A stretch of DNA of 46,304 bases from a virus, in IMG/VR virus record IMGVR_UViG_3300025889_000200, positions 1 through 46,304 of that record; one strand, written 5' to 3'. Position numbers and translations under genes: made by a program. Below the pieces are notes generated by a model that saw only the letters and a program-made list of their open reading frames with translations, was not told the origin of the DNA and did not search any database. Shown piece by piece: positions 1 through 46,304 of this stretch; position 1 is the first letter of the stretch, and every line of letters starts with the position of its first letter.

Positions 1-2
1 GC

Positions 3-380
3 GTCAGTGTTGAACTTATGAAACTACATCCTGACTTTGCACAGATTAGGAAAGACCCAAAGTTCCATGAGTGGGTAGCTCTACAGCCATCTGCAATGCA
101 GGACAGTGTGTATAAGAACAACACTGACGCTAAGTGGGCCGCACGTACAATCGATCTGTATAAGGCAGATATGGGTCGTCGCGGCAAGTCAACGAAATCA
201 GCCGCACAGGCGGTGGGGCGTACTACATCAGCCGCTCCTACTACTGGCGGTAAGGCTAAGTTCTCTGAGAGCATGGTCGCAGCTATGTCTGATCGTGAGT
301 TTGAACAAAACGAAGCAGCCATTAGTGAAGCCATGAGATCAGGTGCTTTTGTCTATGATATATCGGGCGCAGCCCGTTAA
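3..380 (+). CDS. C-terminal part of probable capsid scaffolding protein (partial, cut by left edge)
   Basis: The frame is open from the left edge, so the ATG at 18 is probably an internal methionine and the true start lies outside. The visible part is hydrophilic and helical, with a charged N-terminal stretch, a Ser/Thr/Ala/Gly-rich linker and a final segment (residues 80-120) rich in Glu and Ala. It lies directly before the major capsid gene, which is where scaffolding genes sit in podoviruses. A charged, low-complexity C-terminal piece fits a scaffold, whose C-terminus contacts the coat protein. The assignment rests mainly on position and composition; no catalytic motif is seen. It could also be another head morphogenesis protein. 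Confidence 0.6.
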   Translation, partial: VSVELMKLHPDFAQIRKDPKFHEWVALQPSAMQDSVYKNNTDAKWAARTIDLYKADMGRRGKSTKSAAQAVGRTTSAAPTTGGKAKFSESMVAAMSDREFEQNEAAISEAMRSGAFVYDISGAAR

Positions 381-396
381 CTTACTTAATTAGTTG

Positions 397-425
397 TTGA
401 TTTAACCACTTAATTATGTTACAAT
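397..425 (+). promoter_or_regulatory. sigma70-type promoter for the capsid gene
   Basis: TTGATT (397-402) and TACAAT (420-425) are separated by exactly 17 bases. They sit in the 268-base gap between the scaffold stop and the capsid start. A dedicated promoter before the capsid gene would raise capsid mRNA above that of the upstream head genes. The predicted transcript has a leader of about 215 bases. Confidence 0.55.
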
Positions 426-580
426 GAACCCATTGTATTAATAAGATTAGAGACACCTTATTCTTCGGTATACCTCTACTCTTCCCCCCAGATAATATAC
501 TAAGTCTACCAGCGAGTTTGGACCCGCTTTAGCGATACTCCTTACAAACTGACACTGCGTTTAACTTATCTGATTTAGCT

Positions 581-613
581 GCCTTGGCACTCAATTAAGT
601 GCGTTCTTAAGGC
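581..613 (+). promoter_or_regulatory. nested hairpin in the capsid mRNA leader
   Basis: GCACT (587-591) pairs with AGTGC (598-602) around a 6-base loop. An outer GCCTT (581-585) pairs with AAGGC (609-613). The structure ends about 20 bases before the Shine-Dalgarno sequence (around 636-641) of the capsid gene. It could stabilise the mRNA or be a processing site. There is no U-run, so it is not a simple terminator. Confidence 0.4.
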
Positions 614-648
614 ATATTTCAAGCCATTTCATTTAAGGAGACACTCAA

Positions 649-1707
649 ATGGCATTTCCAGTAGCATCAGGTTACGGCAACTTACCAAACGGTAATTTCT
701 CGCCAGTAATCTATTCCAAGAAAGTCCAGAAGGCTTTCCGTAATTCTTCTGTTGTAGAAGATATCGCAAATACCGATTATTCTGGCGAAATCGCAAACAT
801 GGGCGATAGCGTCAAGATTATCAAAGAACCAGACATCACAATCAACACTTACGCACGTGGTACAACACTTGCGACACAAGATTTGACAGATGCCGATTTC
901 ACTATGGTCGTCACTGAAGCGAACTACTTCCAATTCGCAATGGACGACATCGAAGAGGCTCATAGCCACATCAATTTCGTCGATCTAGCAACAGATCGCG
1001 CTGGCTATAAACTTCGTGATGCGTTTGACCGTGAAGTACTAGGCTATATGTCTGGTTGGGACTGGTCAGGTTCTGCATGGGGTCGCCGTACAGCTTTGGA
1101 TACAGGCGGTACAAAAGCAGACTCAACTGCAGGTAACGACGAACTTCTAGCAGCCAACAAGTTGGACATCACTGATTTCGGTGGTTCTGACATCGGCGGC
1201 GAAGCAGAAGTTACTTCTATCCCGACAGCGGCAGGTGGCGGTGCAGGTGCAATCACTTCACCACTAGCTATCCTGAACCGTATGGCTCGTTTGTTGGATG
1301 CGGCTAACGTAGACACAGATGGTCGTTGGGTTGTAGTAGACCCAGTCTTCAAGGAAATCTTGATGGACGAAGACGCGAAGTTGGTTAACGCTGACTACGG
1401 TGGAGGCGATGAAGTACGCAATGGTCGTATGCCAAACCTTATCCGTGGCTTCCGCGTATATACTTCGAACAACCTTCCATACGAAGGTACAGGTCCGGGT
1501 ACTTCTGCATCAGCGGGTTCAGAAGCTAACTACGGCGTACTAGTCGCAGGTCACGACTCTGCAGTGGCGGTAGCGGATCAGATCGCAAAGACTGAATCAT
1601 TCCGTTCACCAGACACCTTTGCAGATATCGTTCGGGGTATGCAACTATACGGTCGTAAGATTTTACGTCCAGAAGGACTAATCACTGCTAACTATAACCT
1701 AGCATAA
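649..1707 (+). CDS. Major capsid protein
   Basis: This 352-residue protein would form the icosahedral head shell. Length, position after the scaffold and before the tail-adaptor genes, and an N-terminus typical of marine podovirus coat proteins support the call (start MAFPVASGYGNLPNG, then repeated acidic/hydrophobic segments and a late Arg-Gly-rich part). The start has a clear AAGGAG site. The gene has its own upstream promoter and a terminator just downstream, as expected for the most abundant virion protein. Codon use is even and more GC-rich than the replication genes. A Gly/Ala-rich loop lies around residues 180-205. The fold is inferred to be HK97-like and was not demonstrated. Confidence 0.9.
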   Translation: MAFPVASGYGNLPNGNFSPVIYSKKVQKAFRNSSVVEDIANTDYSGEIANMGDSVKIIKEPDITINTYARGTTLATQDLTDADFTMVVTEANYFQFAMDDIEEAHSHINFVDLATDRAGYKLRDAFDREVLGYMSGWDWSGSAWGRRTALDTGGTKADSTAGNDELLAANKLDITDFGGSDIGGEAEVTSIPTAAGGGAGAITSPLAILNRMARLLDAANVDTDGRWVVVDPVFKEILMDEDAKLVNADYGGGDEVRNGRMPNLIRGFRVYTSNNLPYEGTGPGTSASAGSEANYGVLVAGHDSAVAVADQIAKTESFRSPDTFADIVRGMQLYGRKILRPEGLITANYNLA

Positions 1708-1715
1708 ACTATACT

Positions 1716-1743
1716 AAGGGGCTGGTCAGGTACTGGCCCCTTT
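1716..1743 (+). terminator. Rho-independent terminator after the capsid gene
   Basis: AAGGGGC (1716-1722) can pair with GCCCCTT around a loop of about 13 bases, followed by the T-rich TTTATT. It lies 9 bases past the capsid stop and before the next start. The T-run is short, so termination is probably partial, allowing read-through into the tail genes. Confidence 0.7.
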
Positions 1744-1763
1744 ATTCTGCTTTAAGGTGTCTT

Positions 1764-2453
1764 ATGCCCAGTACATATATAGCTCTATGTAACCAAGTTC
1801 TTCGTCGTCTTAATGAGGTGGAGATATCAGAAGCCGACTTCGGGTCGGTTCGTGGCGTTCAGGCACTCGTAAAAGATGCTGTTAAGTCGGCGGTTGCCAA
1901 GATTAACCAAGCTGAATTTGGTTGGCCTTTTAATGCGGCTGAGGAGACAGACACTCTAATTGTCGGTCAGGAAGAATATACTTGGCCTCAATACTTTAAA
2001 GTAGCTGACTGGAACAGTTTTCAAATTCAGGCAAACGATAGTCAGAACACGGGCTATAAGACGCTGAAGCACATCGACAGAGATGAGTGGTATTCCAAGT
2101 ATCGTGACGACGACTATGCCGCTGGCTCTGCAGGTCGTGGCGTACCAGAGTTTATCTTTGCGGGACACGGCAATGGCTACGGTGTCAGCCCATCCCCAGA
2201 CAAGGCATATACTCTGAAGTTCAGATACTACATGAACTACGCAGATATTACTAATGCCACTGACGTAACCAGAATACCAGAGAGCTACGACACCGTCATC
2301 ATCGATGGCGCAATTTATCATATGTATATGTTCAAGGACAACTTAGAGGCCGCACAGGGCGCATTCATCGCCTTCGAGCGCGGCATCAAAGACCTACAGA
2401 CCCTGTACATTAACGACGATGTTTATATTCGAGATACGCGGATTAAGTATTAA
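1764..2453 (+). CDS. Head-to-tail adaptor / tail tubular protein A-like
   Basis: This 229-residue protein resembles the T7 gp11-type adaptor class that joins the portal to the tail nozzle. The N-terminal helical segment (MPSTYIALCNQVLRRLNEVE) and an Ala/Lys-rich helix at residues 35-50 are typical. An aromatic beta-rich centre and a C-terminal helical domain follow. It lies between the capsid and the next tail gene, where gp11-like genes are found. Its stop overlaps the next gene (TAATG), suggesting translational coupling. Homology was judged from pattern, size and order only. Confidence 0.7.
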   Translation: MPSTYIALCNQVLRRLNEVEISEADFGSVRGVQALVKDAVKSAVAKINQAEFGWPFNAAEETDTLIVGQEEYTWPQYFKVADWNSFQIQANDSQNTGYKTLKHIDRDEWYSKYRDDDYAAGSAGRGVPEFIFAGHGNGYGVSPSPDKAYTLKFRYYMNYADITNATDVTRIPESYDTVIIDGAIYHMYMFKDNLEAAQGAFIAFERGIKDLQTLYINDDVYIRDTRIKY

Positions 2454-4147
2454 TGCCTGACAATATACAGTCATTTAAACTGATCTGTAGCGGCGGTCTA
2501 AATAGTAACGAAAACCACTTAGACCTGTCGGATAACAATCCCGGTGCCGCTACACGACTAGTTAACTATGAGCCGTCATTATTTGGCGGCTATCGGCGTA
2601 TTGAGGGGTACGATGAGTATGACCCCGATTATGGTGAAGTAACCGTTGACGGTCAGTCCACTGCCACTGGCAAGGTTCTAGGGCTAGCAATCTTCAAGGA
2701 TGACGTTAGCAACACCACAAAGATTATTGCCGCACGGGAAGACGCTACAGGCGGTAACTACAGCTTCTACTACTACACTGCCTACATTGGCTGGCGTAAG
2801 TTTACTCTAGACCACGGCGTTACTCGCCCAATGACGTTGAACAGCCGTACAGTCACTAAGCTGCGTCACGTTACTTTTAACTTTGGTACAGGTAATAAGA
2901 TTGTATTTGTAGATGGGGTAAACCCAGCAATCGTATTCGACGGTGACCATTGGGAAGAACTAAAGTCTACAAACGCAGGTGGATATACCTCTGGAGCGGG
3001 TCACACTACTAATACTGGCGGTGGAGACCAATGCCTGAACGCCCCTGCCCTCGTAGACGTATTCAAGAATACTCTATTTCTAGCTGGCGATACGGCATTC
3101 GGCGCGGCAATAGCCCACTCTGCCCCCACAAGCACTGCAGACCCTGACGGCTTCTACGACTTCACTTCCGCAAGTGGCGCAGGTCAGATAGCCGCTGGCT
3201 TCGACGTAATACAGATTAAGCCATTCCGCGACGACTTGTTTGTCTTTGGTACAAACGGCATTAAGAAAATTACGCTAGACGCAGCCAATACATTTGTGAC
3301 TGATCAGGTCACTGCAAACGTGGGCTGCGTAGCCAGAGACAGCGTATTGGAAATCGGCGGCGACTTGATGTTCTTGTCTCCTGATGGCTTCCGACCCGTT
3401 GCGGGTACTTCTCGTATTGGTGACGTTGAACTTGAGACTGTGAGTAAACCCATTCAGGCGACACTCGTAGACCTGATTGCCAATAGCGATATGGACACGC
3501 TCAACGGCGTAGTCATCCGCTCCAAGTCACAGATCAGATACTTCATTGGCGATAATACCCTAGCCGCAAGCGACAGCATTGGCATCATCGGCGGTCTGAC
3601 TAATAGCTCAGGTGCAATCGCTTGGGAGTTCGGTGAGCTACTAGGCATTCGAGCCTCTTGCTGCACCAGTGGCTACATAGGCACCACAGAGTTTATCCTG
3701 CACGGCGACTATGACGGTAAAGTCTACCGCCAAGAGAATGGCACTTCGTTTAACGGGGGAGACATCGTATCAATTTATGCCACTCCGTATATCGACTTCG
3801 GAGAGACAGAACAGCGGAAGACACTGCGTAAGATCAATACATTTATTCGGGCTGAGGGTCCGTTTGAGATGCTTCTATCAATGACTTACGACTGGGGTGA
3901 CGGCAACGTGTCTACACCCGCTACTTATTCACAAGCGTCCACGGGCGCACCTACCAAGTACGGTGGTAGGAACATCACATATAATGCAACAAACGTACTT
4001 TATGGCGGTTCATCAAAGCCAATTATGACCAGTGATATTCAGGGATCGTGCTTTGCTGCACAGGCTACTTACGTGACCGTAGGTCAGACAGAGCCTTTTT
4101 CTATTCAAGGAATGGTCTTCGAATTTACTATGGCAGGGAGAAGATAA
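2453..4147 (+). CDS. Tail nozzle / tail tubular protein B-like structural protein
   Basis: This 564-residue beta-rich protein lies directly after the adaptor gene. That position and its repeated blade-like segments (for example around residues 120-140, 205-225 and 245-265) suit a T7 gp12-like nozzle, although it is shorter than T7 gp12. An N-terminal motif near residue 15 (LNSNENHLDLSDN) followed by a Tyr/Arg-rich segment is common in nozzle proteins of marine podoviruses. No membrane segment or enzyme motif is seen. It overlaps the upstream stop and is separated from the fibre gene by only 3 bases. Confidence 0.65.
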   Translation: MPDNIQSFKLICSGGLNSNENHLDLSDNNPGAATRLVNYEPSLFGGYRRIEGYDEYDPDYGEVTVDGQSTATGKVLGLAIFKDDVSNTTKIIAAREDATGGNYSFYYYTAYIGWRKFTLDHGVTRPMTLNSRTVTKLRHVTFNFGTGNKIVFVDGVNPAIVFDGDHWEELKSTNAGGYTSGAGHTTNTGGGDQCLNAPALVDVFKNTLFLAGDTAFGAAIAHSAPTSTADPDGFYDFTSASGAGQIAAGFDVIQIKPFRDDLFVFGTNGIKKITLDAANTFVTDQVTANVGCVARDSVLEIGGDLMFLSPDGFRPVAGTSRIGDVELETVSKPIQATLVDLIANSDMDTLNGVVIRSKSQIRYFIGDNTLAASDSIGIIGGLTNSSGAIAWEFGELLGIRASCCTSGYIGTTEFILHGDYDGKVYRQENGTSFNGGDIVSIYATPYIDFGETEQRKTLRKINTFIRAEGPFEMLLSMTYDWGDGNVSTPATYSQASTGAPTKYGGRNITYNATNVLYGGSSKPIMTSDIQGSCFAAQATYVTVGQTEPFSIQGMVFEFTMAGRR

Positions 4148-4150
4148 CAG

Positions 4151-7100
4151 ATGGCAGGTTATACAAGGCAGTCCACTGCTAGTATCATTAACGGATCACC
4201 TATTACTGCACCACCGTTGAATGCAGAATTTAACCAGCTTCTAGCTGCCTTTAATGCTACTACAGGCCACTCACACGATGGCTCTACAGGCAACTCCCCT
4301 AAGATCAACCTAGCGACATCTGTCTCTGGTTATTTGCCAGCGGAAAATGGTGGTATTGGTGGTGCCAATAAGATGGATGCGACTACCGCACCTCTGGCGA
4401 CCAACGACAATACAGAGGGTTATGCTCCGGGTTCATTGTGGGAGAACACCACCAATGGACGCATATACATCTGCGTGGGCAGCACCACTAACGCAGCCGT
4501 CTGGCGAGAGCTAGTACAAGTCATCACTGACAACGTAATCAAGCCCATTAGCACAGACACTGTGGACCTCGGCACCAACACGGAACGCTTCCAAGACCTG
4601 TTCTTGAGTGGGGGTATTGCGGCGGCTGGAAACGCTACTCTAGGTGGCACTCTAAACGTCACTGGTAATAGTACTCTTGGTGGCACTCTAGCAGTCACAG
4701 GCAACGTAACTGCCTCTGGTAATGCGACTGTAGCGGGTACTCTTGGGGTCACTGGCGACACCACCGTAGCCAATCTGTCTGCCACTGGTACGACTACTAT
4801 TACGTCTATTGACCTGAACTCAGGTGCTATTGATAACACTACTATCGGTAATACGAATGCAGCCGCTGGTACGTTTACTACACTTACAGCCAATACAAGC
4901 CTGACTGCAGCCACAGCCGATATCAATGGCGGTAGCATAGACAATACCACAGTAGGTGCCTCTACACCTTCTAGCGGTGCGTTCACTACTCTGACTGCTA
5001 CAGGCGCGACTACTCTGGCTACCGCCGATATTAACGGCGGCACTATAGATAATTCAGTAATTGGGGCCACTACTGCAGCCGCTGGTAGCTTCACCACTCT
5101 TACGGCTACAGGCTCCACTACACTCGCCACTGCAGACATTAATGGCGGTACAATTGATAACGCTACTATTGGGGCTACTACTCCTTCCTCTGGCGCATTC
5201 ACCTCAGTGTCTGCCTCTGGTGGATTTACAGGCGACATCACTGGTGCCGTGACAGGCAACGTGACTGGCGATGTCACTGGTAATGTTACGGGAAATGTGA
5301 CTGGTAACTTAACTGGTAACGTAACATCTAGCGGATCGTCTTCATTCAACAACGTCACTATCGACGGTACGTTGAACATGAATGCGGGTACGACTGCTAC
5401 AATCACTAACCTTACTGATCCAACTAACGCACAAGACGCTGCCACTCGTAATTATGTGGATACGTCTATTGCTAACTTGGTTGATAGCAGCCCGTCTACA
5501 CTAGACACGCTAAACGAGCTAGCGGCTGCGCTGGGCGACGATCCCAACTTCTCCACAACAATCACAAACAGCATTGCGACTAAGCTGCCCCTAGCTGGCG
5601 GCACAATGACTGGCGCAATCGCTATGGGTACTAACAAGATCACTGGTGCAGGTGATCCCACAGCGGCCCAAGACGTTTCGACGAAAAACTACACTGATAA
5701 CCAAGACGCACTACAGCTATCGCTTACAGGCGGTACGATGTCTGGTGCCATTGCTATGGGCAGCAACAACATCACTGGCCTTGCTGCACCCACGGCTAAT
5801 GACCATGCAACCACAAAATTGTACGTGGACAATATCCTTGGGTCAGCAACTGTAGCGGCGACTTCAGCCACTAACGCTGCAACTTCTGAGGCAAATGCTG
5901 CTACATCAGAAACCAATGCGGCTAACTCTGCCACAGCGGCTGCAAGTTCGGCTACTTCTGCAGCGGCCTCGCTTGATAGCTTTGATGATCGTTATCTAGG
6001 CGCAAAGGCTACAGCACCTACTGTAGACAATGACGGTGATGCGCTAATAGTTGGTGCGCTATATTTCGATACGACTACAGACACCATGAAGGTGTACGGC
6101 TCTTCTGGTTGGGTAAACGCAGGTTCATCAGTCAACGGTACATCAGACCGTCAGACTTACACAGCTACTGCAGGTCAGACAGTCTTTGCTGCTACTTATG
6201 ATGCAGGTTATGTGGATGTCTACCTGAACGGCGTTAAACTACTAGCAGGAACTGACTTCACAGCCGTAAACGGTACAAGCATTGTATTAGCCTCTGGTGC
6301 TGCTAACAACGACATCGTGGACATTGTGGCTTATGGTACATTCGTCCTAGCCGATCACCTCACAGAAACGCAGTCTGATGCGAAGTATGTTGAGTTGGCG
6401 GGTGATACCATGACGGGTGACCTGAACATCACGGGTACTTTGACCAGCGATGGGCTGACTGTGGACACCGACACGCTGTACGTCGATAGCACGAATAATC
6501 GTGTTGGCATAGGAACTTTGACCCCAACTCAACGGGTACAAATTGGTGAGGTACAAGGGAAAACATTTGTTATTGACCAATCTATTTCAAACACAACGCG
6601 CCTTGCGAATGATTATAGTGCAGTCCTTGAAGCGGGTGGTGGTTATGACCTTAAACTTCGCTCGAATGGCAACGCCAGCTTTGGTTCCATTGTTTTTGAA
6701 ACGGCTGGTATAACAGATCGAATGAAGATTGCCTCCAACGGCGACATTAGCTTCTACGAGGACACAGGCACCACGGCAAAGTTCTTCTGGGATGCGAGTG
6801 CTGAGAGTTTGGGCATTGGGACGAGTTCGCCTAGTCAAAAACTTTCAGTAGACAGTGGCAATATACAACTATCAAATAACTATCAGTTACGTTATGGCAC
6901 AAACACTCAAATACAAGGCGCTGACACTTATTTAAATTTTGCCGTAAATAATGTTAACCCTGCAATCCGCATCGACTCATCGGGCAACGTAGGCATTGGG
7001 ACGAGTACGCCTGCCACTAACTTAGAAGTCAGAAATGCCACTGCTCCTGCCACATTTAAATTGGTTCAGAGTGGTAACGGCACATTTACAGCAACTACCA

Positions 7101-7933
7101 CAACCTTATCAACTACTTTAGATGCCACAGATGCAAATGCGTCTCTTTTGTTTTCAACAGGTAGCTCAGAACGTATGCGCATCGACAGCAGCGGTAACTT
7201 GCTGGTGGGTAAGACTTCGACAACATTTGGAACCGCTGGTACAAATATAGGCGGAACAAATGGGGCGCATATTACAAGAGATGGAGCTGTAAATTTAAGT
7301 CTAAATCGACTTGGAACAGATGGCGAAGTTTTAGGTTTTTATAATGATAGTTCAAAATCAGGTCTTCTAGGTGTTAGCAGTAACAATATTTACCTTGGCA
7401 GCGATGATACAGGCTTGTATTTTAACAATGGTACAAATGTTATACACACCTACAATGTTACTACAACAGCGGGTAGCTCTACCGATGGAACTATCGACTT
7501 AGGTCAGGATAACATCCGCTTCAAAGACCTATACCTCTCTGGCGGTGTCTACCTTGGCGGCACTGGGTCGGCTAATAAGCTGGATGACTATGAGGAGGGG
7601 ACTTTCAATCCTGCTGATAACAACATAGGCAACTACACCAATGCTTATGGTAGATACACTAAAATAGGCAACGTGGTTCATTGCTTTGGCTATTTCACTG
7701 TCCCAAGCACGTCAAATGCAAATATTGCTGACATCTATCTTCCATTTACTTTCGGTTACTATGCTCAATCACATACAATCGGCACAGTTCTTACCACTGA
7801 GATCGGTAATTATTATCTAAAAACAAGCGGAAATAATATTATGGCTATCGTCGATCAAGATGAGTCGCAGCAAACACTGGCTGATTTTTCTAACCAAACA
7901 GTACGTTTTAACATCACATTCCATGTAGCATAA
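4151..7933 (+). CDS. Large repeat-rich tail fibre protein
   Basis: This 1260-residue protein is the likely host-recognition fibre. Residues 1-60 contain a Gly/Ser/His-rich anchor (GHSHDGSTG) common at the N-termini of marine phage fibres. Next come Gly-Thr-rich beta repeats: NxTLGGTL units at about 160-205, four 36-residue repeats (208-351) and a run of VTGN tetrapeptides. An Ala/Ser/Thr-rich coiled segment follows at about 570-610. Later RVGIGT/GIGTSxP signature repeats appear near 785, 895 and 950. The C-terminal domain begins with a DDYEEGTF-type motif near 1150. Positions past about 6500 are visibly more A/T-rich than the N-terminal half, suggesting exchange of the receptor-binding end. 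No S74 chaperone domain is recognised. Confidence 0.85.
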   Translation: MAGYTRQSTASIINGSPITAPPLNAEFNQLLAAFNATTGHSHDGSTGNSPKINLATSVSGYLPAENGGIGGANKMDATTAPLATNDNTEGYAPGSLWENTTNGRIYICVGSTTNAAVWRELVQVITDNVIKPISTDTVDLGTNTERFQDLFLSGGIAAAGNATLGGTLNVTGNSTLGGTLAVTGNVTASGNATVAGTLGVTGDTTVANLSATGTTTITSIDLNSGAIDNTTIGNTNAAAGTFTTLTANTSLTAATADINGGSIDNTTVGASTPSSGAFTTLTATGATTLATADINGGTIDNSVIGATTAAAGSFTTLTATGSTTLATADINGGTIDNATIGATTPSSGAFTSVSASGGFTGDITGAVTGNVTGDVTGNVTGNVTGNLTGNVTSSGSSSFNNVTIDGTLNMNAGTTATITNLTDPTNAQDAATRNYVDTSIANLVDSSPSTLDTLNELAAALGDDPNFSTTITNSIATKLPLAGGTMTGAIAMGTNKITGAGDPTAAQDVSTKNYTDNQDALQLSLTGGTMSGAIAMGSNNITGLAAPTANDHATTKLYVDNILGSATVAATSATNAATSEANAATSETNAANSATAAASSATSAAASLDSFDDRYLGAKATAPTVDNDGDALIVGALYFDTTTDTMKVYGSSGWVNAGSSVNGTSDRQTYTATAGQTVFAATYDAGYVDVYLNGVKLLAGTDFTAVNGTSIVLASGAANNDIVDIVAYGTFVLADHLTETQSDAKYVELAGDTMTGDLNITGTLTSDGLTVDTDTLYVDSTNNRVGIGTLTPTQRVQIGEVQGKTFVIDQSISNTTRLANDYSAVLEAGGGYDLKLRSNGNASFGSIVFETAGITDRMKIASNGDISFYEDTGTTAKFFWDASAESLGIGTSSPSQKLSVDSGNIQLSNNYQLRYGTNTQIQGADTYLNFAVNNVNPAIRIDSSGNVGIGTSTPATNLEVRNATAPATFKLVQSGNGTFTATTTTLSTTLDATDANASLLFSTGSSERMRIDSSGNLLVGKTSTTFGTAGTNIGGTNGAHITRDGAVNLSLNRLGTDGEVLGFYNDSSKSGLLGVSSNNIYLGSDDTGLYFNNGTNVIHTYNVTTTAGSSTDGTIDLGQDNIRFKDLYLSGGVYLGGTGSANKLDDYEEGTFNPADNNIGNYTNAYGRYTKIGNVVHCFGYFTVPSTSNANIADIYLPFTFGYYAQSHTIGTVLTTEIGNYYLKTSGNNIMAIVDQDESQQTLADFSNQTVRFNITFHVA
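4772..5203 (+). repeat. Four tandem 36-residue (108 bp) repeats in the tail fibre gene
   Basis: Four consecutive 108-base units encode the pattern TLTATGxTTLATADINGGTI followed by DNxxIGATTxxxGxFT. The two middle-to-last units are nearly identical in protein sequence. They start at residue 208 and are followed by eight VTGN/VTGD-like tetrapeptides. The regular length suggests a beta-helical shaft and a history of slippage or unequal recombination. Confidence 0.85.
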
Positions 7934-7984
7934 CCCACTGCATAGCTTTGGGTCGGACAGTCCAACCATCACAGGAGATAAACG

Positions 7985-8239
7985 ATGGCACTTACAGAAG
8001 AAACAGTACAAGACAAAATAGAGGTCGTAGGCGACTTTAAGCACGTTCAGGTGCGTACAGCCACGGTCATCAAGCGTGACGGTGTAGAGATCAGCCGATC
8101 ATTCTCACGCCATGTCGTCGCACCAGATGCAGACATCACAGGTGAAACTGACGAAGTCCAAGCCATCTGCGCAGCCGTTCATACGCAAGCAGTAAAAGAC
8201 GCATACGCAGCCCACATTGCGGCACAGGCTGCAGAATAA
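7985..8239 (+). CDS. Small tail-associated protein, function unknown
   Basis: This 84-residue protein has an AGGAGA ribosome site 5 bases before the ATG. It has a beta-rich first half with charged residues (VQVRTATVIKRDGVEISRS) and a helical Ala/Gln-rich tail ending in AAQAAE. It lies between two fibre genes and is probably co-transcribed with them. Similar short proteins are often found beside tail fibres in marine phages, so a role in fibre assembly or the virion is inferred. No motif identifies a function. Confidence 0.65.
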   Translation: MALTEETVQDKIEVVGDFKHVQVRTATVIKRDGVEISRSFSRHVVAPDADITGETDEVQAICAAVHTQAVKDAYAAHIAAQAAE

Positions 8240-8255
8240 TTACGGGGAAACTTAA

Positions 8256-10976
8256 ATGTCAAAAGCACGGACACTAGCCGATTTTATTTCAGACGGTAGC
8301 GAGTTTGCTGACGGTACTATTTCAGTAGCGGAAGTGTCTGGTGCTGCCCCACTCGCAAGCCCTACGTTTACTGGTAACGTCGATCTAGGCGATAACGTAC
8401 AAATTCGTCTAGGTGATGATAACGATCTGCGTATTTACCATGATGTCTCCACTGGTAACAGCTACATCTGGGAACAAGGTACTGGCGGCGAGTTATGGGT
8501 TTTAGGTACTGATATTCGTTTCGCCAATACGAATTTTAGTTCCAACTATGCACGATTTGTAGATGGCGGTGAAGTTGAACTGTTTCACGGTAATCAGATT
8601 AAACTCTCAACTGCCGCTGACGGGGTGGACATCACGGGTGACGTAGGTGCTACCACTGCCACTATCGCAGGTAAAACCACCACAGATGAACTAGACCTTA
8701 ATGCACTAGCAGCCACCATATCCGACACAGCCGTAGACATCTTTGTGTACGACACCCGCAAGGACAGCGATGGCGGTGCATGGCGTAAGCGCACACAGCA
8801 TACTAGCTGGTATAACGAAACCTTGAACACTGCCACCCGTGGTAGCCGTAAGGAGTTCCCTGCCGTTGCTGTGATTGTGGCTGAGAGTACACAAGTTACG
8901 ATCTACGATGGTGATGATCCTGATCTGCCTATGTGGATGGTGTTTGATCTAGGTATTAATAAAGCTATTGGGTTTGGATCAGGTGGAACTAACACCACGA
9001 CTTCTTGCCATATGCTAAACGGATTGATGTTTGTTGGCGTAGAAGACACGACAACCAGTAATCCTTACAGCGGCTATATTAATTTCATTACAGAACAAAA
9101 CAGACAATATGGGTCAGGAACTTACGATGTTCTTAGAAGTATTGTTGATAGAAATTCGTCCACAATCTCTTTCCAGCTTTTGGCTTCATCGTATAATATT
9201 GTAGATCCCACAGTCAACGATGTAGCCATGACCGTGCTACCCAACGCCCCGATTGATGCAGCTACGGGCTTACCTGTGCCTACGATTGCAGTGGCGACTG
9301 ATGGTGGTGTCAGTGTTATCAAGGATGATGGGACTGTTGTTGATATTACGGAAAGTTCAAACAGTACCAACTTAACTGCAAATGTAGAGTTTCTCGACAA
9401 CGGAAAACTGGTATTTAGGACAGATGGCAACACTTCTTATAAATGGGTAGCACGCCTTGATCTTCCTTCAAGCGATAGAACTTACGCTTATTTAGATGAA
9501 GGTGATATGCCTTATGTTTGTTATACCGCTGGCGCTGACTCTTGGAGGCTACTACTGTCTCCTCCTTATATAGGAGATGCAAGTACAGACACCACTGCGT
9601 TTACTTCTTATAAAGACAACGTAGTCATAGGTACAATAAAGGGCTTTGGGCAAGGTACTACTGATCCTACTAAAAATGATACAGTAAACACAAACCTCGT
9701 AAATTACACCTCTAGTTCTTACAACACAGGTTGGATGAACGGCGACGTCAAGCTAGCCACCTTGTCCGACACGGATGATACTGACGTTACTGGCAGTGAG
9801 TTGGTGACGAATGGTACGTTTGATACTGATGTTAGCAGTTGGGTGGCAGGTGATGCAGGTTCAGGAGTTAGCTACGATAGCGGAACGCTGCTTCTGACTA
9901 ACAATGATAATTCACCAGCATTTGTGGGGAGTGCGTATTTTACAACCGTTGTTGGAAAAACTTATGTCTTTTCATTTGATGTAACGGCCCGTTCTAATCC
10001 ATCTAAACAAGCCCGTATTCTTGTTGTAGGGCAAACAGCGGGTATTGTTACTGATAGCGGTGCAATATATGACGTAGGTTCGTATTCCGTTACCTTCACG
10101 GCAAACGATACATCCACACAAGTTCTGTTTTCAAACGGCAATCAGACAGCCTCTACTGGCACCTTTAACTTCGATAATGTCTCAGTACGCCTAGCCGAAG
10201 AAGATCGCAGCGTGAACGGCAATGGCTTACAGGTGTTTGGCACTGTGACCAAGAACCCTGTGGCTACTGGTGCTGATCTGGTGGCGTATAGTGGGTTTAG
10301 TGCAAGTAACTACCTTGAGCAGCCAGTAAACTCAGATTTAACGGGTGCATACGACAGTTGCTTTATGGGTTGGATGAAAACATCTAGCACTTCTGGTTAT
10401 CAGTATATTTTTGCTCTTGGCACATCTGGTGCAGATGTATTTGGGTTGGCGGTTCTGCCTACAACAGGATATCTATATGCATATGACGATGTTAATGGCC
10501 AAGACCCTAGTTCAACAAATGTTGCTGATGAGATTTGGCACCATGTTTGCCTCATTCATAAAAACGGCGTTAACAAACAACTTTACGTTGATGGTAAACT
10601 GATAAATACCTTCACTACTTCTTCCCACACGACTTCAAGTGATGCGAAATATAGGGTGGGACGATACTATACATTTAGCAATGAGTTCGAAGGGTCTCTT
10701 GCATTACAGAGGTTTAGTAAGACGATCCCATCCTCAGAGCAGATCAAGAAAATCTACGAGGACGAGAAGGTGCTATTCCAAGAGAATGCCCAAGCCACGC
10801 TATACGGCTCCTCTGATGCGGTAACAGCTTTGGCCTATGACGATAGCACAGAGTTACTTCATGTGGGTACAAGCGCAGGACGTTCAGTCTTCCAAGGGCT
10901 ACGACGAGTAGACAATACAACAACCGCTGTCGGTGCAGCAATCAGTGCATCTAATGGCCTAGTGGCTGACGAATAG
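8256..10976 (+). CDS. Tail fibre / receptor-binding protein with carbohydrate-binding and LamG-like modules
   Basis: This 906-residue protein is probably a second receptor-binding structure. Residues 1-150 resemble a fibre shaft (repeats such as NVDLGDNVQIRLGDDNDLRI). The middle (about 160-480) is beta-rich with no clear family. Residues about 510-655 begin with ELVTNGTFDTDVSSWV and match the look of CBM4/9-type carbohydrate-binding modules. Residues about 690-840 contain a concanavalin-like LamG pattern (CFMGWMKTSS, then WHHVCLIHKNGVNKQLYVDG). The C-terminus has a short regulatory-looking helix. Both lectin-like modules suggest binding to surface polysaccharide. Composition varies along the gene, with A/T-rich blocks near 8940-9180 and 10380-10700. 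Confidence 0.8.
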   Translation: MSKARTLADFISDGSEFADGTISVAEVSGAAPLASPTFTGNVDLGDNVQIRLGDDNDLRIYHDVSTGNSYIWEQGTGGELWVLGTDIRFANTNFSSNYARFVDGGEVELFHGNQIKLSTAADGVDITGDVGATTATIAGKTTTDELDLNALAATISDTAVDIFVYDTRKDSDGGAWRKRTQHTSWYNETLNTATRGSRKEFPAVAVIVAESTQVTIYDGDDPDLPMWMVFDLGINKAIGFGSGGTNTTTSCHMLNGLMFVGVEDTTTSNPYSGYINFITEQNRQYGSGTYDVLRSIVDRNSSTISFQLLASSYNIVDPTVNDVAMTVLPNAPIDAATGLPVPTIAVATDGGVSVIKDDGTVVDITESSNSTNLTANVEFLDNGKLVFRTDGNTSYKWVARLDLPSSDRTYAYLDEGDMPYVCYTAGADSWRLLLSPPYIGDASTDTTAFTSYKDNVVIGTIKGFGQGTTDPTKNDTVNTNLVNYTSSSYNTGWMNGDVKLATLSDTDDTDVTGSELVTNGTFDTDVSSWVAGDAGSGVSYDSGTLLLTNNDNSPAFVGSAYFTTVVGKTYVFSFDVTARSNPSKQARILVVGQTAGIVTDSGAIYDVGSYSVTFTANDTSTQVLFSNGNQTASTGTFNFDNVSVRLAEEDRSVNGNGLQVFGTVTKNPVATGADLVAYSGFSASNYLEQPVNSDLTGAYDSCFMGWMKTSSTSGYQYIFALGTSGADVFGLAVLPTTGYLYAYDDVNGQDPSSTNVADEIWHHVCLIHKNGVNKQLYVDGKLINTFTTSSHTTSSDAKYRVGRYYTFSNEFEGSLALQRFSKTIPSSEQIKKIYEDEKVLFQENAQATLYGSSDAVTALAYDDSTELLHVGTSAGRSVFQGLRRVDNTTTAVGAAISASNGLVADE

Positions 10977-10986
10977 GAGATTACAG

Positions 10987-11949
10987 ATGACGGTAAACGT
11001 ATCTAAGCCAGCCATTAACGTAAGAGAAAAACTGGCAGAACTAGACAAGCCCACAGGCATAGCTGGTGAGGCAATGCTACGGGCTGAGACACCACAGGAA
11101 CAGTTTAACCTGATTGGTGCAGGGCGTAGGAATTTGATTATCAATGGTGATTTTCAGGTAAGTCAGCGAGGGGATTATTCCTCGGCTACTAACTATGTTA
11201 ATGCTACCTATTACCTTGATAGGTGGAAGTCAGGCGCATCTGGTGGTTGGACAAGTCAGCATAAATTAAACCAAACTTTACCAAACGGTAGTTTAACAAA
11301 CACATACCGCATTACTTCTACGGGCGGAAATTATGCCGCTATTGATCAATACATAGAAGACTATTCTATTTTCTCAGATCAATTAGTCACTTTTAGCTTT
11401 TGGGCTAAGACTAATTTCTCTGGATGTAGTGCAAACTTCTACACGATTGCCACACAATTTGATGTATTGAGTGATATAGTGGCGGATGAGCAATGGCATT
11501 ACTATACGGTCACTAAAAAAGTGCCTTCTGGCGGCACAGCATTTCGGGTAGAAGTATGGACGGGTGTAGGTACTTCTAGCGGTGATTATCTAGAAATAGC
11601 CCAAGTCCAACTAGAACTAGGCAAAGTCGCCACCCCCTTCGAGCATCGGTCTTACGGGGAAGAACTGGCGTTGTGTCAGAGGTATTATCAGACGGTAAAC
11701 ACGATATATCATAGCGCCTATAATGCTACGGATGAGTATTCTGGATCGTTTACTTTATTCCCTGTTACCATGAGGGCAACCCCGACTACTAGTTCTAGTG
11801 GCAGTCTGAGTACTTCCAATATGTATAACTTTTCGTTAGCTAACGCCAGAACAAGTGGCTTTAACCACTTTGCACAAGTTCAGTCTACTGGCAGGGGTTA
11901 TTACTACCATAACGACAGCTATGTTGCTAAATTTGATGCGGAGTTATAA
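10987..11949 (+). CDS. Tail fibre-like protein with carbohydrate-binding domain
   Basis: This 320-residue protein has a short helical N-terminus (1-45). Next is the signature RRNLIINGDFQVSQRG at about 47-62 and YYLDRWKSG, as in a widespread class of phage tail proteins whose jelly-roll domain binds carbohydrate. The Glu/Gln/Leu-rich QVQLELGKVATPFEHRSYGE motif at about 205-225 is also typical of this class. It lies directly after the lectin-bearing fibre and is the third receptor-binding candidate in a row. The centre is A/T-rich compared with both ends, suggesting domain swapping. The target is unknown. Confidence 0.75.
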   Translation: MTVNVSKPAINVREKLAELDKPTGIAGEAMLRAETPQEQFNLIGAGRRNLIINGDFQVSQRGDYSSATNYVNATYYLDRWKSGASGGWTSQHKLNQTLPNGSLTNTYRITSTGGNYAAIDQYIEDYSIFSDQLVTFSFWAKTNFSGCSANFYTIATQFDVLSDIVADEQWHYYTVTKKVPSGGTAFRVEVWTGVGTSSGDYLEIAQVQLELGKVATPFEHRSYGEELALCQRYYQTVNTIYHSAYNATDEYSGSFTLFPVTMRATPTTSSSGSLSTSNMYNFSLANARTSGFNHFAQVQSTGRGYYYHNDSYVAKFDAEL

Positions 11950-11951
11950 TC

Positions 11952-12488
11952 ATGTTTAACATCAACACATCAGAACTGGGCGAAAGCAACATCTATTGCC
12001 AAACCCACAACCACTACATCCCCCTAGACCCTGCAAACCGCCACTATCAGGAAGTGCTAGACGCAATCATTGCAGAAGGTGCAGACTGTTTTGACGGTGA
12101 TATTCCCGCAGACCTACAAGCAGCGGCATACGAAAAGCAGTTCAACCAACAGCTTGCAGCCTACCGTGTAGCCACTGCCCGACTAGCGCAGTATGTGGTT
12201 GCAGATGGTCGTGCAGAAGTACGGGAGATGCAGCCCACAGGTGAACAGGTCTTCAACGAAGAAACAATGGAGATGGAAGATGTGATGCATGAAGTTATCA
12301 CAGTCACAGCCATTGAACCTGTTGAGGCTACAGTCACACGCTTGGTCTATCCTGATGATCCTATGAGTGACTCAGAGCCTACAGAGGAAACCATTGAGAA
12401 CCCGTTGATTACGACTGATGTGGCTGAACGTACAGCGGCACAGGCGGTAGTCGATGCAACACCACAACCAGTTAAGGATGCAGCATAA
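11952..12488 (+). CDS. Acidic tail-associated protein, possible fibre assembly factor
   Basis: This 178-residue acidic protein follows the fibre gene after 2 bases. Residues 1-20 carry a His/Cys-containing segment (SNIYCQTHNHYIPLDP), and a helical Gln/Ala-rich middle (55-80) follows. The second half is rich in Glu, Thr and Val with an Ala-rich tail. Small acidic proteins encoded after fibre genes often act as fibre assembly chaperones; here that is inference from position. No known domain is recognised. Its stop overlaps the next gene start (TAATG). Confidence 0.6.
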   Translation: MFNINTSELGESNIYCQTHNHYIPLDPANRHYQEVLDAIIAEGADCFDGDIPADLQAAAYEKQFNQQLAAYRVATARLAQYVVADGRAEVREMQPTGEQVFNEETMEMEDVMHEVITVTAIEPVEATVTRLVYPDDPMSDSEPTEETIENPLITTDVAERTAAQAVVDATPQPVKDAA

Positions 12489-12793
12489 TGGCGATTACAT
12501 ATACTTGGACTATACCTACACTAGAACGTAACACTGCTGATGGTGGTGTTACAGTAGCGCATTGGAGATGCACAGGCGTTGATGCCGATGGCAACTCAGC
12601 AAGCTCATATGGCACTTGTGGCTTAACCTACGATGCCTCTGCGTCCGACTTTACACCCTATGCCGATATTACTGAGGCTCAAGCTCAAGGCTGGGTGTGG
12701 GGTCATGTATCCCAAGAGGATACCGAAGCTGCTATTGCTTCTAAGATTGATGCGATAGCTAATCCTACCACTGCTGCGGGAGTACCGTGGTAG
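12488..12793 (+). CDS. Conserved small phage protein (DUF7936-like)
   Basis: This 101-residue protein starts MAITYTWTIPTLERNT and continues with DGGVTVAHWRCTG. It ends with a PTTAAGVPW motif. These features match a family frequently found near tail fibre genes of marine phages. The first 60 residues look like a small beta domain, and a helical segment (residues 65-92) precedes the conserved PW end. It is translationally coupled to the upstream gene. Its role is unknown; a virion or fibre-associated role is plausible from context. Confidence 0.7.
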   Translation: MAITYTWTIPTLERNTADGGVTVAHWRCTGVDADGNSASSYGTCGLTYDASASDFTPYADITEAQAQGWVWGHVSQEDTEAAIASKIDAIANPTTAAGVPW

Positions 12794-12818
12794 TTTAACC
12801 TAAACAAGGAGAATCAAA

Positions 12819-13028
12819 ATGGTAGAGAAAAAAACACAAACCATTATGATTAATGAAAAAGAATACACCGAAGATCAACTTACAGATCAACAAAAAGTTA
12901 TGATTAATCATGTAACTGATTTGGATCGTAAGATTCGTTCTGCACAATTTAACTTAGATCAGTTAAACGTAGGACGTGAAGCATTTGTAAATATGCTTAC
13001 TAACTCCGTAGAGTCAGAGGAAGAATAG
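12819..13028 (+). CDS. Small protein of DUF6447-like family
   Basis: This 69-residue protein has a strong AAGGAG site. It begins with a short beta segment (TIMINEKEYTEDQLTDQQK) followed by a long helix. The pattern MxIxxKEYxxDxLxxxxK followed by a coiled-coil helix with Leu/Ile/Ala spacing matches the small family usually labelled DUF6447. From this gene on, codon use becomes visibly more A/T-rich than in the fibre genes. The function is unknown; the gene lies between the tail and ejection-protein modules. Confidence 0.65.
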   Translation: MVEKKTQTIMINEKEYTEDQLTDQQKVMINHVTDLDRKIRSAQFNLDQLNVGREAFVNMLTNSVESEEE

Positions 13029-13031
13029 TTC

Positions 13032-13295
13032 ATGAATGACGATAGCTGGCACCTTAGTAAGTCTGTACCTGTAACTTTAATCTTTGGATTACTTGTTCAA
13101 GGTGCTGCTATCGTATGGACAGTAAGTATGATGATGTCTGATATAGAAGAAAACTCAGAAGAGATCATCGCATTAGAACAACGTATGGGCAGGTTAGAGG
13201 ATGCTGTACATAGTCAAGCAGTATCACTTGCCCGTATTGACGAAAATATAAAAGCAATAAGATCATCAGTAGAAAAGATGGCTAATAATGAATAA
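13032..13295 (+). CDS. Small membrane-anchored coiled-coil protein
   Basis: This 87-residue protein has one hydrophobic segment at about residues 10-34 (VPVTLIFGLLVQGAAIVWTV). A charged coiled-coil helix follows to the end, with an EENSEEIIALEQRMGRLE pattern. This is the layout of an inner-membrane protein with a soluble coiled tail. In phages such proteins may be virion membrane-contact or lysis accessories. The gene sits 4 bases after its neighbour and 14 before the next membrane protein. No lysis function is proven. Confidence 0.65.
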   Translation: MNDDSWHLSKSVPVTLIFGLLVQGAAIVWTVSMMMSDIEENSEEIIALEQRMGRLEDAVHSQAVSLARIDENIKAIRSSVEKMANNE

Positions 13296-13309
13296 TAAGG
13301 TTTGCCATA

Positions 13310-13777
13310 ATGATCGAAGTGTTAGCTTTAGCAGGTACAGTTACTAAAATAGCTGGGTCAATTAGTGCAGCTGTAAAGGCTGGACGTGATATATCTGACT
13401 TAATGCCGCACTTTGGAAAGCTGGCTAAGTTAGAAGCTGACATTAGTTTAGCAGAGCAAGGTAGACATAAAGGTCCACTGGGTAGACTAACTTCATCTGA
13501 AGAAGAAGGCTTTGCCATAGCACAAGCTAAGATGAAACATAAAGAAGCACAGAACGAATTACGTGAAGTGTGCAGACTCTATGGACCACCAGGAATGTGG
13601 GACTTAGTAGTAAAAGAGCAAGCTGCAGCTAGGGTGAGACAAAAAGAAGCAATAGAACAACAAGCTAAACAACGAGATCGTTTATTTTGGGGTTTATCTG
13701 TAACTCTAGGTGTGGTAATATTTGTAATAGGTTTTGCAGCAATGGTCTTAGGTCTAAATGAAGTGGTAAATGGATAA
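13310..13777 (+). CDS. Helical protein with C-terminal membrane segment
   Basis: This 155-residue protein has a short hydrophobic/amphipathic N-terminus (MIEVLALAGTVTKIAGSISA). A long, highly charged helix rich in Lys, Glu, Gln and Ala spans residues 45-120. One transmembrane segment lies at about residues 125-150 (FWGLSVTLGVVIFVIGFAAM). It overlaps the start of the giant virion gene. The layout suits a membrane-tethered virion or ejection accessory protein, and similar proteins are seen in other marine podoviruses. The exact role is unknown. Confidence 0.65.
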   Translation: MIEVLALAGTVTKIAGSISAAVKAGRDISDLMPHFGKLAKLEADISLAEQGRHKGPLGRLTSSEEEGFAIAQAKMKHKEAQNELREVCRLYGPPGMWDLVVKEQAAARVRQKEAIEQQAKQRDRLFWGLSVTLGVVIFVIGFAAMVLGLNEVVNG

Positions 13778-16700
13778 GATGGAATTTGCAGGGTTTACTC
13801 CCCAACAAAAATATACTCTATTAAAGAGTATGGATTACAAAGGTTCTGCTCAATCCGATGAGATGGATGCATTTCTTGCTTCGTCTCCTAGAGCAGCATC
13901 TATGATGGGTGAATATACTAAAATTGCACAACAACGTGTGTCGGGTAAACCTCTATCTGGCATTGGTATGCAAGAGGGTGGCACAGTAATAAACCCTAGA
14001 AATAATATTACTGGCGGTACTAATCCTGACATAGAGGAAGAGTTAGATAATCCACCTGTTACCAATGATCCTGTCCCTGAAGATCTAGAGGCAGCAGATA
14101 TTACAGGTGGCTATGACCCTACTATAGTCTCAGATGTTATACCTAAGGTAGAAGGTGAAGCTACTACTAAACCTGTCAGTCTAACTGACATAGTAGATTT
14201 TAATACTACTACAGATGTATCTAGTGGAATTACTACAACTCCTGCAGATTCAAATACTGATCAGTTATTTGAAACAACGGGTACAAGCCTTTTAAATACT
14301 GAAGCTAATTTATCTGAAGACCCCCTAAGTATAGATATGAGTAACCCTAGTGACTCTAATGTTACAGCATACTTACAAACAATTAATAAAGACTACCCAA
14401 CGCCAGAGGATAGATACAACTGGGCGCAAGGAAGAATAGCTTCAAGGGATGTTAAAACTCCTGTAGAAGCTCAGACTCTTGCTTATATTATAGGTACTAG
14501 TCCTAGTTATACATCTACAACTGGCACTGGTATGGACTGGGCTAAGTTTTCTGAAGATATTCTTAATCATGTTGTAAATTTACCTGGATTTACAGAGTAT
14601 GATCCTTTATATGATTTAAATAAAGATGGAGAGATTACTCTTTCAGATGCTACTAGTTCATTAAAATATGCAGTAGATCTTCAAGCTCCTCCAGAAGATT
14701 GGCAAGTTCCTTCAGGGTATCTTAAAAACTCTACATCAGCAGCAAGTAACTCAGGCAATAACTCAACAACAAGTGGTATAAATACAATGGCAGCACAGAC
14801 AAGCGGATACAAAGGAGTGGGTTCATCAACCACAGCAGCTGGTGGAACCCCTTTAAATGAACTTCAAAACTCATTAGCAACTAAAAGACAAGAGCTTGCT
14901 GCAATGTCTGCAGAGGATATAACTGGGGAAACTGGTCAAGCCTTAGCAGCAGAGATTCAAACCCTTGAAGATCGTATTGCAATAGCTCAACAAAACATTG
15001 CAGAGGGTGCACCTTCTGGTGCTGAGGTGGTAACTGCTGGCATGGCTGACCCTATGAGGCTTGTAACAACCCCTGATGTCGCCACAATTACTACAGACCC
15101 TAATCAGTTTATAGCTGCAGGTACTGGTAAAGTTACTGATACTACTGCTGCTGATACTACCACTGTTACTGATACCTCTCAAGCTGGTGCAGTTACAACT
15201 CCTGATGCTGCTACTTATACTGCTGATAAAGTATCGGATGATGTCACTGCTGAGACTGCCAAACTTTCTGCAGCTCAATTAGATAATCTTACTAAAACTA
15301 TATCTGCACAAGATTATACTTTAGAAGAGTTAAACTTCTTAGGATTTGATGCAGCTCAGATTGATCAGTATCAAAAAGTAAAAGATATTACTGATATACC
15401 TGATCTTACCGAAGAGCAAAAACTTAAAGCTGCAGTTTTAGCTGATGTAGAGCTTCCTATAGCTGTAGCTAAAACTTTAACTTTTGATCCAATTAAATAT
15501 AAAGCCGATGCAGCTAAGTTTACTGGTGATACCCCTAAAGCAACTGCAGCAACTGACTATGACTTAGGAACTATATCTGGTGTAACTGCAGAAGTAAAAG
15601 CTGCAGAGCTTGTTACTGCTGCTGGTGGAGATGCAAAGGCTGCTCAAGCTACCGCACAACAATCACTTAAAAAGATTCAAGCTGACTTTGCTACTGGTAA
15701 AGTTACTGCAGATCAACTTGCTGCTGCTCAAACACAATACGACAATATTATTACTTCTATTGTCAGTGGTTCTGTAACTGGTGATATGATTGTTAAGGCT
15801 GCTGGTGTAGGTCTTTCAGCAGAACAATCAGCAGATATTATTTCTAAATATAATTCTAGTATTGATGCAGTAAAAGGTAAAGTATCCGATGGAGAAACTA
15901 TTACTGCCCAAGATACCTACAACCTAGACCCCACTAAAGTAGCTGAGATTACTAAAACTAAAGTTGTCGATCCTGCTACGACTACGGACTTTCCTCAAGG
16001 TTCAGCTGCTACCACTGAGTATGACTCAACTGTGTCAGGAGCTAGAGGTGAAGTAGGCTCTAATGAACTAGTAGCTGCAGAAGGTATTGGTATTAATAAA
16101 GAGCTAGTTGCACAGTCTGTCTATGGTGTAGCTAAGACTATGGAGCAAGTTAATGAGTCAGCAATAATGAAAGCTGCCACTGCTACTTTCTCCCAGTCTG
16201 CTCTTGCTGAAGCATCTGTAGGTGTACCAGAGGCTATGTCCACTGTTCAGGGACAGCTGTCCAGCTTAATGAATCAATTCAAAGATGGCACTCCAGCATG
16301 GGCTGCAGGTGCTATGAGAGCTGCTACAGCATTAATGAACTCTCGTGGACTTGGTGGTAGCTCAATGGCAGGTGCTGCTATTACACAAGCTGCATTAGAA
16401 TCTGCTCTGCCTATTGCAGTTCAAGATGCTACCTTCTATCAAGAAATGCAGATGACTAACTTGTCGAATAGACAAGCAGTTAGCCTTGCTAATGCAGCTG
16501 CTGTACAAGGTATTGAGTTACAAAACCTTGATAATATGCAAGCAGCAGCTCTTAAAAATAGTACTCAAGCTTTTGAACTTCAATCTCAAAACTTAAGTAA
16601 CTTGCAGGAAACTGTACTTGCTAACTTAAATGTTAAAGCATCTATTCAAAACAAGTCTTTAGATATTAATACTCAAGCTGCTGTAGCTAATGCTGCTAGA

Positions 16701-18692
16701 TTTGCTGAGTTAAATAATATTAACTTGAGCAATGAACAACAAGCATTGTTGCAGGAATCTTCTGAGAATCTTCAAATAGAACTATCTGAGTTGTCTAACG
16801 AACAACAGATGGCCCTCTCTATGTTGCAAACTAAAGCAGCATTAATGGGTCAGAACTTGTCGAATGAACAACAGTCTGCAATGCTTGCATCTACTCAAGC
16901 ATTTGAAGCTGCTAATTTTAATGCTAATGCTCAACAACAAGCCTTTATGCAAGATGCCTCAGCTCAAGCTGCTCTTGAAGGACGTGCTCTTGACATACGT
17001 CAACAGACTTCCCTGTTTAATGCAGCTCGTATTGCTACAGTCAACGACATGAACTTGACTAACGAACAACAAGTATTGTTAGCTGAATCTGCAGAAAACT
17101 TGCAAATTGAATTACAAGATTTATCTAATCGCCAACAAACCTCTCTTGCTAACGCACAGTTACGTGCAGCTCTTCAAGGTAAAACGCTTGATAATCAACA
17201 ACAAGCTGCAATCCTAAATGCAGAACAGTATGCAGAGATGGAGAAGATTAATCTTAGTAATAAACAACAAGCGTTTATTCAAGATGCTGTAGCTAAGGCT
17301 TCTTTAGAAGGTAGGGCATTAGATAATCGTCAACAAGCGGCACTCTTTAATGCTGCTCGTGCAGCTGATGTTGCTGATATGACTTTAAACAATGAGCAAC
17401 AAGCTCTCATCTTACAGTCTAACCAAGAGTTTGATCAAGATATTACTAACTTGTCGAATAGACAGCAAACATCCTTGGCTAATGCGCAACTTCGTGCAGC
17501 TTTGCAAGGTAAAGTTCTTGACAATCAACAACAAGAAGCTATAATTAATGCAGAGCGTTATGCTGAAGTAAATAATATTACTGTTACTAATAAACAACAA
17601 GCCATTATTCAAGAGTATGTATCACGTACTACTATGGAGGGTAAGACCCTTGATAATGAGCAACAAGCTCGTATCTTTAATGTATCTAATCAGATACAAG
17701 AACGTGGTATTGAACTAAGTAATCAACAACAAGTTAATCTATTTAACTCTACAAATAACTTAGAAGTTGATATGGCTAACCTGTCTAATAAACAACAGAC
17801 AGAACTAGCTAATGCTCAAATTGAAGCAGCACTTCGTGGTCAAGAATTATCTAACAAACAACAAGCTAACGTTATTAATGCTGCACGTATTAGTGAAATT
17901 GCTAATATCAATTTCAATGCAGAGCAACAAAGAGAGATTGAAAATGCTAGACTTGCAAGTAGTGTTGACCTTGCTAACTTGGATAGTAAAAGCGCTAAGA
18001 TGCTTGCTGAGATGGCGCAGCTTGCCTCTATGGATATGGCAGCTCTTAATAATCGTCAGCAAGCTGAAGTTCAAAACGCACAGAACTTCTTACAAATGGA
18101 CTTATCTAACTTAGATAACGAACAACAAACAGCTATCTTTAAATCTCAACAAAACATTGCTGCATTGTTTAATGATCAAGCTGCTGAGAATGCTAGATTA
18201 CAATTTAACGCTGCCTCTGAAAACCAGATCAATCAATTCTTTGCAGATCTTCAAGTTAATGTAAATAAATTTAATGCAGATCAAGCTAACGCTATCAAGC
18301 AGTTCAATGCTGGGGAGACCAACACTGTATCTAAATTTAACGCTCAACTGGAGTCTGTTCGTGACCAGTTTAATGCTAGTAATGCATTGGTTATTGAACA
18401 AGCTAATACCAAGTGGCGTCAAGATATTGCTACAATGGATACAGCTGCACAGAATGAAGCTAATATGATGGCTGCTAAAATGGCTGCAGATATTACCTCA
18501 GCTGTGATGGATCAAATCTGGCAACGTGAACGAGATCTTATGTCGTTTGCATTTACTGCAATGGAAAGTATGGCAGATAGGAACCTTGATATACTACTTG
18601 CAGATAAAGATCTGGAGTCTATAAGAGATCAGATTGATGCATCTGATGAAGCTTCAAGAACCTATCTCATAACTAAACTATTACTGGGTTAA
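13770..18692 (+). CDS. Giant internal virion / ejection protein with 22-residue repeats
   Basis: This 1640-residue protein is probably injected with the DNA or forms part of the ejection apparatus. Residues 1-60 form a small helical domain. Residues 90-250 are Thr/Asp-rich and likely disordered. An EF-hand/dockerin-like calcium loop (YDLNKDGEI) occurs near residues 281-289. Residues 370-760 alternate Ala/Thr-rich helices and linkers. A hydrophobic Ala/Met/Gly-rich stretch lies at about 840-885. Residues 898-1469 are 26 tandem 22-residue repeats, followed by four 11-residue KFNA/QFNA repeats (about 1493-1536) and a charged C-terminal helix. The gene precedes the tail lysozyme and the other ejection proteins. 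The alternative start at 13779 is possible because no strong ribosome site is obvious. Confidence 0.75.
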   Translation: MDKMEFAGFTPQQKYTLLKSMDYKGSAQSDEMDAFLASSPRAASMMGEYTKIAQQRVSGKPLSGIGMQEGGTVINPRNNITGGTNPDIEEELDNPPVTNDPVPEDLEAADITGGYDPTIVSDVIPKVEGEATTKPVSLTDIVDFNTTTDVSSGITTTPADSNTDQLFETTGTSLLNTEANLSEDPLSIDMSNPSDSNVTAYLQTINKDYPTPEDRYNWAQGRIASRDVKTPVEAQTLAYIIGTSPSYTSTTGTGMDWAKFSEDILNHVVNLPGFTEYDPLYDLNKDGEITLSDATSSLKYAVDLQAPPEDWQVPSGYLKNSTSAASNSGNNSTTSGINTMAAQTSGYKGVGSSTTAAGGTPLNELQNSLATKRQELAAMSAEDITGETGQALAAEIQTLEDRIAIAQQNIAEGAPSGAEVVTAGMADPMRLVTTPDVATITTDPNQFIAAGTGKVTDTTAADTTTVTDTSQAGAVTTPDAATYTADKVSDDVTAETAKLSAAQLDNLTKTISAQDYTLEELNFLGFDAAQIDQYQKVKDITDIPDLTEEQKLKAAVLADVELPIAVAKTLTFDPIKYKADAAKFTGDTPKATAATDYDLGTISGVTAEVKAAELVTAAGGDAKAAQATAQQSLKKIQADFATGKVTADQLAAAQTQYDNIITSIVSGSVTGDMIVKAAGVGLSAEQSADIISKYNSSIDAVKGKVSDGETITAQDTYNLDPTKVAEITKTKVVDPATTTDFPQGSAATTEYDSTVSGARGEVGSNELVAAEGIGINKELVAQSVYGVAKTMEQVNESAIMKAATATFSQSALAEASVGVPEAMSTVQGQLSSLMNQFKDGTPAWAAGAMRAATALMNSRGLGGSSMAGAAITQAALESALPIAVQDATFYQEMQMTNLSNRQAVSLANAAAVQGIELQNLDNMQAAALKNSTQAFELQSQNLSNLQETVLANLNVKASIQNKSLDINTQAAVANAARFAELNNINLSNEQQALLQESSENLQIELSELSNEQQMALSMLQTKAALMGQNLSNEQQSAMLASTQAFEAANFNANAQQQAFMQDASAQAALEGRALDIRQQTSLFNAARIATVNDMNLTNEQQVLLAESAENLQIELQDLSNRQQTSLANAQLRAALQGKTLDNQQQAAILNAEQYAEMEKINLSNKQQAFIQDAVAKASLEGRALDNRQQAALFNAARAADVADMTLNNEQQALILQSNQEFDQDITNLSNRQQTSLANAQLRAALQGKVLDNQQQEAIINAERYAEVNNITVTNKQQAIIQEYVSRTTMEGKTLDNEQQARIFNVSNQIQERGIELSNQQQVNLFNSTNNLEVDMANLSNKQQTELANAQIEAALRGQELSNKQQANVINAARISEIANINFNAEQQREIENARLASSVDLANLDSKSAKMLAEMAQLASMDMAALNNRQQAEVQNAQNFLQMDLSNLDNEQQTAIFKSQQNIAALFNDQAAENARLQFNAASENQINQFFADLQVNVNKFNADQANAIKQFNAGETNTVSKFNAQLESVRDQFNASNALVIEQANTKWRQDIATMDTAAQNEANMMAAKMAADITSAVMDQIWQRERDLMSFAFTAMESMADRNLDILLADKDLESIRDQIDASDEASRTYLITKLLLG
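16461..18176 (+). repeat. 26 tandem 22-residue (66 bp) repeats with a 110-residue super-period
   Basis: Every unit is exactly 22 residues. The consensus is LSNxQQxxLxNAxxxAxLxGxx, starting at residue 898 (16461). Units five apart resemble each other most: for example LSNRQQTSLANAQLRAALQG occurs in units 11 and 16 and is echoed in unit 21. A 330-base super-repeat is therefore visible. After the last unit the period drops to 11 residues (four KFNA/QFNA units). Repeats of 11 and 22 residues are the hallmark of hendecad coiled coils, so a long, nearly straight helical rod of about 570 residues is expected. Confidence 0.95.
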
Positions 18693-18702
18693 GGAATAAT
18701 AA

Positions 18703-19479
18703 ATGTCTTATCGTCAATTTCATATGCAAGCTATCAACCAAGCAGATCGTATTCTCTCTGGTGAATTTAAACAAGAGAGGGAAGTTAAGTCTGCGGCTAG
18801 AGAACAACGTGGTGTAATGCGTAAGCAAAAGATAGCTAGTGCTGCTGAAGATACTACAGAAGAACTTGACAGTGTAGCTAAGTCTCAAAACTCTGTTCTT
18901 AAATACCTATTACCTATTCGTGAAGATAATATGAAACTAGAAGAGGGTGTAAAAGTAGCTTCAACTGGTAATGAAGAGCTTATAGATATGGCAGAGTCAG
19001 CTTCTGTTCAAATATCTGCAGATGCTGAAGATGTAGGTATGCGATTAGTTGGAGACTTAGAAGAAGCTTTAGGTATAAGCCAAGTTCAAGCAGCAGCTAT
19101 CGTAGGTAATCTTGCTCATGAAACATCTGACTTTAAATTTATGCAGGAACTTAAACCTGTCGTAAAAGGATCTCGTGGTGGTTATGGATTTGCTCAATGG
19201 ACTGGAACTAGACGAAAAGAGTTTGAGTCTTGGGCTTCAGAAAATGAATTAGATTTAAACTCATACGAAGCTAACTTCGGATTCTTGATGCATGAGATAC
19301 AAAACACACGAGAGGGTAGATTCCTAGAAAAATTAGAAGCTACTGATAATATAGAAGATGCTACAAGAGTTGTTTCGGAGGGATACCTAAGGCCTGGAAA
19401 ACCTATGATGTCTTCTAGAATTAAATACTCTAAAAAATATTTTAGCGAAGATCAATCAAATGGGTTAATGTCGAGGTAA
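18703..19479 (+). CDS. Virion-associated tail lysozyme
   Basis: This 258-residue protein has a charged helical N-terminus (1-110). A lysozyme-like domain at about 118-245 resembles the phage tail lysozyme family (PF18013 type). The motif GNLAHETSDF places a candidate catalytic Glu at residue 140. GYGFAQWTGTRR (160-171) is the conserved substrate-cleft segment. It would cut peptidoglycan during DNA entry, acting from the virion and not for release. It lies between two ejection-protein genes, the usual place for such an enzyme in T7-like phages. It has a TAAGGA site 8 bases before the ATG. Confidence 0.8.
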   Translation: MSYRQFHMQAINQADRILSGEFKQEREVKSAAREQRGVMRKQKIASAAEDTTEELDSVAKSQNSVLKYLLPIREDNMKLEEGVKVASTGNEELIDMAESASVQISADAEDVGMRLVGDLEEALGISQVQAAAIVGNLAHETSDFKFMQELKPVVKGSRGGYGFAQWTGTRRKEFESWASENELDLNSYEANFGFLMHEIQNTREGRFLEKLEATDNIEDATRVVSEGYLRPGKPMMSSRIKYSKKYFSEDQSNGLMSR

Positions 19480-19482
19480 CAA

Positions 19483-20010
19483 ATGTCAAAGAAATTTATG
19501 AGGCCTATTCCTGGGCAATCACTAACATCAAATCCTGGTAATGCTCCTTACGAAAAGCCTCCAGAAATTAACGATATAGAAGAAGCTATTGAAATGCATC
19601 TTGATAGGCTTGCTGATCAAGAGACTATGGAAGAGGCTTTGTTCTTTCTAGAAATGGGTGTAGACCTCCAGACATTAGTAGAGGGTATACTTCGAAGTGC
19701 TGTTATGGCAGGTAAACACAGCATTGATATTAGTATTCTAGCTGGTCCTGTACTGCATGAGTTTATTCGTGGCACAGCTGTGGCCTCTGGTATAGACTTT
19801 GAAGAAGGTATAGAAGATAAAGAAGGTAAGAAGATTCAAACCTATGCACGTAATAAAATGCGTAGTGCTCGTATGCTATCTAAGATGGGTTACGATGAGC
19901 CTGTAGAAATGCAAAAAGAATCTCCGACAATGGAAGAACCTGTGGCTGAAGAGCCTTCAGTTATGCCTGAGGAAGAGCCAGCAGGACTTATGTCAAGGAG
20001 GGTTATGTAA
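19483..20010 (+). CDS. Conserved marine-phage virion protein, function unknown
   Basis: This 175-residue acidic protein starts MSKKFMRPIPGQSLTSNPGN, followed by APYEKPPE. It resembles a protein family often found in marine podo- and myoviruses near structural genes. Residues 25-105 are helical and contain a hydrophobic patch around 65-100 (GILRSAVMAGKHSIDISILA). Residues 140-170 are Pro/Glu-rich and likely disordered. It overlaps the following gene by one base (TAATG), and the operon runs through all neighbouring virion genes. No enzyme motif was found. Confidence 0.7.
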   Translation: MSKKFMRPIPGQSLTSNPGNAPYEKPPEINDIEEAIEMHLDRLADQETMEEALFFLEMGVDLQTLVEGILRSAVMAGKHSIDISILAGPVLHEFIRGTAVASGIDFEEGIEDKEGKKIQTYARNKMRSARMLSKMGYDEPVEMQKESPTMEEPVAEEPSVMPEEEPAGLMSRRVM

Positions 20011-20909
20011 TGGCTTTAGGATTAAAACGTGGTGGTTGGCAAGGGGTTGCTGAAGCTTTTAAAGATTGGGAACGTGAAGAGTTGGAAGAAAGACGTTTTG
20101 AACGTCAGCTCTTAGAACAAAGACGTAACACTCTTGTACCTTACCTTACTAAGGCTCACCAAGCTAATCTAAAAAATCAATCAGAAGCTAGAGGAGTCTT
20201 AAGTTTTTTTAATAACAGACTTACTGATAGTTCTGAGGCAGAGAAGAAAGCCTTTATGAATATCATAAGGGATAATCCTGAAATGGGTAAGAGTATTTAT
20301 TCTGCCGTATTAAAGAATGAAGATAAGTATCCAGGATTAGAGTTAAAAGGTTCTAAACTAGTACAGTTTTCTAATATTATTGAACAGACTAAACCTGATG
20401 ATATGTCTATAGAGGATTGGACAGAGGAAGCTGCCTCTCGTGTCTATGAATCTAATGCTAACACTATAAGTGAGATGTTAGAATCCGTATTAGGTGCTGA
20501 AGATTTAGACACCATGCCTACATTAGTGGATGTCTTAGAAGCTACAGCAACTGATCCTGGAATCCCTGGAGGTTTGCCTGATATACGCAGTCCAGTGGGT
20601 ATGCGTCCAGAGGAAGAAAAGAAATATATGGATGCAGTGTATCGTAATGTAGAAGCTGAGCTTAATAGGAAGATTGCAAATCTTAGTCAACAGATTACTG
20701 AGAGAAAGGGTCTAGATAACGAAGCTTTGTCGGTTGAGCTTACTAGACTTCAAACATTGAAGTCAGAAGCTGATGATAATCCATACAATGTATTATTTGA
20801 GTTCCCTGATTTAACTCAGTCAATCTTAAGTAATATCCAAGCTAATGATCCCTATATTGAAAGTTCAAACTTGTTTAGAACCTTTATGCAACCTATTGGA
20901 AATATGTAA
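20010..20909 (+). CDS. Helical internal virion protein
   Basis: This 299-residue, highly charged, mostly helical protein has a Glu/Arg-rich N-terminal coiled coil (residues 18-50). Two helical bundles follow, joined by a Pro/Gly-rich linker at about 185-205 (DPGIPGGLPDIRSPVG). It sits between the lysozyme module and the 1184-residue ejection protein with one-base overlaps on both sides. That context and composition suggest an internal core or ejection protein. Sequence motifs do not identify the precise role. Confidence 0.6.
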   Translation: MALGLKRGGWQGVAEAFKDWEREELEERRFERQLLEQRRNTLVPYLTKAHQANLKNQSEARGVLSFFNNRLTDSSEAEKKAFMNIIRDNPEMGKSIYSAVLKNEDKYPGLELKGSKLVQFSNIIEQTKPDDMSIEDWTEEAASRVYESNANTISEMLESVLGAEDLDTMPTLVDVLEATATDPGIPGGLPDIRSPVGMRPEEEKKYMDAVYRNVEAELNRKIANLSQQITERKGLDNEALSVELTRLQTLKSEADDNPYNVLFEFPDLTQSILSNIQANDPYIESSNLFRTFMQPIGNM

Positions 20910-23900
20910 TGACAGAATTAGAATTACAGATCAGACGTGCATATTCAATAGGGGATATGCAAACTGTCCGTAAGCTTCAAAATCAAATGAAGACAGGTGC
21001 AATAAATAGTGCTGAAGCTTCTAAAGTTTTTACTATGCCTGATTCAGAGGATATGGAACAGGTAGAAAAAACTGTACCTAGATTTAATAAAGATATTACC
21101 TATACTCCAACTACAGTCTTAGCTGATGAAGACGCTATGAACATTATGAGAAAGTATATGTACTCTTTCGAAGGTGTTACCCCTGATGTAGAAGATGAAG
21201 AGTTAGTAGATATGTACCTATCTAAGATGCGCAAGTTTGCATCAGGTCAATCTGTAGTTACTGTCAATGAAGCCTTACAACTTCAAAAAGCAGAAGATGA
21301 TAAACTTGCTCAAGCTGGGCAAGCATATGATTTATACGACAGGTTTGAAGGTATCTTTTCGGATGACTTTACTTGGGGTGAAACCTTTGATGGGTTAGGT
21401 ACTTATGCAAGATCTATTATTGTAGACCCTACTAACTTAGTTGGATTGGGTATAGGTGGACTGGTATCTAAGGTAGGTAGTAGGGGTGGTAGTATCGCAC
21501 TTAAACAGATAGCTAAAAAAGCTTCTGAGAATGCTATTAAAAAAGCTACAGCAAAAGGTGCTACAGCAGAGGCTGCTCAACTGGCAGGTAAACAAGCAGC
21601 CCAAAAAGCTACAGAAAAAGCTGCACGTAGCTCTGCTATATCCACTAGCTTAAAGACTCAAGCAGCAAAGCAAGCGGCAGCTGCTACTGCTGTTGATACC
21701 ACATTAGCTCTTGGTGTAGATTATGCATATCAGTATGGCATGTTGCAAACAGGGAAGCAAGAAGAATACTCTGCATTTCAAGGAGGTCTTACAGCACTTG
21801 GATCATTAGGTGCTGGTATGCTTAGTCTTGGACTTGATGTAGCCAGTGCTACACGTAGAGCTGTAGCAGGTGCTGAAAAGACTGCAACAGAAGCCTTGTA
21901 TGGTGTAGACGTAGCTAAGAAAGTTGCTGAGAGATCAGCTATGGAACTTAATGCAGATCAGTTTGTATCTGACATGAAGAGTTTCTTTGACTCATTTGAG
22001 GGAGGTAACTTTCCTGGATTTGCAGAACGTGTAGCTGAAGGTGCAGCTATATCTTCTAAAGGTGAACTTCCTAGAACACCTAGCGATACCCTGTTCTTTA
22101 AATACTTTTTACTAGGTAATGATGACTTAGGGGTGAAAGGTTTAGCTCAATCACTCTATGACTCTGGTGTTCGTATACAAGGCCCAAGATATAAAGGTGA
22201 TAATGTTACTAGTTTTATGTCTGATGTCCTGTCACAATTACCAGAAGAAGCTAAGAATGATTTTGTAGATGCATTTCGTAAAGGTGTTGGAGGTAAGATA
22301 CCTGACTATAAAAACTACAGCGTAGAAGATATTGCTAACTTGCTTTCAGAAAAGACAAGTGATGGCGCTAAAGTACTTAATATTCAATCTCAGATTTCAC
22401 GTATGTTTAAGTCTGAAGGTATTGACCCTAATACAGGTACTATTGATAGTGCTTTAAGCAAGATGTACACTGAGATACCACCCAGACTTATTACAGGTGC
22501 CAAGTCTCGTAACCTATCTTATTATCAAAACCTCTTAGTTCAAACTATTGTAGCTAATCCAGGAACTACAGCTCTTAACATTAAGGGTGGTTTAATACGA
22601 GGTGCAGTGGACTCTACTGCAGATGTAGTTAAAGGTGCTTTGTACACAACAGCTGGAATGACTGGTGTATTGACTGGTGATTGGAAAACTTTAAACAAGG
22701 GTGTTCAATTAATAAGAATGCAAGGTAAACGTGCTGTTAATCTTGTTACACCTGACGCTACAAAAGAACAAGCTATGTCGTACATTGCTATGAGACCTGA
22801 AGTTGAGGATACTTTATTTAGGTACTTGAGTGGTGGTGTTGATAACAAAACTTTAGCTGATCAATTTAATATTGATATTAGTAAGAGACCTGATGTTATG
22901 TTAGCAGAAGGTTATAAAAACTTTGCTCAAAAGATGTATCTTGTACAAGCTCAAGATAGATTTTTCAAGACTCAAAACTTTATGTATTACATAGATAAGG
23001 GTATCAGAGAAGAGTATGGTCAAACGTATCAGGAGTTCTTAAACAGAGCTGACATAGCTGCTGAGATGGCTACTGAAAAGTACGCAGCCTTAGAATTAAA
23101 AGCTGTAGACGACACTAATAAAAGTGTGTTTGCTAAATCTTTTTCTAGCCGTGCCACACTTCAAAAGAATCCAGTAGAGTTTATTGCTACTACGATTGAA
23201 GAGATTCGTAAGGTTCCTTTACTAGGTGCCGCTGCTCCTTTTGGTCAGTTCTTTAATAACACTATTGATTTTATGGCTGACTACTCTGGTGCTAAACTAG
23301 CCTATCGTTTAGCTGGTGCTGGTGAGGGACGTAATATTGATAGTCTTACTGAAGCTGGATCAAGAGCTGCTGTAGGTTGGACAGGCGCTTGGTATCTCTC
23401 TGACAGTGAGAAGGAGTACATCAAGGAAGGTCTTTCTTGGGATCAAGTAAGGGATGAAGACGGTCAAATAATTACAAAAGAATATGATTACCCAGAGTCA
23501 TTATTTAAAATGGCTGGTCGTATGATTGCTCATGTAAGACTTGGTAATGATATACCTGAAGATCTTTGGAAACAAGCGACTGATACATTTGGTGTTAAAG
23601 CCTTTGCACGTAATTTAGAAACAGGTGTTCAAGATGTAACAGATCTTGGTGCAAGTTTAAGAGATGCATTTGTTGGTATGGATAAACTTCAGTTTGAAGA
23701 TTTTGTAAAGGGTCTTTCAACTGTTGCAGCACCTTGGGTAAGTGGATACACTAGGCCCATAGACCCTATCAACCAAGTTGTTGGTGCATTAAGTCCTGAT
23801 GGACAAGTGATTATGGATCGGAAGCAAGGTATAGAAGGGGTTAATAATTCTCTTCGTTACATTGACCAGATCTTTTTAGCTATTACAGATTCTATTGAGG

Positions 23901-24463
23901 GAGAAGGCGCTGGTTTAGAGATGTTAGGTACAGAAGAAAAAGCTTCTGCTACTGCAGAGAACATACAAACCATAGGTAAGGTACTAGGTTATAGGACTGT
24001 GCCTGAGCAGACCTATACACAAAAAATGTTTAATAGTATTGAGAAACCTGACTGGAATACAGGTATTTACACAGAGATTCCAGAGGCTAACAATAGAGTT
24101 AATGAGATTATTAAGCCTATCTTGGAGAATCGTGCTTATAGACTTATGGTTTCATCTAGGTATGATGATCTTAATATACGGCAAAAGCAAAAAGCTGTTA
24201 GTATTGTGCTATCGGAAGCACGTAAATCTGCTATGGAAGTTATGGAGTTATCTTTAATTGTAGAGGATCAACAACTTTCTAAACTATTTAAGTTGTATCG
24301 AGATCACTCTACTAAAAAGATTGATGAAGGTTTAGAAAGACTAGGCTTAAGTGATATACCTTATCAAGACTTAAACCTAGCACAATTAGACAATCTAACT
24401 AAAGTTGTAAAAAATATGGACAAAGAAGTAACAGACGTATTTGGTCTATCTCTCGGTGACTAG
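20909..24463 (+). CDS. Large internal virion (DNA ejection) protein
   Basis: This 1184-residue protein resembles the large core proteins of T7-like phages by size and position. Residues 1-130 are charged. At about 170-310 there is an Ala/Lys-rich amphipathic helical stretch flanked by hydrophobic glycine-rich segments (LVGLGIGGLVSKVG and GLTALGSLGAGMLSLGLDVA), suited to membrane insertion. The rest is helical, with hydrophobic segments near 550-590 and 750-775. No transglycosylase motif is obvious; the separate lysozyme gene upstream may supply that function. Its TAG stop overlaps the stop of the convergent leftward gene in a shared CTAG. Confidence 0.7.
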   Translation: MTELELQIRRAYSIGDMQTVRKLQNQMKTGAINSAEASKVFTMPDSEDMEQVEKTVPRFNKDITYTPTTVLADEDAMNIMRKYMYSFEGVTPDVEDEELVDMYLSKMRKFASGQSVVTVNEALQLQKAEDDKLAQAGQAYDLYDRFEGIFSDDFTWGETFDGLGTYARSIIVDPTNLVGLGIGGLVSKVGSRGGSIALKQIAKKASENAIKKATAKGATAEAAQLAGKQAAQKATEKAARSSAISTSLKTQAAKQAAAATAVDTTLALGVDYAYQYGMLQTGKQEEYSAFQGGLTALGSLGAGMLSLGLDVASATRRAVAGAEKTATEALYGVDVAKKVAERSAMELNADQFVSDMKSFFDSFEGGNFPGFAERVAEGAAISSKGELPRTPSDTLFFKYFLLGNDDLGVKGLAQSLYDSGVRIQGPRYKGDNVTSFMSDVLSQLPEEAKNDFVDAFRKGVGGKIPDYKNYSVEDIANLLSEKTSDGAKVLNIQSQISRMFKSEGIDPNTGTIDSALSKMYTEIPPRLITGAKSRNLSYYQNLLVQTIVANPGTTALNIKGGLIRGAVDSTADVVKGALYTTAGMTGVLTGDWKTLNKGVQLIRMQGKRAVNLVTPDATKEQAMSYIAMRPEVEDTLFRYLSGGVDNKTLADQFNIDISKRPDVMLAEGYKNFAQKMYLVQAQDRFFKTQNFMYYIDKGIREEYGQTYQEFLNRADIAAEMATEKYAALELKAVDDTNKSVFAKSFSSRATLQKNPVEFIATTIEEIRKVPLLGAAAPFGQFFNNTIDFMADYSGAKLAYRLAGAGEGRNIDSLTEAGSRAAVGWTGAWYLSDSEKEYIKEGLSWDQVRDEDGQIITKEYDYPESLFKMAGRMIAHVRLGNDIPEDLWKQATDTFGVKAFARNLETGVQDVTDLGASLRDAFVGMDKLQFEDFVKGLSTVAAPWVSGYTRPIDPINQVVGALSPDGQVIMDRKQGIEGVNNSLRYIDQIFLAITDSIEGEGAGLEMLGTEEKASATAENIQTIGKVLGYRTVPEQTYTQKMFNSIEKPDWNTGIYTEIPEANNRVNEIIKPILENRAYRLMVSSRYDDLNIRQKQKAVSIVLSEARKSAMEVMELSLIVEDQQLSKLFKLYRDHSTKKIDEGLERLGLSDIPYQDLNLAQLDNLTKVVKNMDKEVTDVFGLSLGD

Positions 24464-24675
24464 TCGTCATCTTCTAGCATGTAATCTGCCCAGTCGTATG
24501 CCTCCCGTTTTACCTCAGACATACGTCCAGCCCCTCGACCACTCGCAAGTATTCCAGCTAAGGCTTGTCCTGCTAGATACCTACGAGAGGTGAGGGGTTT
24601 TATTTTAGGTAAGGGCTTCTTCTTCTTTTGCCTATACTCTTTTGCTTCAAGCTCTAAGTTTGTTTTTACGTTCAT
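24460..24675 (-). CDS. Small basic protein, last gene of the leftward operon
   Basis: This 71-residue protein has a strongly basic first half (EYRQKKKKPLPKIKPLTSRR). A Gly/Ala-rich centre (GQALAGILASGRGAGR) and an acidic C-terminus (YMLEDDD) follow. The basic part could bind nucleic acid; that is inference. Its start overlaps the preceding small gene by 29 bases. Its stop and the stop of the converging rightward gene share the palindrome CTAG, so no room exists for a terminator between the two operons. Confidence 0.6.
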   Translation of the reverse strand: MNVKTNLELEAKEYRQKKKKPLPKIKPLTSRRYLAGQALAGILASGRGAGRMSEVKREAYDWADYMLEDDD

Positions 24676-24817
24676 ATTCCTGAACTCTTTTCAAGTTTTC
24701 AAAGTAGGCTTTAGTAAAGCCATACTCCCAGTCACGATTGTTACGTGATCCTCTATCATAAGGATTACTTAACTTACCCTTATAAAAATCTTTTTTGCCT
24801 TGATCGAATGGCCTCAT
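24647..24817 (-). CDS. Small conserved phage protein (56 residues)
   Basis: The reading frame encodes a 56-residue charged protein starting MRPFDQGKKDFYKGKLSNPY and ending with a Lys/Arg/Glu-rich helix. It overlaps the upstream DUF3310 gene in an ATGA and the downstream gene by 29 bases, matching the tight packing of the operon. Similar short proteins with an F-x-x-G-x-x-x-F/Y pattern and an RGxRNxxWExGF-like segment occur in marine phages. Function unknown. Confidence 0.65.
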   Translation of the reverse strand: MRPFDQGKKDFYKGKLSNPYDRGSRNNRDWEYGFTKAYFENLKRVQEYERKNKLRA

Positions 24818-25047
24818 TTATGTACCTCTTTCATAGCCTCTCGCATTTTTTGAAGATACCAATCAGCTTTGTTAATATCTTCAACAGGGTTACTTTTATA
24901 TCTATGTCTATGTTGGTACTTAATTAAGTTACCGTGACAATAAGCAATGAACCCCTCTAAACCTAAGACCTGTTTTATATAGTCGATACATTCAACCTCT
25001 CCTGTATTATAATGAAAGGGTTTTTCTACTGGATCGTACTCTGACAT
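24814..25047 (-). CDS. DUF3310 family protein
   Basis: This 77-residue protein contains the typical DUF3310 pattern: an N-terminal PxHY motif (KPFHYNTGEVECIDYI), a central GFIAYCHGNLIKYQHRHRYK segment, and a C-terminal D-x-x-KADWYLQKM helix. DUF3310 proteins are common in phage replication or nucleotide-metabolism clusters, but their biochemical role is not firmly established; some are annotated nucleotide kinase-like. Here it sits downstream of the RNR gene, which fits a nucleotide-related role. Full-length for the family. Confidence 0.8.
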   Translation of the reverse strand: MSEYDPVEKPFHYNTGEVECIDYIKQVLGLEGFIAYCHGNLIKYQHRHRYKSNPVEDINKADWYLQKMREAMKEVHK

Positions 25048-25523
25048 ACATCTACCTCATGACTAGCATTATCCATAACATACGACAGGGGCAGTATAGT
25101 TGTCAAGTCCCCTCTTCCAGGCCGTGTATGTAACCCAAAGTCACCCCTAAAGTATTCCTTACACCGTTTACGTAAATCTTCTATAATATTTTCTGGCTTA
25201 ATTAAGTAAAACTTTTTCTCAGCTCGTACTGCAATAAGCCTATCAATACCATTGGGTACACCCCAACCCTCTTGGGGTTTCCATTCAGGTGGACGTTTAA
25301 CAGTTAGTAACTCCCACCAAATAGTATAGTTGATTGGACCTTTACGGTACTTACGTTTAGCTGCTTTAACATCTACTTTACCAAACTCCTTATCTAAAAC
25401 ATCCCAATGTTCATTAATGTTTTCATCACGGTTTGCTTCCCGTATAAAATTATCTCCCCGAAGAGAGATAAATTCTAGCTCTGCTTTTGTACCTTCGCTG
25501 TACGATGCTGCATTCTTTTTCAT
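25026..25523 (-). CDS. Possible PD-(D/E)XK nuclease-like protein
   Basis: This 165-residue protein is not a family I recognise with certainty. Residues 11-18 (GTKAELEF) supply acidic residues on a first helix. Asp41 (NEHWDVLD) and Asp51-x-Lys53 (GKVDVKAAKR) have the spacing and order of a PD-(D/E)XK nuclease core. The rest includes a Trp-rich strand (INYTIWWELLTVKRPPEW) and a C-terminal basic patch. It overlaps the RNR stop (ATGA) and the DUF3310 start. A role in degrading host DNA for nucleotide recycling, or in replication, would fit the location but is inferred. Confidence 0.55.
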   Translation of the reverse strand: MKKNAASYSEGTKAELEFISLRGDNFIREANRDENINEHWDVLDKEFGKVDVKAAKRKYRKGPINYTIWWELLTVKRPPEWKPQEGWGVPNGIDRLIAVRAEKKFYLIKPENIIEDLRKRCKEYFRGDFGLHTRPGRGDLTTILPLSYVMDNASHEVDVCQSTIQ

Positions 25524-27442
25524 GAAGTAATATCCACCATTTCACAAACCTCACCAGTACAAGCAAATGTCTGACTCGATTTAGTTGTATCTTCCTTTTC
25601 ATACTCTGAAAGCTTACTCCAGTCAATAGCTTTTGGCATAGATTTTAATAAATCTTCATATTCATCATTACCAACTTCTTGATAAGGAGCTTGCTGATAG
25701 GTATGTTCGTTATATGGTAAGAAGGATACACCTGACATCTCGTCAAAGTATTTATAAACAAAAGCACCTACTTCAAACCACTCATCTTTTTTAACATTAA
25801 TAGTAACTGATGGTTTATGTTCACACCAATGTCGTTGATATGCAAGCCAAGTCTCCAGCTGTTCAATAGCTGATAGGTCAGCGGTAACTACTGCATTGTC
25901 TGGTGACTTAACAGGAAAACTAAATACTGTAGTAGTATCACCCTTCATTACACAAGGTTCACTAGGTACTCCTTGATCTTTCATAAACTCTGTCAACGGA
26001 TCTTTATTATCACCACGCACAGTACGGATATAATAGGGACTATGGCGAGCATGTATGCCACTGGCACTATCCACCAATTGCGATACCGTGCCCGAAGGCT
26101 TGACGCATGTAATTGCAGCAGCAACAGGTATACCAAGACGGTCAGCCCATTCAGCATTAGTAGAAACACAAATCCCACGAAGATGTTCAAGAGTCTTCTC
26201 CAAGCCTTTGTTCTTAATAGTCATCAAGGAGTTGTCCATTATCCCTGTAAGTGACACACCCAACAGACGCTCTTCTTCTGTGTTCTTGTTCCACACCTTA
26301 CGCAAGTATGGAAACTTGGTGTAGGTGGATTGTATGGTTCCCAGAATCGTAGCCAGTTTAACTTTACGTTCCATATCTTCGATAGTATCTGTCGCACGTA
26401 CCACAACCTCAGTGAGATTGCAAAACTGATTCGGTCTAAGTATGATCTCACTACACGGATTAGTCCCGAACTCATAGTTAGGATCACGCCGACCATTCTT
26501 TTCAGCTTGCTTCTTACTTGATTGACGGTTAAATACACCACGTTCTCCACTTCCTGACTCTACCAATGCCATCCATTCACGCATAAAAGACACAGCATCT
26601 GGCTTTTCTGTGTAGCTCACAGAGTTATTAGCTAAGGCACGTTGTGGATCATTCTCCCACCATGCACCTGACTTAGCATGACGCATACGATCATCACTGA
26701 GGTTACTCAAAGAGATCATAGCTGACCTACGTACACCACCTACTACAACTACCTCGCCAATCTTACACATGATGTCATGACACTCAATGCTAGATAGCTT
26801 ACGTCCCTGTGCATCTTTAAAGACCCTAATTACAAAGTTAAATAGATCTACTAATGGACCTGGACCAGAAGCTCTACCACCAAAAGTCTTAAGCTTTGCA
26901 CCTGCAGGACGTACTAAACCAATATCCCATTGAGGGATTTCACCAGCCCAAAGGAGAGCAAGAACTTGACGAAGAGCTTTAGCCCAACCTTCCTTACTAT
27001 CTTTGACAACGATTGTAGTCTCACTGTCGAACAACTCAGGAACTTCAGGAAGCTTACTGATGAACTGTCGCTCAACACTGAAGCCAACACCAGTACCACA
27101 GAGCAGGATAAACATAGCCTCATCGAAGGACTTAGGGTCATCTACGGGTAGGTAGCTACAATTATACATACAAGTATTATCACGATTAGCAGCTGGACCT
27201 GCAGTCATCATAGCTCGCATAGAAGGCATAACCTCTAGTCCAAGGATAGCTTGTTCAATGTCGTGTGCTACATTGAAATTATCTTCACTGATACCACTAT
27301 TAACTGCAGGCTCAACCACATTATCCATGTAGCGATTTACTGTTTCATCCCAAGACTCTCTTCGCCCTTCGTCTTCAAGCCATCGTGCATACCGTGAAGT
27401 ATGGATAAAGGATTGATAGTCTGTTGGTAGGTAGTTGCTCAT
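25520..27442 (-). CDS. nrdJ: Class II (adenosylcobalamin-dependent) ribonucleotide reductase
   Basis: This 640-residue enzyme converts ribonucleotides to deoxyribonucleotides using a B12 cofactor. It resembles the monomeric triphosphate reductases, being somewhat shorter than the approximately 740-residue bacterial enzyme. The active-site segment NPCSEI gives Asn328, the thiyl-radical Cys330 and Glu332. Cys95 (MYNCSYL) and Cys341 (QFCNLTEV) are placed to form the redox pair. The C-terminal CTGEVC (628-633) is the re-reducing cysteine pair. No separate small subunit is present, as expected. It overlaps the MazG gene by ATGA. It would feed the phage polymerase and implies a host with cobalamin. 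Confidence 0.9.
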   Translation of the reverse strand: MSNYLPTDYQSFIHTSRYARWLEDEGRRESWDETVNRYMDNVVEPAVNSGISEDNFNVAHDIEQAILGLEVMPSMRAMMTAGPAANRDNTCMYNCSYLPVDDPKSFDEAMFILLCGTGVGFSVERQFISKLPEVPELFDSETTIVVKDSKEGWAKALRQVLALLWAGEIPQWDIGLVRPAGAKLKTFGGRASGPGPLVDLFNFVIRVFKDAQGRKLSSIECHDIMCKIGEVVVVGGVRRSAMISLSNLSDDRMRHAKSGAWWENDPQRALANNSVSYTEKPDAVSFMREWMALVESGSGERGVFNRQSSKKQAEKNGRRDPNYEFGTNPCSEIILRPNQFCNLTEVVVRATDTIEDMERKVKLATILGTIQSTYTKFPYLRKVWNKNTEEERLLGVSLTGIMDNSLMTIKNKGLEKTLEHLRGICVSTNAEWADRLGIPVAAAITCVKPSGTVSQLVDSASGIHARHSPYYIRTVRGDNKDPLTEFMKDQGVPSEPCVMKGDTTTVFSFPVKSPDNAVVTADLSAIEQLETWLAYQRHWCEHKPSVTINVKKDEWFEVGAFVYKYFDEMSGVSFLPYNEHTYQQAPYQEVGNDEYEDLLKSMPKAIDWSKLSEYEKEDTTKSSQTFACTGEVCEMVDITS

Positions 27443-27825
27443 CTATTATCTCCGCTTCCCTTTAGTACACCACGTTGCTCTCTGTCGTCTAATTTTGCCA
27501 TATTCATCTCCATAATCTTTTTAAGATTACCATTGAAAATGTTAGCTAAAGCTACTGTATAAAATAAAACATCCCCTAATTCTTTTAGGACTTCATCATC
27601 GCTAAACTTATTCTTATCACGAAATAGTTTTTTAATTTTTTCTGATACCTCTCCTGACTCCCCCACAAGACCTAAGGTATTTTCTATAAGTCTGTCACGA
27701 CCCTTAGTAAATATCTTGTCTTCTACAAATTGACTGTAGAATCTGACTGGATCTTCGCCATAGTCAGGGCTATTCTGGAACATCTCAAAGTAACCAAAAG
27801 CTTTTAAGTCAGTTTCATTTATCAT
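27439..27825 (-). CDS. mazG: MazG-like nucleotide pyrophosphohydrolase
   Basis: This 128-residue protein shows the MazG metal-binding pattern: LGLVGESGEVSEKIKK (E-x-x-E helix, about residues 50-65), then KELGDVLFYTVALAN (E-x-x-D helix, about 80-95). MazG hydrolyses NTPs or dNTPs to monophosphates and in phages may alter nucleotide or alarmone pools. The gene is directly upstream of and overlaps the RNR gene, supporting a nucleotide-pool role. Length fits single-domain phage MazG proteins. The substrate cannot be told from sequence. Confidence 0.85.
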   Translation of the reverse strand: MINETDLKAFGYFEMFQNSPDYGEDPVRFYSQFVEDKIFTKGRDRLIENTLGLVGESGEVSEKIKKLFRDKNKFSDDEVLKELGDVLFYTVALANIFNGNLKKIMEMNMAKLDDREQRGVLKGSGDNR

Positions 27826-27982
27826 TCATCTCTACCTCACAGTTTAAAACTTTAACATCGTCTATGTCATAGATGATATCCTTTATCATTTCTTGTATGA
27901 CACGACAGTTTTCCATATCATCAACCTCTAAAAAGTTGGCATCTTTATCCACCTTTATATTCAGCAATACTTCATAACGCAT
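27815..27982 (-). CDS. Small acidic protein (55 residues)
   Basis: The open frame encodes a 55-residue acidic protein starting MRYEVLLNIKVDKDANFLEV and ending EVEMNDK. It begins with a hydrophobic beta-like strand and continues with an acidic helix (DMENCRVIQEMIKDII) and another strand, suggesting a compact fold. It overlaps the MazG start by 11 bases and fills an otherwise empty gap, as expected for a true gene in this operon. Function unknown. Confidence 0.6.
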   Translation of the reverse strand: MRYEVLLNIKVDKDANFLEVDDMENCRVIQEMIKDIIYDIDDVKVLNCEVEMNDK

Positions 27983-28019
27983 TCGGAAACCCCTAGTTAT
28001 ATCTAGCTTAGACTACTAG

Positions 28020-28271
28020 TCAAGCATCATAAAAGAGTTCGTTGTAATTTATTACAAGAGGCTCAATATTCTTTTCAAAGTATTTTGACCACTCATAAGC
28101 ATCTTCAAAATCTTCAAACCAATAATTAACATTTTCCATCTTACCATCTATCTCTGCACGGACTACGCTGAGATACTTACAATCTTCAGGATACTCCTCA
28201 TCTTCTGGTAGATCCTCTATTGATATTGGTCCCTCGATAATATCCCATATTTTTACATTAGGCATAACCAT
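28020..28271 (-). CDS. Small acidic hypothetical protein
   Basis: I place the start at the ATG at 28271 (protein begins MVMPNVKIWDIIEG), which overlaps the stop of the preceding gene as TAATG and has AAGGA upstream. A longer frame starting at 28328 would run far into that gene. The 83-residue product is acidic, with a Trp/Tyr-rich centre (YWFEDFEDAYEWSKYF) that resembles a small sensor or inhibitor fold. No family is recognised. It lies in the replication operon between nucleases and MazG. Confidence 0.55.
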   Translation of the reverse strand: MVMPNVKIWDIIEGPISIEDLPEDEEYPEDCKYLSVVRAEIDGKMENVNYWFEDFEDAYEWSKYFEKNIEPLVINYNELFYDA

Positions 28272-28612
28272 TATTTCCAATTCCTTAATAATTCCATGTA
28301 GTGATCTATGCTTATCATAGTTATCCAAGGTTGTCTATCAGATCTATAAAAGACTACTGGTTCACCCTTGCCATGCTTACCTGCCTGTTCAATATAATCG
28401 TAAGCTGTTTTCATTCCAGACTTCCTACGCTTAACTTCGATTGTTATAGGCATCTTCTTTCTAGCTGCAGGGGATAGCTGAATATCTTCTCCAGTATCCC
28501 CCATAGTTGTACTCTTAATATCATCAGGTTCAAACTCTGGAAATGTCTCCAGTAATTTATCCCTAATTTCATTCTGACCACCCCTACCTTTTGCCTTAGC
28601 TGCTCGTGTCAT
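28271..28612 (-). CDS. PD-(D/E)XK endonuclease, Holliday junction resolvase-like
   Basis: This 113-residue protein has the nuclease core in order: Glu15 on the first helix (GGQNEIRDKL), Asp43 (GEDIQLSPAARKK) and Glu59-x-Lys61 (ITIEVKRR). The GEDIxLSPxARxxxPxxIEVK pattern is a familiar phage version of this fold. A later strand-helix (KGEPVVFYRSDRQPWITMIS) completes the core. Small single-domain nucleases of this kind in phage replication clusters may resolve junctions or branched DNA before packaging. The basic N-terminus (TRAAKAKGRGG) could contact DNA. Substrate is inferred. Confidence 0.75.
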   Translation of the reverse strand: MTRAAKAKGRGGQNEIRDKLLETFPEFEPDDIKSTTMGDTGEDIQLSPAARKKMPITIEVKRRKSGMKTAYDYIEQAGKHGKGEPVVFYRSDRQPWITMISIDHYMELLRNWK

Positions 28613-29459
28613 CTGTTACCTCAGGTACATTGGGCAGCTTTTCTACATGCAATAGGTATTCATTACCATAGGAATACTTAAAGGTACGCATGTTAGGCCA
28701 GCAAGCTTTCTTATATTCGCAGAAAGAACAAGCCTTGTCAAGCTTTGTATTAGGGCTTGACTTACTTTGTGGTACAGGTGGAATACGTTCAGTTGGAAGA
28801 TCACCCTCTACCATAGCCTTAGCTTCTTTGATCTCTTTTTCTTTGTTGCCTAAGTCTTCTGAAAAATCATAGACATCTAAACAAATCTCACCACTTACTT
28901 TATCAACAGCTAGGAAGGCACCACGAGTTTTATCTGTAACAAGCGGATCATCCTTAGCTGCATATACATATGAACTTAACTGACTGATGTAACCAAATGC
29001 GTCATTGTCACGCAGTGTTCCATCTTTAAACTTTTTAAATGCATAAGAGCTGCAGGATTTTACGTCAATAGTAACACCATCAATAACAGCGTCACGATGT
29101 CCACGAATGCCATGTACGTTCAACCTATCTTGTGAACCTGCTAGGTTATGACCTGAGGCCTTTACCATAGCAAGTATTAATTCTTCAATCATATCCCCAT
29201 AAAAGAAACGTAACAGTAATGATGCATCTAATGACTCACCAAAGTCTGGTTTGTTTACTTTATACCAAAGCTTTCTTTTACAGGGTGTTCCTACAGACGA
29301 CAAAGACAGATAGCCCCTTGGTTCTTGGGGCTTACTGAACCTTTTATAAGCAGTGTCTGCTACACCAGAGCCTAGCAATTCGCTGATACTTTTAGTCCAG
29401 CCGCCTTGTCCATAGATCACACTTTGAATATCTTCAACTAGGGTCTCAAGTGTTTTCAT
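28596..29459 (-). CDS. Cas4/RecB-type PD-(D/E)XK exonuclease with iron-sulfur cysteines
   Basis: This 287-residue protein combines nuclease and Fe-S features. Cys60 (GTPCKRKLWY) and Cys244, Cys247 and Cys253 (CSFCEYKKAC) are the four Cas4/AddB-type cluster ligands. The nuclease core includes Glu92/Glu93 (GDMIEELIL), His121 and Asp123 (GHRDAVI), Asp132-x-Lys134 (IDVKS) and Gln160/Tyr164 (ISQLSSYVYA). It probably acts as a ssDNA exonuclease in phage replication or recombination. Its neighbours are the SSB and polymerase genes. There is no CRISPR array, so a CRISPR role is unlikely. It overlaps both neighbours. Confidence 0.85.
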   Translation of the reverse strand: MKTLETLVEDIQSVIYGQGGWTKSISELLGSGVADTAYKRFSKPQEPRGYLSLSSVGTPCKRKLWYKVNKPDFGESLDASLLLRFFYGDMIEELILAMVKASGHNLAGSQDRLNVHGIRGHRDAVIDGVTIDVKSCSSYAFKKFKDGTLRDNDAFGYISQLSSYVYAAKDDPLVTDKTRGAFLAVDKVSGEICLDVYDFSEDLGNKEKEIKEAKAMVEGDLPTERIPPVPQSKSSPNTKLDKACSFCEYKKACWPNMRTFKYSYGNEYLLHVEKLPNVPEVTDDTSS

Positions 29460-29574
29460 TTAATTTCTTTCTGTGTTTTCTTTTTCGAAACAACTTCTTT
29501 GTTTGATCGGCAATAACCCTGAGTCGGTACTTTGGAGTTCGTACTTCTTTTGCCACAGGGTTACGCCTTTTCAT
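29446..29574 (-). CDS. Small Arg/Lys-rich protein (42 residues)
   Basis: The frame encodes MKRRNPVAKEVRTPKYRLRV followed by a Lys/Arg-rich tail, 42 residues. It matches a common type of tiny basic protein in marine podoviruses with the pattern RNPxAxxxRTPKYRxRV. It fills the gap between the SSB and exonuclease genes and overlaps the latter by 14 bases. Strong positive charge suggests nucleic-acid binding; the function is unknown. Confidence 0.7.
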   Translation of the reverse strand: MKRRNPVAKEVRTPKYRLRVIADQTKKLFRKRKHRKKLNENT

Positions 29575-29576
29575 AG

Positions 29577-30071
29577 TTAGAAAAGAACCTCTTCACTAAC
29601 CTTTTGCTCAGACACAGGTTGAGGAGAAGAATCTTCCTTGATGTAATCTACCCTATCAAGAACAGTAACCTTGTCTAAGCGAGTGCCTACGATAGATGGA
29701 CGTGATGTATCGTAGACTGACAACTCTACCTCTACAGTAGAGCCGTTTCCAATAAGACCGTCAGAGTCAACGTCCCAAGCAGAACCATCTGCTTTAATGA
29801 CTTCAGGTGCACCGCTATCCCAGTCCTTACCTGTGTCATACTTACGCACAAACTTAACCTTTGTGCCTCGACCTTGAGGATCTTTTGATCCACGTTTCAT
29901 AGAACGTGAAGCTTGAAGTGTGTCCATACTTTGATCATCAAGTATCATATCAATAGTACAGGCACCATTGCAGTCTCGGTAGACTCCCTCAAAACCATTC
30001 ATGTCACGGTTCTGTGGAAATACTTTTGCCCATTCTGCAATACCAGTAAGTTTAATTTTACGTGTAGCCAT
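29577..30071 (-). CDS. Single-stranded DNA-binding protein
   Basis: This 164-residue protein has a beta-rich OB-like body with many basic and aromatic residues (for example GTKVKFVRKYDTGKDW). It has an acidic, flexible C-terminus ending EEVLF, the acidic-plus-aromatic tail typical of SSBs. Its place beside polymerase and exonuclease genes fits a role in coating ssDNA during replication, as T7 gp2.5 does. Residues 1-30 include a short WAKVFPQNRD motif. No close family signature is obvious, so the call depends on tail, size and context. Confidence 0.75.
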   Translation of the reverse strand: MATRKIKLTGIAEWAKVFPQNRDMNGFEGVYRDCNGACTIDMILDDQSMDTLQASRSMKRGSKDPQGRGTKVKFVRKYDTGKDWDSGAPEVIKADGSAWDVDSDGLIGNGSTVEVELSVYDTSRPSIVGTRLDKVTVLDRVDYIKEDSSPQPVSEQKVSEEVLF

Positions 30072-30085
30072 TCGGCCCTCCTTTG

Positions 30086-31921
30086 TTAGTGTACGTCACT
30101 GTACCGTTGACCATATTGTATGTCAATACCCAAGTCAACATTTAATTTAAGATCTTCATTAACTTTTTCAATAGCCCAAGTCAGTGTTTCACTATGAACA
30201 TTTTGTTCTCCTTCTTTCACCAAGTTAATTGATTCATCATGGAATTGTCCAATGATGTTAGGTCTACGTGTCATGTAGTACGCTACCCACTTGTCAAAGC
30301 AGTAAGCACCAGTTGATTGGTTGAGCGTAGAGAACACATCTTTCTCGTAGCGTAGGCTGTGCCAGAACTTACTGACAGGATTCTGTACCCACATCTCACC
30401 ATTTATGTGTCGTATCTTTTGATCCTCAGCAAACTTTTTTACTGACCAGTTACGATTCCAATAAGCATCAAGAAGATTTTGACATTCTGGTACAGACAAA
30501 CCAGTAGTACGAGATAACTTAGGTGCACCTACTCCATAAGTCGCAGAGTAATTAACCACTTTGTAGTTCTTACGCAAGGCTTTAAGCTCAGGCTTGTTGC
30601 CTTGATTGTAAGCGTCGATGTCATCCTGTGACACAGCACCTGCATGTTTAGCTAGGTCAAGGTGTGGGTCAAACCCATCCTGTGACATCTCAAACACATA
30701 AGCTGAATCGTAAGGGTGCATGTAGTGACGCTTGCATGTGTCCTCAAGAGAGGTCATATCAGCACCACACAATACGTAACCTTCAGGTGCAGTGAGGCAC
30801 CCACGGATCTCTTTACCCCAAGGTCTGTCTACCCCAGGAAGATTTACCAGGGGATTTTCATGTCTGAATCTAAGTGTATTAGTAAGACCACCAATCTCAG
30901 CTTTAACATAGCCATCACGTTCAAATCTCAAAAAGTTTTTAAAGATACCAAGCCTGTGTTTTATTACAGTTAAACCCTCCAATACTTTTACTGTTGGGTT
31001 ACTATCAATCAGTAGCTGTACTGAGGGTGATAGCTCATTGTCTTTACGGATCTGAGGTATCTTACGATCCTCTTTGTAATCAAAGGTACAAGGCTCCCAA
31101 CCAAGAGAAAACAACCAGTCCTTCACTTGAGATGAAGAGTTAGGGTTAGGATCATCATAACCTTTAACAACAGTAACACCTTCATTGTAATGTCGAGGTA
31201 AACCTTTAGAATCAAGAAGGTTAAACCACCTTTCACCATGAGCAGAGGGTGAGCCATCTTTCTTGAAACAGTTTTTAGGCTTATGCTTTACCTGAGTCTT
31301 TACAACTTTAGGCATTACCGACCCAAGCTCTTTAACCTTATCAAGCTCTTGATTAGTAAGCTCATCAAAACATTTTTGAGCTAAATCTACATCAAGCTTC
31401 CAACCAGATTGCTCTGCAATCGCAGCAGCTTTCATCTTGAACTCAAGATAACGAAAGAACTTATCCAAAAGGATCTTATCTTTTTGGTAGATGATCATGA
31501 ACTTCTTGAGTAAGTCTTGCCACAAACACCAATTAATCTTAACATCTTCTACACAACGATGTGCATACTCTTCTGGAGTACCGTTCACCCAGTCATTAAC
31601 TAATGGCTTAGGGATACCGAAGTCTTCACCAAAAGTTTCAAGCCCATGCTTCTTAGTTCTCTGATGATTAACTACCCAAGACATAGGTAAAGTGTCAAAC
31701 AACCTAGCTCTAATCTTTATACCCAGAATCTTTTCTAGTAAGGGTACATCGTAACGAATAATATTATGACCGATTAAACCACGTTGGTTTCTAAGCAACT
31801 CACGCATGTCGTTATAGTTAAACAAAGTGTCGTAATTAGAACCATCAGATGTGTATGACAAGCAATGTATTTTAGTAGCATCATCCAAAAGATTATCAGC
31901 TTCTACATCAAATACAATCAT
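30086..31921 (-). CDS. T7-like family A DNA polymerase
   Basis: This 611-residue replicative polymerase has a 3'-5' exonuclease domain: Asp5 and Glu7 (VFDVEAD), Asp58 (GHNIIRYDVP) and Asp126 (RCVEDVKIN). The polymerase domain follows: motif A with Asp388 (CGADMTSLED), motif B O-helix Arg450, Lys454, Tyr458, Tyr462-Gly463 (RKNYKVVNYSATYG), and motif C His561-Asp562-Glu563. The residue equivalent to E. coli Pol I 762 is Tyr458. The central region (about 210-300) lacks the Cys-rich DnaJ-like insertion known from HMO-2011-type phages. It works with the adjacent primase-helicase and SSB. Confidence 0.95.
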   Translation of the reverse strand: MIVFDVEADNLLDDATKIHCLSYTSDGSNYDTLFNYNDMRELLRNQRGLIGHNIIRYDVPLLEKILGIKIRARLFDTLPMSWVVNHQRTKKHGLETFGEDFGIPKPLVNDWVNGTPEEYAHRCVEDVKINWCLWQDLLKKFMIIYQKDKILLDKFFRYLEFKMKAAAIAEQSGWKLDVDLAQKCFDELTNQELDKVKELGSVMPKVVKTQVKHKPKNCFKKDGSPSAHGERWFNLLDSKGLPRHYNEGVTVVKGYDDPNPNSSSQVKDWLFSLGWEPCTFDYKEDRKIPQIRKDNELSPSVQLLIDSNPTVKVLEGLTVIKHRLGIFKNFLRFERDGYVKAEIGGLTNTLRFRHENPLVNLPGVDRPWGKEIRGCLTAPEGYVLCGADMTSLEDTCKRHYMHPYDSAYVFEMSQDGFDPHLDLAKHAGAVSQDDIDAYNQGNKPELKALRKNYKVVNYSATYGVGAPKLSRTTGLSVPECQNLLDAYWNRNWSVKKFAEDQKIRHINGEMWVQNPVSKFWHSLRYEKDVFSTLNQSTGAYCFDKWVAYYMTRRPNIIGQFHDESINLVKEGEQNVHSETLTWAIEKVNEDLKLNVDLGIDIQYGQRYSDVH

Positions 31922-33525
31922 GCTGCCATATCACTCCTTACAAACGGTGCTTCTTCACTGAGGATTGTAGTCTCAGGATCATAGTAGACTGAGCCAGCCT
32001 TACCTAGCTTAGCAAAGGGACGATTCTTATCTACAATAAACTCAGTAGTATTCTGAAGGATCTCATCCTCAGATTCCGTATCACGCTCGATCTTTATACA
32101 GATGATTGCTTCTTCTTCAAGAGAAGCTGCATACTTTGTTCTACCATCATCATTAACCTGTGATATAAAGATCACACCTATGTTTAATTCCTTGGCAAGT
32201 TGTGCCATGCGTGAACCTAAGGTAGTCAGTGTACTGGTAGCACCATCAACTCCAGAGTTAGATAAGTAAGCCAAACGTTGTACGTGATCTACAAATACAT
32301 AGTCTGCACCATAAGCTGACACTGCAAGTCTTGTGTAGTCAAGTAGCTTCAGTGGATCATCATGTGACATCATCTCAAAGATAATAGTACGGTTATGTTC
32401 TGAGTCAGCAATCTTATTAGCAGCTTCCTCAACCTGATCTAAATTATAACCGTTGCGCTCAGCATCTTCTTTAGTTCTAACATTACAGCCAAGGTGGTAA
32501 GTAGCCATAGCACGTAACGTAGTAGATTTCATTTCTTCCATGTGAAGCAAAGCTATCTTTGTATCACTGTCTTGCAACAGACCTGTCTCAAAATATCTGA
32601 TTACCTCAGTCTTACCAGTACCACGAGGTGCTTTGATAAATGTCAAGCCACCCTTTACCATACCACGAATCTTTTCGTCAAGACCAGAATGTCCAGTTGA
32701 GATATACTCATAAGGACTTTCAGTTCTCAATGCGTGAGAGAAATCATCAGAAGAGCAAAAGAAATTTTCTGGTGAATATCGTTGAGGTTTCTTAGCAGCC
32801 CACATTAATTCTGTGCTATCACCTGCTTGCAGAAAGTCATTAGCATCTTTATGCTTTGACATAGGTACATAATAAAAGGTATCAGGGAATGCCTGATAGA
32901 GTTTGTCAGCAGCTACACGTCCAGCTGCATCAAGCTCACCTGCATAGATTATCTCTTTGAATGACGACAAGAAAGCATGATTATGCTTTATAAACTTCTC
33001 ACCGATAGAGGCGCTGGGCAAAGACTTTACAGGAAACGTCTTGCCAAGGATTTGATATAAGGATGCAGCATCAAACTCACCCTCAGTCAAGTAAATGCGG
33101 TGGCTTGTACCTGCATTAAAGTCAGGGCCAAACAGGTAGTTCATACCTAGTCCACGATCCTTCACCCAAGACTTTGACTTGTCATTGTACAGCCTATATT
33201 TGGTAGTGTGTGGATACTTGTAAGCATAGCGTACAGGCTCACCCTTCTCACCAGTCTGTAGTTGAATGCCGTAAAGCTCACACACATCAGAATCTATACC
33301 CCTGATGTTTTGGTAGGTCATCCCTGTAACTGGTATATCCATAGGGTTTCTCCTTTCTGGGAGAGGGTATTCTGTTCTTACCCAATCAAATGTTTCTGAC
33401 ATATCTTTAGAGGGATAGGAACTGCCACAAGAATGGCAGTGACCGTATCCATCGTCGTTCCAATTAAATGCATCGCTTGATCCACAATGCGTGTAGGGAC
33501 AAGCTAAGTGTGGGTTATCTCCCAT
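31918..33525 (-). CDS. T7 gp4-like primase-helicase
   Basis: This 535-residue bifunctional protein has an N-terminal zinc ribbon (Cys9, Cys14, Cys30, Cys33), needed for primase template recognition. The TOPRIM primase core shows Glu148 (LTEGEFDA), Glu197/Asp199 (GELDAAG) and Asp227-Asp230 (DAND). The helicase domain has a Walker A motif at 299-306 (APRGTGKT), Walker B at 410-413 (VFVD) and downstream DnaB-like motifs. It unwinds DNA and makes RNA primers for the phage polymerase, whose gene it overlaps (ATGA). Close to the size of T7 gp4. Confidence 0.92.
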   Translation of the reverse strand: MGDNPHLACPYTHCGSSDAFNWNDDGYGHCHSCGSSYPSKDMSETFDWVRTEYPLPERRNPMDIPVTGMTYQNIRGIDSDVCELYGIQLQTGEKGEPVRYAYKYPHTTKYRLYNDKSKSWVKDRGLGMNYLFGPDFNAGTSHRIYLTEGEFDAASLYQILGKTFPVKSLPSASIGEKFIKHNHAFLSSFKEIIYAGELDAAGRVAADKLYQAFPDTFYYVPMSKHKDANDFLQAGDSTELMWAAKKPQRYSPENFFCSSDDFSHALRTESPYEYISTGHSGLDEKIRGMVKGGLTFIKAPRGTGKTEVIRYFETGLLQDSDTKIALLHMEEMKSTTLRAMATYHLGCNVRTKEDAERNGYNLDQVEEAANKIADSEHNRTIIFEMMSHDDPLKLLDYTRLAVSAYGADYVFVDHVQRLAYLSNSGVDGATSTLTTLGSRMAQLAKELNIGVIFISQVNDDGRTKYAASLEEEAIICIKIERDTESEDEILQNTTEFIVDKNRPFAKLGKAGSVYYDPETTILSEEAPFVRSDMAA

Positions 33526-33738
33526 CTATCTCTCCTTTGATCTTTGACGCTCCTCTTTTGTCATAGGTCGGATGTATTGTAAATAGTTAATTGCACGGCC
33601 TGTATTCCACCTTGCAGCTTCTTCATCTGCTTGCTCCTTAGTCTCAAAGGTTCGCACCTCTGTGTCGTAGGTCCAAGGGTTTTCTTTTCGCACCAGAGTG
33701 TACTCACCTTTCTCAATCTCAATCTCCACTGCGTACAT
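33526..33738 (-). CDS. Small acidic/basic hypothetical protein
   Basis: I choose the ATG at 33738 (MYAVEIEIEKGEYTLVRKEN), which has AGGGG at good spacing; a GTG two codons earlier is the alternative. The 70-residue product has a beta strand pair, a helix rich in Glu/Ala (KEQADEEAARWN) and a basic tail ending RQRSKER. It lies directly before the primase-helicase gene and overlaps the preceding small gene by 20 bases. Family not recognised. Confidence 0.55.
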   Translation of the reverse strand: MYAVEIEIEKGEYTLVRKENPWTYDTEVRTFETKEQADEEAARWNTGRAINYLQYIRPMTKEERQRSKER

Positions 33739-33889
33739 CTTCACCCCTTTCTGATTCTAGGCCAGCTTTGACTAAGGCTACAAACCCTGCGTTAAAGATA
33801 GCCATAAAAGTTTCTGGATCACATTCTACTTGTAGTGTAGCACTACCATCCTCGTGCTCTTCTACTTCTGTTATCTTAACTTCACTCAT
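33719..33889 (-). CDS. Small acidic protein (56 residues)
   Basis: The frame runs from the ATG at 33889 to a TGA at 33719. It encodes a 56-residue acidic protein beginning MSEVKITEVEEHEDGSATLQ, followed by a hydrophobic helix (PETFMAIFNAGFVALVKAGL). It overlaps both neighbours, which supports a real gene in this tightly packed operon. The pattern suggests a small strand-helix fold. Function unknown. Confidence 0.6.
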   Translation of the reverse strand: MSEVKITEVEEHEDGSATLQVECDPETFMAIFNAGFVALVKAGLESERGEDVRSGD

Positions 33890-34037
33890 CCTTCACTCCT
33901 ATACATGGTAGCAAGATAGACAGCTTGCAATACTTTGGGTACTCATCGTATGTCATGGCTATCAACACAGGTGGCGCAGCTATCAGTAAAGCTACAATAG
34001 CTGACGCCTTGACTGCTCCGTTGATGTTACCTCTCAT
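33882..34037 (-). CDS. Small single-pass membrane protein (51 residues)
   Basis: The ATG at 34037 opens a 51-residue frame ending at 33882. It has a hydrophobic segment at about residues 10-28 (KASAIVALLIAAPPVLIAM) and two Cys in the C-terminal part (KYCKLSILLPCIGV). It overlaps ThyX by 11 bases and the following gene by 8. Tiny membrane proteins of this type in early operons may alter the host envelope; no function can be assigned. Confidence 0.6.
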   Translation of the reverse strand: MRGNINGAVKASAIVALLIAAPPVLIAMTYDEYPKYCKLSILLPCIGVKDE

Positions 34038-34689
34038 AATTATCCTCCGCTAATGATTCCCAGGATACAGGGAATAACTCATACATCTCCCCTGCAATTA
34101 ATTCTGCAACCTCTCGTGTCTCAGCTTGAGTATCTTCAGCGCAGCGTAGCTTACACATATCAGCAAATGCATCCAAGCTACCTGACCAGTACCACTCAGT
34201 CATCATAGACTGTGGCAGTACCATACGTGCTTGCTCTGGACATACACCATGTTCTAATAACTCGTTGTAACTGCGTAGTGTAGTATGCTCGTAAAAACTT
34301 AGGATGTCTGGATCAGGATAAGTTACTCCTGCACTACCCTGCTTTTTGTCAGCACTACGTCCACGCCATTCTGTTGGCTGATAAAACTCAGGCTCACTGT
34401 CCACATATCTACGGCTAATCTCATTCCAACGTAGAAACTTATGCTTGACTAACTGCCTAGCTACAAAGACTGGTGCCTTGATGTGAAAGCTTGCAAAGCA
34501 ATGCCCAAAAGGGCTGATGTGTTTGTGCTCTGCCAAGTAACGTATGAGCTTGGCGTCCTTGTCTTTCAACTTAGGTGGACCCCACACGTCACTCGTATCC
34601 ATCTCACTCTTCTTACCAAAGGATACTCGTGCAGCATTAGCTACAGTCAAGTCAGTACCCATGTGATCTATGAATGTTACTTCAATCAT
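34027..34689 (-). CDS. thyX: Flavin-dependent thymidylate synthase ThyX
   Basis: This 220-residue enzyme makes dTMP from dUMP using FAD and methylenetetrahydrofolate. The ThyX signature lies at residues 82-94 as KHKFLRWNEISRR, aligned to RHRxxSxNExSxR. It retains His83, Asn89, Glu90, Ser92 and Arg94, but has Lys in place of both flanking Arg and Arg in place of the first Ser. SMMTEWYWSGSLDAF (161-175) is the conserved C-terminal substrate region. Full length for the family. It complements the RNR and MazG genes in dNTP supply and overlaps the integrase gene (ATGA). Confidence 0.9.
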   Translation of the reverse strand: MIEVTFIDHMGTDLTVANAARVSFGKKSEMDTSDVWGPPKLKDKDAKLIRYLAEHKHISPFGHCFASFHIKAPVFVARQLVKHKFLRWNEISRRYVDSEPEFYQPTEWRGRSADKKQGSAGVTYPDPDILSFYEHTTLRSYNELLEHGVCPEQARMVLPQSMMTEWYWSGSLDAFADMCKLRCAEDTQAETREVAELIAGEMYELFPVSWESLAEDNYER

Positions 34690-35570
34690 TCTCTTTCCCT
34701 TCTTTCAAGAGCAGACTTTGCAGTCTTCAAACTAAATTTATTATACGGATTTAAACTCGCTACACTTTTGTGACCTGATACAGATTGTATTGCTAGATGA
34801 TCAACACCACTTGATATCATCTGAACTATAGCAGTCTTTCTCAAATCACCCACTTGTAGCTCGTCAGGAAGCCCAGCAGTAGCTTTAACCTCTCTAAGCA
34901 ATGCTGTCATCTGTGATACTGTTAGCGGCCTGTAGGCACTGTCCTGTGGCCTGTGGTGAGGTACTACGTAGTCTTGGAAGTCCCAGTCATCCTTCTGTTG
35001 ATGTAACATACCAACTAAGTTGTCAGGTATTGGTAATTCCACAGTAGCACCTCTCTTAGTCTGGGTGATGGTAACTTTATCATTATCAAAGTCAATATCA
35101 CCCCAAGTAAGATTTCTTATGTCAACAGGACGTTGACCCCACTCATAACACATCAACACTATCAAGCCAATACTTCTCCAATCAAATTTTGTAAAGGCTG
35201 TATCAAGGAAGGTGATAACTTGATCATGTGTCCACACTACAGATCTTGGAGTGCTTGTTCGTTTATTAACTCTGGACATTGGATTGTAATTAATAATATC
35301 CAACGATACTAAAAAGTTCATGAGAACTGAGAACACCCTAGCATTATGGTTTGCATTGGCGATAGAGTTCTCTAGTTCCCATGTGTCATACATCTCAGAA
35401 CACTTGATAGCGTTAATGTTTAACACGCTAACGTTACCAAGTGTGCTACCCATAACAGACATACGACAAAAATAATTAAGTCTTGATTCATAGTTTCTTT
35501 GAGTAGAATACGACAAAGAGTTAAAGTGTCTAGACCTTAAGTATTTCTCTACTGCTTTTTTCAATCTCAT
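34686..35570 (-). CDS. int: Tyrosine recombinase / phage integrase
   Basis: This 294-residue protein has an N-terminal SAM-like DNA-binding domain (about 1-100) and a C-terminal catalytic domain. Box I has Arg147 (WGQRPVDIRNLTWGDID). Lys172 (TKRG) is the likely catalytic lysine. Box II has Arg244 (GDLRKTA) and His267 (SGHKS). The nucleophile is Tyr276 (NPYNKF). The residue three before Arg244, usually His, is Gly241. It would insert the genome into the host chromosome, implying the ability to be temperate. Its start overlaps the stop of a 15-codon upstream frame, and ACCTTAAGGT palindromes lie just upstream. No clear attP was proven. Confidence 0.88.
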   Translation of the reverse strand: MRLKKAVEKYLRSRHFNSLSYSTQRNYESRLNYFCRMSVMGSTLGNVSVLNINAIKCSEMYDTWELENSIANANHNARVFSVLMNFLVSLDIINYNPMSRVNKRTSTPRSVVWTHDQVITFLDTAFTKFDWRSIGLIVLMCYEWGQRPVDIRNLTWGDIDFDNDKVTITQTKRGATVELPIPDNLVGMLHQQKDDWDFQDYVVPHHRPQDSAYRPLTVSQMTALLREVKATAGLPDELQVGDLRKTAIVQMISSGVDHLAIQSVSGHKSVASLNPYNKFSLKTAKSALERRERE

Positions 35571-35687
35571 ATTTTATCTATCCAATGTGTACAGTCATCA
35601 TGTGGGTCATCCATAAGTAGTCTCCTTATGTATACCTTAAGGTTTAATAATTATATTTATTATAAAATTAATAATAAACCTTAAGGT
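35534..35687. promoter_or_regulatory. Three ACCTTAAG-type palindromic sites at the integrase start
   Basis: Two perfect ACCTTAAGGT sites lie at 35634-35643 and 35678-35687, centres 44 bp apart. They flank an AT-rich stretch that contains two TATAAT boxes on the leftward strand. A third site (GACCTTAAGTAT, 35533-35544) lies in the first integrase codons and is identical over 12 bases to a site at 41945-41956. They are likely operators that control integrase expression by the same protein that binds the 41.8 kb array. Alternatively they are integrase arm sites. Confidence 0.6.
35567..35614 (-). CDS. 15-residue leader peptide upstream of the integrase
   Basis: AAGGAG stands 7 bases before an ATG that encodes MDDPHDDCTHWIDKI. 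The TGA stop overlaps the integrase ATG. The integrase itself has no separate strong ribosome site, so it may depend on translation of this leader. The short Asp/His/Cys-containing peptide could also be just a coupling device. Not confirmed as a product. Confidence 0.5.
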   Translation of the reverse strand: MDDPHDDCTHWIDKI

Positions 35688-35711
35688 TACATTAGGTATA
35701 CGTAAAGTAAG

Positions 35712-35737
35712 ATATTGTCAATACACTGAGACAATAT
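35712..35737. repeat. Inverted repeat beside the integrase gene (candidate attP core or hairpin)
   Basis: ATATTGTC (35712-35719) and GACAATAT (35730-35737) are perfect inverted arms around 10 bases. The position between the integrase promoter region and the peptidase stop is right for an attachment core. It could equally be a weak terminator for the leftward peptidase transcript, though no U-run follows. A leftward TTGACA lies in the same stretch. Confidence 0.35.
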
Positions 35738-35738
35738 G

Positions 35739-36695
35739 TCACATATACCTTCTGGCTGCATAATTATCTAGGTAGGTGTAGTACTGACTGGTATCCTCAA
35801 TGTGACATTCTTCCATCAATGAGTATGGAGTGAATCCATAAGCGTCAAGCAACTCAGCAATAGCACTGGGATAGTCTCGTACTAGAGTCGTCAAGTCACT
35901 GACATTCTCTTGATCAATAGAGGTACGGTTACTACCGTATGAGTAGAGTCCATAGTCATCCTCAAAGACCGTAGGATCACGAGTAAACACCAACTTAGAC
36001 CAGTCAGCTTGCACCAAGGCAATGCACAATAACTCTGCAAAATCAAGGTCTTGAGTCTCGTTGACACCATGCTGCCCATAGTAACCTACACTGATGTTTG
36101 TACACTCAGAGACCACAGATGCATACTCATTGCTGTCTGTGTATGAGCCACCCGTATCAGCTTCTAGTTGTGGTAAGTCTACTGCTGCGGCAAAGGACTT
36201 AGCGAACTCATCAGAGGCAGTACGCACACCCATCTGGTGTGTGATCACAGAGCTATCACCGTATCTGTCGAATGATATCACTGCGTCAAGATGACTCAGC
36301 CAAGGTGGGTTATCCGCTACCAATGCACGACTACCCTTACAACCAATCTCCTCTGCTGCATGGACTACATAGACACCCTCAATACCTGCTTCAATCATGT
36401 TGAGCATGAGCCAGACACCAGTGGTACAGTCAGCACCAAGGCAGTTGGAAGTCTTGCTGTCAGCTACAGACACCACGTCATTCATGACCACTAGCTTCTG
36501 ATAACCAGACTGCTTGTGTACTGTGTCATGGTGTGACGCAAAGCATAGCCGTGGTTTGTCACCAATGATGTGGATATAGTTACCATGAATATCTGGCAAC
36601 CCAAAGGTAGGTTCGAGGAACCGTAAACAAAATTCTTTCTGCGCTTGTGAAGCTTCAGGCCTCATGTAACGCAGCATCTCTATCAAACTATACAT
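35739..36695 (-). CDS. Predicted dizinc metallopeptidase (M20/M28/M42-like)
   Basis: This 318-residue protein carries the complete ligand set of co-catalytic zinc peptidases in order: His55-x-Asp57 (SHHDTV), Asp89 (LGADCTTGV), Glu115-Glu116 (AAEEIGCKGS), Asp143 (SFDRYG) and His209 (GQHGVNETQD). The catalytic Asp57 and Glu115 are both present, so an active aminopeptidase or dipeptidase is plausible. There is no signal peptide, so the action would be in the cytoplasm. A C-terminal extension (about 240-318) is acidic and unlike the family. Such enzymes are unusual in podoviruses. It overlaps its upstream neighbour by 8 bases and has an AAGGAG site. Confidence 0.7.
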   Translation of the reverse strand: MYSLIEMLRYMRPEASQAQKEFCLRFLEPTFGLPDIHGNYIHIIGDKPRLCFASHHDTVHKQSGYQKLVVMNDVVSVADSKTSNCLGADCTTGVWLMLNMIEAGIEGVYVVHAAEEIGCKGSRALVADNPPWLSHLDAVISFDRYGDSSVITHQMGVRTASDEFAKSFAAAVDLPQLEADTGGSYTDSNEYASVVSECTNISVGYYGQHGVNETQDLDFAELLCIALVQADWSKLVFTRDPTVFEDDYGLYSYGSNRTSIDQENVSDLTTLVRDYPSAIAELLDAYGFTPYSLMEECHIEDTSQYYTYLDNYAARRYM

Positions 36696-38265
36696 CTAAT
36701 TCTCCTTGTACATTTTTCCATGTGCTATCTTCTTGTAATTCCCAGACACCATGATGGTCATCTAGCTCAGACTTAGCTACATCACTACCATCATCAAGCG
36801 TACACATCACGGTACGAGGATACCACTCGTCACTCCAATCAGAGAGGAAGTAATCGTCCATACCATTGGGTGATACCCAGCTGTCCTCACACTCGATGTA
36901 GGTCACATCATCTGCATCCCAATACTCATCATCATCATCGCAGTATATAAAGGCACTGGTGTTCTGTGCATAGTCACGAGACACTCTGAAATTAGTCTGA
37001 TAACCACTCCTAGTGACTCTGTAGACTACAACAGCATCATCCTCGTGGACATCCTCTCCTGCATATTCACAGTAGAAGTGGACGTTGTAGTAGCAACACT
37101 CACAGTAGTGCTCATCAGTAGTCTCTGAGTAGTAGTAGTCATCCTCACTTAGACCATCACCGCAGCTAGTACAGTTAGTATAATGACCATTGAGTACCCC
37201 ACCATAGTCAGTGGCATTGATCTCACCACCATGTGCAACCACTAACCATGAACCAGTGTCATCAAGTGACTGAGGTGCTAGGTCAAGGTATGGTGCAATG
37301 AAGCCACCACCATCATGCTCGACTCTACGTAGCTTGGCACCTGTGAAGTCAGGGTCTCTGACCTCTACATTACGTAGTAACAGATGATCATACACAAAGT
37401 CAATAGCTTGCTCTGATACACCGTAGATAGGTGCAGCCTGTGGCTTGTCAGGGTGCTTGACATACACGTTAGTACGTGCAGCAATACGACCATGAGCATC
37501 AGTAGCATAGACAACCTCGAAGTCACCAGACGCATAGGCTTCTGCAGGGTGCATAGGTAGATGGTCAAACTCGTAGCGCATACAGCTGTGAGCTAGATGC
37601 TTACGAAACCAAGTGGTGTCGATGTTCTCATTGTGAGACTGCTCATGCGAGTATGCACGTTTGAATGACTCAGCATCCCTAGCCTGATGCAAGGTGAGGT
37701 CACGGTCAGCAAACTCTTTGAGGAATGCATCAGTCATCATGATGATCTGCTTGTGATCGAACTCAGGGAACATGAAGCTGAATGCACGGCCAGGTTTCAT
37801 AGCTATCTGCCTGTCGTTGTGCATGTCCTTGAGTGACTGATAGATAGACACCTTACCCTCTGCAATCTGAGAGCGCATAGGCTGCATCGAGAGTAGCCGA
37901 AAGCGAGACTTGAAGGTATCGCTGTCAGCTGTGGTATTGAGTAGCCACGTAAGCACCCAATCGAACAGTGGCCTGTCCTTGCGGTCAAACACACTGACAT
38001 CAGAGTAATCACCCCATGCACGTAGCACGGGGTCAGTCTCGTTAGCATCTTCGACATAGACACGCTTGACCACAAAGCCATTGGCATGTAGCTGAGGCTC
38101 AATATAGTACGTTTCACCACTGTTGAGTGTAACATTGCCACCGATGAAGTAGCCACCCTCAGTGGTCTTAGCACTGACCACATCGTAAGGCTTGCCGATA
38201 GTAACGTCATCGACAAACATAAGCGGGATAAGATCTTGATTAACTGGTATCACTTGGTATTGCAT
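36688..38265 (-). CDS. Large Cys-rich, possibly zinc-binding phage protein
   Basis: I start it at the ATG at 38265 (MQYQVIPVNQ), which has GGAGG upstream; an in-frame ATG at 38289 is also possible. The 525-residue product is rich in Asp and Tyr. Between about residues 370 and 420 it has two closely spaced cysteine groups (NCTSCGDGL, then HYCECCYYNVHFYCEY) that look like one or two zinc ribbons. The N-terminal 350 residues are mixed alpha/beta with many basic patches. The C-terminus has repeated acidic strands (DDDDEYWDADDVTYIE). No known domain is recognised. Context is the accessory leftward cassette between the peptidase and HTH genes. Confidence 0.55.
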   Translation of the reverse strand: MQYQVIPVNQDLIPLMFVDDVTIGKPYDVVSAKTTEGGYFIGGNVTLNSGETYYIEPQLHANGFVVKRVYVEDANETDPVLRAWGDYSDVSVFDRKDRPLFDWVLTWLLNTTADSDTFKSRFRLLSMQPMRSQIAEGKVSIYQSLKDMHNDRQIAMKPGRAFSFMFPEFDHKQIIMMTDAFLKEFADRDLTLHQARDAESFKRAYSHEQSHNENIDTTWFRKHLAHSCMRYEFDHLPMHPAEAYASGDFEVVYATDAHGRIAARTNVYVKHPDKPQAAPIYGVSEQAIDFVYDHLLLRNVEVRDPDFTGAKLRRVEHDGGGFIAPYLDLAPQSLDDTGSWLVVAHGGEINATDYGGVLNGHYTNCTSCGDGLSEDDYYYSETTDEHYCECCYYNVHFYCEYAGEDVHEDDAVVVYRVTRSGYQTNFRVSRDYAQNTSAFIYCDDDDEYWDADDVTYIECEDSWVSPNGMDDYFLSDWSDEWYPRTVMCTLDDGSDVAKSELDDHHGVWELQEDSTWKNVQGELDV

Positions 38266-38755
38266 ATTGCCTCCATTCAGGTTCTTCACCCCAATTCCAA
38301 GTTAGGGTAATGTTACGTTCTTTCCAACGATCAACCATGTAATCACGGTATGCTTGGTGCACATCGTCTTTCCATGAATGATCAACTTGACGTTCCAAAT
38401 TCCTAGCACAGTTTGCAAATGGTGTAAGTTCTTCACGAGGAAACTCACCAATATCTGCATATTTTTGAAACAGTGGTATCAGGTTAGCAGACTTATGACT
38501 ACCACTCTTTTGGGTATAAAGCCAACTCATATGGCTAAGTAACCATTTAAAGTTATCACGAGAAGCCCTTGCCCATTTGGTACAAGGGTGATTCATGTAT
38601 GCAAGTCTATACACCGCTAAGTCTGTATCTGGACTCAGCCAACGCACTGCGGTGGATAACATTTGCGCAGATTCAAGAATCATTTTGTTTTTGCGAATGT
38701 CATCCAACCACAGTGCAGACTGCATAGGACACTTGTCCAGTGCAAATATGTTCAT
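38240..38755 (-). CDS. Conserved phage protein with ESAQML motif, function unknown
   Basis: This 171-residue protein begins MNIFALDKCPMQSALWLDDI and continues with KMILESAQMLSTAVRWL. That pattern is seen in an uncharacterised protein class of T4-like and other phages. Other recurring features are NHPCTKWARASRDNFKWLLS (about 55-75) and a WKERNITLTW end. The His/Cys/Trp-rich layout suggests a compact enzymatic or metal-binding fold. It overlaps the large Cys-rich gene by 26 bases and follows the HTH gene with an ATGA overlap. Function not assigned. Confidence 0.6.
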   Translation of the reverse strand: MNIFALDKCPMQSALWLDDIRKNKMILESAQMLSTAVRWLSPDTDLAVYRLAYMNHPCTKWARASRDNFKWLLSHMSWLYTQKSGSHKSANLIPLFQKYADIGEFPREELTPFANCARNLERQVDHSWKDDVHQAYRDYMVDRWKERNITLTWNWGEEPEWRQYAIPSDTS

Positions 38756-39129
38756 GCTTGTAAGATACCTACCTTATGCTCAGTTACAGTTACTTGGGTA
38801 AACTTATCACCCATCTTCAGCTTACGCTGAATCTTAGCAAACTCTACATTACCGTAGAACTTACCATTCATAATATAGCCACCACGTCTAACTATGAAGT
38901 TTAACTTGGACTTAGTAGGCTTAGGCTGCTGCACCCTGTCAGGGTTAGGATTACGACCAGCAGATTTAGGTAAAAAACCTAGCTTTCTATACCAAAGAGA
39001 GATAGTATGTTGAGTAGTACCATTCTCAGGTAGATCGAAATGCTTTGCAGTTTCTTTCCAAGTATGGTTAGAATAAAACTCACATACAGTACGCTTGAAC
39101 TCAGTAGTAAACTTTACACGATTGTCCAT
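38752..39129 (-). CDS. Helix-turn-helix DNA-binding protein
   Basis: I choose the ATG at 39129 because AAGGAG lies 9 bases before it; the longer frame from 39177 starts inside the hairpin region. The 125-residue product begins MDNRVKFTTEFKRTVCEFY. A homeodomain/transposase-like HTH follows (HTWKETAKHF turn, then GTTQHTISLWYRKLGF recognition helix), at about residues 10-55. A basic linker (AGRNPNPDRVQQPKPTKSK) and a C-terminal beta-rich domain come next. It could be a transcription regulator of this cassette or of the CTTAAG-type operators. The DNA target is not known. Confidence 0.65.
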   Translation of the reverse strand: MDNRVKFTTEFKRTVCEFYSNHTWKETAKHFDLPENGTTQHTISLWYRKLGFLPKSAGRNPNPDRVQQPKPTKSKLNFIVRRGGYIMNGKFYGNVEFAKIQRKLKMGDKFTQVTVTEHKVGILQA

Positions 39130-39157
39130 GATTCTTCTCCTTTTCATGGGGGTCACA

Positions 39158-39309
39158 GTGCTGAAACAGCACCACAAAACATAACATTAAGTTATGCTTT
39201 CTGGTAATGTTTAGACTCCCACCGCATGGAAAGGACAAACACACGGTGGGAGGATCAGAGCTAGTGCACCCACTATACTAGCTCCGCTCTTAGGGGAGAC
39301 CAATCCCCT
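39158..39309 (-). ncRNA. Cluster of five hairpins before the HTH gene
   Basis: Five perfect inverted repeats follow one another in 152 bases: 39158-39172 (GTGCTG/CAGCAC), 39180-39196 (CATAAC/GTTATG), 39216-39252 (CTCCCACCG/CGGTGGGAG), 39258-39284 (GAGCTAGT/ACTAGCTC) and 39292-39309 (AGGGGA/TCCCCT). The region lies between the stop of a small gene and the HTH start. It might be a structured 5' leader, a set of terminators and processing sites, or a small RNA. No U-run terminator is evident. Confidence 0.5.
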
Positions 39310-39439
39310 ATTGGCAAATAGTCACGTTAGTAATATCTCTACTACGTAGGTATTTAAGCATCTGGTCAACCTTACGCTCAGGCATAGTACACAAGAACAT
39401 ATCATTCACAAACACTCTTACTACTTTAAATATACTCAT
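39308..39439 (-). CDS. Small protein (43 residues) before the hairpin cluster
   Basis: The ATG at 39439 opens a 43-residue frame beginning MSIFKVVRVFVNDMFLCTMP. It continues with a basic helix (ERKVDQMLKYLRSR) and ends DITNVTICQ. The predicted strand-helix-strand layout resembles a tiny folded domain. Its start overlaps the upstream gene by 14 bases. Its stop lies in the first hairpin of the structured region. Family unknown. Confidence 0.55.
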   Translation of the reverse strand: MSIFKVVRVFVNDMFLCTMPERKVDQMLKYLRSRDITNVTICQ

Positions 39440-39644
39440 CTTTCACCATACTTTCTACTTGATCTTCCACCAAACGTATCTCACCACTTGGGAGATGAAG
39501 CTCAAGCTCCATGTCAGTGTGACCAAAATCTTCAGGATCACGCTTGATAAGACGGGCCACTATGTCACTTAAGGACTCACCTGTTTCATCAAGTACGATT
39601 GCACCACATTCTTTTTCGTACCAACCAGTTAATATTACTGTCAC
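39426..39644 (-). CDS. Small acidic hypothetical protein (GTG start)
   Basis: The start is a GTG at 39644, one base after the preceding stop, with an AGAGG site. The 72-residue acidic product starts MTVILTGWYEKECGAIVLDE, then has an acidic helix (SDIVARLIKRDPEDFG) and a beta pair (MELELHLPSGEIRLVEDQ). This suggests a small alpha/beta fold. No family is recognised; tight packing supports it as real. Confidence 0.55.
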   Translation of the reverse strand: MTVILTGWYEKECGAIVLDETGESLSDIVARLIKRDPEDFGHTDMELELHLPSGEIRLVEDQVESMVKDEYI

Positions 39645-39645
39645 A

Positions 39646-39846
39646 TCATACCTCTATCCATTTTAGATCAAACACGCTAGGGAAAAAGTTATTCACCCTA
39701 CCTGTAGATGCAGAATGACGTGGAGGTTCTGCACTTGTGATCACAGATGCATTGCCACGAAAGTCTACAATCCTATCACCACCATAGACAGGCTCACGGT
39801 TTTCATCCACAAGCTGCCACTTCACACCATTTAATATTTTAATCAT
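39646..39846 (-). CDS. Small hypothetical protein
   Basis: I select the ATG at 39846 (MIKILNGVKWQLVDENREPV), which has GGAGGG 4 bases upstream. The longer frame from 39873 would overlap the preceding membrane peptide. The 66-residue product is beta-rich with a Gly-rich loop (YGGDRIVDFRGNASVITSAE) and ends VFDLKWIEV. The layout suggests a compact beta domain. Function unknown. Confidence 0.5.
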   Translation of the reverse strand: MIKILNGVKWQLVDENREPVYGGDRIVDFRGNASVITSAEPPRHSASTGRVNNFFPSVFDLKWIEV

Positions 39847-39847
39847 A

Positions 39848-39937
39848 TCACCCTCCAAAGTTAGTGATTGCAAAGATAAACAGGCCAGTCACGATTAACC
39901 AGCCTGTCATTACAAAGATCCAACCCGCTAGTCGCAT
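39848..39937 (-). CDS. 29-residue membrane peptide
   Basis: The frame encodes MRLAGWIFVMTGWLIVTGLF and a short tail ending NFGG. It is almost wholly a single transmembrane helix with two positive-inside residues. It starts within a TGATG overlap with the preceding gene. Such tiny membrane peptides are often overlooked; this could be a toxin-like or lysis-modulating peptide, but nothing proves it. Confidence 0.4.
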   Translation of the reverse strand: MRLAGWIFVMTGWLIVTGLFIFAITNFGG

Positions 39938-40428
39938 CACGCAATAAGTGCTTTAAGTGATTTGATAAGGTCAGACGGCACCTCATCACTATCTTGCAAA
40001 CCATCCTGACGGCGCTTCTCAGCACGAGCGATCACTGATGCAATCACGTCAGGAAGGTTTAATGGTTTATATTCGGCCTCTTTCTTGAACTCCCAAAAAG
40101 GAGTTTGAATTGCAGCCTGTGCGTCATCAAAACTGATCTTAGTACGCTTGGCATGATAGGCAAAGCACTTGTCATCAGTATTCCAGACGAATGTAGCATA
40201 AGTCTCCACCCACGCTTTGAAAGCGTTAGCACGAGACATGGCTGGAATAGCAGCAAGCAAAGCATTCATTTGACGCACTGCTGCTGACACATCACTGCTG
40301 TCATGCCAACGACGAATGATAGCACAAGCGGCAGTGTGGATATCCTGTTGCACAGTTTTACCACGTTTGTCGATTGATGAAATCAGAGCGTCAATTTGTT
40401 CGTCAGTTTTTACGTATTTGTTAGCCAT
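39937..40428 (-). CDS. Hypothetical protein, first gene of the leftward accessory cassette
   Basis: I start at the ATG at 40428 (MANKYVKTDEQID), preceded by GGAGG at 5 bases; the longer 40455 frame has no such site. The 163-residue protein is helical with an Asp/Lys-rich N-terminus and a central HTAACAIIRRWHDSSDV segment. An aromatic stretch follows (FKAWVETYATFVWNTDDKCF), then a basic helix (VIARAEKRRQDG). No conserved family is evident. It is the promoter-proximal gene of the leftward cassette and borders the control region, so it may act early in infection. Confidence 0.55.
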   Translation of the reverse strand: MANKYVKTDEQIDALISSIDKRGKTVQQDIHTAACAIIRRWHDSSDVSAAVRQMNALLAAIPAMSRANAFKAWVETYATFVWNTDDKCFAYHAKRTKISFDDAQAAIQTPFWEFKKEAEYKPLNLPDVIASVIARAEKRRQDGLQDSDEVPSDLIKSLKALIA

Positions 40429-40541
40429 TGGAACCTCCATGATGTAGCATAACACTATGCACCCACCATAGATGCACAGTGCAAGCTACACCAAAGGCCA
40501 GACATCCCACAGAACGAAAGGCCTAAGGGTTCACTTGTCAC

Positions 40542-40858
40542 GCAATGGGTGCATGTCTCAGCAGGTGTGTAGCACGCACACTTATCCCATTGCACATATA
40601 GTGCTATCCCGTAGGGGTGGTCATGGCTCAGATCGACAGGTACAAAGGTAGCACTATCAAATAGCGCACACCTATAGCGTACAAACTCACTGAGCTATCG
40701 CACCCCACTTGCTTACTGTCCACCCTGCACAGCATAACCATGCAGGCCTTACGGCACTGTCTTATTGGGCTACCTTCTATCCACCAATAAGCAAGGGGCA
40801 CCCGCAGAGCGGGCTATGGTCACAGTCAAGGGGCAGGTCAGCGCCTATCGGTCTGTGA
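40542..40858. repeat. Series of long inverted repeats
   Basis: The following perfect arms occur in succession: GCAATGGG (40542-40549) with CCCATTGC (40586-40593); ATAGTGCTA (40598-40606) with TAGCACTAT (40649-40657); CTTATTGG (40761-40768) with CCAATAAG (40784-40791); CCCGC with GCGGG (40801-40813); TCACAG (40820-40825) with CTGTGA (40853-40858). The first has an inner GTGTG/CACAC pair. Such density is unlike the rest of the window and may reflect folded RNA or a cruciform-rich origin. Confidence 0.65.
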
Positions 40859-41421
40859 TAACCTAAAACCAGATAAGCACTTACCCAAAAGATAATCAAC
40901 AACTAATTTGGACAGGGTGTTAAGATATTGAAAACACTAAGTTTTATTTTATATATTCTATTTGGTGAATATGTAATCAGACCGAATCAGTCCAAAAGGG
41001 TGATTCGCTATCCGAAGGGGTAGGGTCTTTTTCTAATATAATGAGTGGAACAGATAGGGTACAAACGTTCTGCTTTTGTTCTGGTTGACTGGGAGAGCTA
41101 CCCTAAAGGATACGACAGTAATACTTACCTATACTAATGGGTAGTCGTATTTATGCTTTAGGATATAAAACCTATACAGTAGTAGAGATAGTGTAGGTCA
41201 GAGGTATAGGTCAGAGCTATCCTTTGGGGTAGGTTTAGTTATCCTTTGGGATGCATAACCTCCTCTTTCTGAGTTTGTGATCACAAATCTGAGTGTAATC
41301 GCTACCCGTTTGGATATAGTGAATACTCTATTGTATAAAATACCTAGTTATTACAGATAGTTAGACTACTCAGAGTGATAGTTTGTGCTATACGAAAGGA
41401 TAGAGGGTGCTATACCTATGG
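40603..41421. repeat. Dispersed GCTATCC-N4-GGGTAG hairpin repeats
   Basis: At least eight related imperfect palindromes of 16-19 bases occur: 40603-40620, 41007-41025, 41097-41114, 41129-41144, 41216-41233, 41238-41254, 41301-41319 and 41387-41405, with a weaker one at 41409. Examples are GCTATCCGAAGGGGTAG, GCTATCCTTTGGGGTAG and GCTATACGAAAGGATAG. Stems of about 6 bp change in both arms while the four-base loop varies (GAAG, TTTG, TAAA, GTTT, GAAA). This suggests a conserved folded element or binding site. Confidence 0.75.
41274..41287. promoter_or_regulatory. 14 bp perfect palindrome TTTGTGATCACAAA
   Basis: This perfect palindrome is flanked by CTGAG-like repeats on both sides. The TGTGA/TCACA halves resemble CRP/FNR-family half-sites but without the usual 6-base spacer. 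It may be a site for a dimeric regulator from phage or host. Confidence 0.4.
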
Positions 41422-41482
41422 GGGCATGGGCCATACGGGGGGTACCTGTACGTATATACACCCAATGACAGCGGGGGCTATT

Positions 41483-41595
41483 TTTTAAGGTGTTAACTAC
41501 AATGTAAATACATTAAATTTTCTTTAATATTTTCTTAAACCCCTTTAATTTATTTTAATAGCAGTAACATTACGTTACAAACTGTAACATTACGT
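41483..41595. promoter_or_regulatory. AT-rich stretch with two GTAACATTACGT direct repeats (candidate origin)
   Basis: GTAACATTACGT occurs at 41564-41575 and 41584-41595, exactly 20 bases apart, about two helical turns. Directly upstream (41483-41562) the DNA is strongly A/T-rich. Direct repeats beside an AT-rich unwinding zone are typical of iteron origins, but a regulator operator is also possible. The first copy is itself nearly palindromic (GTAAC/GTTAC). Confidence 0.5.
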
Positions 41596-41746
41596 GATTA
41601 AAATGTTAATCCTCCATACAAGCCCCAGGAATAGCCTTAACTATCTTGATAGCCTAACCCCTATCAGATCCCTTTACCCCCACTCAGACAGCCTCTCAGA
41701 GCCTCTCAGCACGTATTCTACCCCAAGGCGGGGGCGTAAAGTAATA

Positions 41747-41966
41747 ACTTAAGGTAATTCTCAAGATTCATAAATAATTATTAAAATAGGTCTTGACAAA
41801 TACCTTAAGTTATACTATAATATATACCTTAAGGTATACCTTAAGTACTAATACTAACATTATAGTTATATCTTTAGTACTTTAAGTACACCTTAAGTAC
41901 TAATATTACTTCTATAATATAAATATTATTAAACCTTAAGGTATGACCTTAAGTATACCTTAAGGT
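41747..41966. promoter_or_regulatory. Array of nine CTTAAG-core palindromes (operator array)
   Basis: Sites related to ACCTTAAGGT are at 41747-41755, 41802-41810, 41826-41835, 41838-41846, 41879-41887 (ACTTTAAGT), 41890-41898, 41933-41942, 41946-41954 and 41957-41966. The site at 41823-41838 extends to a 16 bp perfect palindrome TATACCTTAAGGTATA. Groups are spaced 11-12 bp centre to centre, one helical turn, which favours cooperative binding on one DNA face. The array overlaps a promoter and precedes the rightward lysis operon. The same site occurs at the integrase. Confidence 0.8.
41793..41821 (+). promoter_or_regulatory. Consensus sigma70 promoter inside the operator array
   Basis: TTGACA (41793-41798) and TATAAT (41816-41821) are separated by exactly 17 bases, a perfect match to the bacterial consensus. 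One palindrome lies within the spacer and another (41826-41835) at the expected start point, the ideal geometry for strong repression. It points toward the lysis operon at 42047 and beyond. Confidence 0.75.
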
Positions 41967-42013
41967 AGATTCTTGGATGTTCAAGTTTTTCTGTCGTCCC
42001 ACTTAAAGAATCC

Positions 42014-42041
42014 TTGACTTTCTAAAAGTAAGCTGTATAAC
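42014..42041 (+). promoter_or_regulatory. Second promoter, possibly giving a leaderless mRNA
   Basis: TTGACT (42014-42019) and TATAAC (42036-42041) are 16 bases apart. The -10 box ends only 5 bases before the ATG at 42047, so transcription would begin at or next to the start codon. No Shine-Dalgarno sequence precedes that ATG. Confidence 0.5.
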
Positions 42042-42046
42042 TAGCC

Positions 42047-42298
42047 ATGTCCAAACCAAAAATGTATATCAGCGATGACGTACTCGGTGAATTTTATAAA
42101 GCTCTCGCTGATGAAGACGAAGGAAGACTACGTAGGGTCCACATTCCGAGATCCGATGTCTTCTACGTAAGAAAAAAAATATTTGAAGACACTGGCATTA
42201 AGTATTCCCTAGACAGAGTTGAAAGAGCTATGTACCTAGAGGGACATCTTAAGGCTTCAGACGTGTTTGAACCTAATAAAAAGAGGGATTGGGAATGA
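42047..42298 (+). CDS. Small putative regulator, first gene of the rightward operon
   Basis: This 83-residue charged protein starts MSKPKMYISDDVLGEFYKAL and has a helical core. A segment RRVHIPRSDVFYVRKKIFED with many basic residues is followed by GIKYSLDRVERAMYLEG, a possible helix-turn-helix-like part. I do not recognise a family. It is the first gene after the operator array and appears to lack a ribosome site, so it may be read from a leaderless transcript, as some phage repressors are. Its stop overlaps the next start (ATGA). The regulator role is inference from position. Confidence 0.55.
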   Translation: MSKPKMYISDDVLGEFYKALADEDEGRLRRVHIPRSDVFYVRKKIFEDTGIKYSLDRVERAMYLEGHLKASDVFEPNKKRDWE

Positions 42299-42498
42299 CA
42301 GTAGCAATGGAACGTATCCTAGCTTGGAAGATTATGCCAAGGCTGATGATGTTAGTAATGACTGTTATGTATATCCGCTGCATCGAATGGGCATTAACTC
42401 AACCAGACCTTAGTACTCAACAGAGTGCTCTTATTAGTGTGGTTACAGGTGCTATGACTGGTGCTTTTGCTGTATGGTTGGGGAATGAGAAAACATGA
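42295..42498 (+). CDS. Small two-helix membrane protein (holin-like accessory)
   Basis: The ATG at 42295 overlaps the upstream stop as ATGA, with GAGGG upstream; a TTG two codons earlier is less likely. The 67-residue product has two hydrophobic segments at about residues 12-31 (KIMPRLMMLVMTVMYIRCIE) and 44-61 (ALISVVTGAMTGAFAVWL). It is directly before a second membrane protein and the endolysin. Two-helix membrane proteins here could be an antiholin or class II holin. Not proven. Confidence 0.65.
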   Translation: MTVAMERILAWKIMPRLMMLVMTVMYIRCIEWALTQPDLSTQQSALISVVTGAMTGAFAVWLGNEKT

Positions 42499-42881
42499 TA
42501 CAGGCTCTTATAGGACCAATAACTAGTTTAGCAGGGACATGGCTTAATGGAAAAGTTGAAACAAAAGCTGCAGAGACTAAAGCTAAGGTTGCCAAAGCTG
42601 AAGCTGAGGCACAGATTATGCTCTCTAGGGCAACTAGCGAAGCAGACTGGGAAAAGATTATGGCTCAAGGTAGCCAGAATAGCTGGAAAGACGAATGGCT
42701 AACTATCTTATTTTCAATACCATTAATACTAGTATTTGTTGGTGATTGGGGGCGAGAGATAGTATCTAATGGCTTTGTGGCACTGGAGTCTATGCCTGAA
42801 TGGTATCAGTACACACTTGGAGTTATTGTAGCTGCAAGCTTTGGTGTAAGATCAGCTACTAGATTTTTTGGGAAAAAGTAA
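42495..42881 (+). CDS. Holin, GTA-type three-helix class
   Basis: This 128-residue protein has an amphipathic, Lys/Ala/Glu-rich N-terminal region (VETKAAETKAKVAKAEAEAQ). Hydrophobic segments lie at about residues 77-92 (LTILFSIPLILVFVGD) and 107-123 (TLGVIVAASFGVRSATRF). SWKDEW preceding the first segment resembles the RW-type motif of GTA holins. It would permeabilise the inner membrane to release the endolysin, whose gene overlaps directly. The exact number of membrane spans is uncertain (two clear, one possible amphipathic). Confidence 0.75.
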   Translation: MIQALIGPITSLAGTWLNGKVETKAAETKAKVAKAEAEAQIMLSRATSEADWEKIMAQGSQNSWKDEWLTILFSIPLILVFVGDWGREIVSNGFVALESMPEWYQYTLGVIVAASFGVRSATRFFGKK

Positions 42882-43390
42882 TGAAAAAGAATTTTGATAA
42901 ATGTCTATCAATGTTACTGCATCACGAGGGGGGCTTCGTGAATCATCCCCAAGATCCTGGCGGTATGACTAACCTTGGGGTTACTAAGAAGGTTTATGAA
43001 GCTTGGGTAGGTCACGAAGTAACTGAAAGCACTATGAAGGATCTTACATTTGTAGATGTAGCTCCCATTTATAAAAAGAATTATTGGGACAAGGTACGTG
43101 GGGATGACCTTCCTAGCGGTGTTGACTGGTGTGCTTTTGATTGGGGAGTTAATAGTGGTACTGGTCGTCCAGCTAAAGCTATACAACGTGCTGTTGGAGC
43201 TACACCAGATGGAGCTATTGGACCTATGACACTTCAAGCTGTTTTTAACCATGAGCCTCAAAGTATTATTGAGAGTGTTTATCAACAACGTCAAAAGTTC
43301 TATGAGTCTTTACGTACCTTTGAGCATTTTGGTCGTGGTTGGACTCGGCGCAATAAAGAAACTTTAGATCAAGCTCTTAAGATGATTTGA
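42881..43390 (+). CDS. GH108-family endolysin (N-acetylmuramidase)
   Basis: This 169-residue enzyme cleaves peptidoglycan to release progeny. Its N-terminus has the family motif LLHHEGGFVNHPQDPGGMTN, with Glu16 as the probable catalytic acid, followed by NLGVT. The C-terminal part (about 85-160) looks like the associated PG_binding_3-type domain (CAFDWGVNSGTGRPAKAIQR). It has no signal peptide, so it depends on the holin. Full length for phage GH108 enzymes. It is distinct from the virion lysozyme at 18.7 kb. Confidence 0.92.
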   Translation: MKKNFDKCLSMLLHHEGGFVNHPQDPGGMTNLGVTKKVYEAWVGHEVTESTMKDLTFVDVAPIYKKNYWDKVRGDDLPSGVDWCAFDWGVNSGTGRPAKAIQRAVGATPDGAIGPMTLQAVFNHEPQSIIESVYQQRQKFYESLRTFEHFGRGWTRRNKETLDQALKMI

Positions 43391-43415
43391 CGATACACAG
43401 TATTTAAATAATAAT
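43387..43415 (+). promoter_or_regulatory. Probable promoter for the late small-gene block
   Basis: TTGACG (43387-43392) overlaps the endolysin stop and lies 17 bases before AATAAT (43410-43415). It drives the direction of the genes at 43481 onward. A TAATAA/TTATTA palindrome lies just downstream. Confidence 0.45.
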
Positions 43416-43480
43416 ACTTATTATAATAGTAGGGGTAAAAAGTGAATCGTCCATGTTCCCCCTGCAGTTAAGGATTAAAG

Positions 43481-43777
43481 ATGTCAGTACCTGAGCGAGT
43501 TAAATCTACCATGAAAAGGCTAAACCTTAAAGGGGTTAATAAGCCTAAACGTACTCCTGATCATCCTAGTAAGTCTCATGTCGTCATGGCTTCAGAGGGT
43601 GGTAAGTATAAACTTATACGTTTTGGAGAGCAAGGTGCTTCTACTGCAGGTAAACCTAAAGAGGGTGAGTCTGACAGAATGAAAAAGAAAAGAGCAAGTT
43701 TTAAGGCTCGTCATTCTAAAAATATTAAAAAAGGTAAAATGTCTGCTGCATATTGGGCGGATAAAGTCAAATGGTAA
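43481..43777 (+). CDS. Small basic conserved phage protein
   Basis: This 98-residue basic protein starts MSVPERVKSTMKRLNLKGVN, then KPKRTPDHPSKSHVV, and ends SAAYWADKVKW. It contains a middle KYKLIRFGEQGASTAGKP segment and a Lys-rich stretch (RMKKKRASFKARHSKNI). These features match small basic proteins that many marine phages encode near packaging and virion genes. It is likely a nucleic-acid-binding or virion-associated protein. AAGGAT precedes the start. Confidence 0.7.
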   Translation: MSVPERVKSTMKRLNLKGVNKPKRTPDHPSKSHVVMASEGGKYKLIRFGEQGASTAGKPKEGESDRMKKKRASFKARHSKNIKKGKMSAAYWADKVKW

Positions 43778-43788
43778 AGGAAACCAAA

Positions 43789-43848
43789 ATGAAAACTTTA
43801 TCAACTATCTTAGCTCTAACAGCTACAACTTCGACAGTTAAGTTTTAA
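43789..43848 (+). CDS. 19-residue signal-like peptide
   Basis: AAAGG precedes an ATG encoding MKTLSTILALTATTSTVKF. The composition is like the start of a secreted protein, but the frame stops after 19 codons. It may be a leader peptide coupled to the next gene 2 bases downstream, or a remnant of a longer gene. Confidence 0.3.
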   Translation: MKTLSTILALTATTSTVKF

Positions 43849-43850
43849 TT

Positions 43851-44045
43851 ATGTGGCTTGCAGTTCTGCTAGGTTGTACAAACCCTTCAGCAACAAGCTG
43901 TGATGTATTAGTACGCACAGGTGGTTTAATTCCTACAGAGCAAGCATGTAGAGAAGAAGTATCCCGTATTTCTAAAACACTAGCTGAAAATGGTATGTAT
44001 GTAAGGGCACAATGTTATAAGATTGGTAAAGGTGAAAGTACTTAA
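43851..44045 (+). CDS. Small Cys-containing protein with hydrophobic N-terminus
   Basis: This 64-residue protein begins MWLAVLLGCTNPSATSCDVL. The LLGC is lipobox-like, so it could be a lipoprotein such as an outer-membrane spanin, but it could also be a cytoplasmic Cys-rich domain. Four Cys (residues 9, 17, 33 and 55) recur in similar small marine-phage proteins. Residues 33-50 form a charged helix (CREEVSRISKTLAENGMY). It lies a few hundred bases after the endolysin and overlaps the next start (TAATG). Confidence 0.6.
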   Translation: MWLAVLLGCTNPSATSCDVLVRTGGLIPTEQACREEVSRISKTLAENGMYVRAQCYKIGKGEST

Positions 44046-44293
44046 TGACTCTTATTTCTCACTTCCCTTTACCTAGCTTTCCTTTTCAAACCCATGAAAA
44101 TATTATCTTTGAGAGGGCAGATAAAGATCGTTCTTATAAAGCTAACGTGGAAGAAAAGCCAGAACCTAACAAAGTTACACCTGACACACCAGTAGAAGAC
44201 TTAAAGCTAGTCAATCAGATGTATGCTTACAACCCTAATCCAAATAAATTACGAACTCCTGATGGACAAATCGTAGATTTTATCATAGCATAA
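44045..44293 (+). CDS. Small hypothetical protein
   Basis: This 82-residue protein has a Pro/Phe/His-rich start (HFPLPSFPFQTHENIIFERA). A charged centre and the Asn/Pro-rich YAYNPNPNKLRTPDGQIVDF near the C-terminus follow. A short GQIVDFIIA strand ends it. It overlaps the upstream gene and precedes a Gly/Met-rich gene. No family is recognised; its small size and place among virion-associated small genes suggest a structural accessory role. Confidence 0.55.
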   Translation: MTLISHFPLPSFPFQTHENIIFERADKDRSYKANVEEKPEPNKVTPDTPVEDLKLVNQMYAYNPNPNKLRTPDGQIVDFIIA

Positions 44294-44303
44294 GGAAAGT
44301 AAA

Positions 44304-44561
44304 ATGAAAAAAGTTCCAATGGGTAATAAAGGACTATCTAAACTACCTAGTAAAGTACGAAATAAAATGGGTTATATGAATAAAGGTGGTGTTGTACCAA
44401 AAGGTATGCATCGTATGCCTGATGGGACTATAATGAAAAATTCAGATCACAAAGGTATGGCCTATGGTGGAATGGTGAATAAAAAGAAAATGGGATATGC
44501 TCACGGTGGTATGGCTAACTGTGGTGCCTCTATGAAACCTAATAGAAAAGCGAGAACATAA
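44304..44561 (+). CDS. Met/Gly/Lys-rich small protein
   Basis: This 85-residue basic protein has repeated MGYM/GGM/GG elements (KMGYMNKGGVVPKGMHRMPD, then MAYGGMVNKKKMGYAHGGM). It ends with a basic tail (MKPNRKART). Similar low-complexity basic proteins occur next to packaging genes in marine podoviruses, but their role is unknown. It may bind DNA or act in the head. AAGGAA precedes the ATG. Confidence 0.6.
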   Translation: MKKVPMGNKGLSKLPSKVRNKMGYMNKGGVVPKGMHRMPDGTIMKNSDHKGMAYGGMVNKKKMGYAHGGMANCGASMKPNRKART

Positions 44562-44563
44562 TT

Positions 44564-45331
44564 ATGCCAGCACCAGTAGTATTAGTCTTAGGTAACATGG
44601 CCGTACAAGTTGGGTCAGCTTTAATACGTAAGCAGTTAATGAAACTTGGCTTCAGGGTTGCTAAAGATTACAAAAAGTTTTCTAATGTAACTAAGGTTAC
44701 TAAGGATAATGCTGCTAACGTTTTAAATAAAGCTGAAAAACTTTCTGATAGGCTTAAACCTTCTGGTAGAGTCAAGCCAAAGAAACAAGAACTTGTTATG
44801 CCTACAAAGCCTAAACCAAAGGCAGATAGTAAAACTGTAGGTTCACAATTTGATAAAAGTCAGAAGCTAAGTGACTTCGGTACAGTTGGGCCTAGAGTAC
44901 CTAAATCATCACGACTACGTAATGTAGCAGCTGGAGCAGGTGCAGCTTCAGTAGCACCTACTGCTGTAGGCGATAAAGCTCCTAATCAACCTAAAGTTAA
45001 ACCTAGTCCAAGGGATAGTAGACCTGTGGGGATTATAGAGGAACCTATCTCTAGACAGTCTAGAACCACTAAACCTTCTGCCCCTGTATTAGAAGCTGGG
45101 TTTACTAACGTTGATAAAGCTCCGCCAAAGACTACTCTTGAAAAAGTAGTTAAACCTAAAGCAAGACCAGCTACAGTTAAAAAAGAACTATCAGCTTTTG
45201 GTAAAGCTTTTAAGAAAGCTCGTGCATCTAAAAAGTATTCTTTTACTTTTAATGATAAAGAATATACTACTCGTTATAAAGAAGAGACTGTAGCAGAGCA
45301 CAAGAAAAAATTTCAGAAAAAGAAAAAGTAA
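44564..45331 (+). CDS. Lys/Pro-rich virion-associated protein
   Basis: This 255-residue protein has a short hydrophobic N-terminus (APVVLVLGNMAVQVGSALI). A basic helix (LMKLGFRVAKDYKKFSNV) and a long Lys/Pro/Ser-rich, probably disordered region (about 70-210) come next. The C-terminal basic tail ends AEHKKKFQKKKK. The organisation suits a DNA-condensing or packaging-associated protein, or a membrane-targeted accessory. It is directly followed by the next gene with no gap. No conserved domain is recognised. Confidence 0.6.
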   Translation: MPAPVVLVLGNMAVQVGSALIRKQLMKLGFRVAKDYKKFSNVTKVTKDNAANVLNKAEKLSDRLKPSGRVKPKKQELVMPTKPKPKADSKTVGSQFDKSQKLSDFGTVGPRVPKSSRLRNVAAGAGAASVAPTAVGDKAPNQPKVKPSPRDSRPVGIIEEPISRQSRTTKPSAPVLEAGFTNVDKAPPKTTLEKVVKPKARPATVKKELSAFGKAFKKARASKKYSFTFNDKEYTTRYKEETVAEHKKKFQKKKK

Positions 45332-45703
45332 ATGGTAGCATTATCTTACGACACATCAACTGAAAGTATTGCAGTTACAGCCACTTCAGGTGGGGCAAGT
45401 AGTGATGTTTTATATACTTGCCCTAATAACCATGATGCAGTAATTACATTTTTACATGTAAGTAATGGGGCTTCATCTACTAATAATATTTCTATTCAGT
45501 GGTATCACAAAGAAGATGATGCGTATTATACCATAGTTAATAATAAATCTATATCAGGTAATGATGTTTATAATATGATTACTTCAGATAGATTATTTTT
45601 ACATGCAGGTGATAAGATAACTGTATTTAATGGTGGTGGTAGCATGGGTGTTACTATCTCTGTAGAAGAGCACTTTAATCCTAATAGGCGTCAAAATGCA
45701 TAA
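45332..45703 (+). CDS. Conserved phage virion protein, beta-rich
   Basis: This 123-residue protein is beta-rich with no charged runs (MVALSYDTSTESIAVTATSG, later ISIQWYHKEDDAYYTIVNNK). It ends VTISVEEHFNPNRRQNA. The layout is like a small jelly-roll or Ig-like capsid decoration or head-fibre protein that several marine podoviruses carry near packaging genes. It starts one base after the preceding stop. Specific binding target unknown. Confidence 0.65.
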   Translation: MVALSYDTSTESIAVTATSGGASSDVLYTCPNNHDAVITFLHVSNGASSTNNISIQWYHKEDDAYYTIVNNKSISGNDVYNMITSDRLFLHAGDKITVFNGGGSMGVTISVEEHFNPNRRQNA

Positions 45704-45708
45704 CGGGG

Positions 45709-45737
45709 TTGCAATCTTATCTATAGTATGATATAAC
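45709..45737 (+). promoter_or_regulatory. Promoter for the DUF1127-like gene
   Basis: TTGCAA (45709-45714) and TATAAC (45732-45737) are exactly 17 bases apart. The predicted start point near 45744 is only about 6 bases before the hairpin at 45750, so that hairpin would sit at the very 5' end of the mRNA. Confidence 0.6.
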
Positions 45738-45749
45738 TATTTATGTAAA

Positions 45750-45779
45750 ACTACTCCTGCACAAGATAAAAGGAGTAGT
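45750..45779 (+). promoter_or_regulatory. Hairpin that hides the ribosome-binding site of the DUF1127-like gene
   Basis: ACTACTCCT (45750-45758) pairs perfectly with AGGAGTAGT (45771-45779) across a 12-base loop. The second arm contains the AGGAG ribosome site of the ATG at 45783. Translation would need opening of the stem by temperature, a protein, an RNA or a ligand. Confidence 0.65.
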
Positions 45780-45782
45780 GCT

Positions 45783-45923
45783 ATGTTTAAGAATATTTTA
45801 AAAGCGATTCAAAAGAACCAACAACGACGAGCAGACTATTGGATACTCATGAACCTGAGTGACAAAGAACTGCATGATATGGGGATCAGTAGAGGTGAAA
45901 TCAGGCAAAAAGTCTACGGTTAA
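45783..45923 (+). CDS. DUF1127-like small protein (46 residues)
   Basis: The frame encodes MFKNILKAIQKNQQRRADYW followed by ILMNLSDKELHDMGISRGEI and RQKVYG. The L-x-x-L-x-D-x-E-L-x-D-x-G-I-x-R-x-x-I pattern is the DUF1127 signature. DUF1127 proteins are small, Arg-rich and common in Alphaproteobacteria, where some interact with RNA or affect metabolism and stress. A phage copy could alter host regulation; that is inference. It has its own promoter and a ribosome site held in a hairpin. Its end overlaps the next gene. Confidence 0.8.
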   Translation: MFKNILKAIQKNQQRRADYWILMNLSDKELHDMGISRGEIRQKVYG

Positions 45924-46080
45924 TGCAGCGGGTAATTATACTAAGCCTAGTATGCGTAAGCGCCTTGTTGCTTCCATTAAAGCTGGCGGAAAAGGTGGAA
46001 AGCCAGGACAATGGTCCGCCAGGAAAGCCCAAATGGTCGCTAAACAATATAAAGCGAAAGGGGGAGGATATAAGAGTTGA
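45895..46080 (+). CDS. Small basic conserved phage protein (GTG start)
   Basis: The best start is the GTG at 45895, giving MKSGKKSTVNAAGNYTKPSM; an upstream ATG in frame at 45859 lies inside the preceding gene. The 61-residue product is basic, with the pattern KPSMRKRLVASIKAGGKGGK, then PGQWSARKAQMVAKQYK and a GGGY end. This pattern is widely seen in marine T4-like and podovirus genomes near terminase. It may bind DNA during packaging, but its role is unproven. The 29-base overlap with the DUF1127-like gene suggests coupling. Confidence 0.75.
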   Translation: MKSGKKSTVNAAGNYTKPSMRKRLVASIKAGGKGGKPGQWSARKAQMVAKQYKAKGGGYKS

Positions 46081-46099
46081 AGTCCTTCCAAGCAACTAA

Positions 46100-46304
46100 A
46101 TGGCACTAGCTAAATCACAAAAGAGCCTAAAGTCTTGGACTAAGCAGAAGTGGAGAACCAAGAGTGGTAAGCCATCGACGCAAGGCCCGAAAGCGACAGG
46201 TGAGAGATACTTACCTGAGAAAGCTATTAAGTCTCTTAGTTCTTCTGAGTATGCTGCTACCTCACGAGCTAAACGAAAAGGCGCTGCTAAGGGTAAGCAG
46301 TTTG
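46100..46304 (+). CDS. Small basic conserved phage protein (cut by right edge)
   Basis: The frame from the ATG at 46100 stays open to the right edge (68 codons visible). It starts MALAKSQKSLKSWTKQKWRT and continues KSGKPSTQGPKATGERYLPE and an EYAATSRAKRKGAAKGKQF segment. This family is typical of marine phages just before the terminase large subunit, where it is sometimes considered a small terminase-like or DNA-binding protein. The end of the protein lies outside the window. Confidence 0.75.
   Translation, partial: MALAKSQKSLKSWTKQKWRTKSGKPSTQGPKATGERYLPEKAIKSLSSSEYAATSRAKRKGAAKGKQF

Follow-up and report, generated by a model that had tools for sequence, protein, structure and literature searches.

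Phage operators placed on lytic and integration promoters are, as a principle, well known. In phage lambda, the palindromic operators of OR and OL, which are read by CI and Cro, overlap strong promoters and control the integration and lytic genes together. Ribbon-helix-helix repressors such as Arc and MetJ act through tandem short palindromic operators placed about a helical turn apart, and in Alphaproteobacteria the host transcription factor CtrA recognizes the site TTAA-N7-TTAA. The stoperators of Cluster A mycobacteriophages are of another kind, being asymmetric, distributed genome-wide and read by a monomer (PMC9283540). Descriptions of the HMO-2011-type phages call them dominant in the ocean and broadly distributed there, and some of these phages integrate. 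Group II phages combine CRP-6 replication genes with HMO-2011-type morphogenesis genes, and an integrase is present in most of them (PMC8528129).

Genomic Context of the Locus

The window, that is, the whole stretch of DNA analysed here, comprises the 46,304 bases of an IMG/VR virus record and derives from an uncultivated phage that encodes an integrase. The DNA polymerase has its best match in the Roseobacter phage CRP-6 (54%), the lysis region matches HMO-2011 and the CRP phages, and the integrase is about 41% identical to the integrases of CRP-2 and HMO-2011; judged by these matches, the phage is an assembly of an HMO-2011-like late module, a CRP-6-like replication module and an integrase, which is the group II combination. 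The contig is probably incomplete, since neither terminase nor portal genes were seen on it. According to the order of the open reading frames, leftward genes span 24460-40455 and rightward genes start at 42047; the array described below occupies the junction between these divergent gene sets and lies upstream of the late operon, which runs rightward and contains the gene of an 83-aa protein together with lysis, packaging and structural genes. A DUF1127 protein is also encoded in the late region (45783-45923; PF06568, 7e-8), and the annotation of CRP-603 has one too.

Temperate growth is plausible, by analogy, for the phage group to which the window belongs, because the integrase relative CRP-3 integrates at a host tRNA-Met (PMC6918029). 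No tRNA was found in the window and a Rfam scan gave no match; a prophage search of GTDB genomes returned none that was convincing, only phage-like contigs binned into MAGs.

A Cluster of Short Palindromes at the Late Promoter

The original prediction described a dense operator array of nine sites in 220 bp over a consensus promoter. Nine palindromes were indeed found at 41746-41966 (Table 1), eight of them with a CTTAAG core (at 41748, 41804, 41828, 41840, 41892, 41935, 41948 and 41959) and one with a CTTTAAG core (at 41880); three sites, those at 41826, 41933 and 41957, are perfect copies of ACCTTAAGGT. Nine sites fit into the best 220 bp within 41460-42046, whereas 2000 dinucleotide shuffles gave 0.6 on average, with 4 as the highest count. 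The window as a whole shows no enrichment of CTTAAG (20 observed versus 18 expected), and the unusual feature of the array is its clustering, not the overall count of the core. Many of the sites had been said to lie 11-12 bp apart, a claim that holds for part of the array only: the centre-to-centre gaps are 56, 24, 12, 40.5, 11.5, 43, 13 and 11 bp, so that four of the eight measure 11-13 bp while the others measure 24-56 bp, and the sites are grouped into short tandem clusters.

The palindromes surround an exact TTGACA-17-TATAAT promoter, here called P1, whose agreement with the sigma-70 consensus at all 12 positions was as predicted; also as predicted, one site lies in its spacer and another over its expected start near 41828. 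A P1-equivalent promoter is present in 109 related array regions. Further downstream, a second promoter-like element, P2, precedes the 83-aa gene; P2-like elements occur in 102 of 121 related loci, and 12 of them enclose an array-type site. In the window, P2 ends so close to the ATG that it would yield a leaderless transcript, and the P2 equivalents of HMO-2011 and CRP-2 have a -35 that overlaps the annotated ATG, which means that their P2 transcripts would begin within the gene.

The junction as a whole is a 1.6-kb stretch without clear genes (40456-42046). Short hairpins with the pattern GCTAYCC-NNNN-GGRTAG, about six or seven in number, also lie in it (41008-41405) and are mostly kept in the near-identical relative L099. 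An AT-rich hairpin between the site clusters gave shuffle z-scores averaging -0.8 at the array and -1.4 at int, values too weak for a claim.

Table 1. Coordinates of the palindromic sites, promoters and genes discussed in the text (positions in the window).
Feature	Position	Strand	Remark or basis
Tyrosine integrase (int)	34686..35570	-	PF00589, 8e-22; phrog_1, 3.5e-43
int-promoter distal site (ACCTTAAGGT)	35634..35643		motif search
int-promoter site (ACCTTAAGGT)	35678..35687		at expected P_int start
Presumed int/replication promoter (P_int), -35 (TTGACA)	35716..35721	-	read from sequence
Early HTH protein (start MDNRVKF...), candidate operator-binding regulator	38752..39129	-	ORF clustering and profile matches
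Array site 1 (AACTTAAGGT)	41746..41755		upstream of P1
P1, TTGACA-17-TATAAT, rightward promoter of the late operon	41793..41821	+	12/12 sigma-70 consensus, 17-bp spacer
Array site 2 (ACCTTAAGTT)	41802..41811		within P1 spacer
Array site 3 (ACCTTAAGGT)	41826..41835		overlaps expected P1 start
Array site 4 (ACCTTAAGTA)	41838..41847		motif and shuffle scan
Array site 5 (TACTTTAAGTA), only odd-type core	41878..41888		motif and shuffle scan
Array site 6 (ACCTTAAGTA)	41890..41899		motif and shuffle scan
Array site 7 (ACCTTAAGGT)	41933..41942		motif and shuffle scan
Array site 8 (ACCTTAAGTA)	41946..41955		motif and shuffle scan
Array site 9 (ACCTTAAGGT)	41957..41966		motif and shuffle scan
P2, TTGACT-17-TATAAC, second promoter-like element	42014..42041	+	ends 5 nt before the ATG of the 83-aa gene
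83-aa protein, first gene of the late operon	42047..42298	+	strongly conserved; no family match

Matching Sites at the Integrase Promoter

Two more exact copies of ACCTTAAGGT, which were absent from the original prediction, lie upstream of int, at 35634 and 35678, where they flank an AT-rich stretch and sit downstream of the int promoter. The -10 of this promoter, P_int, is a poor one in the window (TACCTA, 35693-35698), and some relatives have a better one. From int the genes continue in overlapping or adjacent open reading frames, through thyX (PF02511) and further genes to the primase/helicase and the DNA polymerase, and for this reason P_int probably drives the replication module as well.

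The same region shows two further features. On the minus strand, a 15-codon leader open reading frame (MDDPHDDCTHWIDKI; 35573-35618) overlaps the int start codon and is kept in most integrase relatives; in CRP-2, the MDDPHDDCTHWIDKI leader peptide belongs to a longer gene that precedes int. In the related loci L011, L012, L013, L022, L023, L030, L039, L051 and L066, a complete tRNA-Arg(TCT) gene is found between the operator pair and int; if this gene were the attachment site, integration would leave the promoter and operators on one side and int with the replication genes on the other.

Conservation of the Arrangement and of the Core Type

Relatives of the window phage were collected by an integrase search and by a search with the 83-aa protein. 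They show no repeat of ACCTTAAGGT, and the same two promoters carry TACTTWAAGTA or TACTTAAGTA instead; in the integrase relatives, the TACTTWAAGTA form was recognized only on reading their promoters. An exact-motif scan of viral contigs gave 19 matches, among which L099 was the sole kin, the others being unrelated contigs. In 44 relatives, the 420 bp that precede the 83-aa homologue hold 4.7 sites on average, where 0.16 would be expected from the rest of the locus; at least one site is present there in 42 of the 44, and the spacing between neighbours peaks at 10-13 bp. Across 145 related loci (2.17 Mb; a partly redundant set, in which some contigs were included more than once), site density is 8.9 per kb in the arrays, 6.5 at int and 0.35 elsewhere, and tandem pairs number 152 at the array and 63 at int, with none elsewhere, although about 2 chance pairs would be expected outside the two promoters by an estimate from single-site density. 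Of 410 TTWAA cores, 244 are flanked by C and G, where composition predicts about 1.6%; this defines the palindrome TACTTWAAGTA. Comparable layouts built of other palindromes occur in isolates, namely CACTTAAGTG in HMO-2011, ACTTATAGT-like palindromes in CRP-13 and TTAACATTAATGTTAA in CRP-2, and the arrays of CRP-13 and of the related locus L185 use CTTATAG. A motif search in related phages, suggested as a check on the original prediction, did not show the loss of the palindromes that would have refuted it: their class, their tandem phasing of 10-13 bp and their placement shortly after a strong promoter are all kept, although ACCTTAAGGT itself drifts to TACTTWAAGTA.

The sites of the related arrays are concentrated in the interval that begins at the -10 and reaches to about +120, and few lie upstream of it; counted from the end of the -10, a strict site falls between -25 and +30 in 78 of 109 relatives. 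Such positions suit a repressor, because a protein bound downstream of the -10 would block RNA polymerase and not help it.

The core of the palindrome alternates between an even form of 6 bp (CTTAAG) and an odd form of 7 bp (CTTWAAG). The int promoter and the late array share their core type in all 36 genomes that could be scored at both, an agreement that corresponds to 2 independent contrasts when well-supported branches are counted and to 4 with all branches, and that is not significant after allowing for descent; the core-type label of each promoter has undergone about four changes on the integrase tree. This agreement of site type supports, as far as sequence comparison goes, a single sequence-specific regulator for the late and int promoters, and, taken with the restriction of tandem pairs to those promoters, it points to one that would act in trans on both.

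Candidate Regulators

Clustering of the early open reading frames of 59 genomes yielded one widespread, fast-diverging family of DNA-binding type, which is present in 39 of the 59 genomes and in 39 of the 42 that have the early region of the window. Members of this family match HTH_Tnp_1 (7e-7), HTH_28 (4e-6) and PHROG 323, "transcriptional regulator, D5-like" (1.3e-5), and many contain a coiled-coil; the member encoded in the window is too divergent to match Pfam and gave no match to PHROG 323 either. In a first set of genomes, the class A and class B forms of the HTH protein accompanied even sites in 7 of 7 scored cases and other forms went with odd sites, a link that may partly reflect shared descent, since the integrase tree is compatible with the class-A genomes as one clade (monophyly not rejected, p-AU 0.38). 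When class A was used as a prediction on seven further informative contigs, six were mainly even; the array of the remaining one, L284, is odd, and its HTH recognition helix differs from that of the other class-A members, a difference that may or may not account for the odd array.

In some genomes whose arrays are strong (e.g., L046, L056 and L153), no member of the family was found, and profile searches of the genomes without it gave only weak or unrelated matches, including short HTH-like open reading frames in CRP-207 and CRP-2. In L046, the place where synteny would put the HTH gene is taken by the gene of an unrelated protein of 104 aa whose C-terminus is coiled-coil-like, an arrangement that suggests the replacement of a regulator. 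Among the window proteins scanned, Pfam and PHROGs recognized no CI/Cro-type repressor gene and no ribbon-helix-helix protein, the latter being of a small kind that is easily missed. The early HTH protein is the best candidate for the operator-binding regulator, and it is proposed tentatively, on its profile matches and its association with site type, because the family is absent from some genomes with arrays and the prediction failed in L284.

Proposed Control of Both Promoters and Alternative Explanations

The locus is best explained, with fair probability, by one trans-acting repressor that reads both promoters through a repressor-type operator array. Dimers of one phage-encoded DNA-binding protein would bind, perhaps cooperatively, side by side and one helical turn apart on palindromes of 10-11 bp; those lying over and just downstream of P1 would block the rightward late operon, and the same protein, placed on the matching sites of the leftward P_int, would control int and the replication genes behind it. 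The regulator could be expressed from the early genes upstream of int (35739-40455), which have no tandem sites. The original prediction had spoken of a cooperative phage repressor switch, and this stands in so far as the type agreement fits one regulator and the positions suit a repressor, but no CI-like repressor was recognized. A more specific model is possible, if somewhat doubtful: a transposase-like HTH protein, and no CI, would silence the late and the integration/replication genes together from tandem short palindromes, and its specificity would shift by one central base pair in every operator of both promoters, an immunity code that would split related phages.

We infer that such a repressor would serve lysogeny or immunity and not only the timing of early and late expression. 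A regulator that mainly times the lytic cycle, repressing or activating the promoters of the late and replication genes and playing no part in lysogeny, is an unlikely alternative; it would agree with CRP-13, which gave no match to the window integrase and has its tandem ACTTATAGT-like palindromes in the same place downstream of a strong promoter, and with the failure to recognize a CI-like repressor or a convincing prophage in GTDB genomes, but a second set of sites stands at the integrase promoter, the relatives of the integrase are temperate, with CRP-3 at tRNA-Met (PMC6918029), and sites placed downstream of the -10 speak against a classical activator. The binder could also be the 83-aa protein encoded downstream of the array, regulating its own gene, which is quite unlikely. 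Its gene alone among the array-adjacent ones is shared by every genome compared, those of HMO-2011 and the CRP phages among them, and in the window it has a promoter-like element immediately upstream; the protein, however, gave no HTH or other fold match (best PDB match E 0.65, with an AF2 model of pLDDT 81.5 obtained from a more diverse alignment, the earlier model having had a pLDDT of 62), its HIPRSDVFYVR core is nearly invariant while the sites switch type, and 94% identical copies occur in L057, with even sites, and L258, with odd sites. With neither family, PDB nor fold support and with a poor link to site type, it was rejected as the binder.

Palindrome clusters on both sides of AT-rich DNA, within a 1.6-kb region that has no clear genes, a cumulative GC skew minimum at the array and a second site set that precedes the replication genes, as in iteron plasmids, would also suit an iteron replication origin whose initiator binds the array and autoregulates the int/replication promoter. 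This is very unlikely, as the skew minimum falls where the coding strand changes, which explains it, the sites track promoter geometry and are sometimes inside the P1 or P2 spacer, and CRP-9, CRP-13, HMO-2011 and the group of the window differ in their replication modules (PMC8528129) yet have comparable layouts. Binding of the array by a host transcription factor such as CtrA is highly improbable: known relatives infect Alphaproteobacteria and TTAA-N7-TTAA is the commonest spacing of TTAA pairs in the arrays (77, versus 54, 40 and 24 for N6, N8 and N9), but the C and G flanks (CTTWAAG) are conserved far beyond what CtrA needs, the CTTATAG arrays of CRP-13 and L185 are without TTAA, and a joint even/odd switch is not expected of a conserved host factor. 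That the palindromes are arm-type or accessory sites for an integrase or excisionase is barely credible, even with two of them just upstream of int, given that the alignment of the integrase to phrog_1 starts no earlier than profile position 165 and the protein begins at the core-binding region, so that an arm-binding domain seems to be absent, that the main array is 6 kb away on a late promoter, and that the layout is common to CRP-13, whose lack of a match to the window integrase was noted above.

With a single repressor as the preferred reading, the array offers a sequence handle on how HMO-2011-type phages may choose between lytic growth and lysogeny. The site variants form a natural series by which immunity groups could be defined with no more than sequence, and a candidate regulator is provided.

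Comparison with Known Systems

The window has its late module, 83-aa gene, integrase and CRP-6-like polymerase in common with the HMO-2011-type phages and the hybrids with a CRP-6 module (PMC9038755, PMC8528129). Text searches of the papers on HMO-2011-type phages found no mention of operators, promoters, palindromes or a repressor, and a wider search of open-licence papers found nothing on this array.

Similarly to OR and OL of lambda, the palindromes of the window overlap the promoters that they would control, and int and the late genes stand under matching sites; unlike those of lambda, the sites are 10-11 bp long, number up to nine per promoter and are phased at about one helical turn, their targets are the late and the int/replication promoters, and no CI or Cro homologue was recognized near the array. 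The adjoining of short palindromes about one helical turn apart recalls the operators of Arc and MetJ, whereas the candidate regulator is HTH_Tnp_1-like and no protein of the ribbon-helix-helix type was recognized. The match of some members of the HTH family, the window's own not included, to the D5-like regulators of T5 is a resemblance only. With the stoperators of Cluster A mycobacteriophages (PMC9283540) the array shares the many copies of a short phage-specific site and variants that differ between related phages; in contrast to stoperators, the sites are symmetric and their tandem pairs are confined to two promoters and not dispersed. What is new in this locus, compared with these systems, is the use of many short tandem sites at two promoters with no recognizable CI, and the joint switch of both promoters between even and odd cores.
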